Shown here: piece after piece, positions 1 to 64,000 of the stretch | Position numbering within the stretch: the stretch's first letter is position 1 | Layout of the letters: every line of letters begins with the position of its first letter | Assembly: GCA_022578965.1 (NCBI GenBank) | Contig: MU400675.1 | Coordinates: 1-64,000, forward strand | Source of the DNA: Xylaria sp. FL1777 | Lineage: Eukaryota; Ascomycota; Sordariomycetes; Xylariales; Xylariaceae | DNA: 64,000 bases | Reading direction: 5' to 3' | Made by a program: the position numbers and the translations under genes | The notes under the pieces: model-generated | The model's input: the letters and a program-made list of their open reading frames with translations, nothing else | Databases searched by the model: none | Told to the model about the DNA's origin: nothing

Positions 1-329
1 AATATAATTTTTTATATAATTTTTTATATATATAATTTTATTAATTTATATAATTATATTTAATATTTATATATTTTAAATATTTAATTTTTTAATATTT
101 ATAATTATAATTAAACAATTAATAAATTTGCTTTTTTTTTTTTTTAAATATTTATTTTCTAAAGCTTCTTTATTTTTAACAAGTTTTATTATTACATTTA
201 ATAAATACTTTTAATACTATAATAATATAAACTTAATTTGCAATTTATTTAAATATATAGCTAAGCTATTAAAATATTTTATATTTATTACTATTTGTTA
301 TAATATTTGCATTTTTTTTTTTTGTTTAT
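1..329. other. AT low-complexity stretch, no gene seen
   Basis: Almost pure A/T with runs such as TATATA and T(12). I see no coding frame or other feature here. Confidence 0.7.
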
Positions 330-1320
330 GCTTATTGCTTTTTAAAAGTTCTATTTGCTGCTTTTTTTGCAGCTTTAGCTTTCTTTGCAATTTTTGCTTT
401 TTTTTTAACTTTAGCTTTCTTTTAGGCCTTTTTTTTCTTTAGTTGTTTTTTTTTTCTTGTTTTTTTTGTTTTTGCTATATACGTTCTTTATTTTTCTGCT
501 TTTTAAGTTCTGCTTTTTTTTAAGCTATTTGCGCTTTATTAATTTTAGCTAAACAAGCATTAATAGCTTTAGTATTTTAGTTTTTAGCCTTTTAAAAAGC
601 AGTAATAATTCTATTTAGCAAATATTTATAAAAATATAAAAAATGCTATTGTTTTAAGTTATTTAACTGTTTTACTTACTAAAATGTTATAAAAGGCTTT
701 TTTTTTTTTAGTGCTTTATAGCTTTACTAAATATATAGCATATATAATATAATTAAAAGCTATAAACCTATTTATAATATAACATTGTTTAAGTTTATTT
801 ATAGTAAGCTAAGCAATAGCAAAAATATAATTATATATTTTATAAAAAAATCTAGAAAAAATAGTAGTAATACTAAAATTTATAGCTTTTAGTAAGTAAT
901 AATTATATAGTTAATTATATAAGCATTAAATTATTTTATAATAAATAATAGTACTTAATTTTCTTTTAATTCTAGGATTAATATTGCTTTTTATAATAAT
1001 TTGCTGTAAAAACTTACGTTATATAATGCTTTTATGTTTTTTATAAATAGTACTAATAACTATAATAATAAACTATTTAATATATTTTTTTTGCTTTATA
1101 TGTATAAATTAACTAAATAGCTAGTTTAATATATTAGTACTTTAAAATAAAAATATAATATAACTTTTATAGTAGTAATTATGCAAATTAATATTTATAC
1201 TAACAGTTTTTAAGCTATAAATAAAAACCTAAACAAATAAGTTAGAATTATTAAAATTAGCTATAATATTTAAGCGTTCTTTATTACTTTAGTAAAATAT
1301 AATAGTTTATATATTTAAGT
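330..1320 (-). pseudogene. Degenerate ORF with Lys/Gln-rich tail, possibly pogo-like transposase
   Basis: Read on the minus strand, about 1,320 down to 860 is a frame whose stops are TAA/TAG, including SNINPRIKRKLSTIIYY near 1,000-940. Further down, about 600-340, is a strongly Lys/Gln-rich, coiled-coil-like segment (AQIA*KKAELKKQKNKERI then repeated K/Q). Fungal pogo/Fot1-type DDE transposases end in a comparable basic coil after their catalytic domain, which is why I suggest that family. No DDE motif could be placed, so the family is inference. The stops are explained by CAA/CAG or TGG decay. The alternative is an unrelated basic coiled-coil protein. Confidence 0.35.
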
Positions 1321-1436
1321 TTAAAATTTAAAAGAAAATAAAAAGTTCTTTAAAAAAAAATAAAAATATATTAGCATAATAATATTTAAGTAATAATATA
1401 AAATAGCAAAAAAGTAAACTATAAAGTTATAAAACG

Positions 1437-1612
1437 CTTTAAAAAATGAAATATTTATTTTATTAAGTAGTAAAGCCTTAAAAAAGGAAATATTTATTTT
1501 ATTAAGTAATAAAGCCTTAAAAAAAGAAATATTTATTTTATTAAGTAATAAAGCTTTAAAAAAGGAAATATTTATTTTATTAAGTAATAAAGCCTTAAAA
1601 AAAAGAATATTT
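1437..1612. repeat. 39-bp tandem repeat, about 4.3 copies
   Basis: The motif GAAATATTTATTTTATTAAG recurs at 1,448, 1,487, 1,526 and 1,565, exactly 39 bases apart, with a degenerate fifth start at about 1,605. Because 39 is a multiple of three, the minus strand stays open across it (1,321-1,644, repeating ISFFKALLLNKIN). That open frame looks like a product of the repeat rather than a gene. Confidence 0.9.
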
Positions 1613-3207
1613 ATTAAAACAAATATTTTTTTTCTTAAGGGCATATATTAAATAAAAAAGAACTAAAAACATTTACTGCTAGGTTTATAAGAATTTTGCT
1701 ATAATAATTACTTAGTTTAAAAAAGCTATACTATTTTTTTTTTTTAAGCTAAGTTATATGTGCAAAAACTTAAAAAATAATATAAGCTAATAATAAACTG
1801 CAAATAATAATAAATTTGAATTGTTTAATGCAGTTTAATAAAATAGTAATACATATATTTTTTTTAGTAAGTTTAAAAATATATTGTGCTTTTTTATTAA
1901 TAGTTTGCTAAATAATATTATATATTTGCTAAATATTTATAGCTACTACTAGTTAAAACTTAATAACTAGGTTTTTAGTATTATTAGCTTTAATACTTTT
2001 TGCTTTTGCTTTTTTTTTACTTTTAATATTTATATTAGTTTTTTTATTATTACTAAAAGAATTATTAATTAAAGTAAGCTTTTTTTTAATAAAAGTAAGC
2101 TAATTAGTTTTTTAGTTTATTTTGTTTTTAATATTTTTTTTTAAGCGCAAAGTTTAAACATTATTTAAGTTAAAAGCTATAATATTTAACTTGCGTTAAA
2201 CTTTAAAGTTTAATATAACTAAGTTTATAGTTTTATTGGTTTAATAGTAGCTTTATTTAGTTTAACTAATAATTATAATTATTAAACTTTTTTTATTTAA
2301 AAATGCAGTATATAATTAATTTTTATATATAATAAACTATTTCTAATATTTTTTTTTGCTTTATTTATTTAAAAAAACATGCATTATAGTAAACTTAGCT
2401 TTAAATAAATTATTACTTAAAGCTATACTTTTACTGTTTAAAGTTTTAATTTTAATGCTTATATTATAACGCAAAAAAAGCTGTTTATAAATTATGCTAA
2501 TTATAATTTTACATAAATTAAAGCTTTAGTTATATTATTTAGTAATATAACTAAAAAAATCAAGTAATATTGTTTATTATTTATAGTTTTTATTTTTATA
2601 AGCTTTACTAAAGCATTATATATTTTTAAAAGCACTATTGTTATTTATGTTTATTATTAACTTGCTAGTACTACTAATAACTAAGTACTAAATGCTATTA
2701 ACACTAATATAAAGCATTTTTTTTAGCAGCTAAAGTAAATTAAAGCTTAGTTTATATAGTTTTAGCTTATTAAAGTTAAGTAAAAATAAAAGCAGTATTA
2801 ATAGCTTTATAAAGCTAAATTATAAATACTTTAATATATCTTTTAAATAATTTATAAGAAAAGTTATTAAATAAAGAACTATGCTTTTTTGTTGCAAGAA
2901 TTAAATTAATTAATATATTATACTATTTGTGTTTTTGCAAATATATGCTTTATTTATTATTAGTACTTTAAAGTACTATAAAGCAAGTATACTATAAACC
3001 TTAATTTTAACATTTTTTTTAACTAAAATCTTTTTATTTTTATTATTTATATTAATTTAGCTTAAAGTTTGCTTTTTTTAATAAGTTAAGTTTTTTATTA
3101 GCTTAAAAGCTTTAAACAAATAACATGCACTAAAAATTAAAAATAAAAAAACAAACATAATTTTGCTAGTTTATTTTAGTTAGCAAAAAGTCCTATATAA
3201 AAAGTAT

Positions 3208-3254
3208 AAAAAACTAAATATTTAATAATATTAGTATTAAATATTTAGTTTTTA
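3208..3254. repeat. Inverted repeat (hairpin) with AAAAACTAAATATTTAATA arm
   Basis: A 19-20 base arm, AAAAACTAAATATTTAATA, is followed after about 7 bases by its exact reverse complement. The same arm sequence, slightly altered, forms hairpins at 5,055 and 9,333. Confidence 0.85.
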
Positions 3255-5054
3255 TTAAGTTATATATACCTTTAGTAATATTAGATCTAGGTTTTATATT
3301 TTAGCAATAAAGTTTTATTTGTTAAAAATGCGCTTTTTTTTCGATTTATTAATTTTAGACTTATTATTATTATAAGCTAAATATACATTAAAGTTTCCTT
3401 AGAAAAAAGATCGCAATATATTATAAGTTTGCGTAGCTATAAAAAAAAGTATAAAAATAAATAATAAGTAATAAATTCTTTTATGTTTAAATGTAATAAT
3501 ATACTTTTTGTAGTAAAAATTACTTAGTATTTTATTATAAGTTATTATTTTTTTAGTTTTATATTTATTTGCTATAAAAGCAAAGTTAAAAAAATTAACA
3601 ATTTTAGTTAATATAGCAGCTATATTTATTTTTAATATTTATTATTAGTAAGTATTATTAAAAAGAATAAAAATCTAAATATTTATAATAAATATTTTAT
3701 TTTTTAAGCACTTAAAGGCCTATAAAGTAAAATAAGTAATAAAATATTTAATTTTTTAAAACCTGTTTTTATTTATTTATAAGCTAATGTAATTAAAAAG
3801 TAGTTTTGCTTTTAAATGCTATTATAGCATTTTGCTAGTTTATTTTAAAATATAATGCAGTATTTATAACTAATTAATTTTAACTTTTAGCGCTACTTAA
3901 TGTGTATTTTATAATTAAGTTATACTTTTTTTTGCGGTTTTTTGCTTTTTTTTTAGCTTTAGCTTTTATAACATTATTATTTTAAAAATTTAAATCTTTG
4001 TTTAAAAAATTAGCTTTAGTAATTATTATTACTTCTGCTGTTTTATTTAAAGCAAGCTTATTAATAACCTTTATATTATTTGCATTAATAATTGTTTTAA
4101 TTTTATTTGCTTTATTAGCTTTTAGCAAAAGTAATAAATTATTTATTTTGGTTTTACTAATAAAGCCCTTAGTTTAAATACAAATATATTTTATATTAGC
4201 TATACTTAAATGTAGCAAATTTATTATGCCTTAGTTTATAGTAATAAATATATATTGCTTTATTAAAAGATTTATAAAATATTATAGCTTTATTTAAGTA
4301 TTATAATTTATTATGCTTTTAAGTATTGCTGCTTTATTTTTTAGCTATTTTTTAATGCTATTAATATAACCTATATAAAAGAAAAATAATACTACGTTTT
4401 TTATTATTACATTAAAAAAGCTAACTTAGTTTGCTATATTAGTTTTATTAAAAAGTATAGCTAGTAGTTTATAGTTATTCTTTTAAATATTAAAAGCAAT
4501 AGCTTTTAAAACTATAGTAATAATCAAAAGCTATATTATTGCTTTTTTTTGCTTATAATATATAAAAGATTTATTATTATAATGTTTATGCTAATAAAAC
4601 TATATAAAAAGCAATGCTTTAGTTTAATTTTTTTTAAAGATGCTATAAATAAGCTTAATGCTTTAGCTTTATTAAATGCAAAAATGCTTTAAATAAATTT
4701 ATAGTAGCTTAAAAGCTGCTATAATTATAGCTATTTTTAGTATATTTACTGCTTATTAACCTTTTGCAATAATTACTACAAAAAGCATTTTACTTTTTAA
4801 AAATTAATAATTTTGCTACAAAAACATAAAGTAAGCTATAAAATTATGCTTTTTAAGTAAATTTACTAAAATATTAAGTTTGTTTTTAGTACTAAGGTTA
4901 TATATTATAATATATTAAACTATTGCGCTAAAGCTATTTTATATTAAAAAAAAATCAGGATTTTTTTAAGTTATGCTTGCATTTTAAAATTAGTAATAAA
5001 AATATAATGTTGCTAATACTGCAACTATATTAATATAACTATACTTAAGCGTAC

Positions 5055-5098
5055 AAAAAACCAAATATTTTAATTATTATTAAAATATTTAGTTTTTT
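5055..5098. repeat. Inverted repeat with AAAAAACCAAATATTTTAAT arm
   Basis: The left arm 5,055-5,074 pairs with 5,079-5,098 over 20 bases with one mismatch (C against T), which is a transition as RIP-like mutation would produce. It belongs to the same arm family as 3,208 and 9,333. Confidence 0.85.
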
Positions 5099-5625
5099 AA
5101 AGTTCTAGTATAAAAATAATATAAAAAATAAATATTTATTATAAGTATTTACAAAAAAAATAAACTTGTTTTAAGTTTTAAAGTAAAAAATAAATATTAA
5201 TATTTTATTTTATATTTTTTGCCTTTTTATTTTTATAAGTTATATATTATATTTTTTAACGCTATTAATGTTGTTTTAGTTTTATATAACTTGTTTAAAG
5301 GTTGTTTTTTAAGTAAAAAGTAAAAAAGCAGCAAAAACACTTGTATTATAGTTAGCAAAATATTAGGTTAACTAAAAGTTACTAAAATAAGCAGCTAAAA
5401 TAACCCGTATATTTTAACTACTATTAGCTACTTTTTTTAAAAAGGTTTTTTTTTAGCTTATAATAATACTTTTTAGCTATAAGTTTAAGCTTTAGTAGTA
5501 ATAAAAGCTTTATAAACTAAATATTTAAAATAGCAAGCATAAATAGTTAGTATAGCTAAACTAAAAAAAAAAGTTATAAAAAAAACAAAAAAAGCAAACT
5601 AAAAAAAGCTTAGCAAAAATTATAG

Positions 5626-5765
5626 TAAATATTTTATTTTTAAAACCTTTTATAATTATTAAGCTAATATATAATTATTATATAGCTTTAAATATTTTAT
5701 TTTTAGTAATTATTAAGCTAAGGTATAATTATTATATAGCTTTAAATATTTTATTTTTAGTAGTT
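5626..5765. repeat. 54-bp direct tandem repeat, about 2.5 copies
   Basis: AATTATTAAGCTAA begins at 5,654 and again at 5,708, with nearly identical following sequence (TATAATTATTATATAGC, then TTTAAATATTTTATTTTTAG). A partial copy precedes it at about 5,626. Confidence 0.85.
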
Positions 5766-5869
5766 TTTATTAGTTATACTTTAGTTCTAAGTTTTATTAT
5801 AGCTATTTATAATTATTAAAATTATAGCTACTGTTTATTTTTAGCTTTATATTATTTATAACGTTTATT

Positions 5870-6300
5870 TTGTTTTTTTTTTTGCTAGTTTTACTGCTAT
5901 TAGTTAGCTTTTTTGCTAACTTACGTTATATAGTTAGCTTTATGTTTAGCTCTTTATATAATACTATATATTTTATAAAGATTTTTTTTGTTAACGTGCT
6001 TATTTTATATAATAACTTAAATGTTAGTATTAAGCTATTAACTTTTAAGTTTTCTAGTTTAAGCTGCACTAATAAGTTAACAAAAAAAAATAGCAGTTCT
6101 GCAGCATTAAAAAATATGCTAAAGCAAAATATACATAATTAAAAAAATACAGTAAATTGCTTAATAAATATATAAAAAAGCTGTTTAAAAAACATGCATA
6201 AAGAACTTTTGCTATAATAATTAAATAAATATTAAAACATAGCATTAAAGCTAAAATAAAAAGCATTACATTTTTATTATATAAGTATTATAGCATATAA
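5870..6300 (+). pseudogene. Possible degenerate coding segment, unidentified
   Basis: A 90-codon open frame starts with ATG at 5,870 and ends at 6,142. It has a hydrophobic start and a Ser/Lys/Asn-rich end (SCTNKLTKKNSSSAALKNML). Beyond its TAA the same frame goes on to about 6,300 with only TAA/TAG stops, so it may be a shard of a longer decayed gene. No family was recognised. A shorter minus-strand frame (6,069-6,266) overlaps it and is probably a shadow. Chance openness in AT-rich DNA is a real alternative. Confidence 0.25.
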
Positions 6301-9300
6301 ATATATATTATAGCATGCTTATATAGTAATATTATAAACTTAATTAAGCAACTATAGCAAATATATTAATATAGTAGCTATTAAAGCTTTTTTAAATAAA
6401 TAACTTATGTTATTATATAATAGCTTTTTTTTTATTATATTATAGCATAATAGCTTTAAGCAGCTATACTTAAAACTAAAAAAATCTAACTTTATAATAA
6501 TACGTTTAAATAATTAAACATAAAAAAACTTAGTTTTTTTAAAGTTTAGCGTAATAAAAATATAAAAGCTAGCATACGTTTAATAATAATTAAACTAGTT
6601 ATTAAAAAACAAGCATATAATATTTTTACTAGTAAATATAGCAAGCTAAGCTTTTTAAACCTTATAATACTAAAAAGCAAAGCTTTTGCTTAATTAACTA
6701 GCATAATTATTTAAAGCGCTAAATATTAATACTATATATATAAACTAGCTTTAGCATTTATTTATGTTATAATTACTAAGGTTATAAGTTTCCGTTTTTA
6801 GTTTTTGCTATTATATAAAAACAAAAAATAAAAAGTTAGCATTATTAAATAGCATTGTTTTGTTTGCTTAAAAGCTTTTAACCTTAGTTTTGCTTAAAGT
6901 ATTAAAAACCTAAAAATAAATGCAGTAAACATTAAATAAGCTAAAAAGTTAAAAATAGCTTTATATATAGTTTAGCTAGCTTTTATATAAAATATTGCAT
7001 TATACTTAATAAAAAAGCCTAAGCTTTTTAAAATATAACTTATAAGCTTTAAAAAATTTTAAATTATATATATAAACAACTAATTATAATGTAAGCTTAA
7101 AAGTTTTGCTGTATAGTAGTTATGCTTTATAATATTTAGCAAAAATAATAGCATAGTTAGCAATATTTTAAAAGTTATTTAGTAATATTATTTTAAATTG
7201 TTTATTTATGTTTAGTATACTTTACGTTATACTTTGCTAAATTATTTTTAGTTAATTTTAACGCTTAAAAAAAAATAAGCAAAGCTACTTTAAAATATAA
7301 CTCGTAAGTTAAAAAATATGCTACTTAAATATATTATTTAGTACTTATAACATGCTATACTTTTATACTACGTTTTTTAAGCTAAGCTTTTATAACAGCT
7401 TTTTTAACTTGTTAAGCATGCAGTAATTTTAAATAATATGCTATAACTATAATACTTAAAAAAAAATACTGCTAATATAAGTTTGCTTAAAAAAAATAAG
7501 CAATACTTAGTTTATATATATATATTTAGTACATTTAATAGTATTAAACTGCTTTAGTAATGTATTATTATTAAAAAATATAAATATTGCTAGCTTTTTA
7601 ATAAGCTTAATAAAGCAAATAGCAAAAGCAAGCATAAAGTTATTTAGCTAGCATATTAAAACAAAAAAAAAAAAGTTATAAGTAATAAAATTAGTTAGTA
7701 AAAACAAGTAAATAGTTTATTAAAAAAGCAGTTTATAAAAATTTATAGCAGTTATAATATAAAACTAAAGCATATAATATTTATAGTATATATTATAGTA
7801 AAGCAGTATAAAAGCATTAAACAAAATAAATAATATATAATATAGCTAGCTTTTATAAAATTAAAAAGCGTTAAAAAAAAAAAAAAAATTAAGTAGTATT
7901 ACTTTTTGCGTTAATATTTTAGCTTTGCTTTAATAGTATTATTTAAGTAAATTTAAGCTAAAAAGTAGCAAATTAAACTATAGTAAATCAAAAAAATAAA
8001 ATCTTTTTATAAATATTTATATATGCTGCTTATAAAAATTATATACTTTAACTTTAAATAAGCTTACTTTTTTAATATAAAAACTAGCTAAAGTAATTTT
8101 TATTATTTTTAGCTTTTTTATATCTTAAAATATATATTGCAAATATAAATATAAACAATATTTTTAAAATAAACTATTATTATTATAAGCTATTTTAGCT
8201 ATATATGCTAACTTATTAAGCAAAGTAAACAAAAGTATTATATTATTAATTAAATAAAAAGGTTTAATAATATAAAGCATGTTTTAAAAAACAAAATTAA
8301 CTTATGTAGCGTTAAAATAAAAGTGCTACTAGTTTGCCGTTAAAAAATAGTTCGTATAAAATTTCTGCAAAGCACTTTTTATTAAATAGCTTATAATTAT
8401 ATTTTTAATATTATGTTTTTATAAAAAAAAAATAAAGCTAGCAAAATAGCTAAACAAATGTTAATTATATAAAGTTTTAAAGTAATTTTAAAACAGTTTT
8501 ATATATTTATATAAAATAACATATTATAATTAAGTATACTTAAAAAAGCTAAAGCTTTTTATTAAAGCTTGCTAAATGCTTACTTTTGCTTTAGCTTAAG
8601 CAAAACTAATAAAGTACGAAGCAATAATTGCAAAAAAACAAAAGGCATGCAAAGCAAATAACATACAGTTTTTTACGAACTGTTTTTATATTTTAAATAG
8701 CAAATAAGTAGTTTAATGTTTAAAAATCAGAAAAAAGTAAAAAAAAAAAAAATAAACATAGTTATTAAAACTATATTAAAAAAAACCAAGCTACAAATTC
8801 TGGGTTTTATAAAGTTCTACTAAGTTAAAAACGCAGTATATATTTTAAGCAATAGAAAATTAAAACAAAAATAAATAACTTAAAGTAAATATTGCTAAAA
8901 AAAATGCAGCAAAAAAACAAAGCTATATAAAATAGCTATTAATGTTATATTAACAAGTAATATATATTTATTAATAAATATTATAACAAAAGGCCTTAAT
9001 AAATAAAAAAAAAAGCTTAAACTTATTAGTATTAAAAAAAGTATACTAAAAAAAAATCTATAAAGCTTTTAGCTTAAAACGAAATAATAAAATGTTAATA
9101 AAATTATTATGTTTTAAAAAATCAATATAAAAAGTTAAAAAGCTTTATATAAAATAATTTGTTATGTGTTTTAATATATAGCTAGCTATATTAATTATTT
9201 TTTTTATATAAATAAATTAGTATAATAAATATAACAAAATAAATAAAAAATATACAAAAAAAAAAAATAGCATATAAAAAACTAAATATTTAAGAAATAA

Positions 9301-10364
9301 AAAGAACAAAAGAAATAAAAAAATAAAAGCTTATAAAAAACTAAATATTTTAAAACGTATAGTTTTTTTTTTTTTAAAAAAAACTATATGTTTTAAGATA
9401 TTTAGTTTTCTATAGGCCCTTATATATATATAAGCAGTTTAAAAATATAAACAAAAATAAAAAAACAGAAAAAAGAATAAAAAATAAAGTATACTATAGT
9501 TGCATTAATAAAAGTAAAAGTATAAAATTTGTTCTTGTATATAATAATACGCATTATTAAATAAAAGGAAAAACTGCTAGCTAAGCTAATTATAGTAAAC
9601 TAGTAATAAAAAAAGAAAAACAAAAGCAAAAAAACAATTTTTGCTAAAAATAAAAGCTTTGCTAGCAATAAAAATAAAGAAATTCTGCTGTAACAAAATA
9701 AAAAAAAGGTTAAGCAATAAAGCAACAAGCTTATTTAAAATATAAAGCATAAAAAACAAAAAAAAAATCAAGAAAAAAAAAATAACTAGTTTTAAAGCGT
9801 TCGAAATAGTATTATTACTTTTGTTGCTATTAAAAAAGCTTAAGTTATTAGAACTAAAAAAACTTCGGAATTAAAAACGAGCAAAAAAAGCAAAAAAAAA
9901 AAAAAATTTTAGTTTAAGCAGTTTAAAATCCGTAGCATTACTATTGTTTAAATTTAAAAAAGCAAAGCTATTTATATATAGCAGTTCTAAAAATTACTTA
10001 AACAAAGAAATAAAAAGTAGCAATAATACTTAAAAATAAATAAAAAAAAGTTAAATAGTTAAAAACAAAACATTTATAAAAAAAAAAAAAGAAAATAAGC
10101 AAAATTAGCTTTAAGTAAAATAATAGTAGTACAAAAGCAAATTAAAAATTAAAAGCAGTAAAGTAAAAGCATAAAAATATATAAGTGCTAAAATATTTCT
10201 ATTAAAAAACAAATCAAAAAAAAAAATACAAAATTAACTAAAAAGTTAAGCAGCTTTTTGTTTTAGTTTAACAATTTGTTATGCTTAAGCTTTTTTATAT
10301 TTTTACTAATTATGTTTAGCAGCTAATAAAAATATAGTAATTAAGCTATAAAAAAAACAGTAAA
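6301..10364. other. AT-rich RIP-like DNA, no gene recognised
   Basis: Continuous TAA/TAG-rich sequence apart from the 9,275-9,413 repeat cluster. A minus-strand open frame at 9,586-9,771 encodes only Phe/Leu/Ile-rich low-complexity sequence and lies opposite a Lys-rich A-tract, so I do not call it a gene. Confidence 0.5.
9275..9413. repeat. Direct copy plus long inverted repeat of the ACTAAATATTT arm
   Basis: AAAAAACTAAATATTT occurs at about 9,279 and again at 9,335. The second copy starts a hairpin: 9,333-9,372 pairs with 9,375-9,413 over roughly 37 bases, and the three mismatches are all transitions. The centre is a T run meeting an A run. The layout could mark ends of a small non-autonomous element, which is inference. 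Confidence 0.8.
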
Positions 10365-10900
10365 GCAAGCAAAAATAACAACATAATAAGTAAAAACGCT
10401 AAAAAAAAGCAAGCAAAAATAGTAACACAACAAGTAAAAGCGCTAAAAAAAAGCTAAAAAAGCGCTAAACAAGCACTAAATAAACACTAAAAAATAAGCT
10501 TAATAATAGCGCGCAACTTAAAAAAAAACAAGCTATAACAGAAATATAAATGCAATAAAAACAAAAAAAAAAAAGGAAAAAAAAAAAAGCAATAATAACA
10601 AGCAATAAAATTTATAAACAAATTTTTATAATGTGCATTAAAAGTGTTATAGTGTTATAAAAAGGTTAATACGCAAAAGATTAAATACATTAAGCAGCAA
10701 AAAAAAAATAATTAGCTTTAAATAAGGCAATACAGAAGTACTATTACGCTAAGCTAGCAGATTGCAAAAATAAAAGCACGCAAAGCTAGCAAATAATTAA
10801 GCATAAAAGCTATTAGTAAAAAAATCAATAGAAATTTTTACTAAGTTAAACGTATAAACACGCTGCTAACCTTAACCTAAGGAACAAAAAAATAAACTTA
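10365..10900 (+). pseudogene. Lys/Gln-rich degenerate ORF, possibly transposase C-terminus
   Basis: Plus-strand reading gives a basic coil: QAKIVTQQVKALKKKLKK, then repeated K and Q, then SVIKRLIRKRLNTLSSKKK near 10,640-10,700, with TAA/TAG where Gln would fit. It opens with a direct repeat of 44 bases (GCAAGCAAAAATA at 10,365 and 10,409). Basic coils of this kind end fungal pogo/Fot1-like transposases, and two other places in the window (0.3-0.6 and 41.2-41.4 kb) look alike. No catalytic domain was identified upstream, so the family is only a suggestion. Confidence 0.35.
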
Positions 10901-12735
10901 AACTAAATGTTTATTATTTACAGTTATTAAATTTTTAAAATATAAAAGCTAGCTATATTAATTTTAACTAGCTTAATAAACAAAAAAAATAGTATAGCTT
11001 TTAGTTAATTAGTTATAATTGCAGTAACATTGCTAAACAAAATAAGTTATTATTAATAAAGCTGTTAAATTTAATTAACTTAAATATAAACTAACTATTA
11101 TTAGCTATATTGCATATTTTAAGGTTATTAGAGTTATTTTAGCAAAGTTTTCTAAAAAGCTAGTTAGCTATATTAATTATACATAGTGCTAATAATATTT
11201 GTTATGCTTAAATATAGTTCTAAAATACTATTTAATAAAAAAGAATTCTTTTTTTAACTTTGTGCATTTTTTAGCTTTAAATTAAACTAGTAGCACGTTG
11301 CTTAATGTAGCTAAAATATAATTTAATAGCTTAATAAATGTTTAAGCTTTTAGGCCTAAATATAACATTGCAGGCCATAAAGCTTAACGTAGTAAAAAAT
11401 AGCAAATAATTAAACTTAGTTATAATTAAATGTTGCTTAAAACAGTTTATATATATTGCTTAAAACTATTAAAGGTTATTATTTTAAAGTAAATAAGTAG
11501 CTTTAGTGATTATATAGTAAATAAGTAGTAAAAGGGTTAATAGCTAGTACGTTAATTAATTAATTTTTAGCTTTCTTAATAATAGTTATTAAGAATAGCT
11601 TATATATATACTAATTTTATTATATAAACTTTAGGGGTTTATATGTAACTATATTACTTAATAAAAACAATAAATAAAAATAAATTTAATATACGCACTA
11701 AAGGTTAATGCTAATATAATTTTAACTTTTAGCTTAATATATTTTGTTAGCGCTTTTATTGCTTTTTATTTATATTTACGCAAGTAGGTAAAATAATTAA
11801 TATAATGAATTATTATTTACTAAAGTTTACCGGATTAAACAAAACATAATTAAGTATTATAAGCAATAATTGTAATGCTGTAGTAATAGTAAAATGTTAT
11901 ATTTTTGTTTAAATAAAGGCATTATATGCAATAAATATACTTTTTGTAACTTATTTAGGAGTTAGCTTACGTAATTACGTATAAACTTATTACAATAGCT
12001 ACTTATTATATTAGGTGTAATATAATAATATATATTATTGTTGTTAATTTTGTAATAATAGCGTTGTTTTATAATATTACTTTTATAAAATATAACTTAA
12101 AGTTTTAACTAAGTTAAACTATATATTAAACTTTTAATAATTCTAAGTTTAGTGCTAAAAGCTTAATTAAAAGTTGCTTTAATTATTTAAGGAATAATTT
12201 TATACTGCATAATTAATATATAATTTAATAGACTTAAATTTGTTTAGTTAATATTATATTTTTTTTACTTAGTTTTATACTATAATGGCTATTTATAGTA
12301 TATATGTAATAATAATGCAATTAAACTAAATATAAAGCTATATAACAGACTATTTTTTTTTTTATAACTCTTTTTGTAACCTGTAATATCTGTAACACTA
12401 TTATTACGTTATTTGTTATAGTGTAGTATTATTGTTTTTTTATAATGCTTAAGTATTTTCTTAATTTAGGTTTTTTTTGTTAGTTATGTTTTAAGCTTTT
12501 ATAGTAAAATCTGGTTTTTTTGTTTTATGTTTTTTATATAAGATTAAAAAATTAATGCATTAAGTTAGTTAAAAGTACGTAAGTTATTATAATCCTTAGG
12601 ATTAGTACTAATAAAGTTATTTAAATAAACTAGTTTATTTAATATTGCGTAATTAAGTGCTTAACTATATTTATTTTAGAATTTCTGTTTTTTAGTAGCT
12701 ATATTTGTTTTTTTTTTTAGGTTGTTTTTTTATTT
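10901..12735. other. AT-rich RIP-like DNA, no gene recognised
   Basis: No frame or motif could be supported. Residual GC is slightly higher than further left (for example GGCCTAAATATAACATTGCAGGCC near 11,352, an imperfect palindrome), but I see no gene. Confidence 0.45.
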
Positions 12736-13200
12736 AATCGAAAGAAAAGCTATTAAATTAATATAAAGGATGTTAGCTATGTTTTATGCATGTTTTATTT
12801 TTTAAAGCTTTTGTTTAAAAAACTAATAAATTTGTTTAAGCAGCGCGTATTAAAAGCTATATGTTATTAGATGTATTATAGTGCATAAGCTATAAAATAT
12901 ATTAAAAAAAATAGTAGCTATATAAAAAATATAATTAGAAAAAAACAGCTAGTTTTAGTTAAACGTATAAAAAGTAACGTTTTAATAATTTATAAAAAAG
13001 ATAATATAAAAAAGCGTAGTTTATGCGTATTATTAAATAAAGTAATTTGTTATACGTTAATAAAGCAAAGCTAACTAAAAAGCAGTTTAAAGATCAAACA
13101 TTTTAAATCTAGGAAAAGCGAAAGTTAAATACTTATAAAGCTTCATTAGATTTATTTAATCGAGATCTAAAGCAGCGCGCGCTTAAATAACAACGGTTTA
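12736..13200 (+). pseudogene. Degenerate ORF of unknown family
   Basis: From 12,736 one plus-strand frame runs about 125 codons with only about four stops, all TAA/TAG. It is basic, including LVKRIKSNVLIIYKKDNIKK near 12,960-13,020. It is better preserved than its surroundings and retains TpC-containing codons and a GCGCGCGC run near 13,177. I do not recognise the protein. The charge would suit a DNA-binding or transposon protein, but no domain can be named. Confidence 0.35.
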
Positions 13201-16200
13201 AGCGGACAATAAGTTAATGTTGCTATTTGAAAGCTAGCTACTAGCATATAGCATTTTTGTTACAAAATTTATTACTTTTTGTTTTTTTAGTTTAACTTTT
13301 GATTTTTTCTAGATTTTTTTTTTTTTTTGCTTTATTTTCTGATATTTTTTTGACTTTTTTTTTATAAACCTAATATTTTTTTTAAAAATAGAAATCTGTT
13401 TGCATAAAACAAAATTGTTAACTTTACTAGCTAGTTTTTTTAAGGTTTTATAATACTTAGCAGTTATTTCTTACGTAAGCTAAATGTTTTAGTTATGCTA
13501 TTTGTTTATAAAACGTAAGTTATGCAGCTTAAAAAGTAGCAAAGTAAAAGCTTTATAGCATTTTTAAACGTAGTAATGTTTTTAATAGTTAATATAAATA
13601 GTTTTAATGCATTAGTTACTAAAATTATAAAACGTGCAATATATAAAGCAGTATGTTTTTTAAAAAGAAATATTTTTGCTATTATATAAGTATATTATAG
13701 CTTGCTTATTATACTATTAAACTAGCTTAATTAGCTATTTATGTTTAAGCAAGTTAAAATAAAAACCTGTTTTAATTTACGTTTAAAAATTAAGCAAATA
13801 AATATTAGCAATTTAAGCTTTAAACGTTAGCATTATACTTAAGCAATAGTTACTTAAAAAGCCTAAAGCCTAAGTATAAATTAAATTTACAATGCAAATG
13901 TTAGCTTTATATTTTTGCATGCTTTAATTAGTTCGAACTTTTATAAAGTTAAAAACTTATTTGTTTAAATGCAAAACGTTAAGCATGTTTTTAATATGCA
14001 AAACTTAGCTATTATAAGAAGTAATTATAGCAATAAAAGCATATTTGCTAAACTAATTCTTAAACAAGGCAACTTAGTATAAGTCCGATTAAAAAATAAA
14101 AATAACTATATATAAAATAACGTATGTATAAGTATTATTATAAAAACTAGTTCTAATAACAGATTTATTATTTTTGCTAATGTTAAAAAAAATAAAAAAG
14201 CTACAAGCGTTATTAGTAATAAGTTCTTAAAAAAACTATTGCGTTTTTTAAACCTTTATGCTGTTTAAATACTAGTTATATTAGTTATTAAGTATTAAAG
14301 CAGCTTTTTTTATTTCTTTGTTATAAAAAGTTTTTAATGCTATTTAAAAAATATTATTAATAGCTTAGTAATTTTTTTATAGCTTAAAGTTTAAAATAGC
14401 TTATGCTTTAATTATTTAGAAAACTAGTAATATTTTAAGCTAAAAAGCAAAAGCGTTAAAAAAGTAAAGGTTTTTCTTTTTAGCTAAGTATATGTTAAAA
14501 AAGAGTATTTATAAGCTTAATTAAAAAAGATCTTCTAAAAGAAGCTTAAACGTTATTTTGCAAAAAAACGTTAAAACAAAAAGAAAATTAGCTTTTATTA
14601 AACAGAAAGCTTTATTTATTTATAAAAATTTAGGGTTAATAAAACTAAACAAAATATGTGCTACAAAAGAAATATAAACAACTGTTTTAACGTTTTGTAA
14701 GAATTTCTTAATAAAAAATATTATAGCTTACTAGTATGCTTTTTTGCTTGTTTTTGCTTAATAAATTAAGTTTTAAGTTCAGGCGTTTAAATTTTTCTAA
14801 ATAGTTTAAACAGTATTATTTTTTGTATTAGTAGCAAGTCTATATATAATAAAGCTAAACAAAAACTATAAAAACTTAAACACTAAAAGAACATTATAGT
14901 AGCGTTGTTTAACACTTATAGAAATTTTAAATATTATGTGTTTAAAGTTTAGCAAGTTTGTAATTTTATTGTTTTCTAAAGTATTAAGTGCGTTTTAAAA
15001 AACAAATTTAAATACGCAATTAATAAAAGCTGCATAAATAACAAAATATTGTTTGTTAAAATTAAGTTGCTAAAATATAAATAGTATTTTTTATACAACG
15101 TTATTAAATTAATTATTGTTTGTTATAATAATTAATGCTAAATTATTAAGTACTTAATAGTTTAAAAAGTCTTTTTTTGTTTTAAATACGTTTAGTTAAA
15201 AACCTTGTTTTTTTAGCAATATTAGCTTTTTAAGTAGTTTTAGTCCTTTTATTAGTTTTAGTTTCTTAGTAACTAATAGTAGTAGTACTATTTTGTTTTT
15301 TTTTTTTGTGCTAGATTTTATAATAGTAAAGTTAATAAAATAGCTACTATATGCGTTTTTTTGCTGCTAAGAAAGCTAGAAATAACCTTGAACTTATATA
15401 ATAGCGCTTTATTATTAAAGAAAATAGCTTTTTTTTAGTTATTATTTGCTTTAAATAAGCATTTTATAATGTTATTAAATTGTAACCTTATAATGCTGCA
15501 ATATTATATTAAGGGCTTTTTGTTTTGCTAAGCTTTTTATGCAGCAAACTTTTAAACTTGTTATTTTATAGCTTTTAAAACATTAATAGATTTATTTTTT
15601 AAGTAAACTATTATAGCTTTTATAATATTAACAGATTTATTTTTTAAGTAAACTATTATAGCTTTTATAATATTGTTTTTTAAGTAAACCTATATTAAGG
15701 TTTTATTTGCAAAATAAATTAACGCTGCTATATACTTAATAAACGGTTTATTTATAAGTTTATTAATAGCATGCTATAAAGCTAAATATACTATAATATT
15801 TAGCGTTATATAATTATTTATATTAAAGTTTAATGTTTATTTTATTAGTTTTGCAAAATTAGTTTAATTTGTTAGCTTAATAATAAAGTTTACTATAGCT
15901 TTAATTTATACGTTTGCTGTTTTTTTTTAAACGCTTTAATAAAAAGCAACATATATAACATGCTTTAATTTGTTAATATAGTTTGCTAGCTAGTTAATAT
16001 AAGCCTGTTTTTAAAACCTTTTTAAGACTAGAATTACTAGAAACAAGATTTTAACTTAAGAATTCTTACCGTAGTTAAGTTTTTAGCCTAGCATAAAAAG
16101 CGCAGTAACATAAAAAGCTTAAAACTTAATTAATTTCTATAAAGCTAAAAGACTTATATACGTTGTATTAAACAAGCATAATAAGATTTTATGCTATAAA

Positions 16201-19200
16201 AGCAATTATAATGCAGCCTTATTAACATACTTAGTTACAAAAAATCAAATGCGGTTTTTTTATGCAAAAATAAGTTTGAAGTTTTTGCAGGATTTTTTCT
16301 AAAAAAAGAATTTTAAGCGCTGCAAAATAAACTTGTATTAAAGTTACAAGTTTATTTTTATGTTCTATTAGTATATATTTTTTAGCGCTTAATGCATTAA
16401 AGCGTAACAAGCATTAAAAGCTCTATAATTTTTAGCTTATAATTTAACTTTAAATAAGTACTTAAAAATAACAGTAACTTTTTTATTAACAGTTATTTTA
16501 ACAACTATATTAACATATAATATTTATTTAGTATTAAAAAACTTAATTTTTAGTTTATTTTCTAGTTGTAATATAACCTAAAAATTTTGTTTACTAAGGA
16601 TAACAATTAATTACTTTATAAAATAAGCAGACTAGCTGTTTTAAAAAAGCGTTAAAATATAGATAGCAAGGTATTATAATTTTTTTGTAATACTTGCAAT
16701 TTTTTTTGTTTGCTTAAATTTGCAGTAAATAGCAATAGCTAATCTAGTAGACTTTTTAAGTATATTTATCTAAATTTAAGGTTTTTTTTAGCAAAGTATG
16801 CTAGCTTTATAATTAAAAAAAACGTTGTTTAACTTTAAAAACAAACTGCTTTTTAAATATTTATTTTAGCAAAAGCAATAAAAGTTAATATATTAAATTT
16901 AATACTTTTTTATAAAAGATAGCCAAGCGTTATACAGTTTTGCTAAAGAGCCTAGAAAACATAATTAAAGTTTAATAGCTAAGTTATAAGCGTTAAAAGC
17001 TCGGTTAAAAAGGTTTTTTGTTGCAGCAAAAAACAGGCTATATACTTAAAGAAGTCTATTAATATTGTTTAATTAATAAACATAATAAACGCTATTATTA
17101 TTATTAAAAACCTAAAAAATAATCTTAAAAAGCTATGCAAATAATATAAAAGCTTTTATAACAAGTTAGCTATAATATTTTATAAACTTAAGTATTGCTT
17201 TTAAATCTAGCTTATATATAATAAAAATACTAATTATTGTTAAAAAATTAATATATATTTTAGCAAAAATAGTTTTATAGCTTTTAGCTTGTAAATAAAA
17301 AAAGTAAATAAGTTTAAGTTTTTTTGTTTTTTTATTAGCATTATTAACTTTAACTTAAGTTTGCAGTTCTAAAAACTAGCATTAAACTAACAAAGTAATA
17401 TAGTTATTTATATAATTATTAATTAAAATTAAAGTTAACTATGCAGCAATGCTAGTTTAGTTACTTTATAAAAGCATAGTAAAAACAGCAGTAATAATAG
17501 CAAAAAATAATAAAACATAGTAAGCTTTAGTTATGCCGGCCTTATTTAGCTAGTACTTTTATTAACTAAAAAAAACATCTTTTTTAAACAAGAAAACTTT
17601 AATTCTAGCTAAGTTTTTTACTAGTTTGCTATTACTACAAAGTTTACAAATAACTTAGCTTTAAAATAGCCAAAATAATCTGTTTATAAAATAAACTAAA
17701 TTAAGGCAATTTTAACGTTAATAGCTATTCTTTTTACAAATAGTGCACTTAATAAAAAACAAAACTTTATAGTTATTTTTTAAGTGCTTTAAACCGTAGT
17801 AATAACAAAAGTGCTAATATAAATTGCAGCAATAATAATACGTAACGTTATGTTTAATTAATTTGTAAGCTTTACAAAAAAACTTATTATGCGTTAAATT
17901 AATAGCAATATATTTAATATTGCTATTTTTTTAGTTAAAAATGCTTAAAACTGCTTTATAATTATTACAAATAATAACCTAAAGTAAAGTGTTATTTTAA
18001 TTGTTAAAGCTAATAAAAACATTAAGTAAGTTATTTTTAAATCTTTTATTATAAATAGCTATAGCAATTTGTTAAAGTTTGTTTTTTTTATGTTTATTTC
18101 TGTAAGTTATAAACTATTAATAAAAAAACTAAATATTTGCAAACGCTTGTTTTTTTAATGCTAACATAATAAAAACCTGTTTAATAGTTATTTTTAAAAA
18201 CAAACTTTATAAGTTAATAATGCAATTATTATTGTTAACAGTTAGCTATTAAAAAAATATTATAAATTTAAGCTATAATTTTTAAAAAACAAATAGTGCT
18301 TATTAAAAACTAGCGGAATTTTAGCAAAAATTTTGCAAAGTTCTATAAAAAGCAATTAACTTTTGTTTTTAAGCTAAAACTAAACAAATTTTCGTATTAA
18401 AATATATAACAAAAACTAGGTTAAAAAGTGCTAGCATATTTAGCAAATTGTTTTAGTTGCTACTGTTTAGCAATATAGCCCGTAATACTGCAATACTTTT
18501 TGTTTTTAAAGCAATAAATTTCTATTGTTTTTTAAGATTAGCTGCATTAACATTTTTAATATATACTACATTAAATGTTTTTATGTTACGTTATTATTAT
18601 TTTTTTGCGAACTTACATTTATACTACTGCTAGTTTTTATGTTTTTTTTTATTAACTTAAGCAGCAGTTTTAGTTTATAAGGCCTAAAAATATTTCAGGT
18701 TTTTTATTTTAACTTATAAAAGCAAAATAAAAAAAAAGTAATATAAAAAGTATATTAAAACTAAAATTATGCTAAAAAATATTAGTTTAGCTACTAAAAA
18801 AAGGTTTATTAGTAAAGTAGCAATACTTAAGTACTTAGTAATAAAAACAAACCTAGGCATATTATATATAGCAATGTTTACTAAAATAAAGTATTAATAT
18901 TTTTATTAAGCAATACTTTTTATGCTTAAACTAACGTACTAAATAACTTATAAAGTTGTATTAAGCTTAAAAGAACGTTTAGCAGTGCGTAAAATAAAAA
19001 ACGGTTAGCTTTTTGCAAGCTATAAAAATAGCAAAGTTATAGTTAAGTTATTACAATTGCAGCAAAAAAATAAAATTATGTTAAAAATAACGCAAGATTA
19101 ATTAAAATTAAAAAATAAGTTTTATGCTATTTATATTATAAGTACTTAAGTATTTATTGCAGTTTATGCTTGCTTGTTTAAGCAAATATAAATAACTATT

Positions 19201-20202
19201 TAAAACAAAGTGGATTTTTTTTTGTATATATATATATAATTAGCAATAATTGTCTTTATTTTAAAGATTTTAGCTAGCTTTTAATTACTGCATTTATTAT
19301 TTAATGTTTTATTAAACACTTTTAACTAATTACGTAAAAAGATTTATTTTAGCTAATATAAAATTAAAAAGAAAAAATTACGCATTAATTAGTATAGTAG
19401 CTAAAGCTATTAATATATTAATAAAGCCTAAAATAATAGCTAGCTAAACTTTTTTACTAGGTTTAAAAATTTATAGTTTTTTGTTTTTGTTTGCTAAACA
19501 AAGGTTATTATTTTTAAGAAAGTTTTTAGAACTAAGTTATAACTATAGTTAGCAAACAGATTTCTAAAAGCTAGCAATTTATTAGTTTAATAATTAGAAT
19601 TAAGCTTTATATTCTTTAAACAGCTTAGCAATAGCTATATTAGTTTGCTTTTAAAAAATAGCATAAAGTTATTAAAATGCTTTATTTATATTAGTTTTAA
19701 TTAGGTTTATAATAGTATTTTTTAACTGCGCTAAAGTATTAATATATATATATTTAAGGATTTTTAGAATAGTTTTATAAGTATAAGCATTTAAAGCGCT
19801 AATAAACATAGCTTTTTTTAAACTATTAAGAAATATATTTCTAAAATATTGTACTATTGTTTTAAAAGATTAAAAGATTGTTTTGTTAAGTTTTCTGTTG
19901 TTATTAAAGTATGCTTGCAAAACGTAATTTGCTTTATTTTTATTTTGCTATAGCGGGCTAACAATTTTTGCGCAGATAATATTGTTTAAAATAAGCTTTA
20001 GCTTTTAATTTTAGAATCTGTTTAGCAAAGCTGCATTTTTAACTAAAATATAGATAAACAAGGTATTATTTAGTACATTTGTTTATATAAAACAGTTATA
20101 AGTTATATTTATAAACGGCTTAAAGCGCAAAGCAAATATTAAATCCTTTATTAGCTGCAGATGCAATAAAAGCTGTATTGTTTAAAGAAGCCGTGTTTAA
20201 AA
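13201..20202. other. AT-rich RIP-like DNA, no gene recognised
   Basis: Around 13,480-14,280 a plus-strand frame rich in TAA/TAG becomes Gln-rich if the stops are read back, so a decayed gene is possible there but no family fits. The rest holds no feature I can support apart from the 45-bp repeat at 15,571. Confidence 0.45.
15571..15690. repeat. 45-bp tandem repeat, about 2.7 copies
   Basis: GCTTTTAAAACATTAATAGA begins at 15,571; a near-identical unit begins at 15,616, and a third with an internal deletion at 15,661. Each contains TTTTTTAAGTAAAC. Differences between copies are mostly C/T changes. Confidence 0.9.
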
Positions 20203-20382
20203 AACAAATAAAACAAGCAGAACAAATAAACTAAATAAAACAAATAAAACAAGCAAAACAAATAAACCGAACAGAACAAATAAAACAAGCAGAACTAATA
20301 AAACAAGCAGAACAAATAAACCAAAAAAAACAAATATATTAGCTAAAACTAATATATTAGCTAAAACAAATATACTAAGCGA
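20203..20382 (+). repeat. 18-bp tandem array, 10 units, relict Gln-rich hexapeptide repeat
   Basis: AACAAAT or AACTAAT starts at 20,203, 20,221, 20,239, 20,257, 20,275, 20,293, 20,311, 20,329, 20,347 and 20,365, an exact 18-base period. Read from the CAA of each unit the plus strand gives QIKQAE-type hexapeptides; later units become QIY*LK-like, with TAA/TAG where Gln is expected. The array keeps CpA on one strand while the surroundings have lost most of it. It may be the repeat domain of a decayed gene; no flanking protein was recognised. Confidence 0.85.
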
Positions 20383-23300
20383 AAAAAATAAATTAACTAA
20401 AGTTTACGTTATATGTTAGCTTGTTAATATAAAAAGTAGGTTTAAATGTTTGTTGGTTTTTTTGCGCTTATAAGACTTGTTTTTTACTAGGTAATATTTA
20501 GCATATAGGATTTAATATTGTTTTGTTTAAGATTTCTAGCATTATAAAATAATATAGGTTTTTAAATTAACTAAAATTTAAGTAAAACCGGCTATTACAA
20601 TTTAGTTTATAATTTTTATAAGCATAGTTTTTATACTATGCTTTATATTATTAATAATTTAAAGAGCTTTTTAAAACTTTGGTTTAAGTTTTATAGCTAT
20701 AAAAGTTATATTGTTTTTCTACTATTTGCGGTGTTTTTTTTTTTGTACGATTAAAAAAAATTCTTTAGTTTATAACTAAATACTAGTGTTAAAAAGTTTA
20801 TATTTAGGCTTAATTTTTGCTAAAAAGCAGATAACTTAGTTAAAGTTTAGCTATTTACAGATTAAAATTTTTTAAATTACTTTAGTTTAAAATTCTTTAG
20901 AGTTTTGTTTTTTTGCAATAACTTTTTTGTTAATATTAAACTTATTTAAAGAACTAAATTAGCGTTTCTTTTTTCCGATAGCTAAAAATGCCTAGTTAAC
21001 ATCTAGCAGCATATAAATTTAAAAAAAAGCTTTGCTTGCTAAGTAAGTATTAATTTAAACAGTAGTACTAAGTAAACTTTTATAATTAAACCGCTAGTTA
21101 AAAAACAGGTTTAAAATTCTGTTTGTTTTATTTTTATTATTATAGCTTATTATAAAACAAAGTATAAAAGCTAGCTAAACAAATTATAATGTAAGTTAAA
21201 GGTAATAGTACATAAAATAACTTAGTAAAAAATGAAATTAAGGTAAAAAGTTAGAAACATAAAAGTGTAGTATAAGTAGCAAAGTATATTAAGTATAGTT
21301 GTTAGCAAAAGTATTATATATTGCTTTGCAATAAAAAAGTGCGAAGTATGTTTAGTATTAAGTAGTAAATATATAAAGAAATAAAAGTGCAAACTTATAA
21401 ATTTTGATAATTTTATTAGATAAATAGCCTTATGCTTAAACTAACGTACTAAACAACTTACAAAGTTATAATTTACTTAAGAAAGCATAGGTTTTAAAAA
21501 ATAGTATATTTAAAAACTTATATTAAAGAAAAAGTTAGCTAAAGTATAAATAAATAAAAAGTTAAAAAAAGCTAAAGTATTAGTTCTAGCATAATAAAAT
21601 AAGGTATGTTAGCTTTTAGTATTAAGCCTGGTTTTTAAGTCTTAATTTTATAGTTTATTGATTTTACTTTATAGTATAATTTAAACGTTTAATCTTTTGG
21701 TTTTTTTATTTAAGCGTAGTTTTTAATTTGTTTAATAATAAATTTTTGTTTTTAGTATATATTTAAGCAAGCTAAAATAAAATTATTAATAAAAATATTT
21801 TTTTTTTATTTTAGCTAGCTTAGGAGTTTAATACTATAATTTTTATTGTTTTGCTTTCTAAAAGCTAAGTTTGGTTTATTAATTTAAGTAATAACTTGTT
21901 TATTTTAGTTAAAGTAGAATTTTTATAGGTTTAGTTATATATAAGCTATAATTATAATATTAGCTACTTTTTAACATAGTGTTTATTAAAATAGTTTAAA
22001 CTTTGTTTTAAAGATTAGTTAACTAGCAAAAAAGTTTTAGCTTTGCGTTTATATAAAATTTCATACGGAAATTATGTAGTGTAATAAACGTTAAAACAAT
22101 ATATAACGTATAAAACAAAGTCTTTTTAAGTGTTTAAAGCGCTAAAAAGTATAATTATGCTAGTTATAAAAGTTTAAATAGTTTGTTTAAATTGTTTGTT
22201 TGCAGCTTAATAGTGTACTGCTTTTTAGCAGCTTTAGAAAAGCTTGTTTAAAAGTTACTAATAAACTTCTAGTTTATATAAAATATAAATGCTATAAATT
22301 ATATATATAAGCATGCTTAATTTTTAGCTATAAAAGTTTTACTAATAATAATTTTAAAGAATTTAAAGGTTTTATTTATAATAATAGCATTATTAACTAA
22401 AACTAAAAGTTTTATAATGAAGTTTAAGCATAGTATTAATATAAGTATTATAATAAGAATTACTATATAAACTTAAAGGTTTAATTTTAGCTAAAGTATA
22501 ATTAAAACAAAAGCAGCAAATATAATTAGTTATAAATGCTTTTATATTAAGAAAAAAAATAAGAACTAAAGATATTAATACGTGCGTTAAATACTTATAT
22601 AAGGTTTGTTATTATGTGTTATATGTAGAATTGCAGCTTTTAAAACAATAGTACAGCTAAACAGTTTATAAAGTATATGTTTTAAAATTAATACAAAACA
22701 AATAAAAAATAAGTATAAAACTTTATTATAAAAATCGGGTTTTTGTTAATTAATTGTATAGTTTAGCATAATCTGTGTTTAGGGATTTATTTTTAAGGCA
22801 TGCTTTTACAAACGCTAAAAAGCTGTAGTAGTGCTATTTAGATCTTTTAATCGAATTTCTGCTTAAGATAAAAAAGCAAGATTGCTTTTTTGCAAGATTG
22901 CTTAGTAGTAAAGTATTTAAACTTGCTTTAAGTATTTTTAAGGCTAATTTGTTGTTTTAGTTGTAAGCTAGCTGTTTTTTTTAATTTTTAGATAGTAGTA
23001 AAAAAAAATTAAGTTTAAATTTAAAAGAACATTTATAGTTAAAACGTTAAAACTTAGATATTAATAAGTACTAGTTGTTTTTAAATAATGTTTTTTGTTT
23101 TGTTTAGCTTAAGCGCAAATAACAAAAAGAGCTTTAATAATAAAATAAGGTTTAGCTTTTTATAAGCTAATTAAATACTTCTTTAATATATTTTAATTAG
23201 TTTTTTTTTGCTTTAGCAGTAGATTTTAAGGTTTAAGGAAAGTTGCTATATTGCATAGGTTTAATAAGCGCTAAAGAATTAAAGTAGGTAAAATTAAAGG

Positions 23301-26300
23301 CTTTAAAGCAAGAAGTGCTTAAAAATCTGTTGTTATATAAACTTAACGTAATAGAAAAAAGATGGTTTAAAAAAGTTAAAAAGTAGTTAAAAAAATTCTA
23401 TTAAATTAGCTTAAGTTTAAGATATAAATTTTTTTTTTAAGTTTTGCAGCTTTTTTTATTTTGTTTTTATAAATAAAGCAGTTTAAAGTAATTTTAAAGG
23501 TCGGATTTAAGGGTTTTTTAGCAAACTTATTGCTAAATTAACGTTATAATTCCGTTTTTATAAGCAAAGAGGTTTTTTAATTAATTATAGCTATAATTAG
23601 TTATTTACTAAGTATAAGTATAAGTTTCTTAATAAGTAATTTATTGCTTTTAAAGGTTATAAAGCAAACGTTTTATTAAGGGATAAAGTGCTATAAAAAG
23701 CAGGGCTACATATATATATATGCAGCAAAATAGCTGCTTATTACTTTTTTTAGTTATAGGATTCTATAGTAGCGCCTTTATATATTACTTTATATTTACT
23801 TTTAAATTAAACTGTTTAATAAATGCTTTTTATTAATTGTGCTTAAAGCATAAGTTAGTTTAGTAATTTTGCTAATGATTTGTTTACTTATGTTTTAGCT
23901 TAGCTTAAAATAAATAAATGACTTACATATATATAAAGCTGCTACTGTTTTTTATTAATTATTTTAAATTTTAAATTATGCGTAAACTATAAAAGAAATA
24001 ACAGCAAAAGTAATATTTTTTTTACTTTAAGTTATTTTTATGCTTTATATAGCTTAAATAATTTAAATAAATAAAAACTAAAACATTAATATAAAGCTAA
24101 TTGCTATTTATATATGCAGTTGCAGCATATAAAAAACTTATAACATATTTAAGAATACTTAAGTAAATATTTATAACATATAAAACTTAGCTGTTTATAA
24201 TAGCACATAAGTAAGTTTTTTTACTAGTAACGCTTTTATTATTTATAGGCGTAAAATTGCGTAATATATATAAATCGTTTTAACGAAAAAGTATAGTTTT
24301 TATTTAAAGATTACTGCTTATAAATTATTATTAAAAGTTGCAAAAGTTATAAACTAAAATAAACATTTGTTTGCTATTGCTTTTTTTTTTTAGCGCAAGT
24401 TATAACTTGTATAAACGTTTTTAAACATTTTTTTATATGCTAGCATTATTGTTGCGCTATAAAACCTAGGTTTTATTTTAAAAATACTACAGAGTTTAAA
24501 ATTAGCATTATATTAATTATTAATAAATGTATTAAATTTTATGGCTTTTGTTTTAAGGTATTATAATTAGTGTTAATATGTTTTTATAATTGTTTTAATA
24601 TAAAATTTTGAAGAGAACTTTGTTAGATTAATTCTTTACAAAAGTTAAATTTACTTGCGTTGCGTTATGTTTTGTTTATTTATTTTTGTTTACGTAAATA
24701 ACAAACAAAATGCTTAACATAAAGAAATCTTTTTTTGCTTTAATGCTTATTACACAAATTTGCAAAACCCAGGCAAATATACTTTAGTTATAAAGTATAA
24801 GCTGTTATATTAAGCAAAAAATATAAGCTGCAATAATATAGTATAGTTTTAATGCTATTACGTAAAGCTTTCAAGCAGTTATATTACTTATGCTATTTTG
24901 TTTTAGCTAATATTATTGCCTAGTTATAGCTAATATTAAAGCAAGCGCTTTATTTTATATAAAAATAATAATATATATATTAACTATTTTATTATAATTA
25001 AAGATTAACTTTGATTTTAACTTTAATTTAAACTTTAATTCTTTTTTTTTAGGGGGGCTTTTTAATACTAACTTTTTTTCTTTTAGGGGGGCCTTTTATA
25101 ATTACGGTTATATTAAAGATAATAAAGGTTGCAAGCTATAAATATTAAGTAAGCAACTAGTAGCTTAAGCATAAATTAAACTTTAAGTGTAAATAAAGGC
25201 TTGATTAGCACTTTTAATACAAATATTAAAAAGTTAAGCCCTGTATTTAAAAAAAGCAACAAAGAAAAAATACTGGTTTATTAAATTATAAAAGATTTAA
25301 TAAAATAAACAGAACAGCAAGCTATTAAAAACATTAATAAACAAATAGTTAAAGGTAGCTTTATAGAATATAGCTTTTTATAGTGTTTTTAAGCTTTATT
25401 AATAGTAGCTGCGCTTTTAATTTTGTTTTTTAATGCTTTTTTTTAATAAAGGGCTTAAGTAATTAATGCTAATATTACGTATTATAAAATTAAAAAGCTT
25501 GTTTAAAGTAATAAATTAAAAATAAGCTTTTTTTCCAAGTTAAAGGACTTTAAACAAACGAACAAATTAATAAAAATATTAATACAATTAGTTTAAGTAT
25601 AAAGAGAAAGATAGCTTTAAAAAATATTAGTAAAGCACTAGACTTATTTATAAATGATTTAAACTAGGTATAACTATGCTACGCTTATTTAATACTAAAA
25701 GTTGCAGTATAATGCTTTAGAACTGCTATTTTTTTAAAGTGGCAATAATTAGTAGGCCTAAGTGCTTGGTTTAGAAATTTAATAACAAAATGCGCTTGCA
25801 AAGTTATGTTAAATTAATATATAGCATTAAAATAACAACTAAAGCTTTTGTTTAAAGCAAATGTAATATATATTTGCAAGTAATAGTATTAAAATAGTTT
25901 AATAGCAAAGTAAGATCTTAATAAAGTTAAGTTAGCAAAGAACTTATTAATTAAGTTTTTTAACAAATACGTTAAGTTAAGTAGTAAGTTATATTTTTTT
26001 TTAACTTTTGTTAAATAAGATTTATTTTTTAATATTAATAAAATACTTTGTATTAATTTATGTGCTAATAGCTTTAAGTAATACTAGTAATATATACGTA
26101 ATTACAAGGCTTTTTATAAATCTTAAGCTAATAAAGCTATATATTTTAATAAAAGATTAATAGTTATATGTAAAATAAAGCTTTTATTTATATAACGTAA
26201 CTACAATTAAAAAAACAAAGATAAGTTTTATGCTAAATAGCTTTTTTTGCTTTTTAGCTATAAGCTTAACAGCTTAAAACCTAAAGGTTTAAACCTGCAA

Positions 26301-26529
26301 CATACGTTTATATTATGCAGCTATTTAAATATTAAGCTATAGCAAAAAATTATATATTAATAATTTTACTTTTGTTTTAATAGTAATAATAATTAGCTTA
26401 TATTAAAGAAATAAATATTTTGTTTAATTAAAATAAATATTATAGCTTAAAATACTTATATTTAAAACTATATTATAGATTTTAGCTTTTAATTTTAAGT
26501 TTGCAACGTTAATAACTAAAATATAGTTT
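20383..26529. other. AT-rich RIP-like DNA, no gene recognised
   Basis: The plus strand at 23,262-23,430 has one short basic stop-poor stretch (EVLKNLLLYKLNVIEKRWFK), too little to name. Two G6 direct repeats lie at 25,039-25,101. Upstream parts of the LINE at 26.5 kb may lie in 25.2-26.5 kb, but I could not place the endonuclease or the first reverse-transcriptase blocks. Confidence 0.45.
25039..25101. repeat. Two direct repeats with a G6 run (TTTTAGGGGGGC)
   Basis: TTCTTTTTTTTTAGGGGGGC at 25,039-25,058 and TTTTTTCTTTTAGGGGGGCC at about 25,073-25,092 are near copies about 36 bases apart. Six consecutive G are exceptional in this window. Confidence 0.8.
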
Positions 26530-27260
26530 ACTTTTTTATAATTATTACTGCTTTAATGCTATTAGTTAAAATGTTGTTTATTTAAGGTTTTAAACTATGC
26601 TATGCTATTGCTATTATAAGCAAACTAAGCTAACTAAAGCGCTATGTTGTATTTTTTTTTAACGCTATATTATAGTTTTAAAACTGAATTTTTTGCAATA
26701 GTAGCAATTATAGCTAGCTTAATACTAACCTAGCTATTTTTGCTAAATATTAAATCTAGCATTAGCGTATAAACAAAGTAGTTTTATGCTGTTTTGTAGC
26801 GTTTTTATTTTGCTAATAATTTAGCTTGCTTAATAATATGTTATAGTTTTAATAATGTTGCTTTAGTAGCTAAAGTGCTTTTAACTAATTTAGCTAATTA
26901 AAAAAATCTTAAACATATTATGTTTTTTTTTATTAAGCATAAAACCTAGTTTTGTACTTTTTTTAAGATAATTTTTTTCTAGTATATTATAGCGTTTTTA
27001 ATTATAACGTAAAAAAGTTAAATGTTATTTAAGAAAATTACTTTTGCATTTTTTTCTATAGTAATTTTATGTTTAAAAACTAGCTTATTAAGCAATTTTA
27101 AGTTAGCTAAAGTTTTAAAAAGCAGTTTTATAAAGCTTAGTAGCTTTAAAGTTAATTTTAAAGCAAGTAAAAAAAAATAAAACTTAAAAACAACAGTATT
27201 TTTAAACTTACTACTTTTATTAGTAGCATTTTTATGTTTTTTAACTTTGGAAATTTGCAT
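26530..27260 (+). pseudogene. LINE (Tad-like) reverse transcriptase relic
   Basis: This is a decayed non-LTR retrotransposon polymerase on the plus strand. In frame 1 (26,581-27,030) come a SFLS-type block, a stretch matching the spacing of GIPQGSPLSPILF (TEFFAIVAIIASLILT*LFLL), and FANN at 26,809-26,820, the expected RIP product of catalytic FADD. Next is K T * F C T F F K at 26,941-26,967, which fits the K.(E/Q)L.HF+ block of fungal LINEs. After one frame change, frame 2 from 27,062 reads KLAY*AILS*LKF*KAVL, matching the thumb region of Tad/I-like elements, where Trp and Gln fall on the stops. Endonuclease, RNase H and ends were not placed. Confidence 0.68.
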
Positions 27261-28604
27261 GTTAGCAGTTTTTAAAGATGTTTGCAGTGTAACCTTTAAA
27301 AAAGAAAAATTATAAGTAGGGTTAAAGCAATGCTTAAGCGTATTAAAGGTGGAATAATTATAATTGTAATAAGTACGTTTAACAAATTAAGCATATAAAA
27401 AGCTTAAAAAGTTAAGTGCTAGCGCATTATTAACAAGCTTAAAAGATTTAATTTAACTATAGATTATAAAAATGTTTAGCATAGCAACAATATTGCAACA
27501 GGGGTATTAAGTAAAAAGGCGTGTTACACAGGTTAAAAAAGTAACAAAATAGCAAGCTTTATGCAGGGTTTTATATTTTTAAGAGCTATTTTAACTATAA
27601 TATATGCTAAGCTAAGCAAGCTTGTTAAATAAGCGTATTTTAGCTAATAAAAACTATTAAAGTTAAAGGTACTTTTAGTTTTACTTAATTTTATATATGC
27701 TAGCTATTATTGCAATAATTATTGTTATAATTAATTTTGCGCAGTAATAAAGTAAAATGTATTATTTGTTTTTTTTTTATATACAATAAAACGCAAGTTA
27801 ATAAATGTTAAACGTTTTTTTTTATTAATATAAGTATAGTTTAGCTGTAGTAAAGTAAATAAAAAGTTTAACTTAGTTTTTATGTTTAATAAGCGCATTT
27901 TGTTTTTAGTAAAAAAGCACATATTTTTTAGTAAAGCTTTTATTATGATTTTATTTAAACCTAATATTTTATTTTGCAGATTATGTTTATAAAATGTAGT
28001 TTGCTTGCAGGTAATTAAGCAGTAGAATGTAGTTTGTTTGCAAAGTTTAGCTGCAAAATTAAGTAGTATTAATAAAGGCAAAAAGCTTGTAATAACTATT
28101 ATTATAAAGTGCTATAACATATTTTTAGTAGCTATACTTTGTTTAAACTCTGTTATTTAACAAAATTTAAAAAAAAAAAATAACTTGCGTTTATAACTTA
28201 ATATGTGCTTTTTATTAATGTATTTGCTTTAATTAAAGTTATTAACTAATTAATAAAAAAGTGTTAAAGTTTTAAAAGTTTAGTTATATTTTGTACTTAT
28301 AATGTTACTTATATTAGTAAGTAATGTAAGTTAAAAAAATGTATGCTAAACTAAAACTTTTTAACTTGTAATAGTTTAAATTGCTTTATAAAACTAAGTA
28401 ACTAAGCAGTTAAAAGCTGACTTTTTTTTGATTAACCTTAATGCAAAGAAAAATAGGGTTATTTTATGCAAAGATTAGTTGCTAAATATTAGTAGCTAAA
28501 CAAATAAAAGCTAAGTAATATTACGGCAGTTTTAGCTAAACAGAACTTAATATATAGTAGATTTTATATTATAGCTTTTTAGCGTTACGTTTATTAAGCG
28601 TTTA

Positions 28605-28735
28605 TTAAACGTTGAAAAATATTAAACGTTGAAAAATATTAAACGTTAAAAAATATTAAACGTTAAAAATATTAAACGTTAAAAAACAATTAAACGTTAA
28701 AAAACTATTAAACGTTAAAAATTTTAAACAATTAA
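28605..28735. repeat. 16-18-bp tandem repeat around TTAAACGTTAAAAA
   Basis: ACGTT starts at 28,609, 28,626, 28,643, 28,660, 28,676, 28,694 and 28,712, giving seven units of ATTAAACGTTRAAAAAT type. Each unit is itself partly palindromic (AACGTT). Confidence 0.9.
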
Positions 28736-29019
28736 ACTTAATAAATTATTTGAAAATATTTAGTTGCTTTTAATTTTAATTTTATAAAATAACTATAGCT
28801 ATTTTTTATATTAATGCTATATTAATAGCTATACTTTATATAAGCTTATAAGTTAATTTGTATTTATATATTTTGGATTAGTTTTACTAATAAGTTAGTT
28901 GTTTGCTGTTATATATATTAAACTAGCTAAACACTTTGTGTTATTTTTAAATGCATAGTTTAATAAAACACTAGGACTATACTGCAATAAATTAAGACTT
29001 ATTAAAACTGTTTTGCGTA

Positions 29020-29110
29020 TTAAAAATAAAGCTATTTAGCTTTTGCTAATTTAAGATATATAAGCAGACTACAAAAGTTAAAAAGCTTTGAACTAATTAT
29101 ATATAAACTT
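29020..29110. repeat. Dispersed repeat, copy 1 of 3
   Basis: AAAGCTATTTAGCTTTTGCT begins this copy, followed by a shared ATTTAAGATATATAAGCA and, further on, AAAGTTAAAAAGCTTT. Related copies lie at 30,920-31,005 and 31,497-31,580. Mutual differences are mostly transitions. Confidence 0.8.
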
Positions 29111-29674
29111 AAAAATAGTTATTATGCTTAGTAATAGCTTAAATAAAAAGCATAAACTTTTATAGCTATAATAAATTATTGTATGCAAAATAAAAAGTTA
29201 ACTATTTAGTTTTAAGCTTTAATATATAGCTTTTGTTATATTTGCTATGCTATATTTTAACGTTATGCGTGTTTATAAGTTATTAGATTAGTTTGTTTAT
29301 TTATTTAATCTTTAGAAAAATAAAAATAAAAAGGTTGTTTTAAACAAAAATCAGGCTATTATTTAGGAAAGTTTGGACTATTATATTACTTTTGCAGTTA
29401 TGTAGTACTGCTTTTTAAAAGCTTTTTTGCAACTTTTTTTAATTTATAAGGCTTAATTTTAATTAATTAGCAGTTATAAAAAGTGTAAAGTTTTAAAAGT
29501 TAGGTATAATATAGCTATTTTTTATGTTAGTGTTTTTTTTTTGTAAAGCGAGCGTTTTATAATTTAAAACAATTTATTTTTACTGTATAATTAAGCTTAA
29601 GCTTATTTATTTTTAGCTTATTTAATAGCTTTACTTTACTTTAGTAGGTATTTTATAGCATACGTATATATATA

Positions 29675-29960
29675 GTACTTTATATTAAAAGCTTACAAAA
29701 AGCTTATAAAAGCTTAAGCGTATATAGTACGTATATTAAAGCTTACAAAAAGCTTACAAAAGCTTAAGCATACAAACGTACGTATAGCGTTTAAAGCTTA
29801 CAAAAGTTTATATATATGTAATACTTTATATTAAAAACTTATAAAAAGCTTATAAAAGTTTAAACGTTTATAGTATATATATTAAAGCTTATAAAAGCTT
29901 AAACATATAAGCGTACGTATTAAAGCTTATAAAATTATAAATATTAGCGTTAAAACATTA
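29675..29960. repeat. Irregular 40-55-bp tandem repeats (ATTAAAGCTTAYAAAA)
   Basis: Units starting ATTAAAGCTTACAAAA or close variants begin near 29,684, 29,735, 29,790, 29,830, 29,881 and 29,919. Inside them AGCTTAYAAAAGCTTAAGC alternates with GTACGTAT. Y marks C/T differences between units. Confidence 0.85.
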
Positions 29961-30094
29961 TAACTGTTAAACTTTAACTTTTTGCATTTTTAAATAACTA
30001 AGAGGTATAATAAGCAAACTATATATATAAACCTTTTTTTTTATATTTAGTTTATAATTATGCGTGTTATTTTAATGATTTATAATTATATAAA

Positions 30095-30735
30095 GAGAGA
30101 CCTGCTATTAACTAGGTTTTTTAAGCAACTAGTAAGCTATTAGCTAAAAGTTACTGTTTATTTTATTAGGCTGTTTAAGTTAGGTTAAAACTAGAAAATC
30201 TTTTTTTGGACGTAATATTATAATATATTACGTTATTGCTAAAAATATTATTATTTTGTTTTATATTTATAGCTAAAGGTTAATGTTTACTTTATTAAGC
30301 TATTAAAGTTAAGTTGTACATAAAACAAGAAAATAAAAGTAAGCTTACTTTTGTTGTGTTTTTTAAACGTAATATTATAACGTATTATATTATTGCTAAA
30401 AATATTATCTTGTTTTATGTTTATAGCTAAAGGTTAATGTTTATTTTATTAAGCTATTAAAGTTAAGTTATGCATAAAACAAAGAAATAAAAGTAAGCTT
30501 ATTTTTGTTGCGTTTTTTAAACGTAATACTACAATACATTATATTATTGCTAAAGATATTATTATGTTTATATTTTATAACTTTAAACTTATAAGCTTGT
30601 GTAAGCATTCTTGTTATGTTTTTTAAACGTAATACTGCAACGCATTATGCTATTATTAAAAATATTATTATTTTGTATTACTATATTTTATAACTTTAAA
30701 CCTATAAGCTTACGTAAGCAAAGCTAAGTATAAAT
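30095..30735. repeat. About 155-bp tandem repeat, roughly four copies
   Basis: CGTAATAYT anchors sit at 30,211, 30,368, 30,522 and 30,628; the first three are 157 and 154 bases apart and the last copy is shortened. Shared blocks are GCTAAAGGTTAATGTTTA, AAGCTATTAAAGTTAAGTT and TTTTTTAAACGTAATA. A more diverged copy precedes at about 30,130-30,206. Confidence 0.85.
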
Positions 30736-30919
30736 ATAAAGCTAGATTTAATTAAAACAACAAAGTAGCAAAAGCTAAAGTGCTAAGTTAATAAGCTAAA
30801 GATAAATATGCAAATATTAAGTGTGCTTGTTTTGTATGCAGTGCAAAAAAGCAAAATTTATTTAGCTTAAAAAAACATAAGCTTTAAACGTATATTATAC
30901 TGCGCTAAATTAAAACTAG

Positions 30920-31005
30920 AAGTAAAGCTATTTAGCTTTTGTTAATTTAAGATATATAAGCAAACAAAAAGTTAAAAAGCTTTAAATTAATTGTTGTTGC
31001 GTTTA
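30920..31005. repeat. Dispersed repeat, copy 2 of 3
   Basis: AAGCTATTTAGCTTTTGTTA and the following ATTTAAGATATATAAGCA match copy 1 at 29,020. The two copies flank the 155-bp array, as if the array and its flanks were duplicated together. Confidence 0.8.
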
Positions 31006-31124
31006 AGTATATAAATGCTTGTTATATAAAAGTTAACTAGTGTAAAAGCAGTAAATATATGCTATTTTAGCTTAATGTAATAGTAGTTATAAATGGTAAA
31101 TTAATTGTGTATAAATAGCTAAAA

Positions 31125-31252
31125 GCAGGTAATAAATAACTACTACTAGCTATTTTTAAGCTATAAGCATAATTTGCTTTTTTAAAAATAAGTAATAAGT
31201 AGTTATTATTAGCTACTTTTAAGCTATATGCATAATTTGCTTTTTTAAAAAG
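31125..31252. repeat. 63-bp direct repeat, two copies
   Basis: AAGCTATAAGCATAATTTGC at 31,158 and AAGCTATATGCATAATTTGC at 31,221 share flanking CTACT/TTATT-AGCTA and TTTTTTAAAAA blocks. Confidence 0.85.
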
Positions 31253-31496
31253 GCTTATAGTTTAGCTAGTATTTTAACGTAATAATTGTTGGCAATATTT
31301 TTGCAGTTATAACAGATTATTATATGTAAAATAAAGTTAGTTTTAAGCTTAACATTAGCTTTTATTTTATTTTTAATTACTATAGTATATTTAATGCATA
31401 AAACAAAAAAAGCGTTTAAAGAAATATATAATAACGTACTTTGTATTTTTACGCTAAAGACTTAAGTAAAGCATTTTGCATTTTTATGCACTTAAG

Positions 31497-31580
31497 TAAA
31501 GCTATTTAGCTTTTGTTAATTTAATATATATTAGTATTAAAGGTTATAAAGCTTAAATTAATTATATATAATAATAAGCA
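31497..31580. repeat. Dispersed repeat, copy 3 of 3
   Basis: AAAGCTATTTAGCTTTTGTT is followed by ATTTAATATATATTAG and later by TTAAATTAATTATATATAAT, the last shared with copy 1. It is the most diverged of the three. Confidence 0.7.
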
Positions 31581-32244
31581 TTATATTAAAACACTAAATA
31601 GTAAAGTATTTTGCTTTTTTATTTAATAAGGCATAAGCTAATGTTTTATTTTATATATGTACTAAAGTGCTTAAAAGATCTTTAGTGCACTTTTTTGACT
31701 TTATTTTATATATAGACTTTTTGCAAGGAAAACTTACTTAAAAAAATGCTTAAAGATTACTTGTTTTTTTTTTTTTTTTTATTTTAAGTTTAAGATTTTT
31801 TAAGTTTAAACGGAGATTTATAAACCTAAGCATTAAACCACTTTTAACTTTGCTATATGTTTAGGTGTTAAAATAGTAAGCAACGTATTGCTTTATATTA
31901 AAAATTATTTCTTTGTATATAAAGGACTTTAATTTGCTTTTAATAGAATTGTTTTGTGTAATTAAGTAGTAAAAAAGCTTGCAAGAAGTTTAGAAATAAA
32001 GTAGTAGTAAGCTTAGTTCTAGGAATTTTATAGAAAGCACTTTAACGAAATTTATTTTTGCTTTTAGTAGTTTAAGCTAGTTTAATATAGCTTGGTTTAA
32101 TATATAATGTTTTAAGAAACATAGCTTGCTGTATAGTTAAAGCTTTGTTAAAAACCTGCTTAAAAATTAAAAACTAATCTATTAGAATTAAAGGCGTATT
32201 ATAAAAAAAAAGAAACATATTTAAAAAGCAGTTTTATTTTTAAT

Positions 32245-32395
32245 TATTAATATTTAAGAAGCGGAGCTTTGGGATAATATCTAAAAAGCGAAACCTTGCT
32301 TAATTACTAATATCTAAAAAGTAAACCTTTGCTTAATTACTAAGTGCTAGCAAAACATTTAAAAAGCGGACCTTTGTATAATTATTAAGTGCTTT
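32245..32395. repeat. Irregular tandem repeat with TCTAAAAAGCGRACCTTTG
   Basis: Four variants start near 32,248, 32,275, 32,308 and 32,353. Each has a (T)CTAAAAAG or TTTAAAAAGCGG block, then CCTTTG or CTTTGG, then AATTACTAA or AATTATTAA. Spacing is uneven (27, 33 and 45 bases). Confidence 0.7.
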
Positions 32396-33217
32396 AAGCA
32401 TTTAATTAAAATTTATACGTTAGTAAACAAGCGTTTTTAATAACTTAAGCAGCGTTTTTATGCGTGCTAAGTTGCAAAATATAAAGTATAAAGTATAAAA
32501 AAAAATATAGCTATAACTATAATTATTTTGCTATTAAAAAGTAGAAATATAAACTAAAAGGTAAAGTAGCAGCAGGTTAAGCAGCTGTTTATGCTAAACT
32601 GCAACAAATGCTTTATTGCAAATATTATAACAAACAAGGAAATATAAAGAGTTAATATAATAAGATTTATTATAAAATAAATTAATAAGAATAGCAGTTT
32701 AGTAATTAAAATTTTTAATATGCTTAAGCAAAAGCTAACAGTTGTTTTTTAACATTTTAGCTTGCTTAATTTAATTAGGAAATAAAATAGCATTATTAAT
32801 TGCTTTCTTAAATTTAAGATTATTTTTTATAAAATTGCTGTTTAAGTTAAACATAATAAAGTTGCTAAAGCTTAGGTTTATAACTAAAGTACGTTTAATA
32901 ATCTATAAATAAAACAAAACATTAATAGCTATATTTAAATAAGTATTTTTTAGTAATATATAGCAATATATATAGCAAAAAGTATTAATAAGCTTACACT
33001 TTATAAAAACCTTTTATTTTTAAGGTTTAAATATATAATTAAGGTTTTTTATATAGGCATATTTTGTATAGTTTAAAGTTGCTTTTTCTGCTAAATCTTA
33101 TTCGATTATAGTAAGCTAAAAAGTAAAGTTAAAAAAGAAAAATTGTTATAAATATATATCCTGTAAAATAGTAAAACTTAAAGAGTTTATTGCAAGACTT
33201 AAAAGAGCTAAAAGCAA

Positions 33218-33326
33218 GGTTTTACTAAAGATATTACTAAGTTAAGTCTTATTAAAAATGTAGCTAAATTAAGTTTTATTAAAGATATTGCTAGGTTAAG
33301 TTTTACTAAAGATTTTGCTAAGTTAA
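33218..33326 (+). repeat. 27-bp tandem repeat encoding a nine-residue unit, four copies
   Basis: Units at about 33,218, 33,245, 33,272 and 33,299 read GFTKDITKL, SLIKNVAKL, SFIKDIARL and SFTKDFAKL in one open frame. The frame lies between a TAA at about 33,209 and a TGA about 57 codons on (ILYKLKNFNHKVIKKF precedes the stop). No start codon is present. It is probably the repeat domain of a decayed protein; the family is unknown. A TGA stop is unusual in this window. Confidence 0.75.
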
Positions 33327-33399
33327 TATTGTATAAACTAAAAAACTTTAACCATAAAGTCATTAAGAAATTCTGATAATAAAGGACTTTTTATATACG

Positions 33400-34150
33400 T
33401 AGCAAAAATATAGAAAATAGCTATTAGCGCATAAGCAGTAATAAAACTAAAGCTTTAATTGCTTTAAAGAATTAAATAACTTATATAGCTATATTTAAAT
33501 AGTTAACAGTAGTTTATGAATTATAGCTTTTAAACAAGTTTAAAGTAAAAAGTAACAGTAGCTTTAAAATTTAGGTTCTGTTTATAGAAAAGTAGGCCGA
33601 ATAGAAGCATTTAAGCAATAACGGTGTTTAAAATAACTAATTTTTAGAATGTTTGTTTTTAGACGATTTTACGTGTACTTAAGACAATATAACGCAGATT
33701 TTAATGCTAAATATTGTTTATTATATAGTTAGAAAAAAACGTACTAAGTTTTATACTGTTAAAAAAAGCGCTAAAATATAGCTTAAACGTTGCAGTATTA
33801 ATGAGCTTTAAAACATATTAAACAAGCTTAATAACTTTGCGAATATTAAGCGCTTTATAAGTTTTATACTTAACTATTACGTTAATAAAGGCAGAAAACA
33901 TTTGTTAAGCTTAATATACATTATTATTTGTAAACTGCATATAAGGAAATTCTAGTTTATATAAGCTAATATTTAGTTAAAGTTACAGATTTTCTAAGTT
34001 AAAAAAAGAAAAACCAAGCGAAAAAACTTTAACTTTATTAGCTTTTTTGCTATTATTATTAATTTTAAAAAGCTTTTAAAGCTGCATGCTGCTTAATTTG
34101 CTGCTTGCTAAACGTAAAAACATAATACTGTTTATAAAACTTTTTAAGTG
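33400..34150 (+). pseudogene. Degenerate ORF of unknown family
   Basis: Frame 1 holds a well-preserved stretch with a Gly/Arg-rich start (GSVYRKVGRIEAFKQ near 33,570-33,620) and then FRRFYVYLRQYNADFNAKY near 33,655-33,715, one of the longest runs without a stop here. Beyond it TAA/TAG become frequent at places where Trp or Gln would fit. It ends near a Cys-rich AACCLICCLL at about 34,080-34,110. The nonapeptide repeat just upstream is in another frame and could belong to the same gene after an indel. I do not recognise the family. Confidence 0.4.
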
Positions 34151-35100
34151 TAAAGTAAACATTTTAAAGTAAAGCAAAAGTATATTTTTGGCTAATTAAA
34201 TAGTACGTTTATGCATAAGCTACTAAACTTTTTTATATAAAGCTTAATAGCTTTGCTTTATAATTAATATAAAAAATATATAAAAAAGCTTATTAAAAAA
34301 AATAAAAACGTTATAAAATTTATAATCTAGTAATAAGTAGTAAAAAGATAATATATATTAATACTTATAAAAGTTTTATAAAGTGAAACTTATATAAATG
34401 TTAAAAATAAGTAAAAAAAAAAAAGCTATAAAGAAAAAAGTTAAAAAAACTACATAAAATATATTAATAGGTTTTATAGAAATAAAAATTATAGTAAGCA
34501 CTTATTTAACATATAACATACATATATAAATAAGTGCCTTTTTTTGCTTACTTATAAAAGAGTGCTTGTTTTAAGTTACTTTATTACATAAGTAGTATAA
34601 GTGTTGTATTTTTGGTTTAAAATAGCTCGTTTAATATTTAATACTAATAGCTAGCTTAGTTTTAACCTTTTTAAGCTATATATTATTAGTTTAACAGCAA
34701 TATTACAAAATGTCATAAGTTTATTAAAATAAAAAAAAAAAAACCATTAGAAATTTATAATAAAAAAACAGCAATTATAGCTATATTACTTTGGACCTTT
34801 TAGCTAATAAGTAGTTATTAGCTATTATATTGCTTAATGCATATATTTATTAAAAAATCCAGTAAAGTAACCAAAAAAAAACGCAAAGTTTAGCATATTT
34901 TAAAAAAAGTACAATAATTATATAAAACAATAGCATATTTAGTAATATACTTACTACTTATATATATAAAGTATTTATTTAAAGACTTAAGTACTAAAAT
35001 ACTAGATTTAAATAATAAGTATATAAGTACTAAAGTTTAAGTTAGTAATAAATATATAATAAACAACTAAAATATTTAAGTATTTAATATAGTGCTAAAT
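34151..35100. other. AT-rich DNA, no gene recognised
   Basis: A/T-rich with short purine runs (AAAAAAAAAAA near 34,413 and 34,731) and no supported feature. Confidence 0.6.
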
Positions 35101-35490
35101 TTATAGACTTTTTTTTATAACTATTTAGCTATTAGTTTTTTATATTTATAATATATTTATGCTTGCGCAAAAATCATACTTAATACTTACTTTTATAAGC
35201 ATTATTATAGCAGTAAATCGAAAAAATAACGCTTGTAATAAAAATAGCAACGCTAAAAATGAAATTAAAATACTTAAGCATTTTTTTAACGAAATTTATG
35301 CTATAGAAATTAAAAACGAAGTTATAAAAAACGTTATATTAAAACTTTAAAAAACTAATAAATTTTTTAAGCTAGCGCAGAATTACTTTTTTAACGAAAT
35401 TAAAAAAATTTAGCGATTTTTTTAAAAATATATTAAAAAAATACTACTTATTATAGTAAATTAGGATTATATAAAAGTTTTTTTAGTATT
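35101..35490 (+). pseudogene. Less-mutated protein-like frame, unidentified
   Basis: Starting with ATG at 35,159 a 63-codon frame ends in TAA at 35,350. The same frame continues past it (KLAQNYFFNEIKKI and, after further TAA/TAG, KKILLIIVN) up to the microsatellite. FFNEI occurs twice (about 35,285 and 35,385), an internal repeat of roughly 33 codons. Codons such as GAA, ATA and AAC with preserved ACG/CGA suggest milder mutation than nearby. No family was recognised. Confidence 0.4.
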
Positions 35491-35716
35491 TTGTTTTGCT
35501 TTTGCTTTTTGCTTTTTGTTTTTGCTTTTGCTTTTGCTTTTGTTTTTGCTTTTGCTTTTACTTTTGCTTTTGCTTTTGCTTTTGCTTTTGCTTTTGCTTT
35601 TGCTTTTGCTTCTGCTTTTTGTTTTGCTTTTGCTTTTGCTTTTGTTTTTTGTTTTGCTTTTGCTTTTGCTTTTTGTTTTTGCTTTTTGCTTCTGCTTTTG
35701 CTTTTGCTTTTATTTC
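35490..35716. repeat. (TTTTGC)n imperfect microsatellite, about 37 units
   Basis: Nearly unbroken TTTTGC hexamers with occasional TTTTTGC or TTTTGT variants. All three plus frames stay open and spell Phe-Ala, Cys-Phe or poly-Leu, so the open frames at 35,491-35,745 are artefacts of the repeat. GpC is the protected dinucleotide in this window, which may explain why the array survived. Confidence 0.95.
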
Positions 35717-35759
35717 TATATGTTAAAATAACTATATTAATTTAGAAACTTTAGTTTAT

Positions 35760-36300
35760 ATTTAACATAAAAATTAAAATTTTAGGTGATATAGCTTTTA
35801 GTATATACGTTAAATGGAAGCTAAATCTAGAATGCTTTGATTTTTTGCTTATTAATAATACAATTAAAGAAAAATTAGACTTAAATCTACTAGAAAAAGC
35901 GAAGCTTTTTTATGTTAAGGCTTTTTAAGGTAGCTTTTAAGAAGAGTATTTTTTAAAGATTATATAGCGAAAATATTATGCTATAAAGCTTGTTACCTAG
36001 CTTTTTAGATCTTAAAACGCTGTGCTTTACTAAAAATACAAAATGCTATTAAAGGACGTAAAGCATACTAAACGCTTTAACGTTTATTTGTTTTTTTTTT
36101 GCTGTTTTTTTATTATTAGTAGTATAAATGCATGCAGAAACTGCATTTTTGCAAACAGGAAGCAAAAATGTACGTTTGTTAATCTAGCTAATAATATTAT
36201 AACTTATTTAAGCACGTTTAACGTTTTAAATAACTTGCAAAAGAATATTACAAAAAAAAATAGCTTAGCAAAACATGTTTTTAAAAGTAATAAATTATAA
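35760..36300 (+). pseudogene. Degenerate ORF with C-x2-C-x8-C motif, unidentified
   Basis: Frame 1 from about 35,770 reads 90-odd codons with few stops (ILGDIAFSIYVKWKLNLE, then EKAKLFYVKAF near 35,895) and then runs into an 85-codon open frame, ATG 36,043 to TAA 36,300. The interior stops are TAA/TAG. The last part holds INACRNCIFANRKQKCTFV (about 36,124-36,180), a C-x2-C-x8-C pattern that could be a small zinc-binding or Cys-rich motif, preceded by a hydrophobic run. The TTTTGC array immediately upstream is in the same frame. I cannot name the family. Confidence 0.45.
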
Positions 36301-39300
36301 CGTTTAACTTAGCAAGCTTAACGCAAAGCTATAAAGCATTAAAAAAAAAAACAAAAGGAAAAAAAAAAAAAGAACAAAAAAAAAAAAAACAAATAAACTT
36401 TAAATGAAAGATTTTGCGAAATAAAGAGAGTAATAAGGCAGCTATAATAATTTATAACAAATAAAGATGTTTTAAATTAAAACATAAAAGAAAAAAAAAG
36501 GTTTACTTTATGGAAATTTGCATGTAATGTTTAGCTATATAAAATAATTTTATATTAAGTTTGCAGTACGGTATATATGCTAACATAAAGCTTTATATTT
36601 AGAAATGCAAGTATAAAACAGCAGCTATTATTAGTTTAAAAAGACTTAACATTATTAATAAAGTAACTTAAGTACTATAAGTACTTTTAACAAGATTTAT
36701 GCTATGCTTTTAATTATATAGTTTTATTAATTATATTTATTATTATTACTTGTAATATACGCAGCTAACTAACTAAAGATTACTTAATTTAGTAGTTATA
36801 TTTATTGTTTTAGCAGGAATATTTATTTTAATTTAACGTTACTTTATAAAGTATAAAAAAAAATATAGTAATAAATAAATATATTTAAAATAACTAAAAA
36901 AGCAATATTTATTATTTTAATAATATACTTTTAATAATACTTAGTATAATAGTTTAATATTATTATTAATAATATAACTTTATTACAGCAAAATTAAAAC
37001 ATGTTATATAAAAAGTATTATTTAAAGCTACTTGCAATAAAATATTATAGCAATATAAAAAATGTTGCAACATTATATTTATGCATAAAGGTTATTTTTT
37101 TATTTTTTATTTAAATAAAAAAATTGCTTAAAAGCAAAAAATAATATGCTATATATATAAGTTATAGAATTTTTTTTATGAATAATATAACTAAATGTAA
37201 TAATTGTAGATTTCTTTTATAAAAAAATAGCCTAAAGGCTAAAAATAATATGCTAAATATTTAACTCGTAAGGTAAAAAGCTTTAGCAACTTTAAGCTAT
37301 AAAATATTATTAAATTTAAGCTTGCAAGTTAAGTTATTAAGTTAAAAATATAGTAAATTTTACTTTAAAGTAAGCATAAAAATTACAAAAAACTAAAAAA
37401 GTTTATATTTTTATTTACTTTAGTTTAATAATAATATAAGTAGTAAAATATAGCTTACTAGCAAACTTAATAAATATATTATATATAACTTATTTGCAAT
37501 ATTATTTAACTAAGTTATTGCTTAAGTTAAGCAATTTAACGGTATTAAAATTAACAGTAATAAAAGCGTTTTAGTAGCTTATGCAAGTAATTATAGCAAT
37601 ATTAAAATATAAACTGCAAGCAAGTATTTTGTAGATAAATGTTTTGCAAAAGTTAATATTAGAGTTAGCAGAAAAATCTAATAGCAAGCTTTTAACATAA
37701 CGAAATAATCTTTTAAAAAAGTTGCTAAACTATATATAAAGCTAATTTGCATTAATAAAAGCAATATAATTTACAAAATAATAATAGCACTATGTTTTAA
37801 TTATGTTTTTAAAAATATTAAAGTTAAAGTAAAAACATATATAAGTAGAATATATGTTAAAAATGTATATATAATTTAAACTTAAAAAGGTAAAATGCTG
37901 TTATATTTTAGCTATAACTATTTTAATTAACTTAAGTATAACAAAAATAAAATTGTTAATTTTAAAACAAGCTGTAATAGCAGCTATTTTTTTACTATAG
38001 CTAAAGTTATAGCTAGCTAAAATAGCATAGTATTACTTAAAATAGCTAAAAAACTAAGCAGCTTTAAGTTTATTTAGCGTAATAATATTGCTAAGCTTTT
38101 TAGTATTGTTGCTTAGTAAAAATATATAGGCCTTATAACAAAAGATTATATAAGCTATAAATAAATAACAATAATAAATAACATATAATAACATATAAAG
38201 CTATAAAATATTAAAAAGCTATTATGTGTTGCTTTAAATTAAAAGAATTAAGCTAGTTAAATTAAAACGTTTTATTTAATAAAAGGTTGCTTTAAGCTGC
38301 AGCTTTGATTTTAAGGTAAATGTTAGCTATAGGTTTTTGCAGGATAGCTAAAATAGCAGTTTTACGTATAAAGTTATTAGCAAAGTTCTTAATAAAGCAT
38401 AAAAAATAATAACTAAGCTTTATTTAATTATAGCAGCTATAATGCTGCTTTATAAAATTTTTTAAAATAAAGCTAAGCAAAAGTTAATAAATGCAGGCTT
38501 AAAGATTCTAACATATAGTTTTTTAAAGCTTATTATTAATGATAAAAATAACGCTATTAATAGTAATATTTGCTTTAGTAATAAGCAAAAAAATAATAAT
38601 ACGCTAAGACTTAGTAAAATTTTTAAGCAAATAAATTAACTACTGTTAATTTGCTAATAAGCTAGCATATAAAATAAAAATTTTAATTGTTTTGTAATAT
38701 GTTTTAATAGTAGTAGTTAATTATTTAATCTTTTTTTTATTTAGCATAAAAATTAAACAATTGCTTAAAAGCGCAGGTTTAACGTTAATAATAAACGTAA
38801 ACTATATATAGGCTATTTTACAAAAGTTTAAAGTTATAGTTGCGGGTTAATAAGTTAATACAAAGAAAATATTGCTTTTAATGTATAAATAAAAAAAGGT
38901 ATTATTTGCTAAAGTAAAATATGTTGCAAATTTACTAGTGTTTATTATAGCTAATATTATAACAAGAGTAAATAACAAAAAAAGGGTGCTAGTAAAAAAA
39001 TAGCTATTATATACTAATAATAATGCAAAAGTTTAGTTGCTTTAATATAGCAACCTTAAGCTTAGCAATTAAAAAGTTTATGTTTACTGTTTTTTTGTAA
39101 ACTTTATTTAAGATAACATAAGAATATTTTTTAAAATTAGGGTTAAAATTAAATTTACGGACTAGTATTTTGTTTGTTATAAATACTAAGCAGGTTTTAA
39201 AAGATTTCTAGTTTTTAAAGCAAACAGCAGAACAGACTTTTTTGCTAAAATAAATATTTTGCTGCTTTATAATATGTTTAGCAATAATAATAGCAAAAAG

Positions 39301-40669
39301 AACATATAGCTGCATATAAGCAACTATAAGTTAAAAAAAAAAGTTATTAATAGCAATAATAGCTAAAATAATAGTAGTTTTATTAAACCTGGTATTATTA
39401 GTGATTATAATATATTAGTTAGCTTAAATAGCGCAGAAAACTTTGTTGATTTTTTTGCTTACAAAAAGCTTGTTTTATTTTGCAAAAGCTTTTTTATACG
39501 TTATTAAATATGTTTTTTTAGTGCTTTTGCTTTAGGACTTAAATAAGTTGTTAAAGCTTTTAAAGATTTTATGCAGCTGCTTTTTGTTAAGGTTGCTATG
39601 TATTATATTTATATATAAGTTGTTAATATAGCAAAGCAAAGCAAAATATTTTGCAAAAACATAATTTTATAAAACTATATTTTATAAAACTACATTTTGC
39701 AAGAACATAATAGTGCTAATTTATTAACAAAGTAATGTTAACAATAAATGAATATATAATAAAAATAGTGTTTAAGGAAAATACAAGCAATAAATAACTA
39801 ATAATAAGCATACGTTTATAAAAGAAAAAATAAATAAAAAAATATATAAAAAAAACAAATAAAACAAAAAGAATAAATATACAAAAGTAAATATATAAAG
39901 GCAAATATATAAAATAGCAAGTAAAAGATTATTTTAGTAAGAAATACTTACAAAAAACAAAAAAAAAGCAAAAAAAAATATATTTTAGTTTATATATAGA
40001 AGTTATGTATGCAAAGTAAATAAACGCATATATATAAATTTATAAAAGAATATATATATATAAAATATGAATTTTTAAGGGGTTTATTAAGCTGTTTATA
40101 TTAAAATTAAAGCAACTATTAAGTTAAAAAACATTTAGTGTAAAATGATTGCTTAAAGGCAAAAAAGCAAAAAATAATGCAAAAAAGTAATAAATTTAAT
40201 TGTTTAATATAAAATTATTGCTTGCATGCTTAAATATAATAAGTAATTACTACTTTTTATTAGATTGGTTTATATTTTTTTAAGAATTTTTTTGCTTAAA
40301 AATATTTAATTTATTAGATTTAAATTATAAAATACTAGGTAACATCCTAAATATAGTAGTAATGTTTTTGTTAAAGTTTAAAGCTTTTGCTTTTGTAAGC
40401 TTAAGAAAGTTTAACGTAAAGCTAAAAGAAAATATCTAGCTTTTAAAAGCAAAAAAGTTATTAAAATTTACTTTAGTAACGATTTTATTTTTATAAATGT
40501 TTTTATTTTACTGCTAGTTAGTAAATTTTAATATTTTGCGTATAATATGCTAACTAGTAGATTATTAAGCAGCTTAGTTGTTTTATTTATTTTAGCTAGC
40601 GCTTATGCGGTTTAGCTTTTATTAAACGTAAACGTAATTTATAAATGTTACATTATAATATTAATTTAA
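36301..40669. other. AT-rich RIP-like DNA, no gene recognised
   Basis: Poly-A/G blocks at 36,340-36,400, then ordinary degenerate sequence. A minus-strand open frame at 39,716-39,904 is Phe/Tyr/Ile low complexity opposite a Lys-rich A-tract and is not called. The N-terminal part of the pogo-like transposase should lie near 39.8-40.66 kb but was not identified. Confidence 0.5.
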
Positions 40670-41440
40670 TATAGTAGCAAAGTTAGAAGTATTAATTATA
40701 AAAAGAAAATTAAGCAAAACATGCTATTTGTTATTAATTATTATACTAGGTTTTTAATTAGTGCTTTTATTTTTGCTATGAATAATTTTAATAGCATGGG
40801 CAAATTGCTTAGTAGTTTTTTTGAATAGCTTTTTAGTAGTAGTAGTATTTTTAATATACGGGTACTTGCAACAGTTTATGCTACGCAAGTTAAAGGAAAT
40901 GTTTTTTTTTTTTTATAATACTTATTTGTTATTTTTATATTTGTTTTTTTTGCGTATATTTATATAACAAACATTAGCTATTTAATTTAGCTTGCAAAAT
41001 TGCTATATAGTAACGTAGTGTTAATTTTACATATTATTGCTGCTTATAAAAATAACAAAATAAAAGAGGAAAAAACTTTTATTTGTTGTTTAGCTTATAG
41101 CTATATTATATATAAATAACATGTTTATTTTGCTTTGTTAAAAAGAAGCAATTTAGATTTAATAATTTTTTATATAAAATTGCTTTTAAAGCTTAGTATT
41201 ATTTTAATGAAAGATTTACAATATTAAATACAAAGCAATAAGTTAGCTACAAAAGCACTTAAGCGTATTAACAAAGAAAAATTTTATAATATTAGCTAGA
41301 GCTTAAAAAAGCAGGAAAAAAAGGCAGAGAAATAGCGTACTTTAAACTTAATTTTAGAAGTTAGTACGAACTAAAGTTAAAAAGAATAAACCTACTAGCA
41401 TACTTAAGCAAGGTTAAATAGAAAAAATAAAGAGGCTTGC
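40670..41440 (+). pseudogene. pogo/Fot1-like (Tc1/mariner) transposase relic
   Basis: Frame 2 stays in register for about 255 codons with roughly eight TAA/TAG stops. The blocks fit fungal pogo-type DDE transposases in order. First, YTRFLISAFIFAMNNFNSMG (40,742-40,801) resembles the I-Y-x-M-D-E-x-G-F-x-M-G catalytic block with Asp/Glu turned to Asn. Then TNISYLI*LAK resembles the T-N-x-x-x-x-x-W-L block. AYKNNKI and CLAYSYIIY, then HVYFALLKRS (41,119-41,148) resemble the C-x-x-N-x-I ... H-S-S-H-L-L-Q-P-L-D-V-x-x-F-x-x-L-K-R segment. A Lys/Gln-rich coil (about 41,230-41,440) is the expected C-terminus. The region before the last catalytic Asp looks shortened. A Gypsy integrase core was the main alternative. 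Confidence 0.55.
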
Positions 41441-41488
41441 TAATAAAGTTAATAAAAGTACACAAAAACGTTAGTAAAGTAACTTGCT

Positions 41489-41552
41489 TTTTTAGTTTTT
41501 ATTTTAGTTGTTTTAGTTATTTTAGTTATTTTAGTTGTTTTAGTTGTTTTAT
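41489..41552. repeat. 10-bp tandem repeat TTTTAGTTRT, about six units
   Basis: Consecutive TTTTAGTTGT and TTTTAGTTAT units, differing only by G/A. Confidence 0.9.
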
Positions 41553-41772
41553 AAGCGGCTTTATTAAAAGCAATATTAATAGAAATAAAAGCGTTAAATA
41601 TATTTAGCAAACTAATAAATATGTTAGTATATAAATAAAAAAAAAGGAGTTATAAAATAGGTATATAAATTAATTTGTTGCAAGCTAACTAAAGGTTTTA
41701 TTATGAAGTTAAGCTAGCTTTTAAAATATATAAGTAAAAGCGCGCGTATAATTATTAATATTTAGTTAAGTT

Positions 41773-41893
41773 AATTATATACGTGAGTTTAAATAAGTAT
41801 AAGATTTTAAGTTGCTAGATAAAAAATTATAATTGTATACGTAAGTTTAAATAAATATAAGATTTTAAGTTATTAAATAAAAAATTGTAATTA
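41773..41893. repeat. 58-bp direct repeat, two copies
   Basis: TATACGTRAGTTTAAATAAR begins at 41,778 and 41,836; both continue with TATAAGATTTTAAGTT and AATAAAAAATT-like ends. Confidence 0.85.
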
Positions 41894-42079
41894 TATATGC
41901 GCGCGTTAAAGTAAAAAGAACTACTATAAATAATAATAAAGAATATGTTAAAATTTCTTAAAAAGTATATATATAAATGCGTACGTAAGCTAAATATAAA
42001 TTAACATATAATAAAAATTAAATATTAAAATAATATAATAAATTAAAGCATAATAGTATTGTAATTAAAACAAAGATAA

Positions 42080-42325
42080 ACTTATTTATTTTTTTTAAAA
42101 TAATTATACTTAGTAAAATCTCTAAACTTATTTTACATAAAATAACTTAGCATTATTTCTAAATTTATTTCTTTTAAAATAACTATATTTAGTAAAACAT
42201 TTCTAAACTTATTTTTTGTAAAAGTAGCTATTTTTGTAGCATAATTATACTTAGCAATATTTTTGAACTTATTTTCTATAAAAGTAGCTATTTTTATAGT
42301 ATAATTATACTTAGTAAAATATTTA
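42080..42325. repeat. Irregular 50-60-bp tandem repeat
   Basis: Alternating blocks CTAAACTTATTTT or GAACTTATTTT, AAAGTAGCTATTTTTRTAG and ATAATTATACTTAGYAA recur about four times, becoming more alike to the right. Confidence 0.75.
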
Positions 42326-43592
42326 AGAACTATAGCTATGTTTTATTAATAATATAAAACCTTGCTTATAATAATATAGCAATAAAATAGCTAATTATAA
42401 AATAATAAAAAAACGCTTAATAGTATTTATGTTATAAGTTTATATAAAAAGCATAAAAGATTAAAATAATAAAGTTAAAAGTTTTAGTTATGTTAACTAA
42501 TATAATACGTTTACGAACTTATTTATTTAAAGTACTTTTTTTAGTACTTTTTATGCTACATGTATTATTATTTTTATTTAGCAAAGTGTTAAGTTCTTTT
42601 AAGTAGCAAATTGCTTTTTTAACGTTTATATATTAATGTTTTAATATATAAGCAGCAGTTTTTTAAAACAGTACATTATAAGCATATCTTTTATTATATT
42701 AAACAAGCTAATTGCTGTTATTATTGCTATTAGTATTAAAGTTAAAGTTTAAATTAATTTTATGCTACTTTTTAAGCAATCTATATTTTTAATAGCTAAA
42801 ATGCGTTATTAAGCCTTTGCTACTAAAGTTAAGGTTAAAACTCTAGCGAATCTTTTTAAATAAATTATACTTGTTTTAAAAATGCTTATAGCTTTTTAAA
42901 TAATGCTTTACTAACTAGTTATTTTTGCTAAATAAGTAATATTACAAATAAAAGCATAACTTAATAAAACAATTTATTATATTTTTAAATTGTTTAACAA
43001 TAATAATAATATTTGCTGCTTAAACTTTATTTTGCATAATAGCTTTATTATGCTTACGCTTTTATTAAATAAAGGCGTAAAAATAAATATAAGAACTAAA
43101 GTTCTAAGGTTTATTAAGGCAACCTAAGCAATAAATAGCAAAGTGGTAAAAACTATTAAGCTTAGCTTAGCAAAGCAAAGCTTGCTTAACAAGCAATAAA
43201 AAAGCATTATATAATTTAGTTTTATATACGTATAAGAAGTTATATAAACAAACCGAACTAAAAAAAGCATAAAAAGCTATAAATTAAGCTAAAAAATTTT
43301 TAGTGAGCAGATTATTATAAAAACTACAAAAGTTTTAAAGTAAAAATAAACAATAACAAAGTTAAAGCCTAGTTAAAAAAGGGGCTAAAGTAAAAGTCAT
43401 AAGTATAACGCTAAAAAAAAAGGTTAATAAGTTATTTTCTACTATAGTAATATTAATAAGAAAAAAGAGGGTATATAAAAGTAAAGCATAGTTATTATAT
43501 ATAACATAACTAAAGTTATAACGCTTAGCGTTACTGTTTAAAAAACAGCTAGCAAATTAGCATTTATAAAAAGCTATAGCAAATTTATACAT

Positions 43593-46500
43593 AAAACTTC
43601 TAAGCTTGTTAGCTTTAATAAGCAAAATTCTTATGTTAAAGCAACTATTATAATTAGCTTAACTAAATTACTAAAGCATGTTAATAAAATTAAAAGCGCT
43701 TATGCAAATAATAAAGTTAATACGCTTAAAGTTTACGCTAAAACTTATAGCTATAATAGCAATAATAAACTTGCTTTATTTAAGCTACTTATTTAAGTTA
43801 GCTTGTTTATTAGTAAGTTTAGCGTAATAAAATAAGACATTAAAACGTAAAGCTAAACTTTAATACTTATTTTAAGTTAAAATATAAATTATGTTTAGCT
43901 GCTTAAAATATAACTTTATTTAGTTAGCTATTTTTATTAAGTAAAGCAGCATAGCTTCTTTATTAGCATTAATATATTAATAACAAAAGTTATTATATAT
44001 ATACAAAGCTTTAATAATGCAAGTTTTGTTTAAGTTAAAATATAAAGCGTTTATAAACTGCTGCTTTATAAAAAGTAGGAGTATTTTAGTTAAAAAAACC
44101 TAATTAAAAAAGACTTTAGCTAGCAACTTAAAAATGTTTATAAGTTTTTATTGCTAGTTTTTTATAAGTAATACTTTTTAAGCCTTGTTTAAAACAACAT
44201 AGTTAATTAAGTGTTAGTTTTTTTGCCTTGTAATAAAGTTAATTTAATTGCGTTAAGTTATAGCTTTAAGCGTAATAAAAATAATAAAGCTTTTAGCTAA
44301 GCTAAAATTATTGCTATTTTATATAGTAATATTAATATTAAAAGCGCTAAAATGCTTTTTAGTGTTAAATATAAGCAATAGTATAAACTAAATAATAATT
44401 ATACAAAACTTAAGCTAAATATAAGCAAGCAGCGCATAAATAATAAACTTATTGCTTTTAGTACTAGCTATATAAATAATGCTAGCATAGTTACATATAG
44501 TATTAAGTATTTTTTTTTACGCGAACTATAGCTAAAGGTTAATATGCTTAAATATAATTTTTGCAGACTTTAAAGTTAAAACTAACTTAAAAAAGCTTTT
44601 GCAATAAGCTTAAAGCTTAAAAGTTAAGTTATTATTAATTAAATTATGCTTACGTTTTGCTAATTTTGCAAAAGCGTTATTATTATTGTTGTTTAGCTGC
44701 TATAACGTATATTACTAAAAAAAAATATTAAAAAACTTAGTAAAAAGGTTACTACTGTTATGCTTAACTAAGTAAACAAGCTTAGCAGTATAAATAAAAT
44801 AAAACGCCTAGCAATTAAAAACGTTATTGTTTTTAATAGTAGTAGCACTTTTATTATTTTTTTTGTTGTAAATGTTAGCTTTAGTTATAATTTTAAAGCT
44901 TAAAACCTTGCTAATAAGTTTACTATTAAAAAATTTACGCTTAAAAGTAATAGTAATATATTTTTACTTTTAAATGTTAATTTTTTAGCTAAAGCTGCTT
45001 GAAGTAATATTAATAAAGCTAGCTGTAACTTTATTTGCAGAAATAGTTATATTATTTTTGCATAGCGCTACTTTAAAAAAAAAGAAAAAAAAGGAAAAAA
45101 TGCTATTGCAAGCAACAGATTTAACTAACTAGGCAAAAAAAAGAACAACAGAAATATACGTAATAATTAAGCGAAAAACTTAAGAAAAAAAAAATCAATA
45201 AACTAAAAACTTGCGGTTTGCTTTTTATTAGCTTTTTTGCTAAATAGTATAAATACTAACTTGTTTATTATAAACAAATATGTTGCAAAAGCTACTGTTT
45301 ATTATATTTATTATATAAATTGTTATAAGCTTAATATAGCAAGCAGGCTATTTGTTAATAAAATAAACAACAATGCTAAGCTTTTTTAAAAAAACTAGCT
45401 TTTGCTTAGCATAATTAAAAGCAGCTTTAAAAAAAATAAATATGTTGTGCTGCTATTTGTTTTTAAAATTGCTAATAAAATTAAAGCAATTTATAAGCAA
45501 AACGCTAGCGCTATCCGTTTACGCAATGTTAAAAAAATGCTTTAAAAAGCTATAGCTAAAAACCTTATTACTACGATTATTTTTAATGTTTTCTAAGTTA
45601 AAAATTAAAAAAAAAGCAAACAATACGCTTAAAAAAAGGTCTTTAAAAGCATTAGTAGCGCGTTTAACAAAAAGCTTTATAAAGTAGCAAATATTATTGC
45701 AGCTAATATTAATACTGTTAGTAATAAGCAAAACTGCGCTGCTTTTTGTTTATTTTATGCTTGCTAGCTAAGTAATAGTTTTTTTAATTTAACTAGCTAC
45801 GCTTTTTGTAAAGCTAATTTACGTTATAAATGTTTAGCTGCTTAAAGTTTTAACTACGTATATAAACCTAGCTATTATTGCTTTAACAGCATAAAAAATG
45901 TTGCAGAAAAATTAGCTAGCAAAACTTACAATAATAAGTTAGCTGTATTAAAAACAACGCGCTAAAAACCTAACTAATTTATACATTAGTAAATATAGTA
46001 TATTATTATTTATTTAGCTAAACTAATGGTTATTAATAGCTTTAAAGTTTTTGTATAAAACGTAAAAAAAGATTTTAATAACAGTAAAAAAATGATTTAA
46101 GAACAAAATGCTTATATGTTATAAGCTATTATTTTTAATAGCTATAGCTGCTAAAGTAAACAAAAAAACACTTTTAAAAATATTGCTGCAAAGCTTATAG
46201 CGTACAACTAAGTTAACTAAGCTAAAAATAATGTTGTTTTTTTTGCGAAAGCTTAATTAAAGCTAGTTAGCTTTTATAGCACAGCTAAGCATAATAGCTT
46301 ACGTATTATTTATAAAAGCAAAAAAGCCATGCTTAAAGAAACTATTTAAAAAAGATAACTAGTTTAACAAATAAGTTAAATATTACAAAAGTTGCTTTTA
46401 TGTTTATATGTAGTTTAAAATGCTTTTAGCTTTAATGTTATAGTTAAAAAAAATAAACAAAAAATTATAATTTTTGCAATAATTTAGTTGCTTAATTATT

Positions 46501-47279
46501 AAGTAGCCTTTAATAGCAAGGTAACTTTTCGTACAAAAGGCAATACGTAAAAAGTAAGCAATTATATTATTAATAATATAGTTATAAATGTTTGCTTTTA
46601 TTATATTAATAAGGGTTTTTACTTTAAAGTTTTATAAATAAGCGTTAAACTTAAAAGCTTTAAGAAATTTGTTTAGTTTAGCTAAACTATAAGCTTTAGC
46701 AACCTTGTTTATATATAATAATATGTTTTGCTTTAAAAAGCAAGCAAAAATAAAGCTAAGCAACTATGTTTGCAGGCTATGCTTTAAAACCCGCGTATAT
46801 TTAACTATTTTTTTGGACTTAAGGGCTTGTATAATAGCGGGTTTATAGCAACGTTTATAGCTAAAATGCTTTTTTTTAACGTAAAATTAAATGCTGCTTT
46901 TGCTTACAACGAAGTAGTAGCACCTAGAATATTTATAACTTTTAATGGTTTAAAGAAACAAGTATAACAATAAATTATAGTTACTGTTAATATTAAAACT
47001 ATAAAACTATGTATTAAACATAGTTATTAACTTATTTAATATAAGATATTTACTTTTTTTTAGCTACATAATTATTTTGTAAATAATAGCTACGTTTTTA
47101 TAGCAGTTATTTAAATAACTTAAGATTGCTAATTATATTAAGCAAAGAACGTTTTAATATTAGTTGTAAAACAATAAAAAAAAGCTGCTAATAGTGCTAT
47201 GCTTAATAAAAAACTACTAGTTAAAGAACTAAAAGCGCTTATTTAACATAATGCACTACGTATATATAAGTAATAATAT
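43593..47279 (+). pseudogene. Ty3/Gypsy retrotransposon gag-pol relic in one reading frame
   Basis: Frame 3 keeps register for over 1,200 codons. Landmarks in order: gag-like KYKQ*YKLNNNYTKLKLN (about 44,370-44,420) and N*LKKAFAISLKLK (44,580-44,622); retropepsin-like LLNSINTNLFI (45,237-45,269); KQNASAIRLRNVKKML (45,495-45,542); a GAAxF-type block NCAAFCLFYAC (about 45,732-45,764); SIKNVAEKLASKTYNNKL (45,888-45,941), matching F-S-K...L-P-P-H-R-x-Y-D-H-K-I; reverse transcriptase KVTFRT (46,518-46,535) and YYIN; FFGLKGLYNSGFIATFIA (46,809-46,862), matching F-L-G-x-x-x-Y-Y-R-R-F-I; RNase H NYFVNNSYVFIAVI, then LNKKLLVKEL...RIYK (47,202-47,270), matching L-N-R-R-Q-x-R-W ... Y-R-P-G. In-frame stops are TAA/TAG where Gln or Trp is expected. 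The YxDD motif and integrase core were not placed. Confidence 0.8.
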
Positions 47280-47994
47280 AAAATACTAAATAATATGTAG
47301 CATAAGGCAAAAACGTAAAAATAAATAAACAGTTATAATTAATATAGCTTACTTAAAAATACTAAAGCTAGTAATGCTATAAAAAAATGTAAAAAAAATG
47401 AAAAACTACGCGTTTTAACGTATTATAAATATTTAATTACTTAAGTAAGCATATAAAATAAAATATATAACAGGAAAAAAAACATAAAAGTAAATAAAAA
47501 GGTAATTTTTACTAAAAGTTAGCATAACTATAAAAAAAAGCATATGTTGCTTTTATTTAGTATTTTTAGCAGGTATACAAACAAAATAATTATATAAACA
47601 CTAAGTGCATAAAAAAGCAAGTTAAATTTACAAAGAGCTATAGCAAATATTTAACAATATAATAATAAATAATATATAGAAAAAAATAAGACGTACTAAT
47701 AAAAAATAATTAATATAGTAAGTAAGATTTTAGTATTGTTTCCGAAAGCTGCTAGCTTTTTAAGTAAAAACTTAAAAACCTAGCTAAAAGTCGTAAAATG
47801 CTTTTAGTTAGCATTTATTATATAAAATAATAATTATTAGTAATAAAGCAGCAATATATTATTTTTTAGATTATAGCTTAGAAAGAAGTTTTGCAGTACA
47901 AAAAGCGTGCTAAAACTAAGGTATTATTTTAATAAAAAAGAATTAAGGTAATAAAAAGCGGCTAAGCTTAAGTGAAAAGGTGGAAAAAAATAAT

Positions 47995-48056
47995 AATGTA
48001 AGAAAAAAAAAGAAAAAAAAAGAAAAAAAAAAAAAAAGAAAAAAAGAAAAAAGAAG
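47995..48056 (+). repeat. Polypurine tract, AG-only for about 57 bases
   Basis: From about 48,000 the plus strand is AAGAAAAAAAAAGAAAAAAA-like with no pyrimidine until TACTTAAGTACTT at 48,057. It could be a retrotransposon polypurine tract, but no long terminal repeat start (TG) follows, so it may equally be simple low complexity. Confidence 0.7.
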
Positions 48057-48243
48057 TACTTAAGTACTTATTTATTTGCTTAAAGTAAATAATTTAATAG
48101 GAAAAAGCAAATACTTAAAAGTAAATATAGCATGTTTTTATTTAATTATGTTAAATATAGCTGTTATTTTTTATATGTAGTCTAAAATCAAATGATTAAT
48201 AAGAAATAAAAAAATAAACAGCATTATATAACAGCAAAAAAAG

Positions 48244-48304
48244 CTTAATTAATTAATTAATTATTTTTAATGTTAAGCATAAAGCTTTAGCTACTTTATA
48301 TACT
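48244..48304. repeat. Direct repeat, left copy, starting in an AATT run
   Basis: An AATT run, then TTTTTAATGTTAAGCATAAA and GCTTTAGCTACTTTATATAC. It matches 49,835-49,893 with C/T and G/A differences. Confidence 0.8.
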
Positions 48305-48426
48305 TTAAACGTAGCAAGCTTTATATTAAAATATATATAGTAAAATATGTTAGTACAAAAAGAATTTAATTAATTAATTAACAAGTTAATTAATTAAAAT
48401 ATACGTTATAATTTTACTAAATATAA

Positions 48427-48519
48427 TGCATCCGGATTATTTTAATGATTATAGTTATTACGCTTTAATTTTTCAAGCTAATAATTCCGGTAATTATACT
48501 AAAACGCTTATTATATAAG
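48427..48519 (+). other. Small stop-free island, 30 codons, unidentified
   Basis: ATG at 48,427 opens MHPDYFNDYSYYALIFQANN and goes on to TAA at 48,517-48,519. It contains CCGG twice and TTCAAG, sequence that has nearly vanished elsewhere, so it is much less mutated than its surroundings. It is preceded by palindromic TTAATTAATTAA sequence and followed by T-rich DNA. Too short to call a gene. Confidence 0.3.
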
Positions 48520-49749
48520 CACTAAGCAAAACTACTTTTGTTATTTTATCTTGCTTTATTTTTTCTTTTTTTTTTTATTTTTTTTTTTTTTTATTTGTTT
48601 AATTATATAGCACTATATAATATTAAAACGTAGCTTAGCTATTAAAACACAGCTTAAACTAAGGCTTAACTAACTATAAAAATACTATTACTAAAATTAC
48701 TGCTTATATAGCAATAATTTATATTATACTTTTTTTATATTTGGACTTTAGTTTATTTCTTTGTATAAAAAACAGCTATATATATATAGCACTAAGTAAA
48801 AGCCTAAAAAGCAGGGCTAATAAATGCAGTTTAATTATTATGTGTGCTTTTAGGTTTAAGTTGTAAAATATTTTATATATTATAGTTTTTTTTTATAAAG
48901 TTAAAAATAAATAGCTTAAAATAGCTTTATATACTATAAGCCTTTAAAAAGGCTTAAAAACTATAAGTTTTTATATAGCGTTAATTTAACTAACTAATTA
49001 ACTAGTTTTTTGTTATTATGCTAGTTGTTTAGCAAAGTTTATTAAGTTAAGCTTTTGCTTTTTTTTTTGTTAAGCGTATTATTTACTAAAGCAAATAGTT
49101 GTTTAGTGTTATATAAAACGCTTTTAGCTATTTTTTATGCTGTTTTGTTTTATTTTTAAAACTAATGCTTTAAAATTTAAAGCAATATTATGCTTTTGTT
49201 TTTATTGCATAAAATTAAACTTATAAAAGCTAATTAGTTTATTTAACTACTTTATTTTACTTTAATACTTAATATAACTACGTAATAAGGTTAAATAAAC
49301 GTAGATATTAAAAAAAGCGTGATTTTTTTTTAAATAAACAAGCTAATATTTTAGAACTTAAAAGATTACTTAAAACTAGAAAAGCATATAACGTTTTTTT
49401 ATTGCGTTTGCGATTTAAGCGTTACTTTATTATTTTGTGCATTAGTGCACTATTAAAAGTATATAAAAGCAATAGCTAAGCACTAAAAGTTTTAAAGAAC
49501 TTAAAAACTTTGCGATTTTTTTTGTAAAATTAAAAAATAAAATAAAGAAAACTAAATGTACGTAAGCTGCGCAAAAGCAGCTGTTATATAAAAGCTGCTA
49601 AAATAGCACTAACTAAGTTAATAAATAAAACATTCTTTTTTTATATATAAATTTCTATATAAATTTAAGTTATAAATTATAAAGCTTTAGTAGCAATATT
49701 AAAGCAAGCTGTTTATAAGCATAAAGAATATAGAAAAAAAAGAACAAAA

Positions 49750-50410
49750 AATAACTATAAAAAGAGTATATACTAACTATATAATGCAATTAAGTAAATA
49801 ACCAAAGGCAAAAGCAATATATACTAACTAATTAATTAATTAATTAATTAATTGATTCTTTTTAACGTTAAGTATAAGGTTTTAGCTACTTTGCATACTT
49901 ATATACTAATTATATAATGCAATTAAGTAAATAACTAAAGGCAAAAGCAACTATAAAAAGGTATATACTAATTATATAATGCAATAAATAACTAAAGGCA
50001 AAAGTAACTATAAAAGGGTATACATTAACTATATAATATAATAAATAACTAAGGGCAAAGGCGATTATAAAAGGGTATATATTAACTATATAATGCAATT
50101 AAGTAAATAACTAAAGGCAAAAGCAACTATAAAAAAACAAATTATATAATATAATTAAATAAATAACTAAAAGCAAAAGTAACTATAAAAGGGTATATAT
50201 TAACTATATAATGCAATAAATAACCAAGGGCAAAAGCAACTATAAAAGGGTATATATTAACTATATAATATAATAGATAACTAAAGGCAAAGGCAACTAT
50301 AAAAGGATATATATTAACTATATAATGCAATAAATAATTAAAAGCAAAAACAACTATAAAAGGGGTATATATTAATTATATAATGCAATTATTAAACAAC
50401 TAAAAAGCAA
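49750..50410. repeat. 57-bp minisatellite, about ten units
   Basis: AACTAAAGGCAAAAGCAACT or variants start at 49,933, 49,990, 50,047, 50,109, 50,165, 50,222, 50,279 and 50,337, with looser units from 49,755. Each unit goes on with TATAAAAGGGTATATATTAA and CTATATAATGCAATAAAT. Some units carry an extra TTAAG. As 57 is a multiple of three, the minus strand stays open over several units (Tyr-Ile-Val-Asn-Ile-Tyr-Pro-Phe repeats); I take those frames as artefacts. Confidence 0.92.
49835..49893. repeat. Direct repeat, right copy, starting in an AATT run
   Basis: Seven AATT units lead into GATTCTTTTTAACGTTAAGT and GGTTTTAGCTACTTTGCATA, matching 48,244-48,304 about 1.59 kb to the left. The right copy keeps C/G where the left has T/A, so it is the less mutated one. 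Confidence 0.8.
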
Positions 50411-50740
50411 AAAAATAAAAAGCAAAGTACTTAATAAAAACGTAGCAGAATTTATAACCTAAGAGTAAATATAGGATGTTTTTATTTAGCTACTAAAAAA
50501 AAAGCAAGTTAAACATAGCATAGTTTTTATTTGTACATATAAAAAATAGCAATTAGCATAGTTAATAAGTTATTAGCTTTAGTTTTTATAGTATGCTTTT
50601 TTATGTTAAACAAAACCTAGTTTAATTAAAAGTAAATAGTTAAAGTATACTAGGTTTTTTTTTTGTGCTTTTAAGTAAAAAAGAGGCCTTTTTATTTTAA
50701 CCTTACTTTTTATTAATAAATTAATAAGTATAAAAATATT

Positions 50741-51191
50741 GCAAGGTTTTTATTTAGCTTATATAGTTTACTTATAATTATAAAAGTTAAAAAACTATAA
50801 AGCAGTATAATAAGCTATAAAGATTTTATATAGTAAACTAAATAGGTATTTTATAGAAAACATTATATTTGCTAGATCTTTTCAAGTTATTAAAAAGATT
50901 AAACGGTTAGCGTACAAACTTAAGTTTCTAGTTTATTTTAAGATATATAATGTTATTTCTGTAGATTATTTTAAACTTATATTTTTTATAAATTATTTCG
51001 GAAAATACTTTTTATACGCTAGCAAAATTTATTTAGAATTATATACTAAGAGGATTATTAATAAAAATTACGAAAAACACAAGTATTTTTTTGAGTATAT
51101 TAGTTTGGGCCTTAAATATTATAAATGGGTTACTTTTGCAAAATTAAAGGAGAAAGCTAAAAAATTGCTAACGAATTACAAACAAAAGTAA
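50741..51191 (+). pseudogene. Gypsy integrase C-terminus with chromodomain-like end, stop-free
   Basis: From 50,814 to the TAA at 51,189-51,191 one frame runs 125 codons with no stop; two TAA precede it and fit Trp codons of a V-W-x-x-x-x-N-I-K-T block. ILYSKLNRYF matches R-P-S-x-K-L-D-x-x-F, ARSFQVIKKIKRLAYKLKF matches G-P-F-x-V-x-x-x-x-x-x-x-A-Y-x-L-x-L, and FKIYNVISVDYFKL matches I-H-x-V-x-x-V-x-x-L. The last part (YFFEYISLGLKYYKWVTF then AKLKEKAKKLLTNYKQK) fits a chromodomain, Y-L-V-K-W-x-G-Y-x-x-x-x-x-T-W-E ... L-x-x-A-x-x-L-x-x-Y. These are typical of Ty3/Gypsy chromoviruses. TpC-containing codons survive here. It may be the 3' end of the 43.6 kb element or of another copy. Confidence 0.75.
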
Positions 51192-52526
51192 ACAAAAAGC
51201 TACTATTAAAAGCACTTTAATGCATATATTAATATTAAGCATATATTAATATAAAAGATAAATTAGCAGTTAAACTAAGATATTAAAATTAAGCATTTTA
51301 GTGCATATATATTAATAGCTAATAAAATAAGCTAATAATAAAAAATATACTTTAAAAAATAAGTTAAAGTTAAGTATGTTTTTATATATTTTGTAAAACT
51401 TTGCATTTTATTAACCTATAATATAATAATAACATTTGTAGATTTAACAAGAAAGTTTAAAAGCTTTTTGCAACTTATTTTTTTGTTTTTTTTTGGCCGG
51501 CAAAAAGAGATTGCAAAGCTAGGATTTATTATAATTTACTTGCGTGCAAGCTTATTTAATAATGTTTAAAATAGCTAAAGTTTTAGCTTTAATAAAGGAT
51601 TTAATATAGCAATATAGTATAGATTAAGAAAAGTTTAAAAGATTATTTTTTAAAACAAAGGCTTAAGCATTTTTAATAACCTAAAAGCTATAAAATTATA
51701 AATAGCGTTGTTAAAAAGCAAAAGTAAGCACTTAGGTAACCTAGCGAGGTTTATTTAGTATGCTATTAATAAAACGCATAAGATAAGCAAAGTTATATTA
51801 AATAAAGTTAGCTTGCGTAAAGCTATGCAAAGAGTTAAAAAAGAATACTATGCAAAATATATTATAATAAATAACTAAATACTAATAACTGTTAGTATAT
51901 ACTAGCAGAATAATATAAGCGTTTTGATTAAAAACGCTTGCGAGGTAAAAAAAAAAGCTACAGGTTAAAATGTTTAACTTTGTATTTTGCAAAAAAGCAG
52001 AAAAACAAATATAAAATATGTTAAAAAGCAAACAAAAATAAAGTTTAGTTTTTAGCTTATTATTATGCAAAAAGCTTCTTAAAACTTTTAATGTATTAAA
52101 TAAGAAATATTATAGTGCTTTTATATTATGGATTGCAAAAAATATATAAAATAAAAAAAGCTTTTATTAATACGATTTTATAGCGTGCTTTTTTAATTTC
52201 TTAAATAATGCAGCTTTTAATAGGTTATTTTATGTATGTTTATTGCTGTAATAAAAGATAAGTTAACTAAAATAATCTTAGTTATAAGCTTTGCTTAATA
52301 AGTTTTTTTTAAGGTATAATATAACAATTAAACTGCTATTGCTAAATGTAATGCTTAAAACAATTAGTTAGTAGTTTATATATTATTAATTGTTTTTTTT
52401 TGTAGTTTTATTTTATAAAATTGTATTAAACTAGGTTTTAATAGCTATAATTTTAGCAGATTTAAGTTTTAAAATAATTAAGCTGCTAGTTTTAAGAATA
52501 TTAAAAGCAAAAAAACTTATAATAAG

Positions 52527-52685
52527 TAAGTTTAGTAAAATATAACAGTAAAAAGTAAATTAAAGCAGTTAAGTAAGCATTATGTAAGCTTGCTAAAATA
52601 TAACAGTAAAAAGTAAGTTAAAACAGTTAATTTAGCATTATATAAGCTTGCTAAAATATAATAGTAAAAAGTAAGTTAAAGCAAA
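52527..52685. repeat. 58-bp tandem repeat, about 2.8 copies
   Basis: AAAATATAACAGTAAAAAGT begins at 52,537, 52,595 and 52,653, each followed by AARTTAAARCAGTTAA and ending GCTTGCT. Confidence 0.9.
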
Positions 52686-52865
52686 TTATAAATAATTTAT
52701 AAAAAAGAATAGCAAAAGCAGAAATAAAAAACAGTAGTACTAAATATTTACAAAAAAAAAACTATTTTAATTATAAAAACATATAAAAATAATAAGCATA
52801 TATTAAAAATTTATTAATTAGTAATTATAGCAAAAAATATATTATATATATGTTTATAAAACTAT

Positions 52866-52975
52866 TAATAGTTATTATTATTATAATTACCCTTGCTATT
52901 AAAAAAGTTATAGTTATTCTTGCTACTAAAAAAGTTATAGTTATTTTTGCTGCTAAAAAAGAATTTATTATTACT
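52866..52975. repeat. 27-bp tandem repeat, about three copies
   Basis: CTTGCTAYTAAAAAAGTTAT begins at 52,892, 52,919 and (as TTTGCTGCT) 52,946. On the minus strand it reads FFSSKNNYN-like units (52,865-53,047), an artefact or relic of an Asn-rich repeat. Confidence 0.85.
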
Positions 52976-53699
52976 ATTATTATTTAGCGAACTAGAAAAA
53001 ATAAAAAGAAAATAAAAACTAAAAAACTTTAGCTTTATGTTTAGCAAAACAAAATAAGCATACTAATTTAATTCTAGCTAAAAAATATTTGCAGTATTTT
53101 TATAATAAGTTATATTTTTTTACTTGTTTATAACTATTAAAAGCACTATAAAAAAAAAATAGTAAAACTTGCTAGGATTAAATATATAAGTAGATTTAAT
53201 AACAGAATTAATAAAGCATTTAATTAAGTAGTGCTTATAAAATACTAAAATAGTTATAAGATTGTTTTAAGTTATAGTGCTAAAAAGCTATTTATTAATA
53301 AAAAAGCAAGCAGCAAAATTGTTATTATAAGAAGTAGTGCAAATAATATAATTAGTATAATTTTAAAAAAACAAAAGAAGATTTTTTTTAAGAATATTTA
53401 CAAAAGTAAACCTTAGAATATTTAAACTTAGCTAAACATAAGGTTTAAATTAGCTAAAGCTAAAGTTTATTAATATTAATACATAATTAAAAGTATAAAG
53501 ATGTTTTTTTAACAATAGCTTATTAAACAAAAATATAGCACAAGTAATAGTATTAAACGTAGCAAAACACTAAAAAAAGTTTTTAATAAAAATATTTGCT
53601 AAAGCGTTAACTAAAAATAAGCATTAGTAGTAATAAAGCAAAAGCAAAAGGTTTTGCAAAATATATATTAAAGTTAAATAAAAGCGCGCTTTTTTAAAT

Positions 53700-56600
53700 A
53701 AAAAACCGCAAAACTAGCTTTTTAAGCGCTTTACTAAATTTGTACGTAAGCTGCTTTTTTGCTTAATTTTGCTGTTTAAAATTTGCAGCTTTTTAATTTA
53801 GGATTTTTATATTATAATAAAACTTGCTAGCTTATATATATAGCTACGTAGTATTAGCTTTACTAGCTATTTTTTTAAAGGTTTTATAAAAAAAAACAGT
53901 TGTTTTAAAGAATATATAATTTATAAATTAATAGTAAATATTAATTAAGCGTAAAGTGCTAAGCAAATTAACAAAAAGTAGCTTTATAAAAGCGTAGCAC
54001 TTATAAATAGTATGCTTATAAGCATAGTTAAAACATATTTGCTATAAATATAAGCTGCTTTAATTATAATAAATAAAACATTTTAAGCAATAAAAGTTTT
54101 AGAAGTAATATTTGCTAGCTTTATATATATAAACAGCGCTTTTTTTTTAGTAGTAAAAAACGAGCTTAAAGAGCTATTTAATATTAGCTAATGCTTTATA
54201 GAACTAAAAACTGTTTTAAGCTTAAAACAAGCAAACAAAAAACTAAGCAAGCTTAGCATAAATATAAAAAGTAAAGCTAAAGCAAAGATTGCTTAAAAAG
54301 CTATAAAAGCTAGTTTAAACTAAGTTAATAATAATAATGTTAACTTTTGTTTTTTGAACGCTATAACTTATGTATATTTAAACTAGCTTTAAGTATTACT
54401 TAGCAAAGTAAAGCTTTTATATATGCTTGCAAATATTGCTTACTTATGCGTTATATAAAAAAATAATAATAATGGACGCTTTTTTAGCTAGGTTATTATA
54501 GCTTGCAAAAATGCTTTAAATGTTAAATTTAAATAAGCTTAGCATAAGTACGCAAGCTAAACATGCATTAATATTATTAGTAAAGCTTATATTAATAATA
54601 TGCTTATTATTGCTTTGCATATTATAAACAAAAGAAAAGCTTTTTGCGTTTTATAATACTGCTATTTATATAAACTTACGTATATAAGCAATTATAATGT
54701 TATTAAAGTAAATATTATAATAGTTTTAGGAAATTTGCTAAGTTTTATGCATTTAGTTATTATAAAAGATTTAAAAAGCAAATTAAAAAATATTGCTAAT
54801 AAATTAATAGTTAGCATTTAAGTAAGCAAGCTTAATAGCGCTAAAATAAAAAAGCTTAATAGTAAGCGTAGTTTTTTGCTAAAGTGCAAAAAAGTTAAAG
54901 AAGTATAGCTTTTTTTTTTTAGTTAAATATATGTTTTTAGTAAAAACTAAAAAAAGTAATTATTATTTATTACTAAACATAATAGTAATTTTAGCGTTAA
55001 AAAAAATAGTAATAGAAATTAAAGCAAAAGCTTTAATAATTTTAAAAGCTTTATTAATTTATAAAACGTTTAGCTTAACGTATTTAGCAAAAAAGTAATA
55101 AATAAAAAGCATACAAATAAAAATAATAGTTTGCTGCAAAATAAACTAAACAAAAGCTACTATGTTTTTAAAATAACTTTTATAGCTTTATGTTTTTTAA
55201 AACGTAGAATTAGTAACGCAAATATTAAAGTTTTAAAAAATATTGCATATTATATTATTGTTAGTTTTATGCTAAAGCTTTTAAAAAACAACCTAAGTAA
55301 TAAACTAAAGGAAGTTAAAAGCTATAAAAATATACTTATAACGCTTTATAGCAAAGCTTGTAAAGTTATAAACAAGCTTTTTAAAGTTAAGCAAATTAGC
55401 AATTTTGTTTTTTTTAAAAAGAATAGCAGCTTTGCTAGCAAAATAACAGAAAACTTGTAAAACTAAGGCTTTTTTAATAATAAAGTAGTTGCTACTAAAG
55501 TTAACATTAAAAAAAACAAAAAACATTTTATTAGCAATATTGTTAAGCTGCTTATTATTATTAGCTATAATAAGTGCTATAAAATGTTTAAAGAAAGCAT
55601 TATTATTATTATTGTTTAGTTTGCTTGTTTTAAACTAAAAAACGTTAGGTTTAATAAAGGGCAAAGCTTTAAAAAGCAGGTTTATAGGCTTAAAAAAGAA
55701 GTTTTTGCAAAAGAAATTTTAATAATTGCTAGAAATTATTGCTATAGTTTTTTATTAAATACTAGCTTTAGTAATATTTAGTTTATTAAATAACAAAGCA
55801 AGTTTATTAGATTTTTTGTTAGTATAAAAAGCAATGCTTTAATAGTTTTTGTTAGTATAAACTTTAGTATAGCTAGAAAAAAAAAAAATGCTTTAAAAGT
55901 ATAAAATGTTATGCTTTATTAAGTAAAATTATGCAAGCAAACGTTATTAGTTTAAAGCGCTAAAAAGTTAATTTATAGTAGCAAAAGCAGGTTTATTAAA
56001 GCAAAAAAGAAGCTAAGCGGTACTTTATAAAAAAAAAGCTGCAGTATTTTTTTTAAAAGGTAAAAAAACGTTAAAGCATGCTAGCAAAGTATTTTAAATA
56101 TATAGCATAACTTTTATATAAAAAGTTATAATTTTACTGCTACTTAAGCTATTTATAATAAGCTTAAAGCTATATAAAAGCTAAGTATTATTAAAAAAAA
56201 TAAGCTGCTTTTGTTTTTTATATAGCTTGCTAATTAAAGTAATAAAGCAATTTAACTTGTTTTTTGTAAAGCTGTAAAACAAGCAAATAAAGCTAGTTTT
56301 TTGCTATATTTATTATAATATAAGCTTTTTTTTTTAAAAACAAATAGCAAGCTTTATATTAATTTTGCTACTGTTTGTTATAAAGAAAAACTACTATAAA
56401 GCAGCAAAAGCAAGCAAGCTAATAAGCAAGCAATTAAAAATAGCGCTAATGTATTTTTTAAAAGGTACGTTTTAAAACTTTTGTATAATATAGCAAAAAG
56501 CAGAAAAACTAGTAATATTAAAATGCAAAAAGTTTTTAAAGCTAAAGTTAGCAAACTATTGCATTTTTTTAGTAAAGCTAAAAATATTATTTAAGTTAAC

Positions 56601-58560
56601 TATAGTAGCGCTAATAGCATATAACTAAGCAAAAGTAATATTAGTTTAAACAAACTAATATAGTAAGATTTTAAAAATATAGTTTAACTGCTAAAACTTA
56701 TAGGAAAGCTTATTTATAAATTTGTTTTAGTTAAACTTTTTTGCTATAATAATAGTAAGCATAGCAATTTAAACAAAGAGTGCTTTTCTTTAGTTTTTAA
56801 GCTATTTTAGAACTTTAAAAGCTTTAACGTTATATAGTTATATAGCAAACTTTTTTTATTCTTAGAGTATATTTATGTAAATAGTATTGCAAAAAAGGAA
56901 ATTTTGCTAGTAATTAAAAAGCAAAACAAAAGCGTTACGCAAAAATTACTGCAGAACAAATTAAGTTATATGCTTTTAATAAACAGCTAGTAACTTTATG
57001 TTATTATTATTATACTAAAGAAATAAATCTTTAAATGTTATATTTAAGAATTATTCCTACTTTTTGGCAATAATATGCTTATTATTATAATAAATAGTAT
57101 TAAAAACTTATATTATAAAGGCTTGCTTAATATAAACAGTAAAAAGGTTCTTTATATAAGCTTTATTACTAAAAATATATTTTTAAATAGCTTTATAAAA
57201 TTGCTATAAGTTAATATTGCTTAAAGGTATAGCAAAAGAAAAGTATTTTATGTTGTATAGCTATATGCTAATATAATTATTAATGCATAAAAAGATTAAC
57301 TAGTTTTTAAAAAACATAAAAACAAAAAGCTAATAGTAGTTATATAGCGTGCTGTTTATTTAAATAAAATTAAATATAGCAATGCATTAAAACTTTTAGC
57401 GTTTAATAAACGTTAAAATGTTTTTGCTTTACTTAAACTTTTTATAGATTAAGGTAATAAAGCGTGCTAATTATTTATAAATATTTATGAAGATTTTTAG
57501 GTTTTTTTGCTAAGTAATATAAACTTAGCTATTAAAAGAAATATTGTTTAACTTATAAAATATGCTTTTATAAAAGCAGTTATTATAAAATTTTTTATAA
57601 AGATTAAAATTTTTGTTTTTAAACTTTCTTTTAAAAAAGACTTAAGCTTTAAAAGCTTTATAAAGTATAGCTAACAAAGCAAACTACAAAATAATGTAAG
57701 TATTTTTTCGGAAAAAAACAAAGCGTATATATACAAAAGCAACATTAAATAGCTTTTTATGTTTAGCATAAAAGTTAATATAAGCTTACAAATGCTTAAC
57801 GTAGCAATAGTGCTAGCTAGATTTTTTTGCTTATATAACTGCTTTAAAAATAAATATATTAAGGCTATTTTATAGAAAAGCATTTATGCTGCAGTTAGCA
57901 GTAAAAAATTAATGTTGCTTGTTATTAATAACATAAATAATAAAAAAGCTATTAAAAGCTTAAACGTTAATATATGTTTTTGCAAAAACTGTGCTATGCT
58001 TATTTTTAGCATAATAATAACTATAAATAAAGCAATAAAACGTATGCTTTTTATTAGCATTATTTATGTTTATTATAGTATAAAAACCAAATAACTAACT
58101 TTGTTTAAAAGTTATAATATAATTAAATATATAACCTTAAAGAAATGTAAGGTTAAATAAGCAAAAAATACTAGCGTTATTATTTTTTAAAAAAAAACAA
58201 ATAAAATAAAAAAAAGCTATAGTAAAAGTAAAAAAGAAGTAAAAAGCCTTTTGTTAACTTTTTTTGTTAAAGCGTTGTTTTTTATAGTTATATATCTTAA
58301 AGTATATTTTAGAGCTATTTGCTTTAAAAGAAAAAGTGCTATAAATAGCAAAGTTGCTAAAAAGTTTACTTAAACTGTTATAAAAACTAGCATTTAAAGC
58401 GTTAATAAAAGGGTTATTTTAGTTATTAGCAAAGTTATTTTAGTTATTAACAAAAGGGTTATTTTAAGCGTTACTAACGTTATTAAGTAAGTTATTTTAA
58501 GTATTACTAGCGTTACTAGGTTTATTATTGCTATTACTAAATAAGTTATTTTACTTTTTA
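53700..58560 (+). pseudogene. Very long single-frame relic of a large protein, family unknown
   Basis: Frame 3 can be read without losing register from about 53,700 to at least 58,560, about 1,600 codons. Between 53,991 and 58,094 I counted about 66 in-frame stops in 1,368 codons, all TAA or TAG and no TGA; an unstructured sequence of this composition should give about twice that. Long open parts are 55,131-55,460 and 57,912-58,094. Features: NNNNGRFFS near 54,462-54,489; a basic stretch LKKEVFAKEILIIARNYCYS near 55,690-55,750; SKQANKQAIKNSANVFFKRY near 56,410-56,470; ICFCKNCA near 57,975-57,998; a repeat at the end (58,408). It is Lys/Asn/Ile-rich through mutation. I found no polymerase, transposase or helicase motif. 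A subtelomeric helicase-like protein or a large DNA-transposon protein are weak guesses only. Confidence 0.55.
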
Positions 58561-58562
58561 TT
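58408..58562 (+). repeat. Irregular repeat around GTTATTTTAGTTATTA
   Basis: GTTATTTTA recurs near 58,412, 58,434, 58,458, 58,491 and 58,545 with GTTACTAGCGTTACTA-like spacers. In the frame of the upstream relic it reads KRVILVISKVILVINKRVIL, so it is probably its C-terminal repeat. Confidence 0.7.
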
Positions 58563-60999
58563 ACTATTATTATTTTTTTTAATATTAGTTTTTATATAAA
58601 ATAAGTCTAGAATTTAAAAAATATTATTAGCTAAAGCTTTGCAAAGCAGTTTTGTTTGTGCATTAAGCAAAGCTTTAAAAGTAAGATTTTTTAGCAAATA
58701 AATAAGCAGCATATTGCTAAAGCAAATAAAAAAAGCTCTTAAAGCTAACTAAAAAAACGCGCAAAAAGATTTAAGTTTTAATAAAAATGTATTATTATTT
58801 TAATGTTTTTAATAAAAAATTGCATATTAGTACTAAAAAAAACGTTTATAAGCAAATTTATTGCAAGTTATATATTAAGCTTAAAACTTTTTAACTTTAA
58901 GCATATTAATTAAATATTTAAAACTAGTAGCAAAATAAATAAACATATTAAAATTAATTGTTAAGCTTATAATATTACTATTAAAAGAAATAAAGCGATT
59001 ATAATTATTAATTAGTAAGTATGCTAAAGTATATGTAGTATTTAAAGCAAGCTGCAGATTTTTTTGCAAAACTAAATAAAACAAGTAAAGTTATTAATTG
59101 TTGTTTAGCTATATAAAAGTGCTATAAAACATAACAGCATAATTTTTGCAAATAATAATAAGCTTTAACTTAGTTAAAAGATTAGCAAAAAAATTAAACT
59201 GCTTTATGCTTTAAGTAAAATTTATAAGTACTTTACTTAGTAATAAAATATATTGTAGTAATATAGTATAATATAATAAGGAATTTTAAGTAAAATCTAG
59301 TATTATAGTAAAAAAAAAATCAAATTATGGAAAAAAGATGCATTACTTATTAAGAAATAAAAAAGCATAAATTGTAAAAAGCTAGCAAGTAAATTAAGTA
59401 ATATACGATTTAAAGTAATAAGTAATACTTATTATAGCATTTAATGTTTATAAGTTAATTTTAAAGAATAAAGTTTTAAAAGGCAGCAAATAAAAAACTA
59501 AAAAGCGTACAAACAAAAGTATAAAAGTTTACAAAAGTTAAAACAAAGAAAAATAAGCTAATATACTTAAAATAAAAGTAATAAAGTTAAAATGCATAAA
59601 AATTAAGCGTTTAAGGTAAAATAAAAAATATAATATAATAAGTTAATTAAAAAATAGCTATTAAAGTTAAAATAAAACAAGTAAGTATTTAAGTACTTAA
59701 GCAAGTTATAAGTATTAATTTACTTATAATGTTATGCTAAAAGAAAAGATTATTATTTTTTATTTAAAAAAGGATAAAGTTATAATAAAACTTTTAGTAA
59801 ACGTAAACCTTACGTTTGCACTAATAATACTAAACAGCTAATTAAACTGTTATGCTTAAAATAACATAAAATAATAAAAGTAGCATAAGAAAAAAAAAGT
59901 AAAAAAAATAAAATAAAACAAAAATAGTAAACATATATATGTATAGTAAGCAAAAAAAAAGCGTGAATACTTAAATACTTTAGGTAAATAATATATTAAG
60001 CAGTAAAAAAAAAAAAAAAAAAGCATAATAAGTAAATAGTTATTACTTTAAAACTACAAATAGTTTTGCGTTAAGTAAGTAAATTGCTAAATATATTACT
60101 TAGTTATATTTAAAGCAAAAGTAATAAATATGTTATATACTTAAATAATAATTATGTTATAGCAATCGAAATAATTCCTTTATTAAAAGAAAAACAATTT
60201 ACTTTATACTAAGTTTACTATTACATATGTTAACTAAAAGAAAAATAACTTACTTTATACTAAGTTTACTATTATGCTTTAATAAGTGCTTGCAGCATTA
60301 AAATAGCTGCAGGAGTTAAAAAACTAAAATAAGGAAAAAAATTTAATGTTTTAATAAAAATATTATATCTAAATAAAGCTTTTAATTAAAGTAGCTAATT
60401 AATGTTGAATTAATTAAGCAAAAAGAAATAAAACTATATATTAAAGCAAACTTAAATATTATTGCATACTTTTTATACGTTATACTTAAATTAAACAAAA
60501 TAACTATACTTTGTAAATATTACTAGTTAATGTAAATAAAAGTAATAGCGTTTTAAAGTAAAATATATTTTATGTTAAATAATAAAGTTATAAAAAGCTT
60601 ACAAAAAACATAAAAGCACAACATTAGCTAAGCAAACATATTAAATTTAAAAAGGTAAGCAAACTAAGCAAAGCAATATAGCTATAAAGCTAAAATATTT
60701 ATTAATAAAAAAAAGGAACTTATAAGCAATATAAATAAATATGTTAATAAAAAAGAAATAAGCTAAAGCTTTTAAAGTAAAATTTAAACTTATATTTTTA
60801 ACTTTTAATAATAAACTTAAAGCTACGCTTTTGCGAAGTATTAAAAAACGAAAACATTAAGCTTTTAAACGCTAAAATAGCTAAAAAGCTAACTATAATA
60901 AACTAAATTATAGCTAAAAAGCAGTATATAATATTTATAAAACATAGTTTAATAAAAGTTATATTATATTATATAAAACGTATTAAAAAACTTTATTAG
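58561..60999. other. AT-rich RIP-like DNA, no gene recognised
   Basis: The large relic's frame may continue to about 58.9 kb. A minus-strand open frame at 58,881-59,084 lies opposite that continuation and is probably a shadow. The rest (59.1-61 kb) is A-rich with no supported feature; two near-repeats AACTTACTTTATACTAAGTT lie at about 60,197 and 60,247. Confidence 0.5.
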
Positions 61000-61850
61000 C
61001 GTTAATTTTAATTTTTGATTTTGTTTAAATAAGTTTGTTTTAAAGTTATTTATAATTTAGTAAAGCTACTATTGCTAATTATTAAAGAAATAATATTAAG
61101 TAGCAAAAATGTTTATTTGCTATAAAGCATTAATATAAGCAAAGCTAGTATTTTTGTTGTTTTATTTAAACGTAAAACTAAAAATACTATTTAAGCTAAT
61201 AAATAAAATGCCTAGTAAGCAAATATTAAAAAAGCTACTGCTAAGCTATTTAAAATAAGAAATAAAAAGCTAATAAGCGTATATAAAAGCATAAACTTTA
61301 GCTAAGTTAACTTTACAAGTTAGCTTTTTATATTTGTTAGTAAAAGTAAAAAGTTGCCTTTAAGCGTTAAAAATTTTATTCTTTAAAGTGTTAGCTTGAT
61401 TTTTTTGATTAAATATTTTTTTCTAGTTTTGTGCAACTAAATATATATTAAAAGCAAGCTGTTTTACAAACGTAGCGCTATAAGCTTGTTTTTTTTTTAC
61501 TTTAAGGTTTAGTTTTTTAAGTAAAAATAATGCATTTATAATCTTTGTTTAAAAAAAAAAAAAATTAGCAGTTTTTTAAGTTTTTTGCTAAACAAAAACG
61601 TTAATTATGTTTTATTACACGTTTATTTTTATACAGCACTGCGTTTTTTTATGTGCTAGCTAAAGTTAACGCTATTGTTTTTTATTATACTAATACTGCT
61701 TGTTTTTTTTTTTTTTTAATGCTAATATATAGCTGCTGCTTTTTTGTTTTAGCGCTTATGTATAGCTGCTTTTTTTACTTCGTAAGCTTGCTAAGATCTT
61801 TTGTTAGCTATTTTTTAATAAAGCTGCTTAAGTTTTAACATATATTTATT
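61000..61850 (+). pseudogene. Degenerate ORF of unknown family
   Basis: A plus-strand frame from about 61,100 reads with moderate numbers of TAA/TAG, including LNVKLKILFKLINKMPSKQI (61,168-61,227) and a Trp-like cluster near 61,395-61,415 where two TGA occur, rare here and fitting TGG decay. A hydrophobic 61-codon open frame (61,653-61,838) follows; it is Phe/Leu/Cys-rich and could be chance or a membrane-like tail. No family motif was recognised. Confidence 0.3.
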
Positions 61851-64000
61851 AAGCTACTAAGTAAGCATATTAATAATTCGGTGTATTAATATAACTAAAG
61901 CTAAAAGCAAAGCATAATAACTTTTATAAATATAATTATCGCTTTTTTTAGCTTTATTATGTTATATAGCAGCAAAGTTAGTTTTTTTTTTGTAAATCTT
62001 TGCTTAATTTAAAGCTTAAGTAATATTATAATCTTTCTATTGCACGATTTAATAAAGCTAAGTACTAATAAGCAAGCAAGTTAAATAAAACAAGGAAAAC
62101 TAAGTAAAATTAAAAAACAAGTTAGTAATATTGCTTATATAGCTAACTATATAACAAATACTGTTAGTATGTGTTTTGCTAAGCTTGCAAAAGCAGAACT
62201 TTTTATTTATATTAAAGTTTAAAAAAGTAGCGTTTTAAGTGCTAATAAAGTCTTTAAAAACAAAATAACTTAAGTAGTCTAGCAGATTGTTTTTTATTTA
62301 TTATATTAGTTTTTGCTTTAAAACATTCTAAAACTAATTTTATTATATTTTTAATACTTAAAAGCAAATATAAGTAGCTAAAAATAAATAAAAATAAAAA
62401 AACAAGCTAAAAACTTTAGTTATATGCAAAATAAAAAAAAATAGTTTAATAAAGTTAAGCAGTAATATAAGCAAGTTTTTATTGCTATAGCTAAAAGATT
62501 TATGTTTATTAAAATAAACTATATATTTAACTTATAATAATACAAAGTAAATAAACTGTTTAGTAGTAAAGTAATCTTTTTGAAGTTTATTAAGCACTTT
62601 GCTAATTAAAGAGGTTAATTTTACTAAAAAGAAAAAAATAAAAAAAAATGCAACTTTGTTATATAAAAATTTATAATTATGCTATTTAATAGCATTAATG
62701 CTAATTTTTAGTACTTTATTTAAAAAAAGCTTGCAAATTATTTTTAAATTAATTTTATAAAGCTTTTTAAGTTGCTATATTTTTATATAATTTGCAACTT
62801 TTTTTTTTAAAAGCTGACTTATTAATACAAGATTTATAAAATTTTTAGCTATAGTTATACAGTATAAACTAATAAAAAAAATGTTATAAAAATAAACAGA
62901 TGCTTTTTGCAAAAAAGCTTTTAGCTAAAAACTTTTTTTTAGTTTAGCTATTAAAAAAACTATTAAAGAAGCTTTACTTAAGTGTTTTATTACTAGTTAT
63001 ATAAAAAGTAGTTTAATACTAGCTTTATTATAATTTATTATAGTTAACTAGTTAACATAGTTAGTAAAAACCTGCTTTGTACGTAATAAAAGCTAATAAT
63101 TATTAATTTTAAAAGCAGCATATTTTTAATTCTGCTTAAATATAAGCAAAACTTAATTAATATTTATTTTACGAGGTTTGTTATTATAAAGTGTAGCAAA
63201 GTTAAAGCAGATAGCTTTTAAAAACACTATAGTAATAATAAATAGTACTAAGAAAATTAAATTTAGCAAAAAAAAAGAAATAAAAAAGGAAGTACTTTAT
63301 AAAAAAATAAAGCTAAAGCTATAAAGTAAGCAAGCTATAAACATAAATACTTAGAAAAACAAAAACGTAAATGTTAAGAAAAAATAAAGCAAAGCTTAAG
63401 TTTAACAAAAAAAAAGTAAAAAAGTATAGTTAAAAAATAAAGAAAATATAAAACACTTAGCAAAAAAAGATATAATTAGTACTAAAAAGATTAATTAATA
63501 TATATGTATTAATAAAAAAACAAAATATAGTAAAAAAAGTAATAAAAAAAGTAGTAAAAGAAGTAATAAAAAAAAAAGTAAAAGAAAAAGTGCATAAAAA
63601 GAATACTTATTAAAATAATACTAAAAAGTATAATTTTAGCAAAAATAATAGTAATAAAAATAATGCTTATATAAATAGTTTTTAAAAGATTAATTTTAAT
63701 AAAGTTGTTGTAAATGTAGTAATTACTAGTAAAAGTAATAGTAAAAAAAGAGTAATGCTTATAAAAGTAAAATTTGCAAAATTAATACAAATAAAGTTAG
63801 TGCTAGCTAAAAGGCAAAATAAATAGTTAAACTAGGCTAAATAAAAAATGCAAAAGCAAAAAATAGCTAAGTTAGTTTTAGTTATAAAAAAGGTGCTATT
63901 ATATAAACACTTAAATTTAAATAGGTAAAAATAAAAGTTATAAATATTTAAATAGCTTTAAAAAATAAAAGTTAAACTAATAGCTAATATTTATATTAAA
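61851..64000. other. AT-rich DNA ending in Lys/Ser-codon-rich purine blocks, no gene recognised
   Basis: From about 63,270 the plus strand is A/G-rich (AGTAATAAAA and AAAAGTAAAAGAA units near 63,530-63,600), reading Lys/Ser/Asn low complexity in one frame. It might be the basic tail of another decayed protein, but nothing specific is visible. Confidence 0.5.

What the first reader, a model, noticed from the sequence alone, without database searches (positions are those of the whole stretch)
53700..58560. About 1,600-codon decayed ORF with an unbroken frame and no recognised family
One frame stays in register for nearly 5 kb although the region is dense in TAA/TAG. In 53,991-58,094 I counted about 66 stops in 1,368 codons, all TAA/TAG, which fits Gln/Trp codons hit by C-to-T change and almost no indels. 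The inferred protein matches none of the RT, integrase, pogo or LINE motifs I could find elsewhere in this window. It may be a large element or gene not yet described.
Basis: partly seen in the sequence, partly recalled or inferred. Interest (0 to 1): 0.75.

Follow-up and report, generated by a model that had tools for sequence, protein, structure and literature searches.

The report
Mutation-killed giant mobile element
The decayed reading frame is real: it is one of three very large dead genes of unknown family inside a roughly 110,000-base repeated element that looks like a giant Starship-type transposon, probably destroyed by a fungal defence that mutates repeated DNA, although no Starship recombinase was found in it.

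Summary
In detail: 53,991-58,094 has 67 stops in 1,368 codons, 48 TAA, 19 TAG, no TGA. Stop counts alone do not pick the frame (one antisense frame has 74 of 1,367), but tests that transitions cannot disturb do, and a diverged paralogue in the same element aligns with it (E 3.9e-34; codon alignment 764 against 68-166 for controls). Copies differ by 741 transitions to 5 transversions, with only two indels inside the frame, 12 and 33 nt: repeat-induced point mutation (RIP) of near-identical copies. The frame belongs to a ~110 kb element. Five right ends fall at one point (C170 15 bases further on) and run into five different flanks; the junctions carry a TTAYTRTATWAT-like site, which also borders the left end in C114. 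That is how Starship giant transposons behave, but their captain recombinase (PF11917) was not detected, though the same search finds an equally mutated captain on another contig. Pfam, PDB, PHROGs and a large protein database gave no family. Best reading: a Starship-like element whose captain is lost or undetected, carrying giant genes of unknown family. The host is inferred, not shown, to be a fungus.

The parts
53493..58560 (+). ORF1: decayed gene of about 1,600-1,700 codons (the finding), unknown family
52655..53611 (+). Coding-like stretch in another frame just upstream of ORF1, possibly an earlier exon (inferred)
   Evidence: 48.8 bits with the codon model; no Pfam match
58402..58529 (+). 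Minisatellite at the end of ORF1, length differs between copies by 12 and 33 nt
42378..46952 (+). ORF2: second decayed ORF of about 1,525 codons, unknown family, found only in C170, C114, C117 and C108
13309..17900 (+). Paralogue of ORF1 in the same element; end estimated from the C114 copy. In the window copy the two halves seen are in different frames
37031..41332 (+). Four further coding-like stretches (37,031-38,113; 38,238-39,008; 38,743-39,666; 39,731-41,332), no family
   Evidence: Pfam on these or their C114 counterparts gave nothing significant
10894..64000 (.). Part of the ~110 kb element held in the window; it continues to about C170:80,453. At 10,894 the copy is cut off by a different high-copy repeat

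Best explanation
The frame is the RIP-killed relic of a large gene carried by a ~110 kb mobile element of the Starship kind. Shown: four copies of the frame and five right ends in one genome, the ends at one point with five different flanks and a TTAYTRTATWAT-like motif at the junctions, the same motif at the left end of the one copy read at both ends, and copies that were nearly identical before transitions spread over their length. Inferred: a recombinase inserted the element at such sites; extra copies triggered RIP, which killed them; ORF1, its paralogue and ORF2 were passenger or accessory genes; the captain was lost, acted from elsewhere in the genome, or is too altered to see; the host is a filamentous ascomycete. 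For the protein itself I would guess a large multidomain intracellular protein, for example NLR-like, at low confidence (about 0.15).
For: Right end within one base in C114, C117, C108 and C168 and 15 bases further in C170, five different flanks. TTAYTRTATAAT occurs 4 times on the window-orientation strand of the 130 kb of C114 read, and two of these are at the two ends of the element. Transitions to transversions 741:5, 757:5 and 197:7, and 7,316:316 over 69,037 aligned bases of C170 and C114, the transversions clustered in a few bins. Captains with DUF3435 exist elsewhere in this genome: 11 matches on six contigs. Size and junctions agree with Starship descriptions seen as passages.
Against: No captain: PF11917 gives no match on C170, C114, C117, C108, C168 or C171, and Pfam on the inward strand of about 10 kb at each end of C114 gives nothing; the first ~42 kb from the left end of C114 shows no long coding stretch. 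No terminal inverted repeat was seen by eye (no systematic test). The junction motif was defined after seeing the junctions; C117 and C108 fit it with one base off. C117 shares C114's left flank for at least 441 bases while their right flanks differ. C171 diverges about 25 bases inside the left motif. Direct repeats on both sides with an unshared flank are read in C114 only.
Confidence: 0.6

Rival explanations
1. A giant element of a kind not yet described: the recombinase or transposition protein is one of its own giant ORFs (ORF1/paralogue or ORF2), not a Starship captain.
For: Site-specific ends without a detectable captain; giant ORFs without a family; ORF1 and its paralogue are kept together in one element.
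Against: TTAC-type junctions already have a known user, Starship captains; a captain may simply be lost; Pfam would miss a diverged recombinase after RIP.
Confidence: 0.18
2. A large segmental or subtelomeric duplication that spread by recombination and was then hit by RIP, with no mobility of its own.
For: RIP acts on any duplicated DNA; C114 and C117 share their left flank; no recombinase found.
Against: Five right ends at one point with five flanks and a common short motif.
Confidence: 0.12
3. An endogenised large DNA virus.
For: Large size, giant ORFs, mostly one strand in the detected part.
Against: Few coding-like stretches in the left 42 kb of C114; no Pfam family in the stretches scanned; PHROGs negative for ORF1, though that library covers viruses of bacteria and archaea only.
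Confidence: 0.05
4. No gene: an accidental low-stop frame, or the true gene is on the other strand.
For: One antisense frame has nearly as few stops; the codon model also gives 164 bits to an antisense tandem-repeat stretch outside the element, C170:80,458-82,914, so high scores in simple repeats are not proof of coding.
Against: Cross-trained codon model, in-frame indels and the frame-specific paralogue alignment (764 against 92-141 in the other five frames).
Confidence: 0.02

Closest known systems
Starship giant transposons (captain tyrosine recombinase with DUF3435)
   Same: About 110 kb (Starships typically around 100 kb; passage); one end point with many flanks; TTAC-containing junction motif (TTAC(N7)A and TTAC targets; passages); extra genes on board; RIP-degraded Starships are described (passage).
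   Different: No captain detected; the motif is TTAC-T-R-TATWAT, not exactly TTAC(N7)A; no inverted repeats seen; the captain should be the first gene, but the left 42 kb shows no long coding stretch.
Helitrons (Rep/PIF1 helicase elements)
   Same: Encode one very large protein (recalled).
   Different: No PIF1 match in the element: the 3 matches are on C213 and C49; the junctions carry a repeated target-like motif.
DUF3723 proteins and the RIP'd Starship remnant on C152 of this genome
   Same: Same genome, same kind of mutation, captain and DUF3723 on one contig.
   Different: ORF1 and ORF2 give no DUF3723 match; the two DUF3723 matches are on C152 and C95.

Membership tests
Starship | Captain tyrosine recombinase (DUF3435, PF11917) as first gene | tested here: not met
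   11 PF11917 matches in the genome, none on C170, C114, C117, C108, C168 or C171 (only first-look candidates are scored). Pfam on the inward strand of ~10 kb at both ends of C114: 0 families. Positive control: captain on C152, locus 22% G+C, 24 stops in 360 codons, 68.6 bits.
Starship | Length 15-700 kb | tested here: met
   About 109.8 kb between the motif copies in C114; length range from a passage.
Starship | Direct repeats / common target site at the ends | tested here: inconclusive
   Motif at both ends of C114 and at five right junctions, two of them with one base off; motif defined after the fact; only C114 read at both ends with its own flanks.
Starship | Terminal inverted repeats (in 18 of 20 elements of one study; passage) | tested here: inconclusive
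   None seen by eye in the ends printed; no systematic search.
Starship | Presence/absence at one site between strains | not testable with these tools
   One genome only. C405 holds part of C114's right flank, but without the motif at that place, so it is not a clean element-free site.
Starship | Host in Pezizomycotina | not tested
   Genome unnamed; inferred from RIP-type change, captain matches and cytosine methylases.
Helitron | Rep/PIF1-type helicase | tested here: not met
   PF05970 matches only on C213 and C49.
RIP product | C-to-T/G-to-A change in repeated DNA | tested here: met
   741:5 and 757:5 transitions to transversions; changed sites not confined to CpA.
Known protein families for ORF1 | Pfam curated cut-off, or a significant match in PDB, PHROGs or the protein database | tested here: not met
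   Best Pfam: HLH E 0.044 and Glyco_transf_28 E 0.084, both below cut-off; PDB 0; PHROGs 0; protein database 0 at E <= 1 among 7,993 and 7,983 scored candidates.

The most novel reading that the evidence does not exclude
A new class of ~110 kb site-specific giant element that needs no captain: the ORF1/paralogue pair or ORF2 is an undescribed recombinase or transposition protein, unseen so far because all copies found in this genome were erased by RIP.
Probability: 0.18. Interest if true: 0.8.

Novelty: new variant of a known kind. Interest (0 to 1): 0.5.

Why it matters
Starship finding leans on captains. A multi-copy giant element with TTAC-type junctions and no detectable captain would be missed by such searches and raises the question of how it multiplied. 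Its giant ORFs are candidates for an undescribed protein family. The transition-blind coding test and the RIP-aware codon alignment show that genes can be recognised at 20% G+C, where stop counts mislead.

Tried and rejected
Pfam on six frames of 53,001-59,400, X at stops: nothing. Pfam on the four copies of ORF1: only HLH, in 2 of 4, best E 0.044, below cut-off. Read-through with Q/W: Glyco_transf_28 0.084, PCMT 2.4, DUF4183 1.1, all below cut-off. Pfam on ORF2 and other coding-like stretches: nothing above cut-off; the best is NNH2 (NACHT N-terminal helical), E 0.0024, 18 bits against 27, at C114:23,071-23,733. PHROGs and PDB: nothing. Protein database: nothing at E <= 1; whether it holds many fungal proteins was not tested. 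Structure prediction of ORF1 residues 1-640 with two rows: mean pLDDT 31, useless; no fold search was made. Pairwise search of captain pieces against the element: nothing, but the same test hardly linked captain pieces to each other, and for some pieces the frame taken was probably wrong, so it proves nothing. DUF3723, PIF1 and RVT_1: no match inside the element. tRNA scan of 12 loci: none; Rfam on one 10 kb locus: nothing near a gathering score. C405 as an element-free site: rejected, no motif there. The purine/pyrimidine segment scan has artefacts at sequence ends, seen in its shuffled controls too, and its reversed control reaches 57 bits. The trained codon model scores 164 bits in a tandem-repeat stretch outside the element.

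Full report
Observation. The frame at 53,700-58,560 exists as described: in 53,991-58,094, 67 stops in 1,368 codons, 48 TAA, 19 TAG, no TGA. The window has 19.5% G+C (base counts), TA/AT 1.36-1.72 in 2 kb steps and hardly any TGA in this region. Stop counts alone do not single out the frame: one antisense frame has 74 in 1,367.

Coding. RIP makes only transitions (C to T, G to A; passage), so the purine/pyrimidine pattern survives. A codon model that sees only that pattern is positive and best of six in all 17 windows starting 53,701 to 58,501 and gives 115 bits for 53,718-59,012; the reversed control reaches 57 bits. A codon model trained on ORF2 alone scores this frame +234 bits and the other five +32, -216, -263, -317 and -367; without stop codons +290 against +108. 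ORF1's model gives ORF2 162 bits and ORF2's model gives ORF1 of C114 178 bits; a second-order Markov sequence gives no segment of 22 bits or more and the reversed sequence one of 24. Against this test: it also gives 164 bits to an antisense tandem-repeat stretch outside the element (C170:80,458-82,914) and 20-45 bits to several antisense stretches, so only the long, high-scoring ORFs are relied on.

Paralogue. The X-masked protein searched in the whole genome gives 8 matches: the window, full copies on C117 and C114, three matches of a broken copy on C108, and a diverged relative at C114:71,485-73,404 (30%, E 3.9e-34) and C170:13,309-15,195 (29%, E 1.2e-27). A codon alignment that allows for RIP carries this to nearly full length in C114: 764, against 92-141 in the other five frames, 166 for ORF2 and 68-122 in 12 codon-shuffled controls; the middle part aligns poorly, and in the window copy the second half seems to be in another frame. 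All copies found have many stops. ORF2 matches only C170, C114, C117 and C108.

The element. C170 10,894 to about 80,467 aligns with C114. At 10,894 the window copy changes to another repeat with 37 further long copies among the 40 candidates scored of 363, while C114, C117 and C108 share sequence beyond that point. The right end is at the same base to within one in C114, C117, C108 and C168, and 15 bases further in C170; the five flanks differ. C171 diverges at C114:115,875. Between the motif copies at C114:6,085-6,096 and 115,900-115,911 lie about 109.8 kb (coordinates). C108 has an insertion of about 7.4 kb inside ORF1. Long left-part matches are on C114, C117 and C171, plus a 1.7 kb piece on C13.

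Junctions. TTA[CT]T[AG]TATAAT is found 6 times on both strands of the 130 kb of C114 read; of the 4 on the window-orientation strand one lies at each end of the element. At the right junctions C114, C170 and C168 fit it, C117 and C108 fit with one base off. C117's left flank equals C114's for at least 441 bases, to the end of the contig, although their right flanks differ; this is unexplained.

Decay. Around ORF1 the window differs from C114 by 741 transitions and 5 transversions, from C117 by 757 and 5, and from C108 by 197 and 7 over about 2 kb; the only indels within ORF1 are 12 and 33 nt. Over 69,037 aligned bases of C170 and C114 there are 7,316 transitions and 316 transversions; five bins (10, 50, 60, 75, 80 kb) hold 266 of the 316. 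Changed C and G lie in several contexts, not only CpA. Cytosine methylase genes without stops are on C17, C14, C98 and C31, as RIP would need, though not specific to it.

Family. No family in Pfam in any reading tried, PDB, PHROGs or the protein database. The Pfam test has some power: PF11917 finds a captain in a 22% G+C locus with 24 stops in 360 codons, and of the 20 RVT_1 matches above cut-off 16 carry 5-12 in-frame stops. My model puts unaltered residues in ORF1 at 60-64%, so weakly conserved families would be missed.

Comparison. Papers were seen as passages only: PMC11623301 (captain always first gene, typically ~100 kb, derelict RIP'd Starships), PMC12289983 (15-700 kb), PMC12153272 (direct repeats 2-12 bp in 19 of 20, TTAC(N7)A), PMC11623449 (TTAC consensus), PMC12506042 and PMC12543289 (RIP). 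The element behaves like a Starship in size, junctions and fate, but the captain was tested for and not met. I call it Starship-like, not a Starship. Four literature searches do not allow a claim that captain-less giant elements are unreported.

Noticed in passing
window 9000-10893: A different high-copy repeat ends at 10,893: 37 further long copies among 40 scored candidates of 363.
   Followed up: partly
G000:C152:9517-10596 and 45854-46282 (L037, L044): RIP'd Starship captain and DUF3723 remnant on one contig: a separate dead Starship.
   Followed up: no
G000:C114:92367-92538 and 92777-92870 (L028): Two short pieces of the element (~170 and ~94 bp) match many other contigs at 72-85%; not tRNA by ARAGORN, nothing near threshold in Rfam.
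   Followed up: partly
G000:C117:128222-128666 and C114:115876-116316: Two copies of the element share their left flank but not their right flank.
   Followed up: partly
G000:C108:78084-85495: An insertion of about 7.4 kb splits ORF1 in the C108 copy; not identified.
   Followed up: no
G000:C114:121578-122036: RIP'd reverse transcriptase in the left flank, outside the element.
   Followed up: no
G000:C114:23071-23733 (L022:3071-3733): Weak NACHT N-terminal helical (NNH2) match, E 0.0024, below cut-off, in a coding-like stretch of the element.
   Followed up: no
   Followed up: partly
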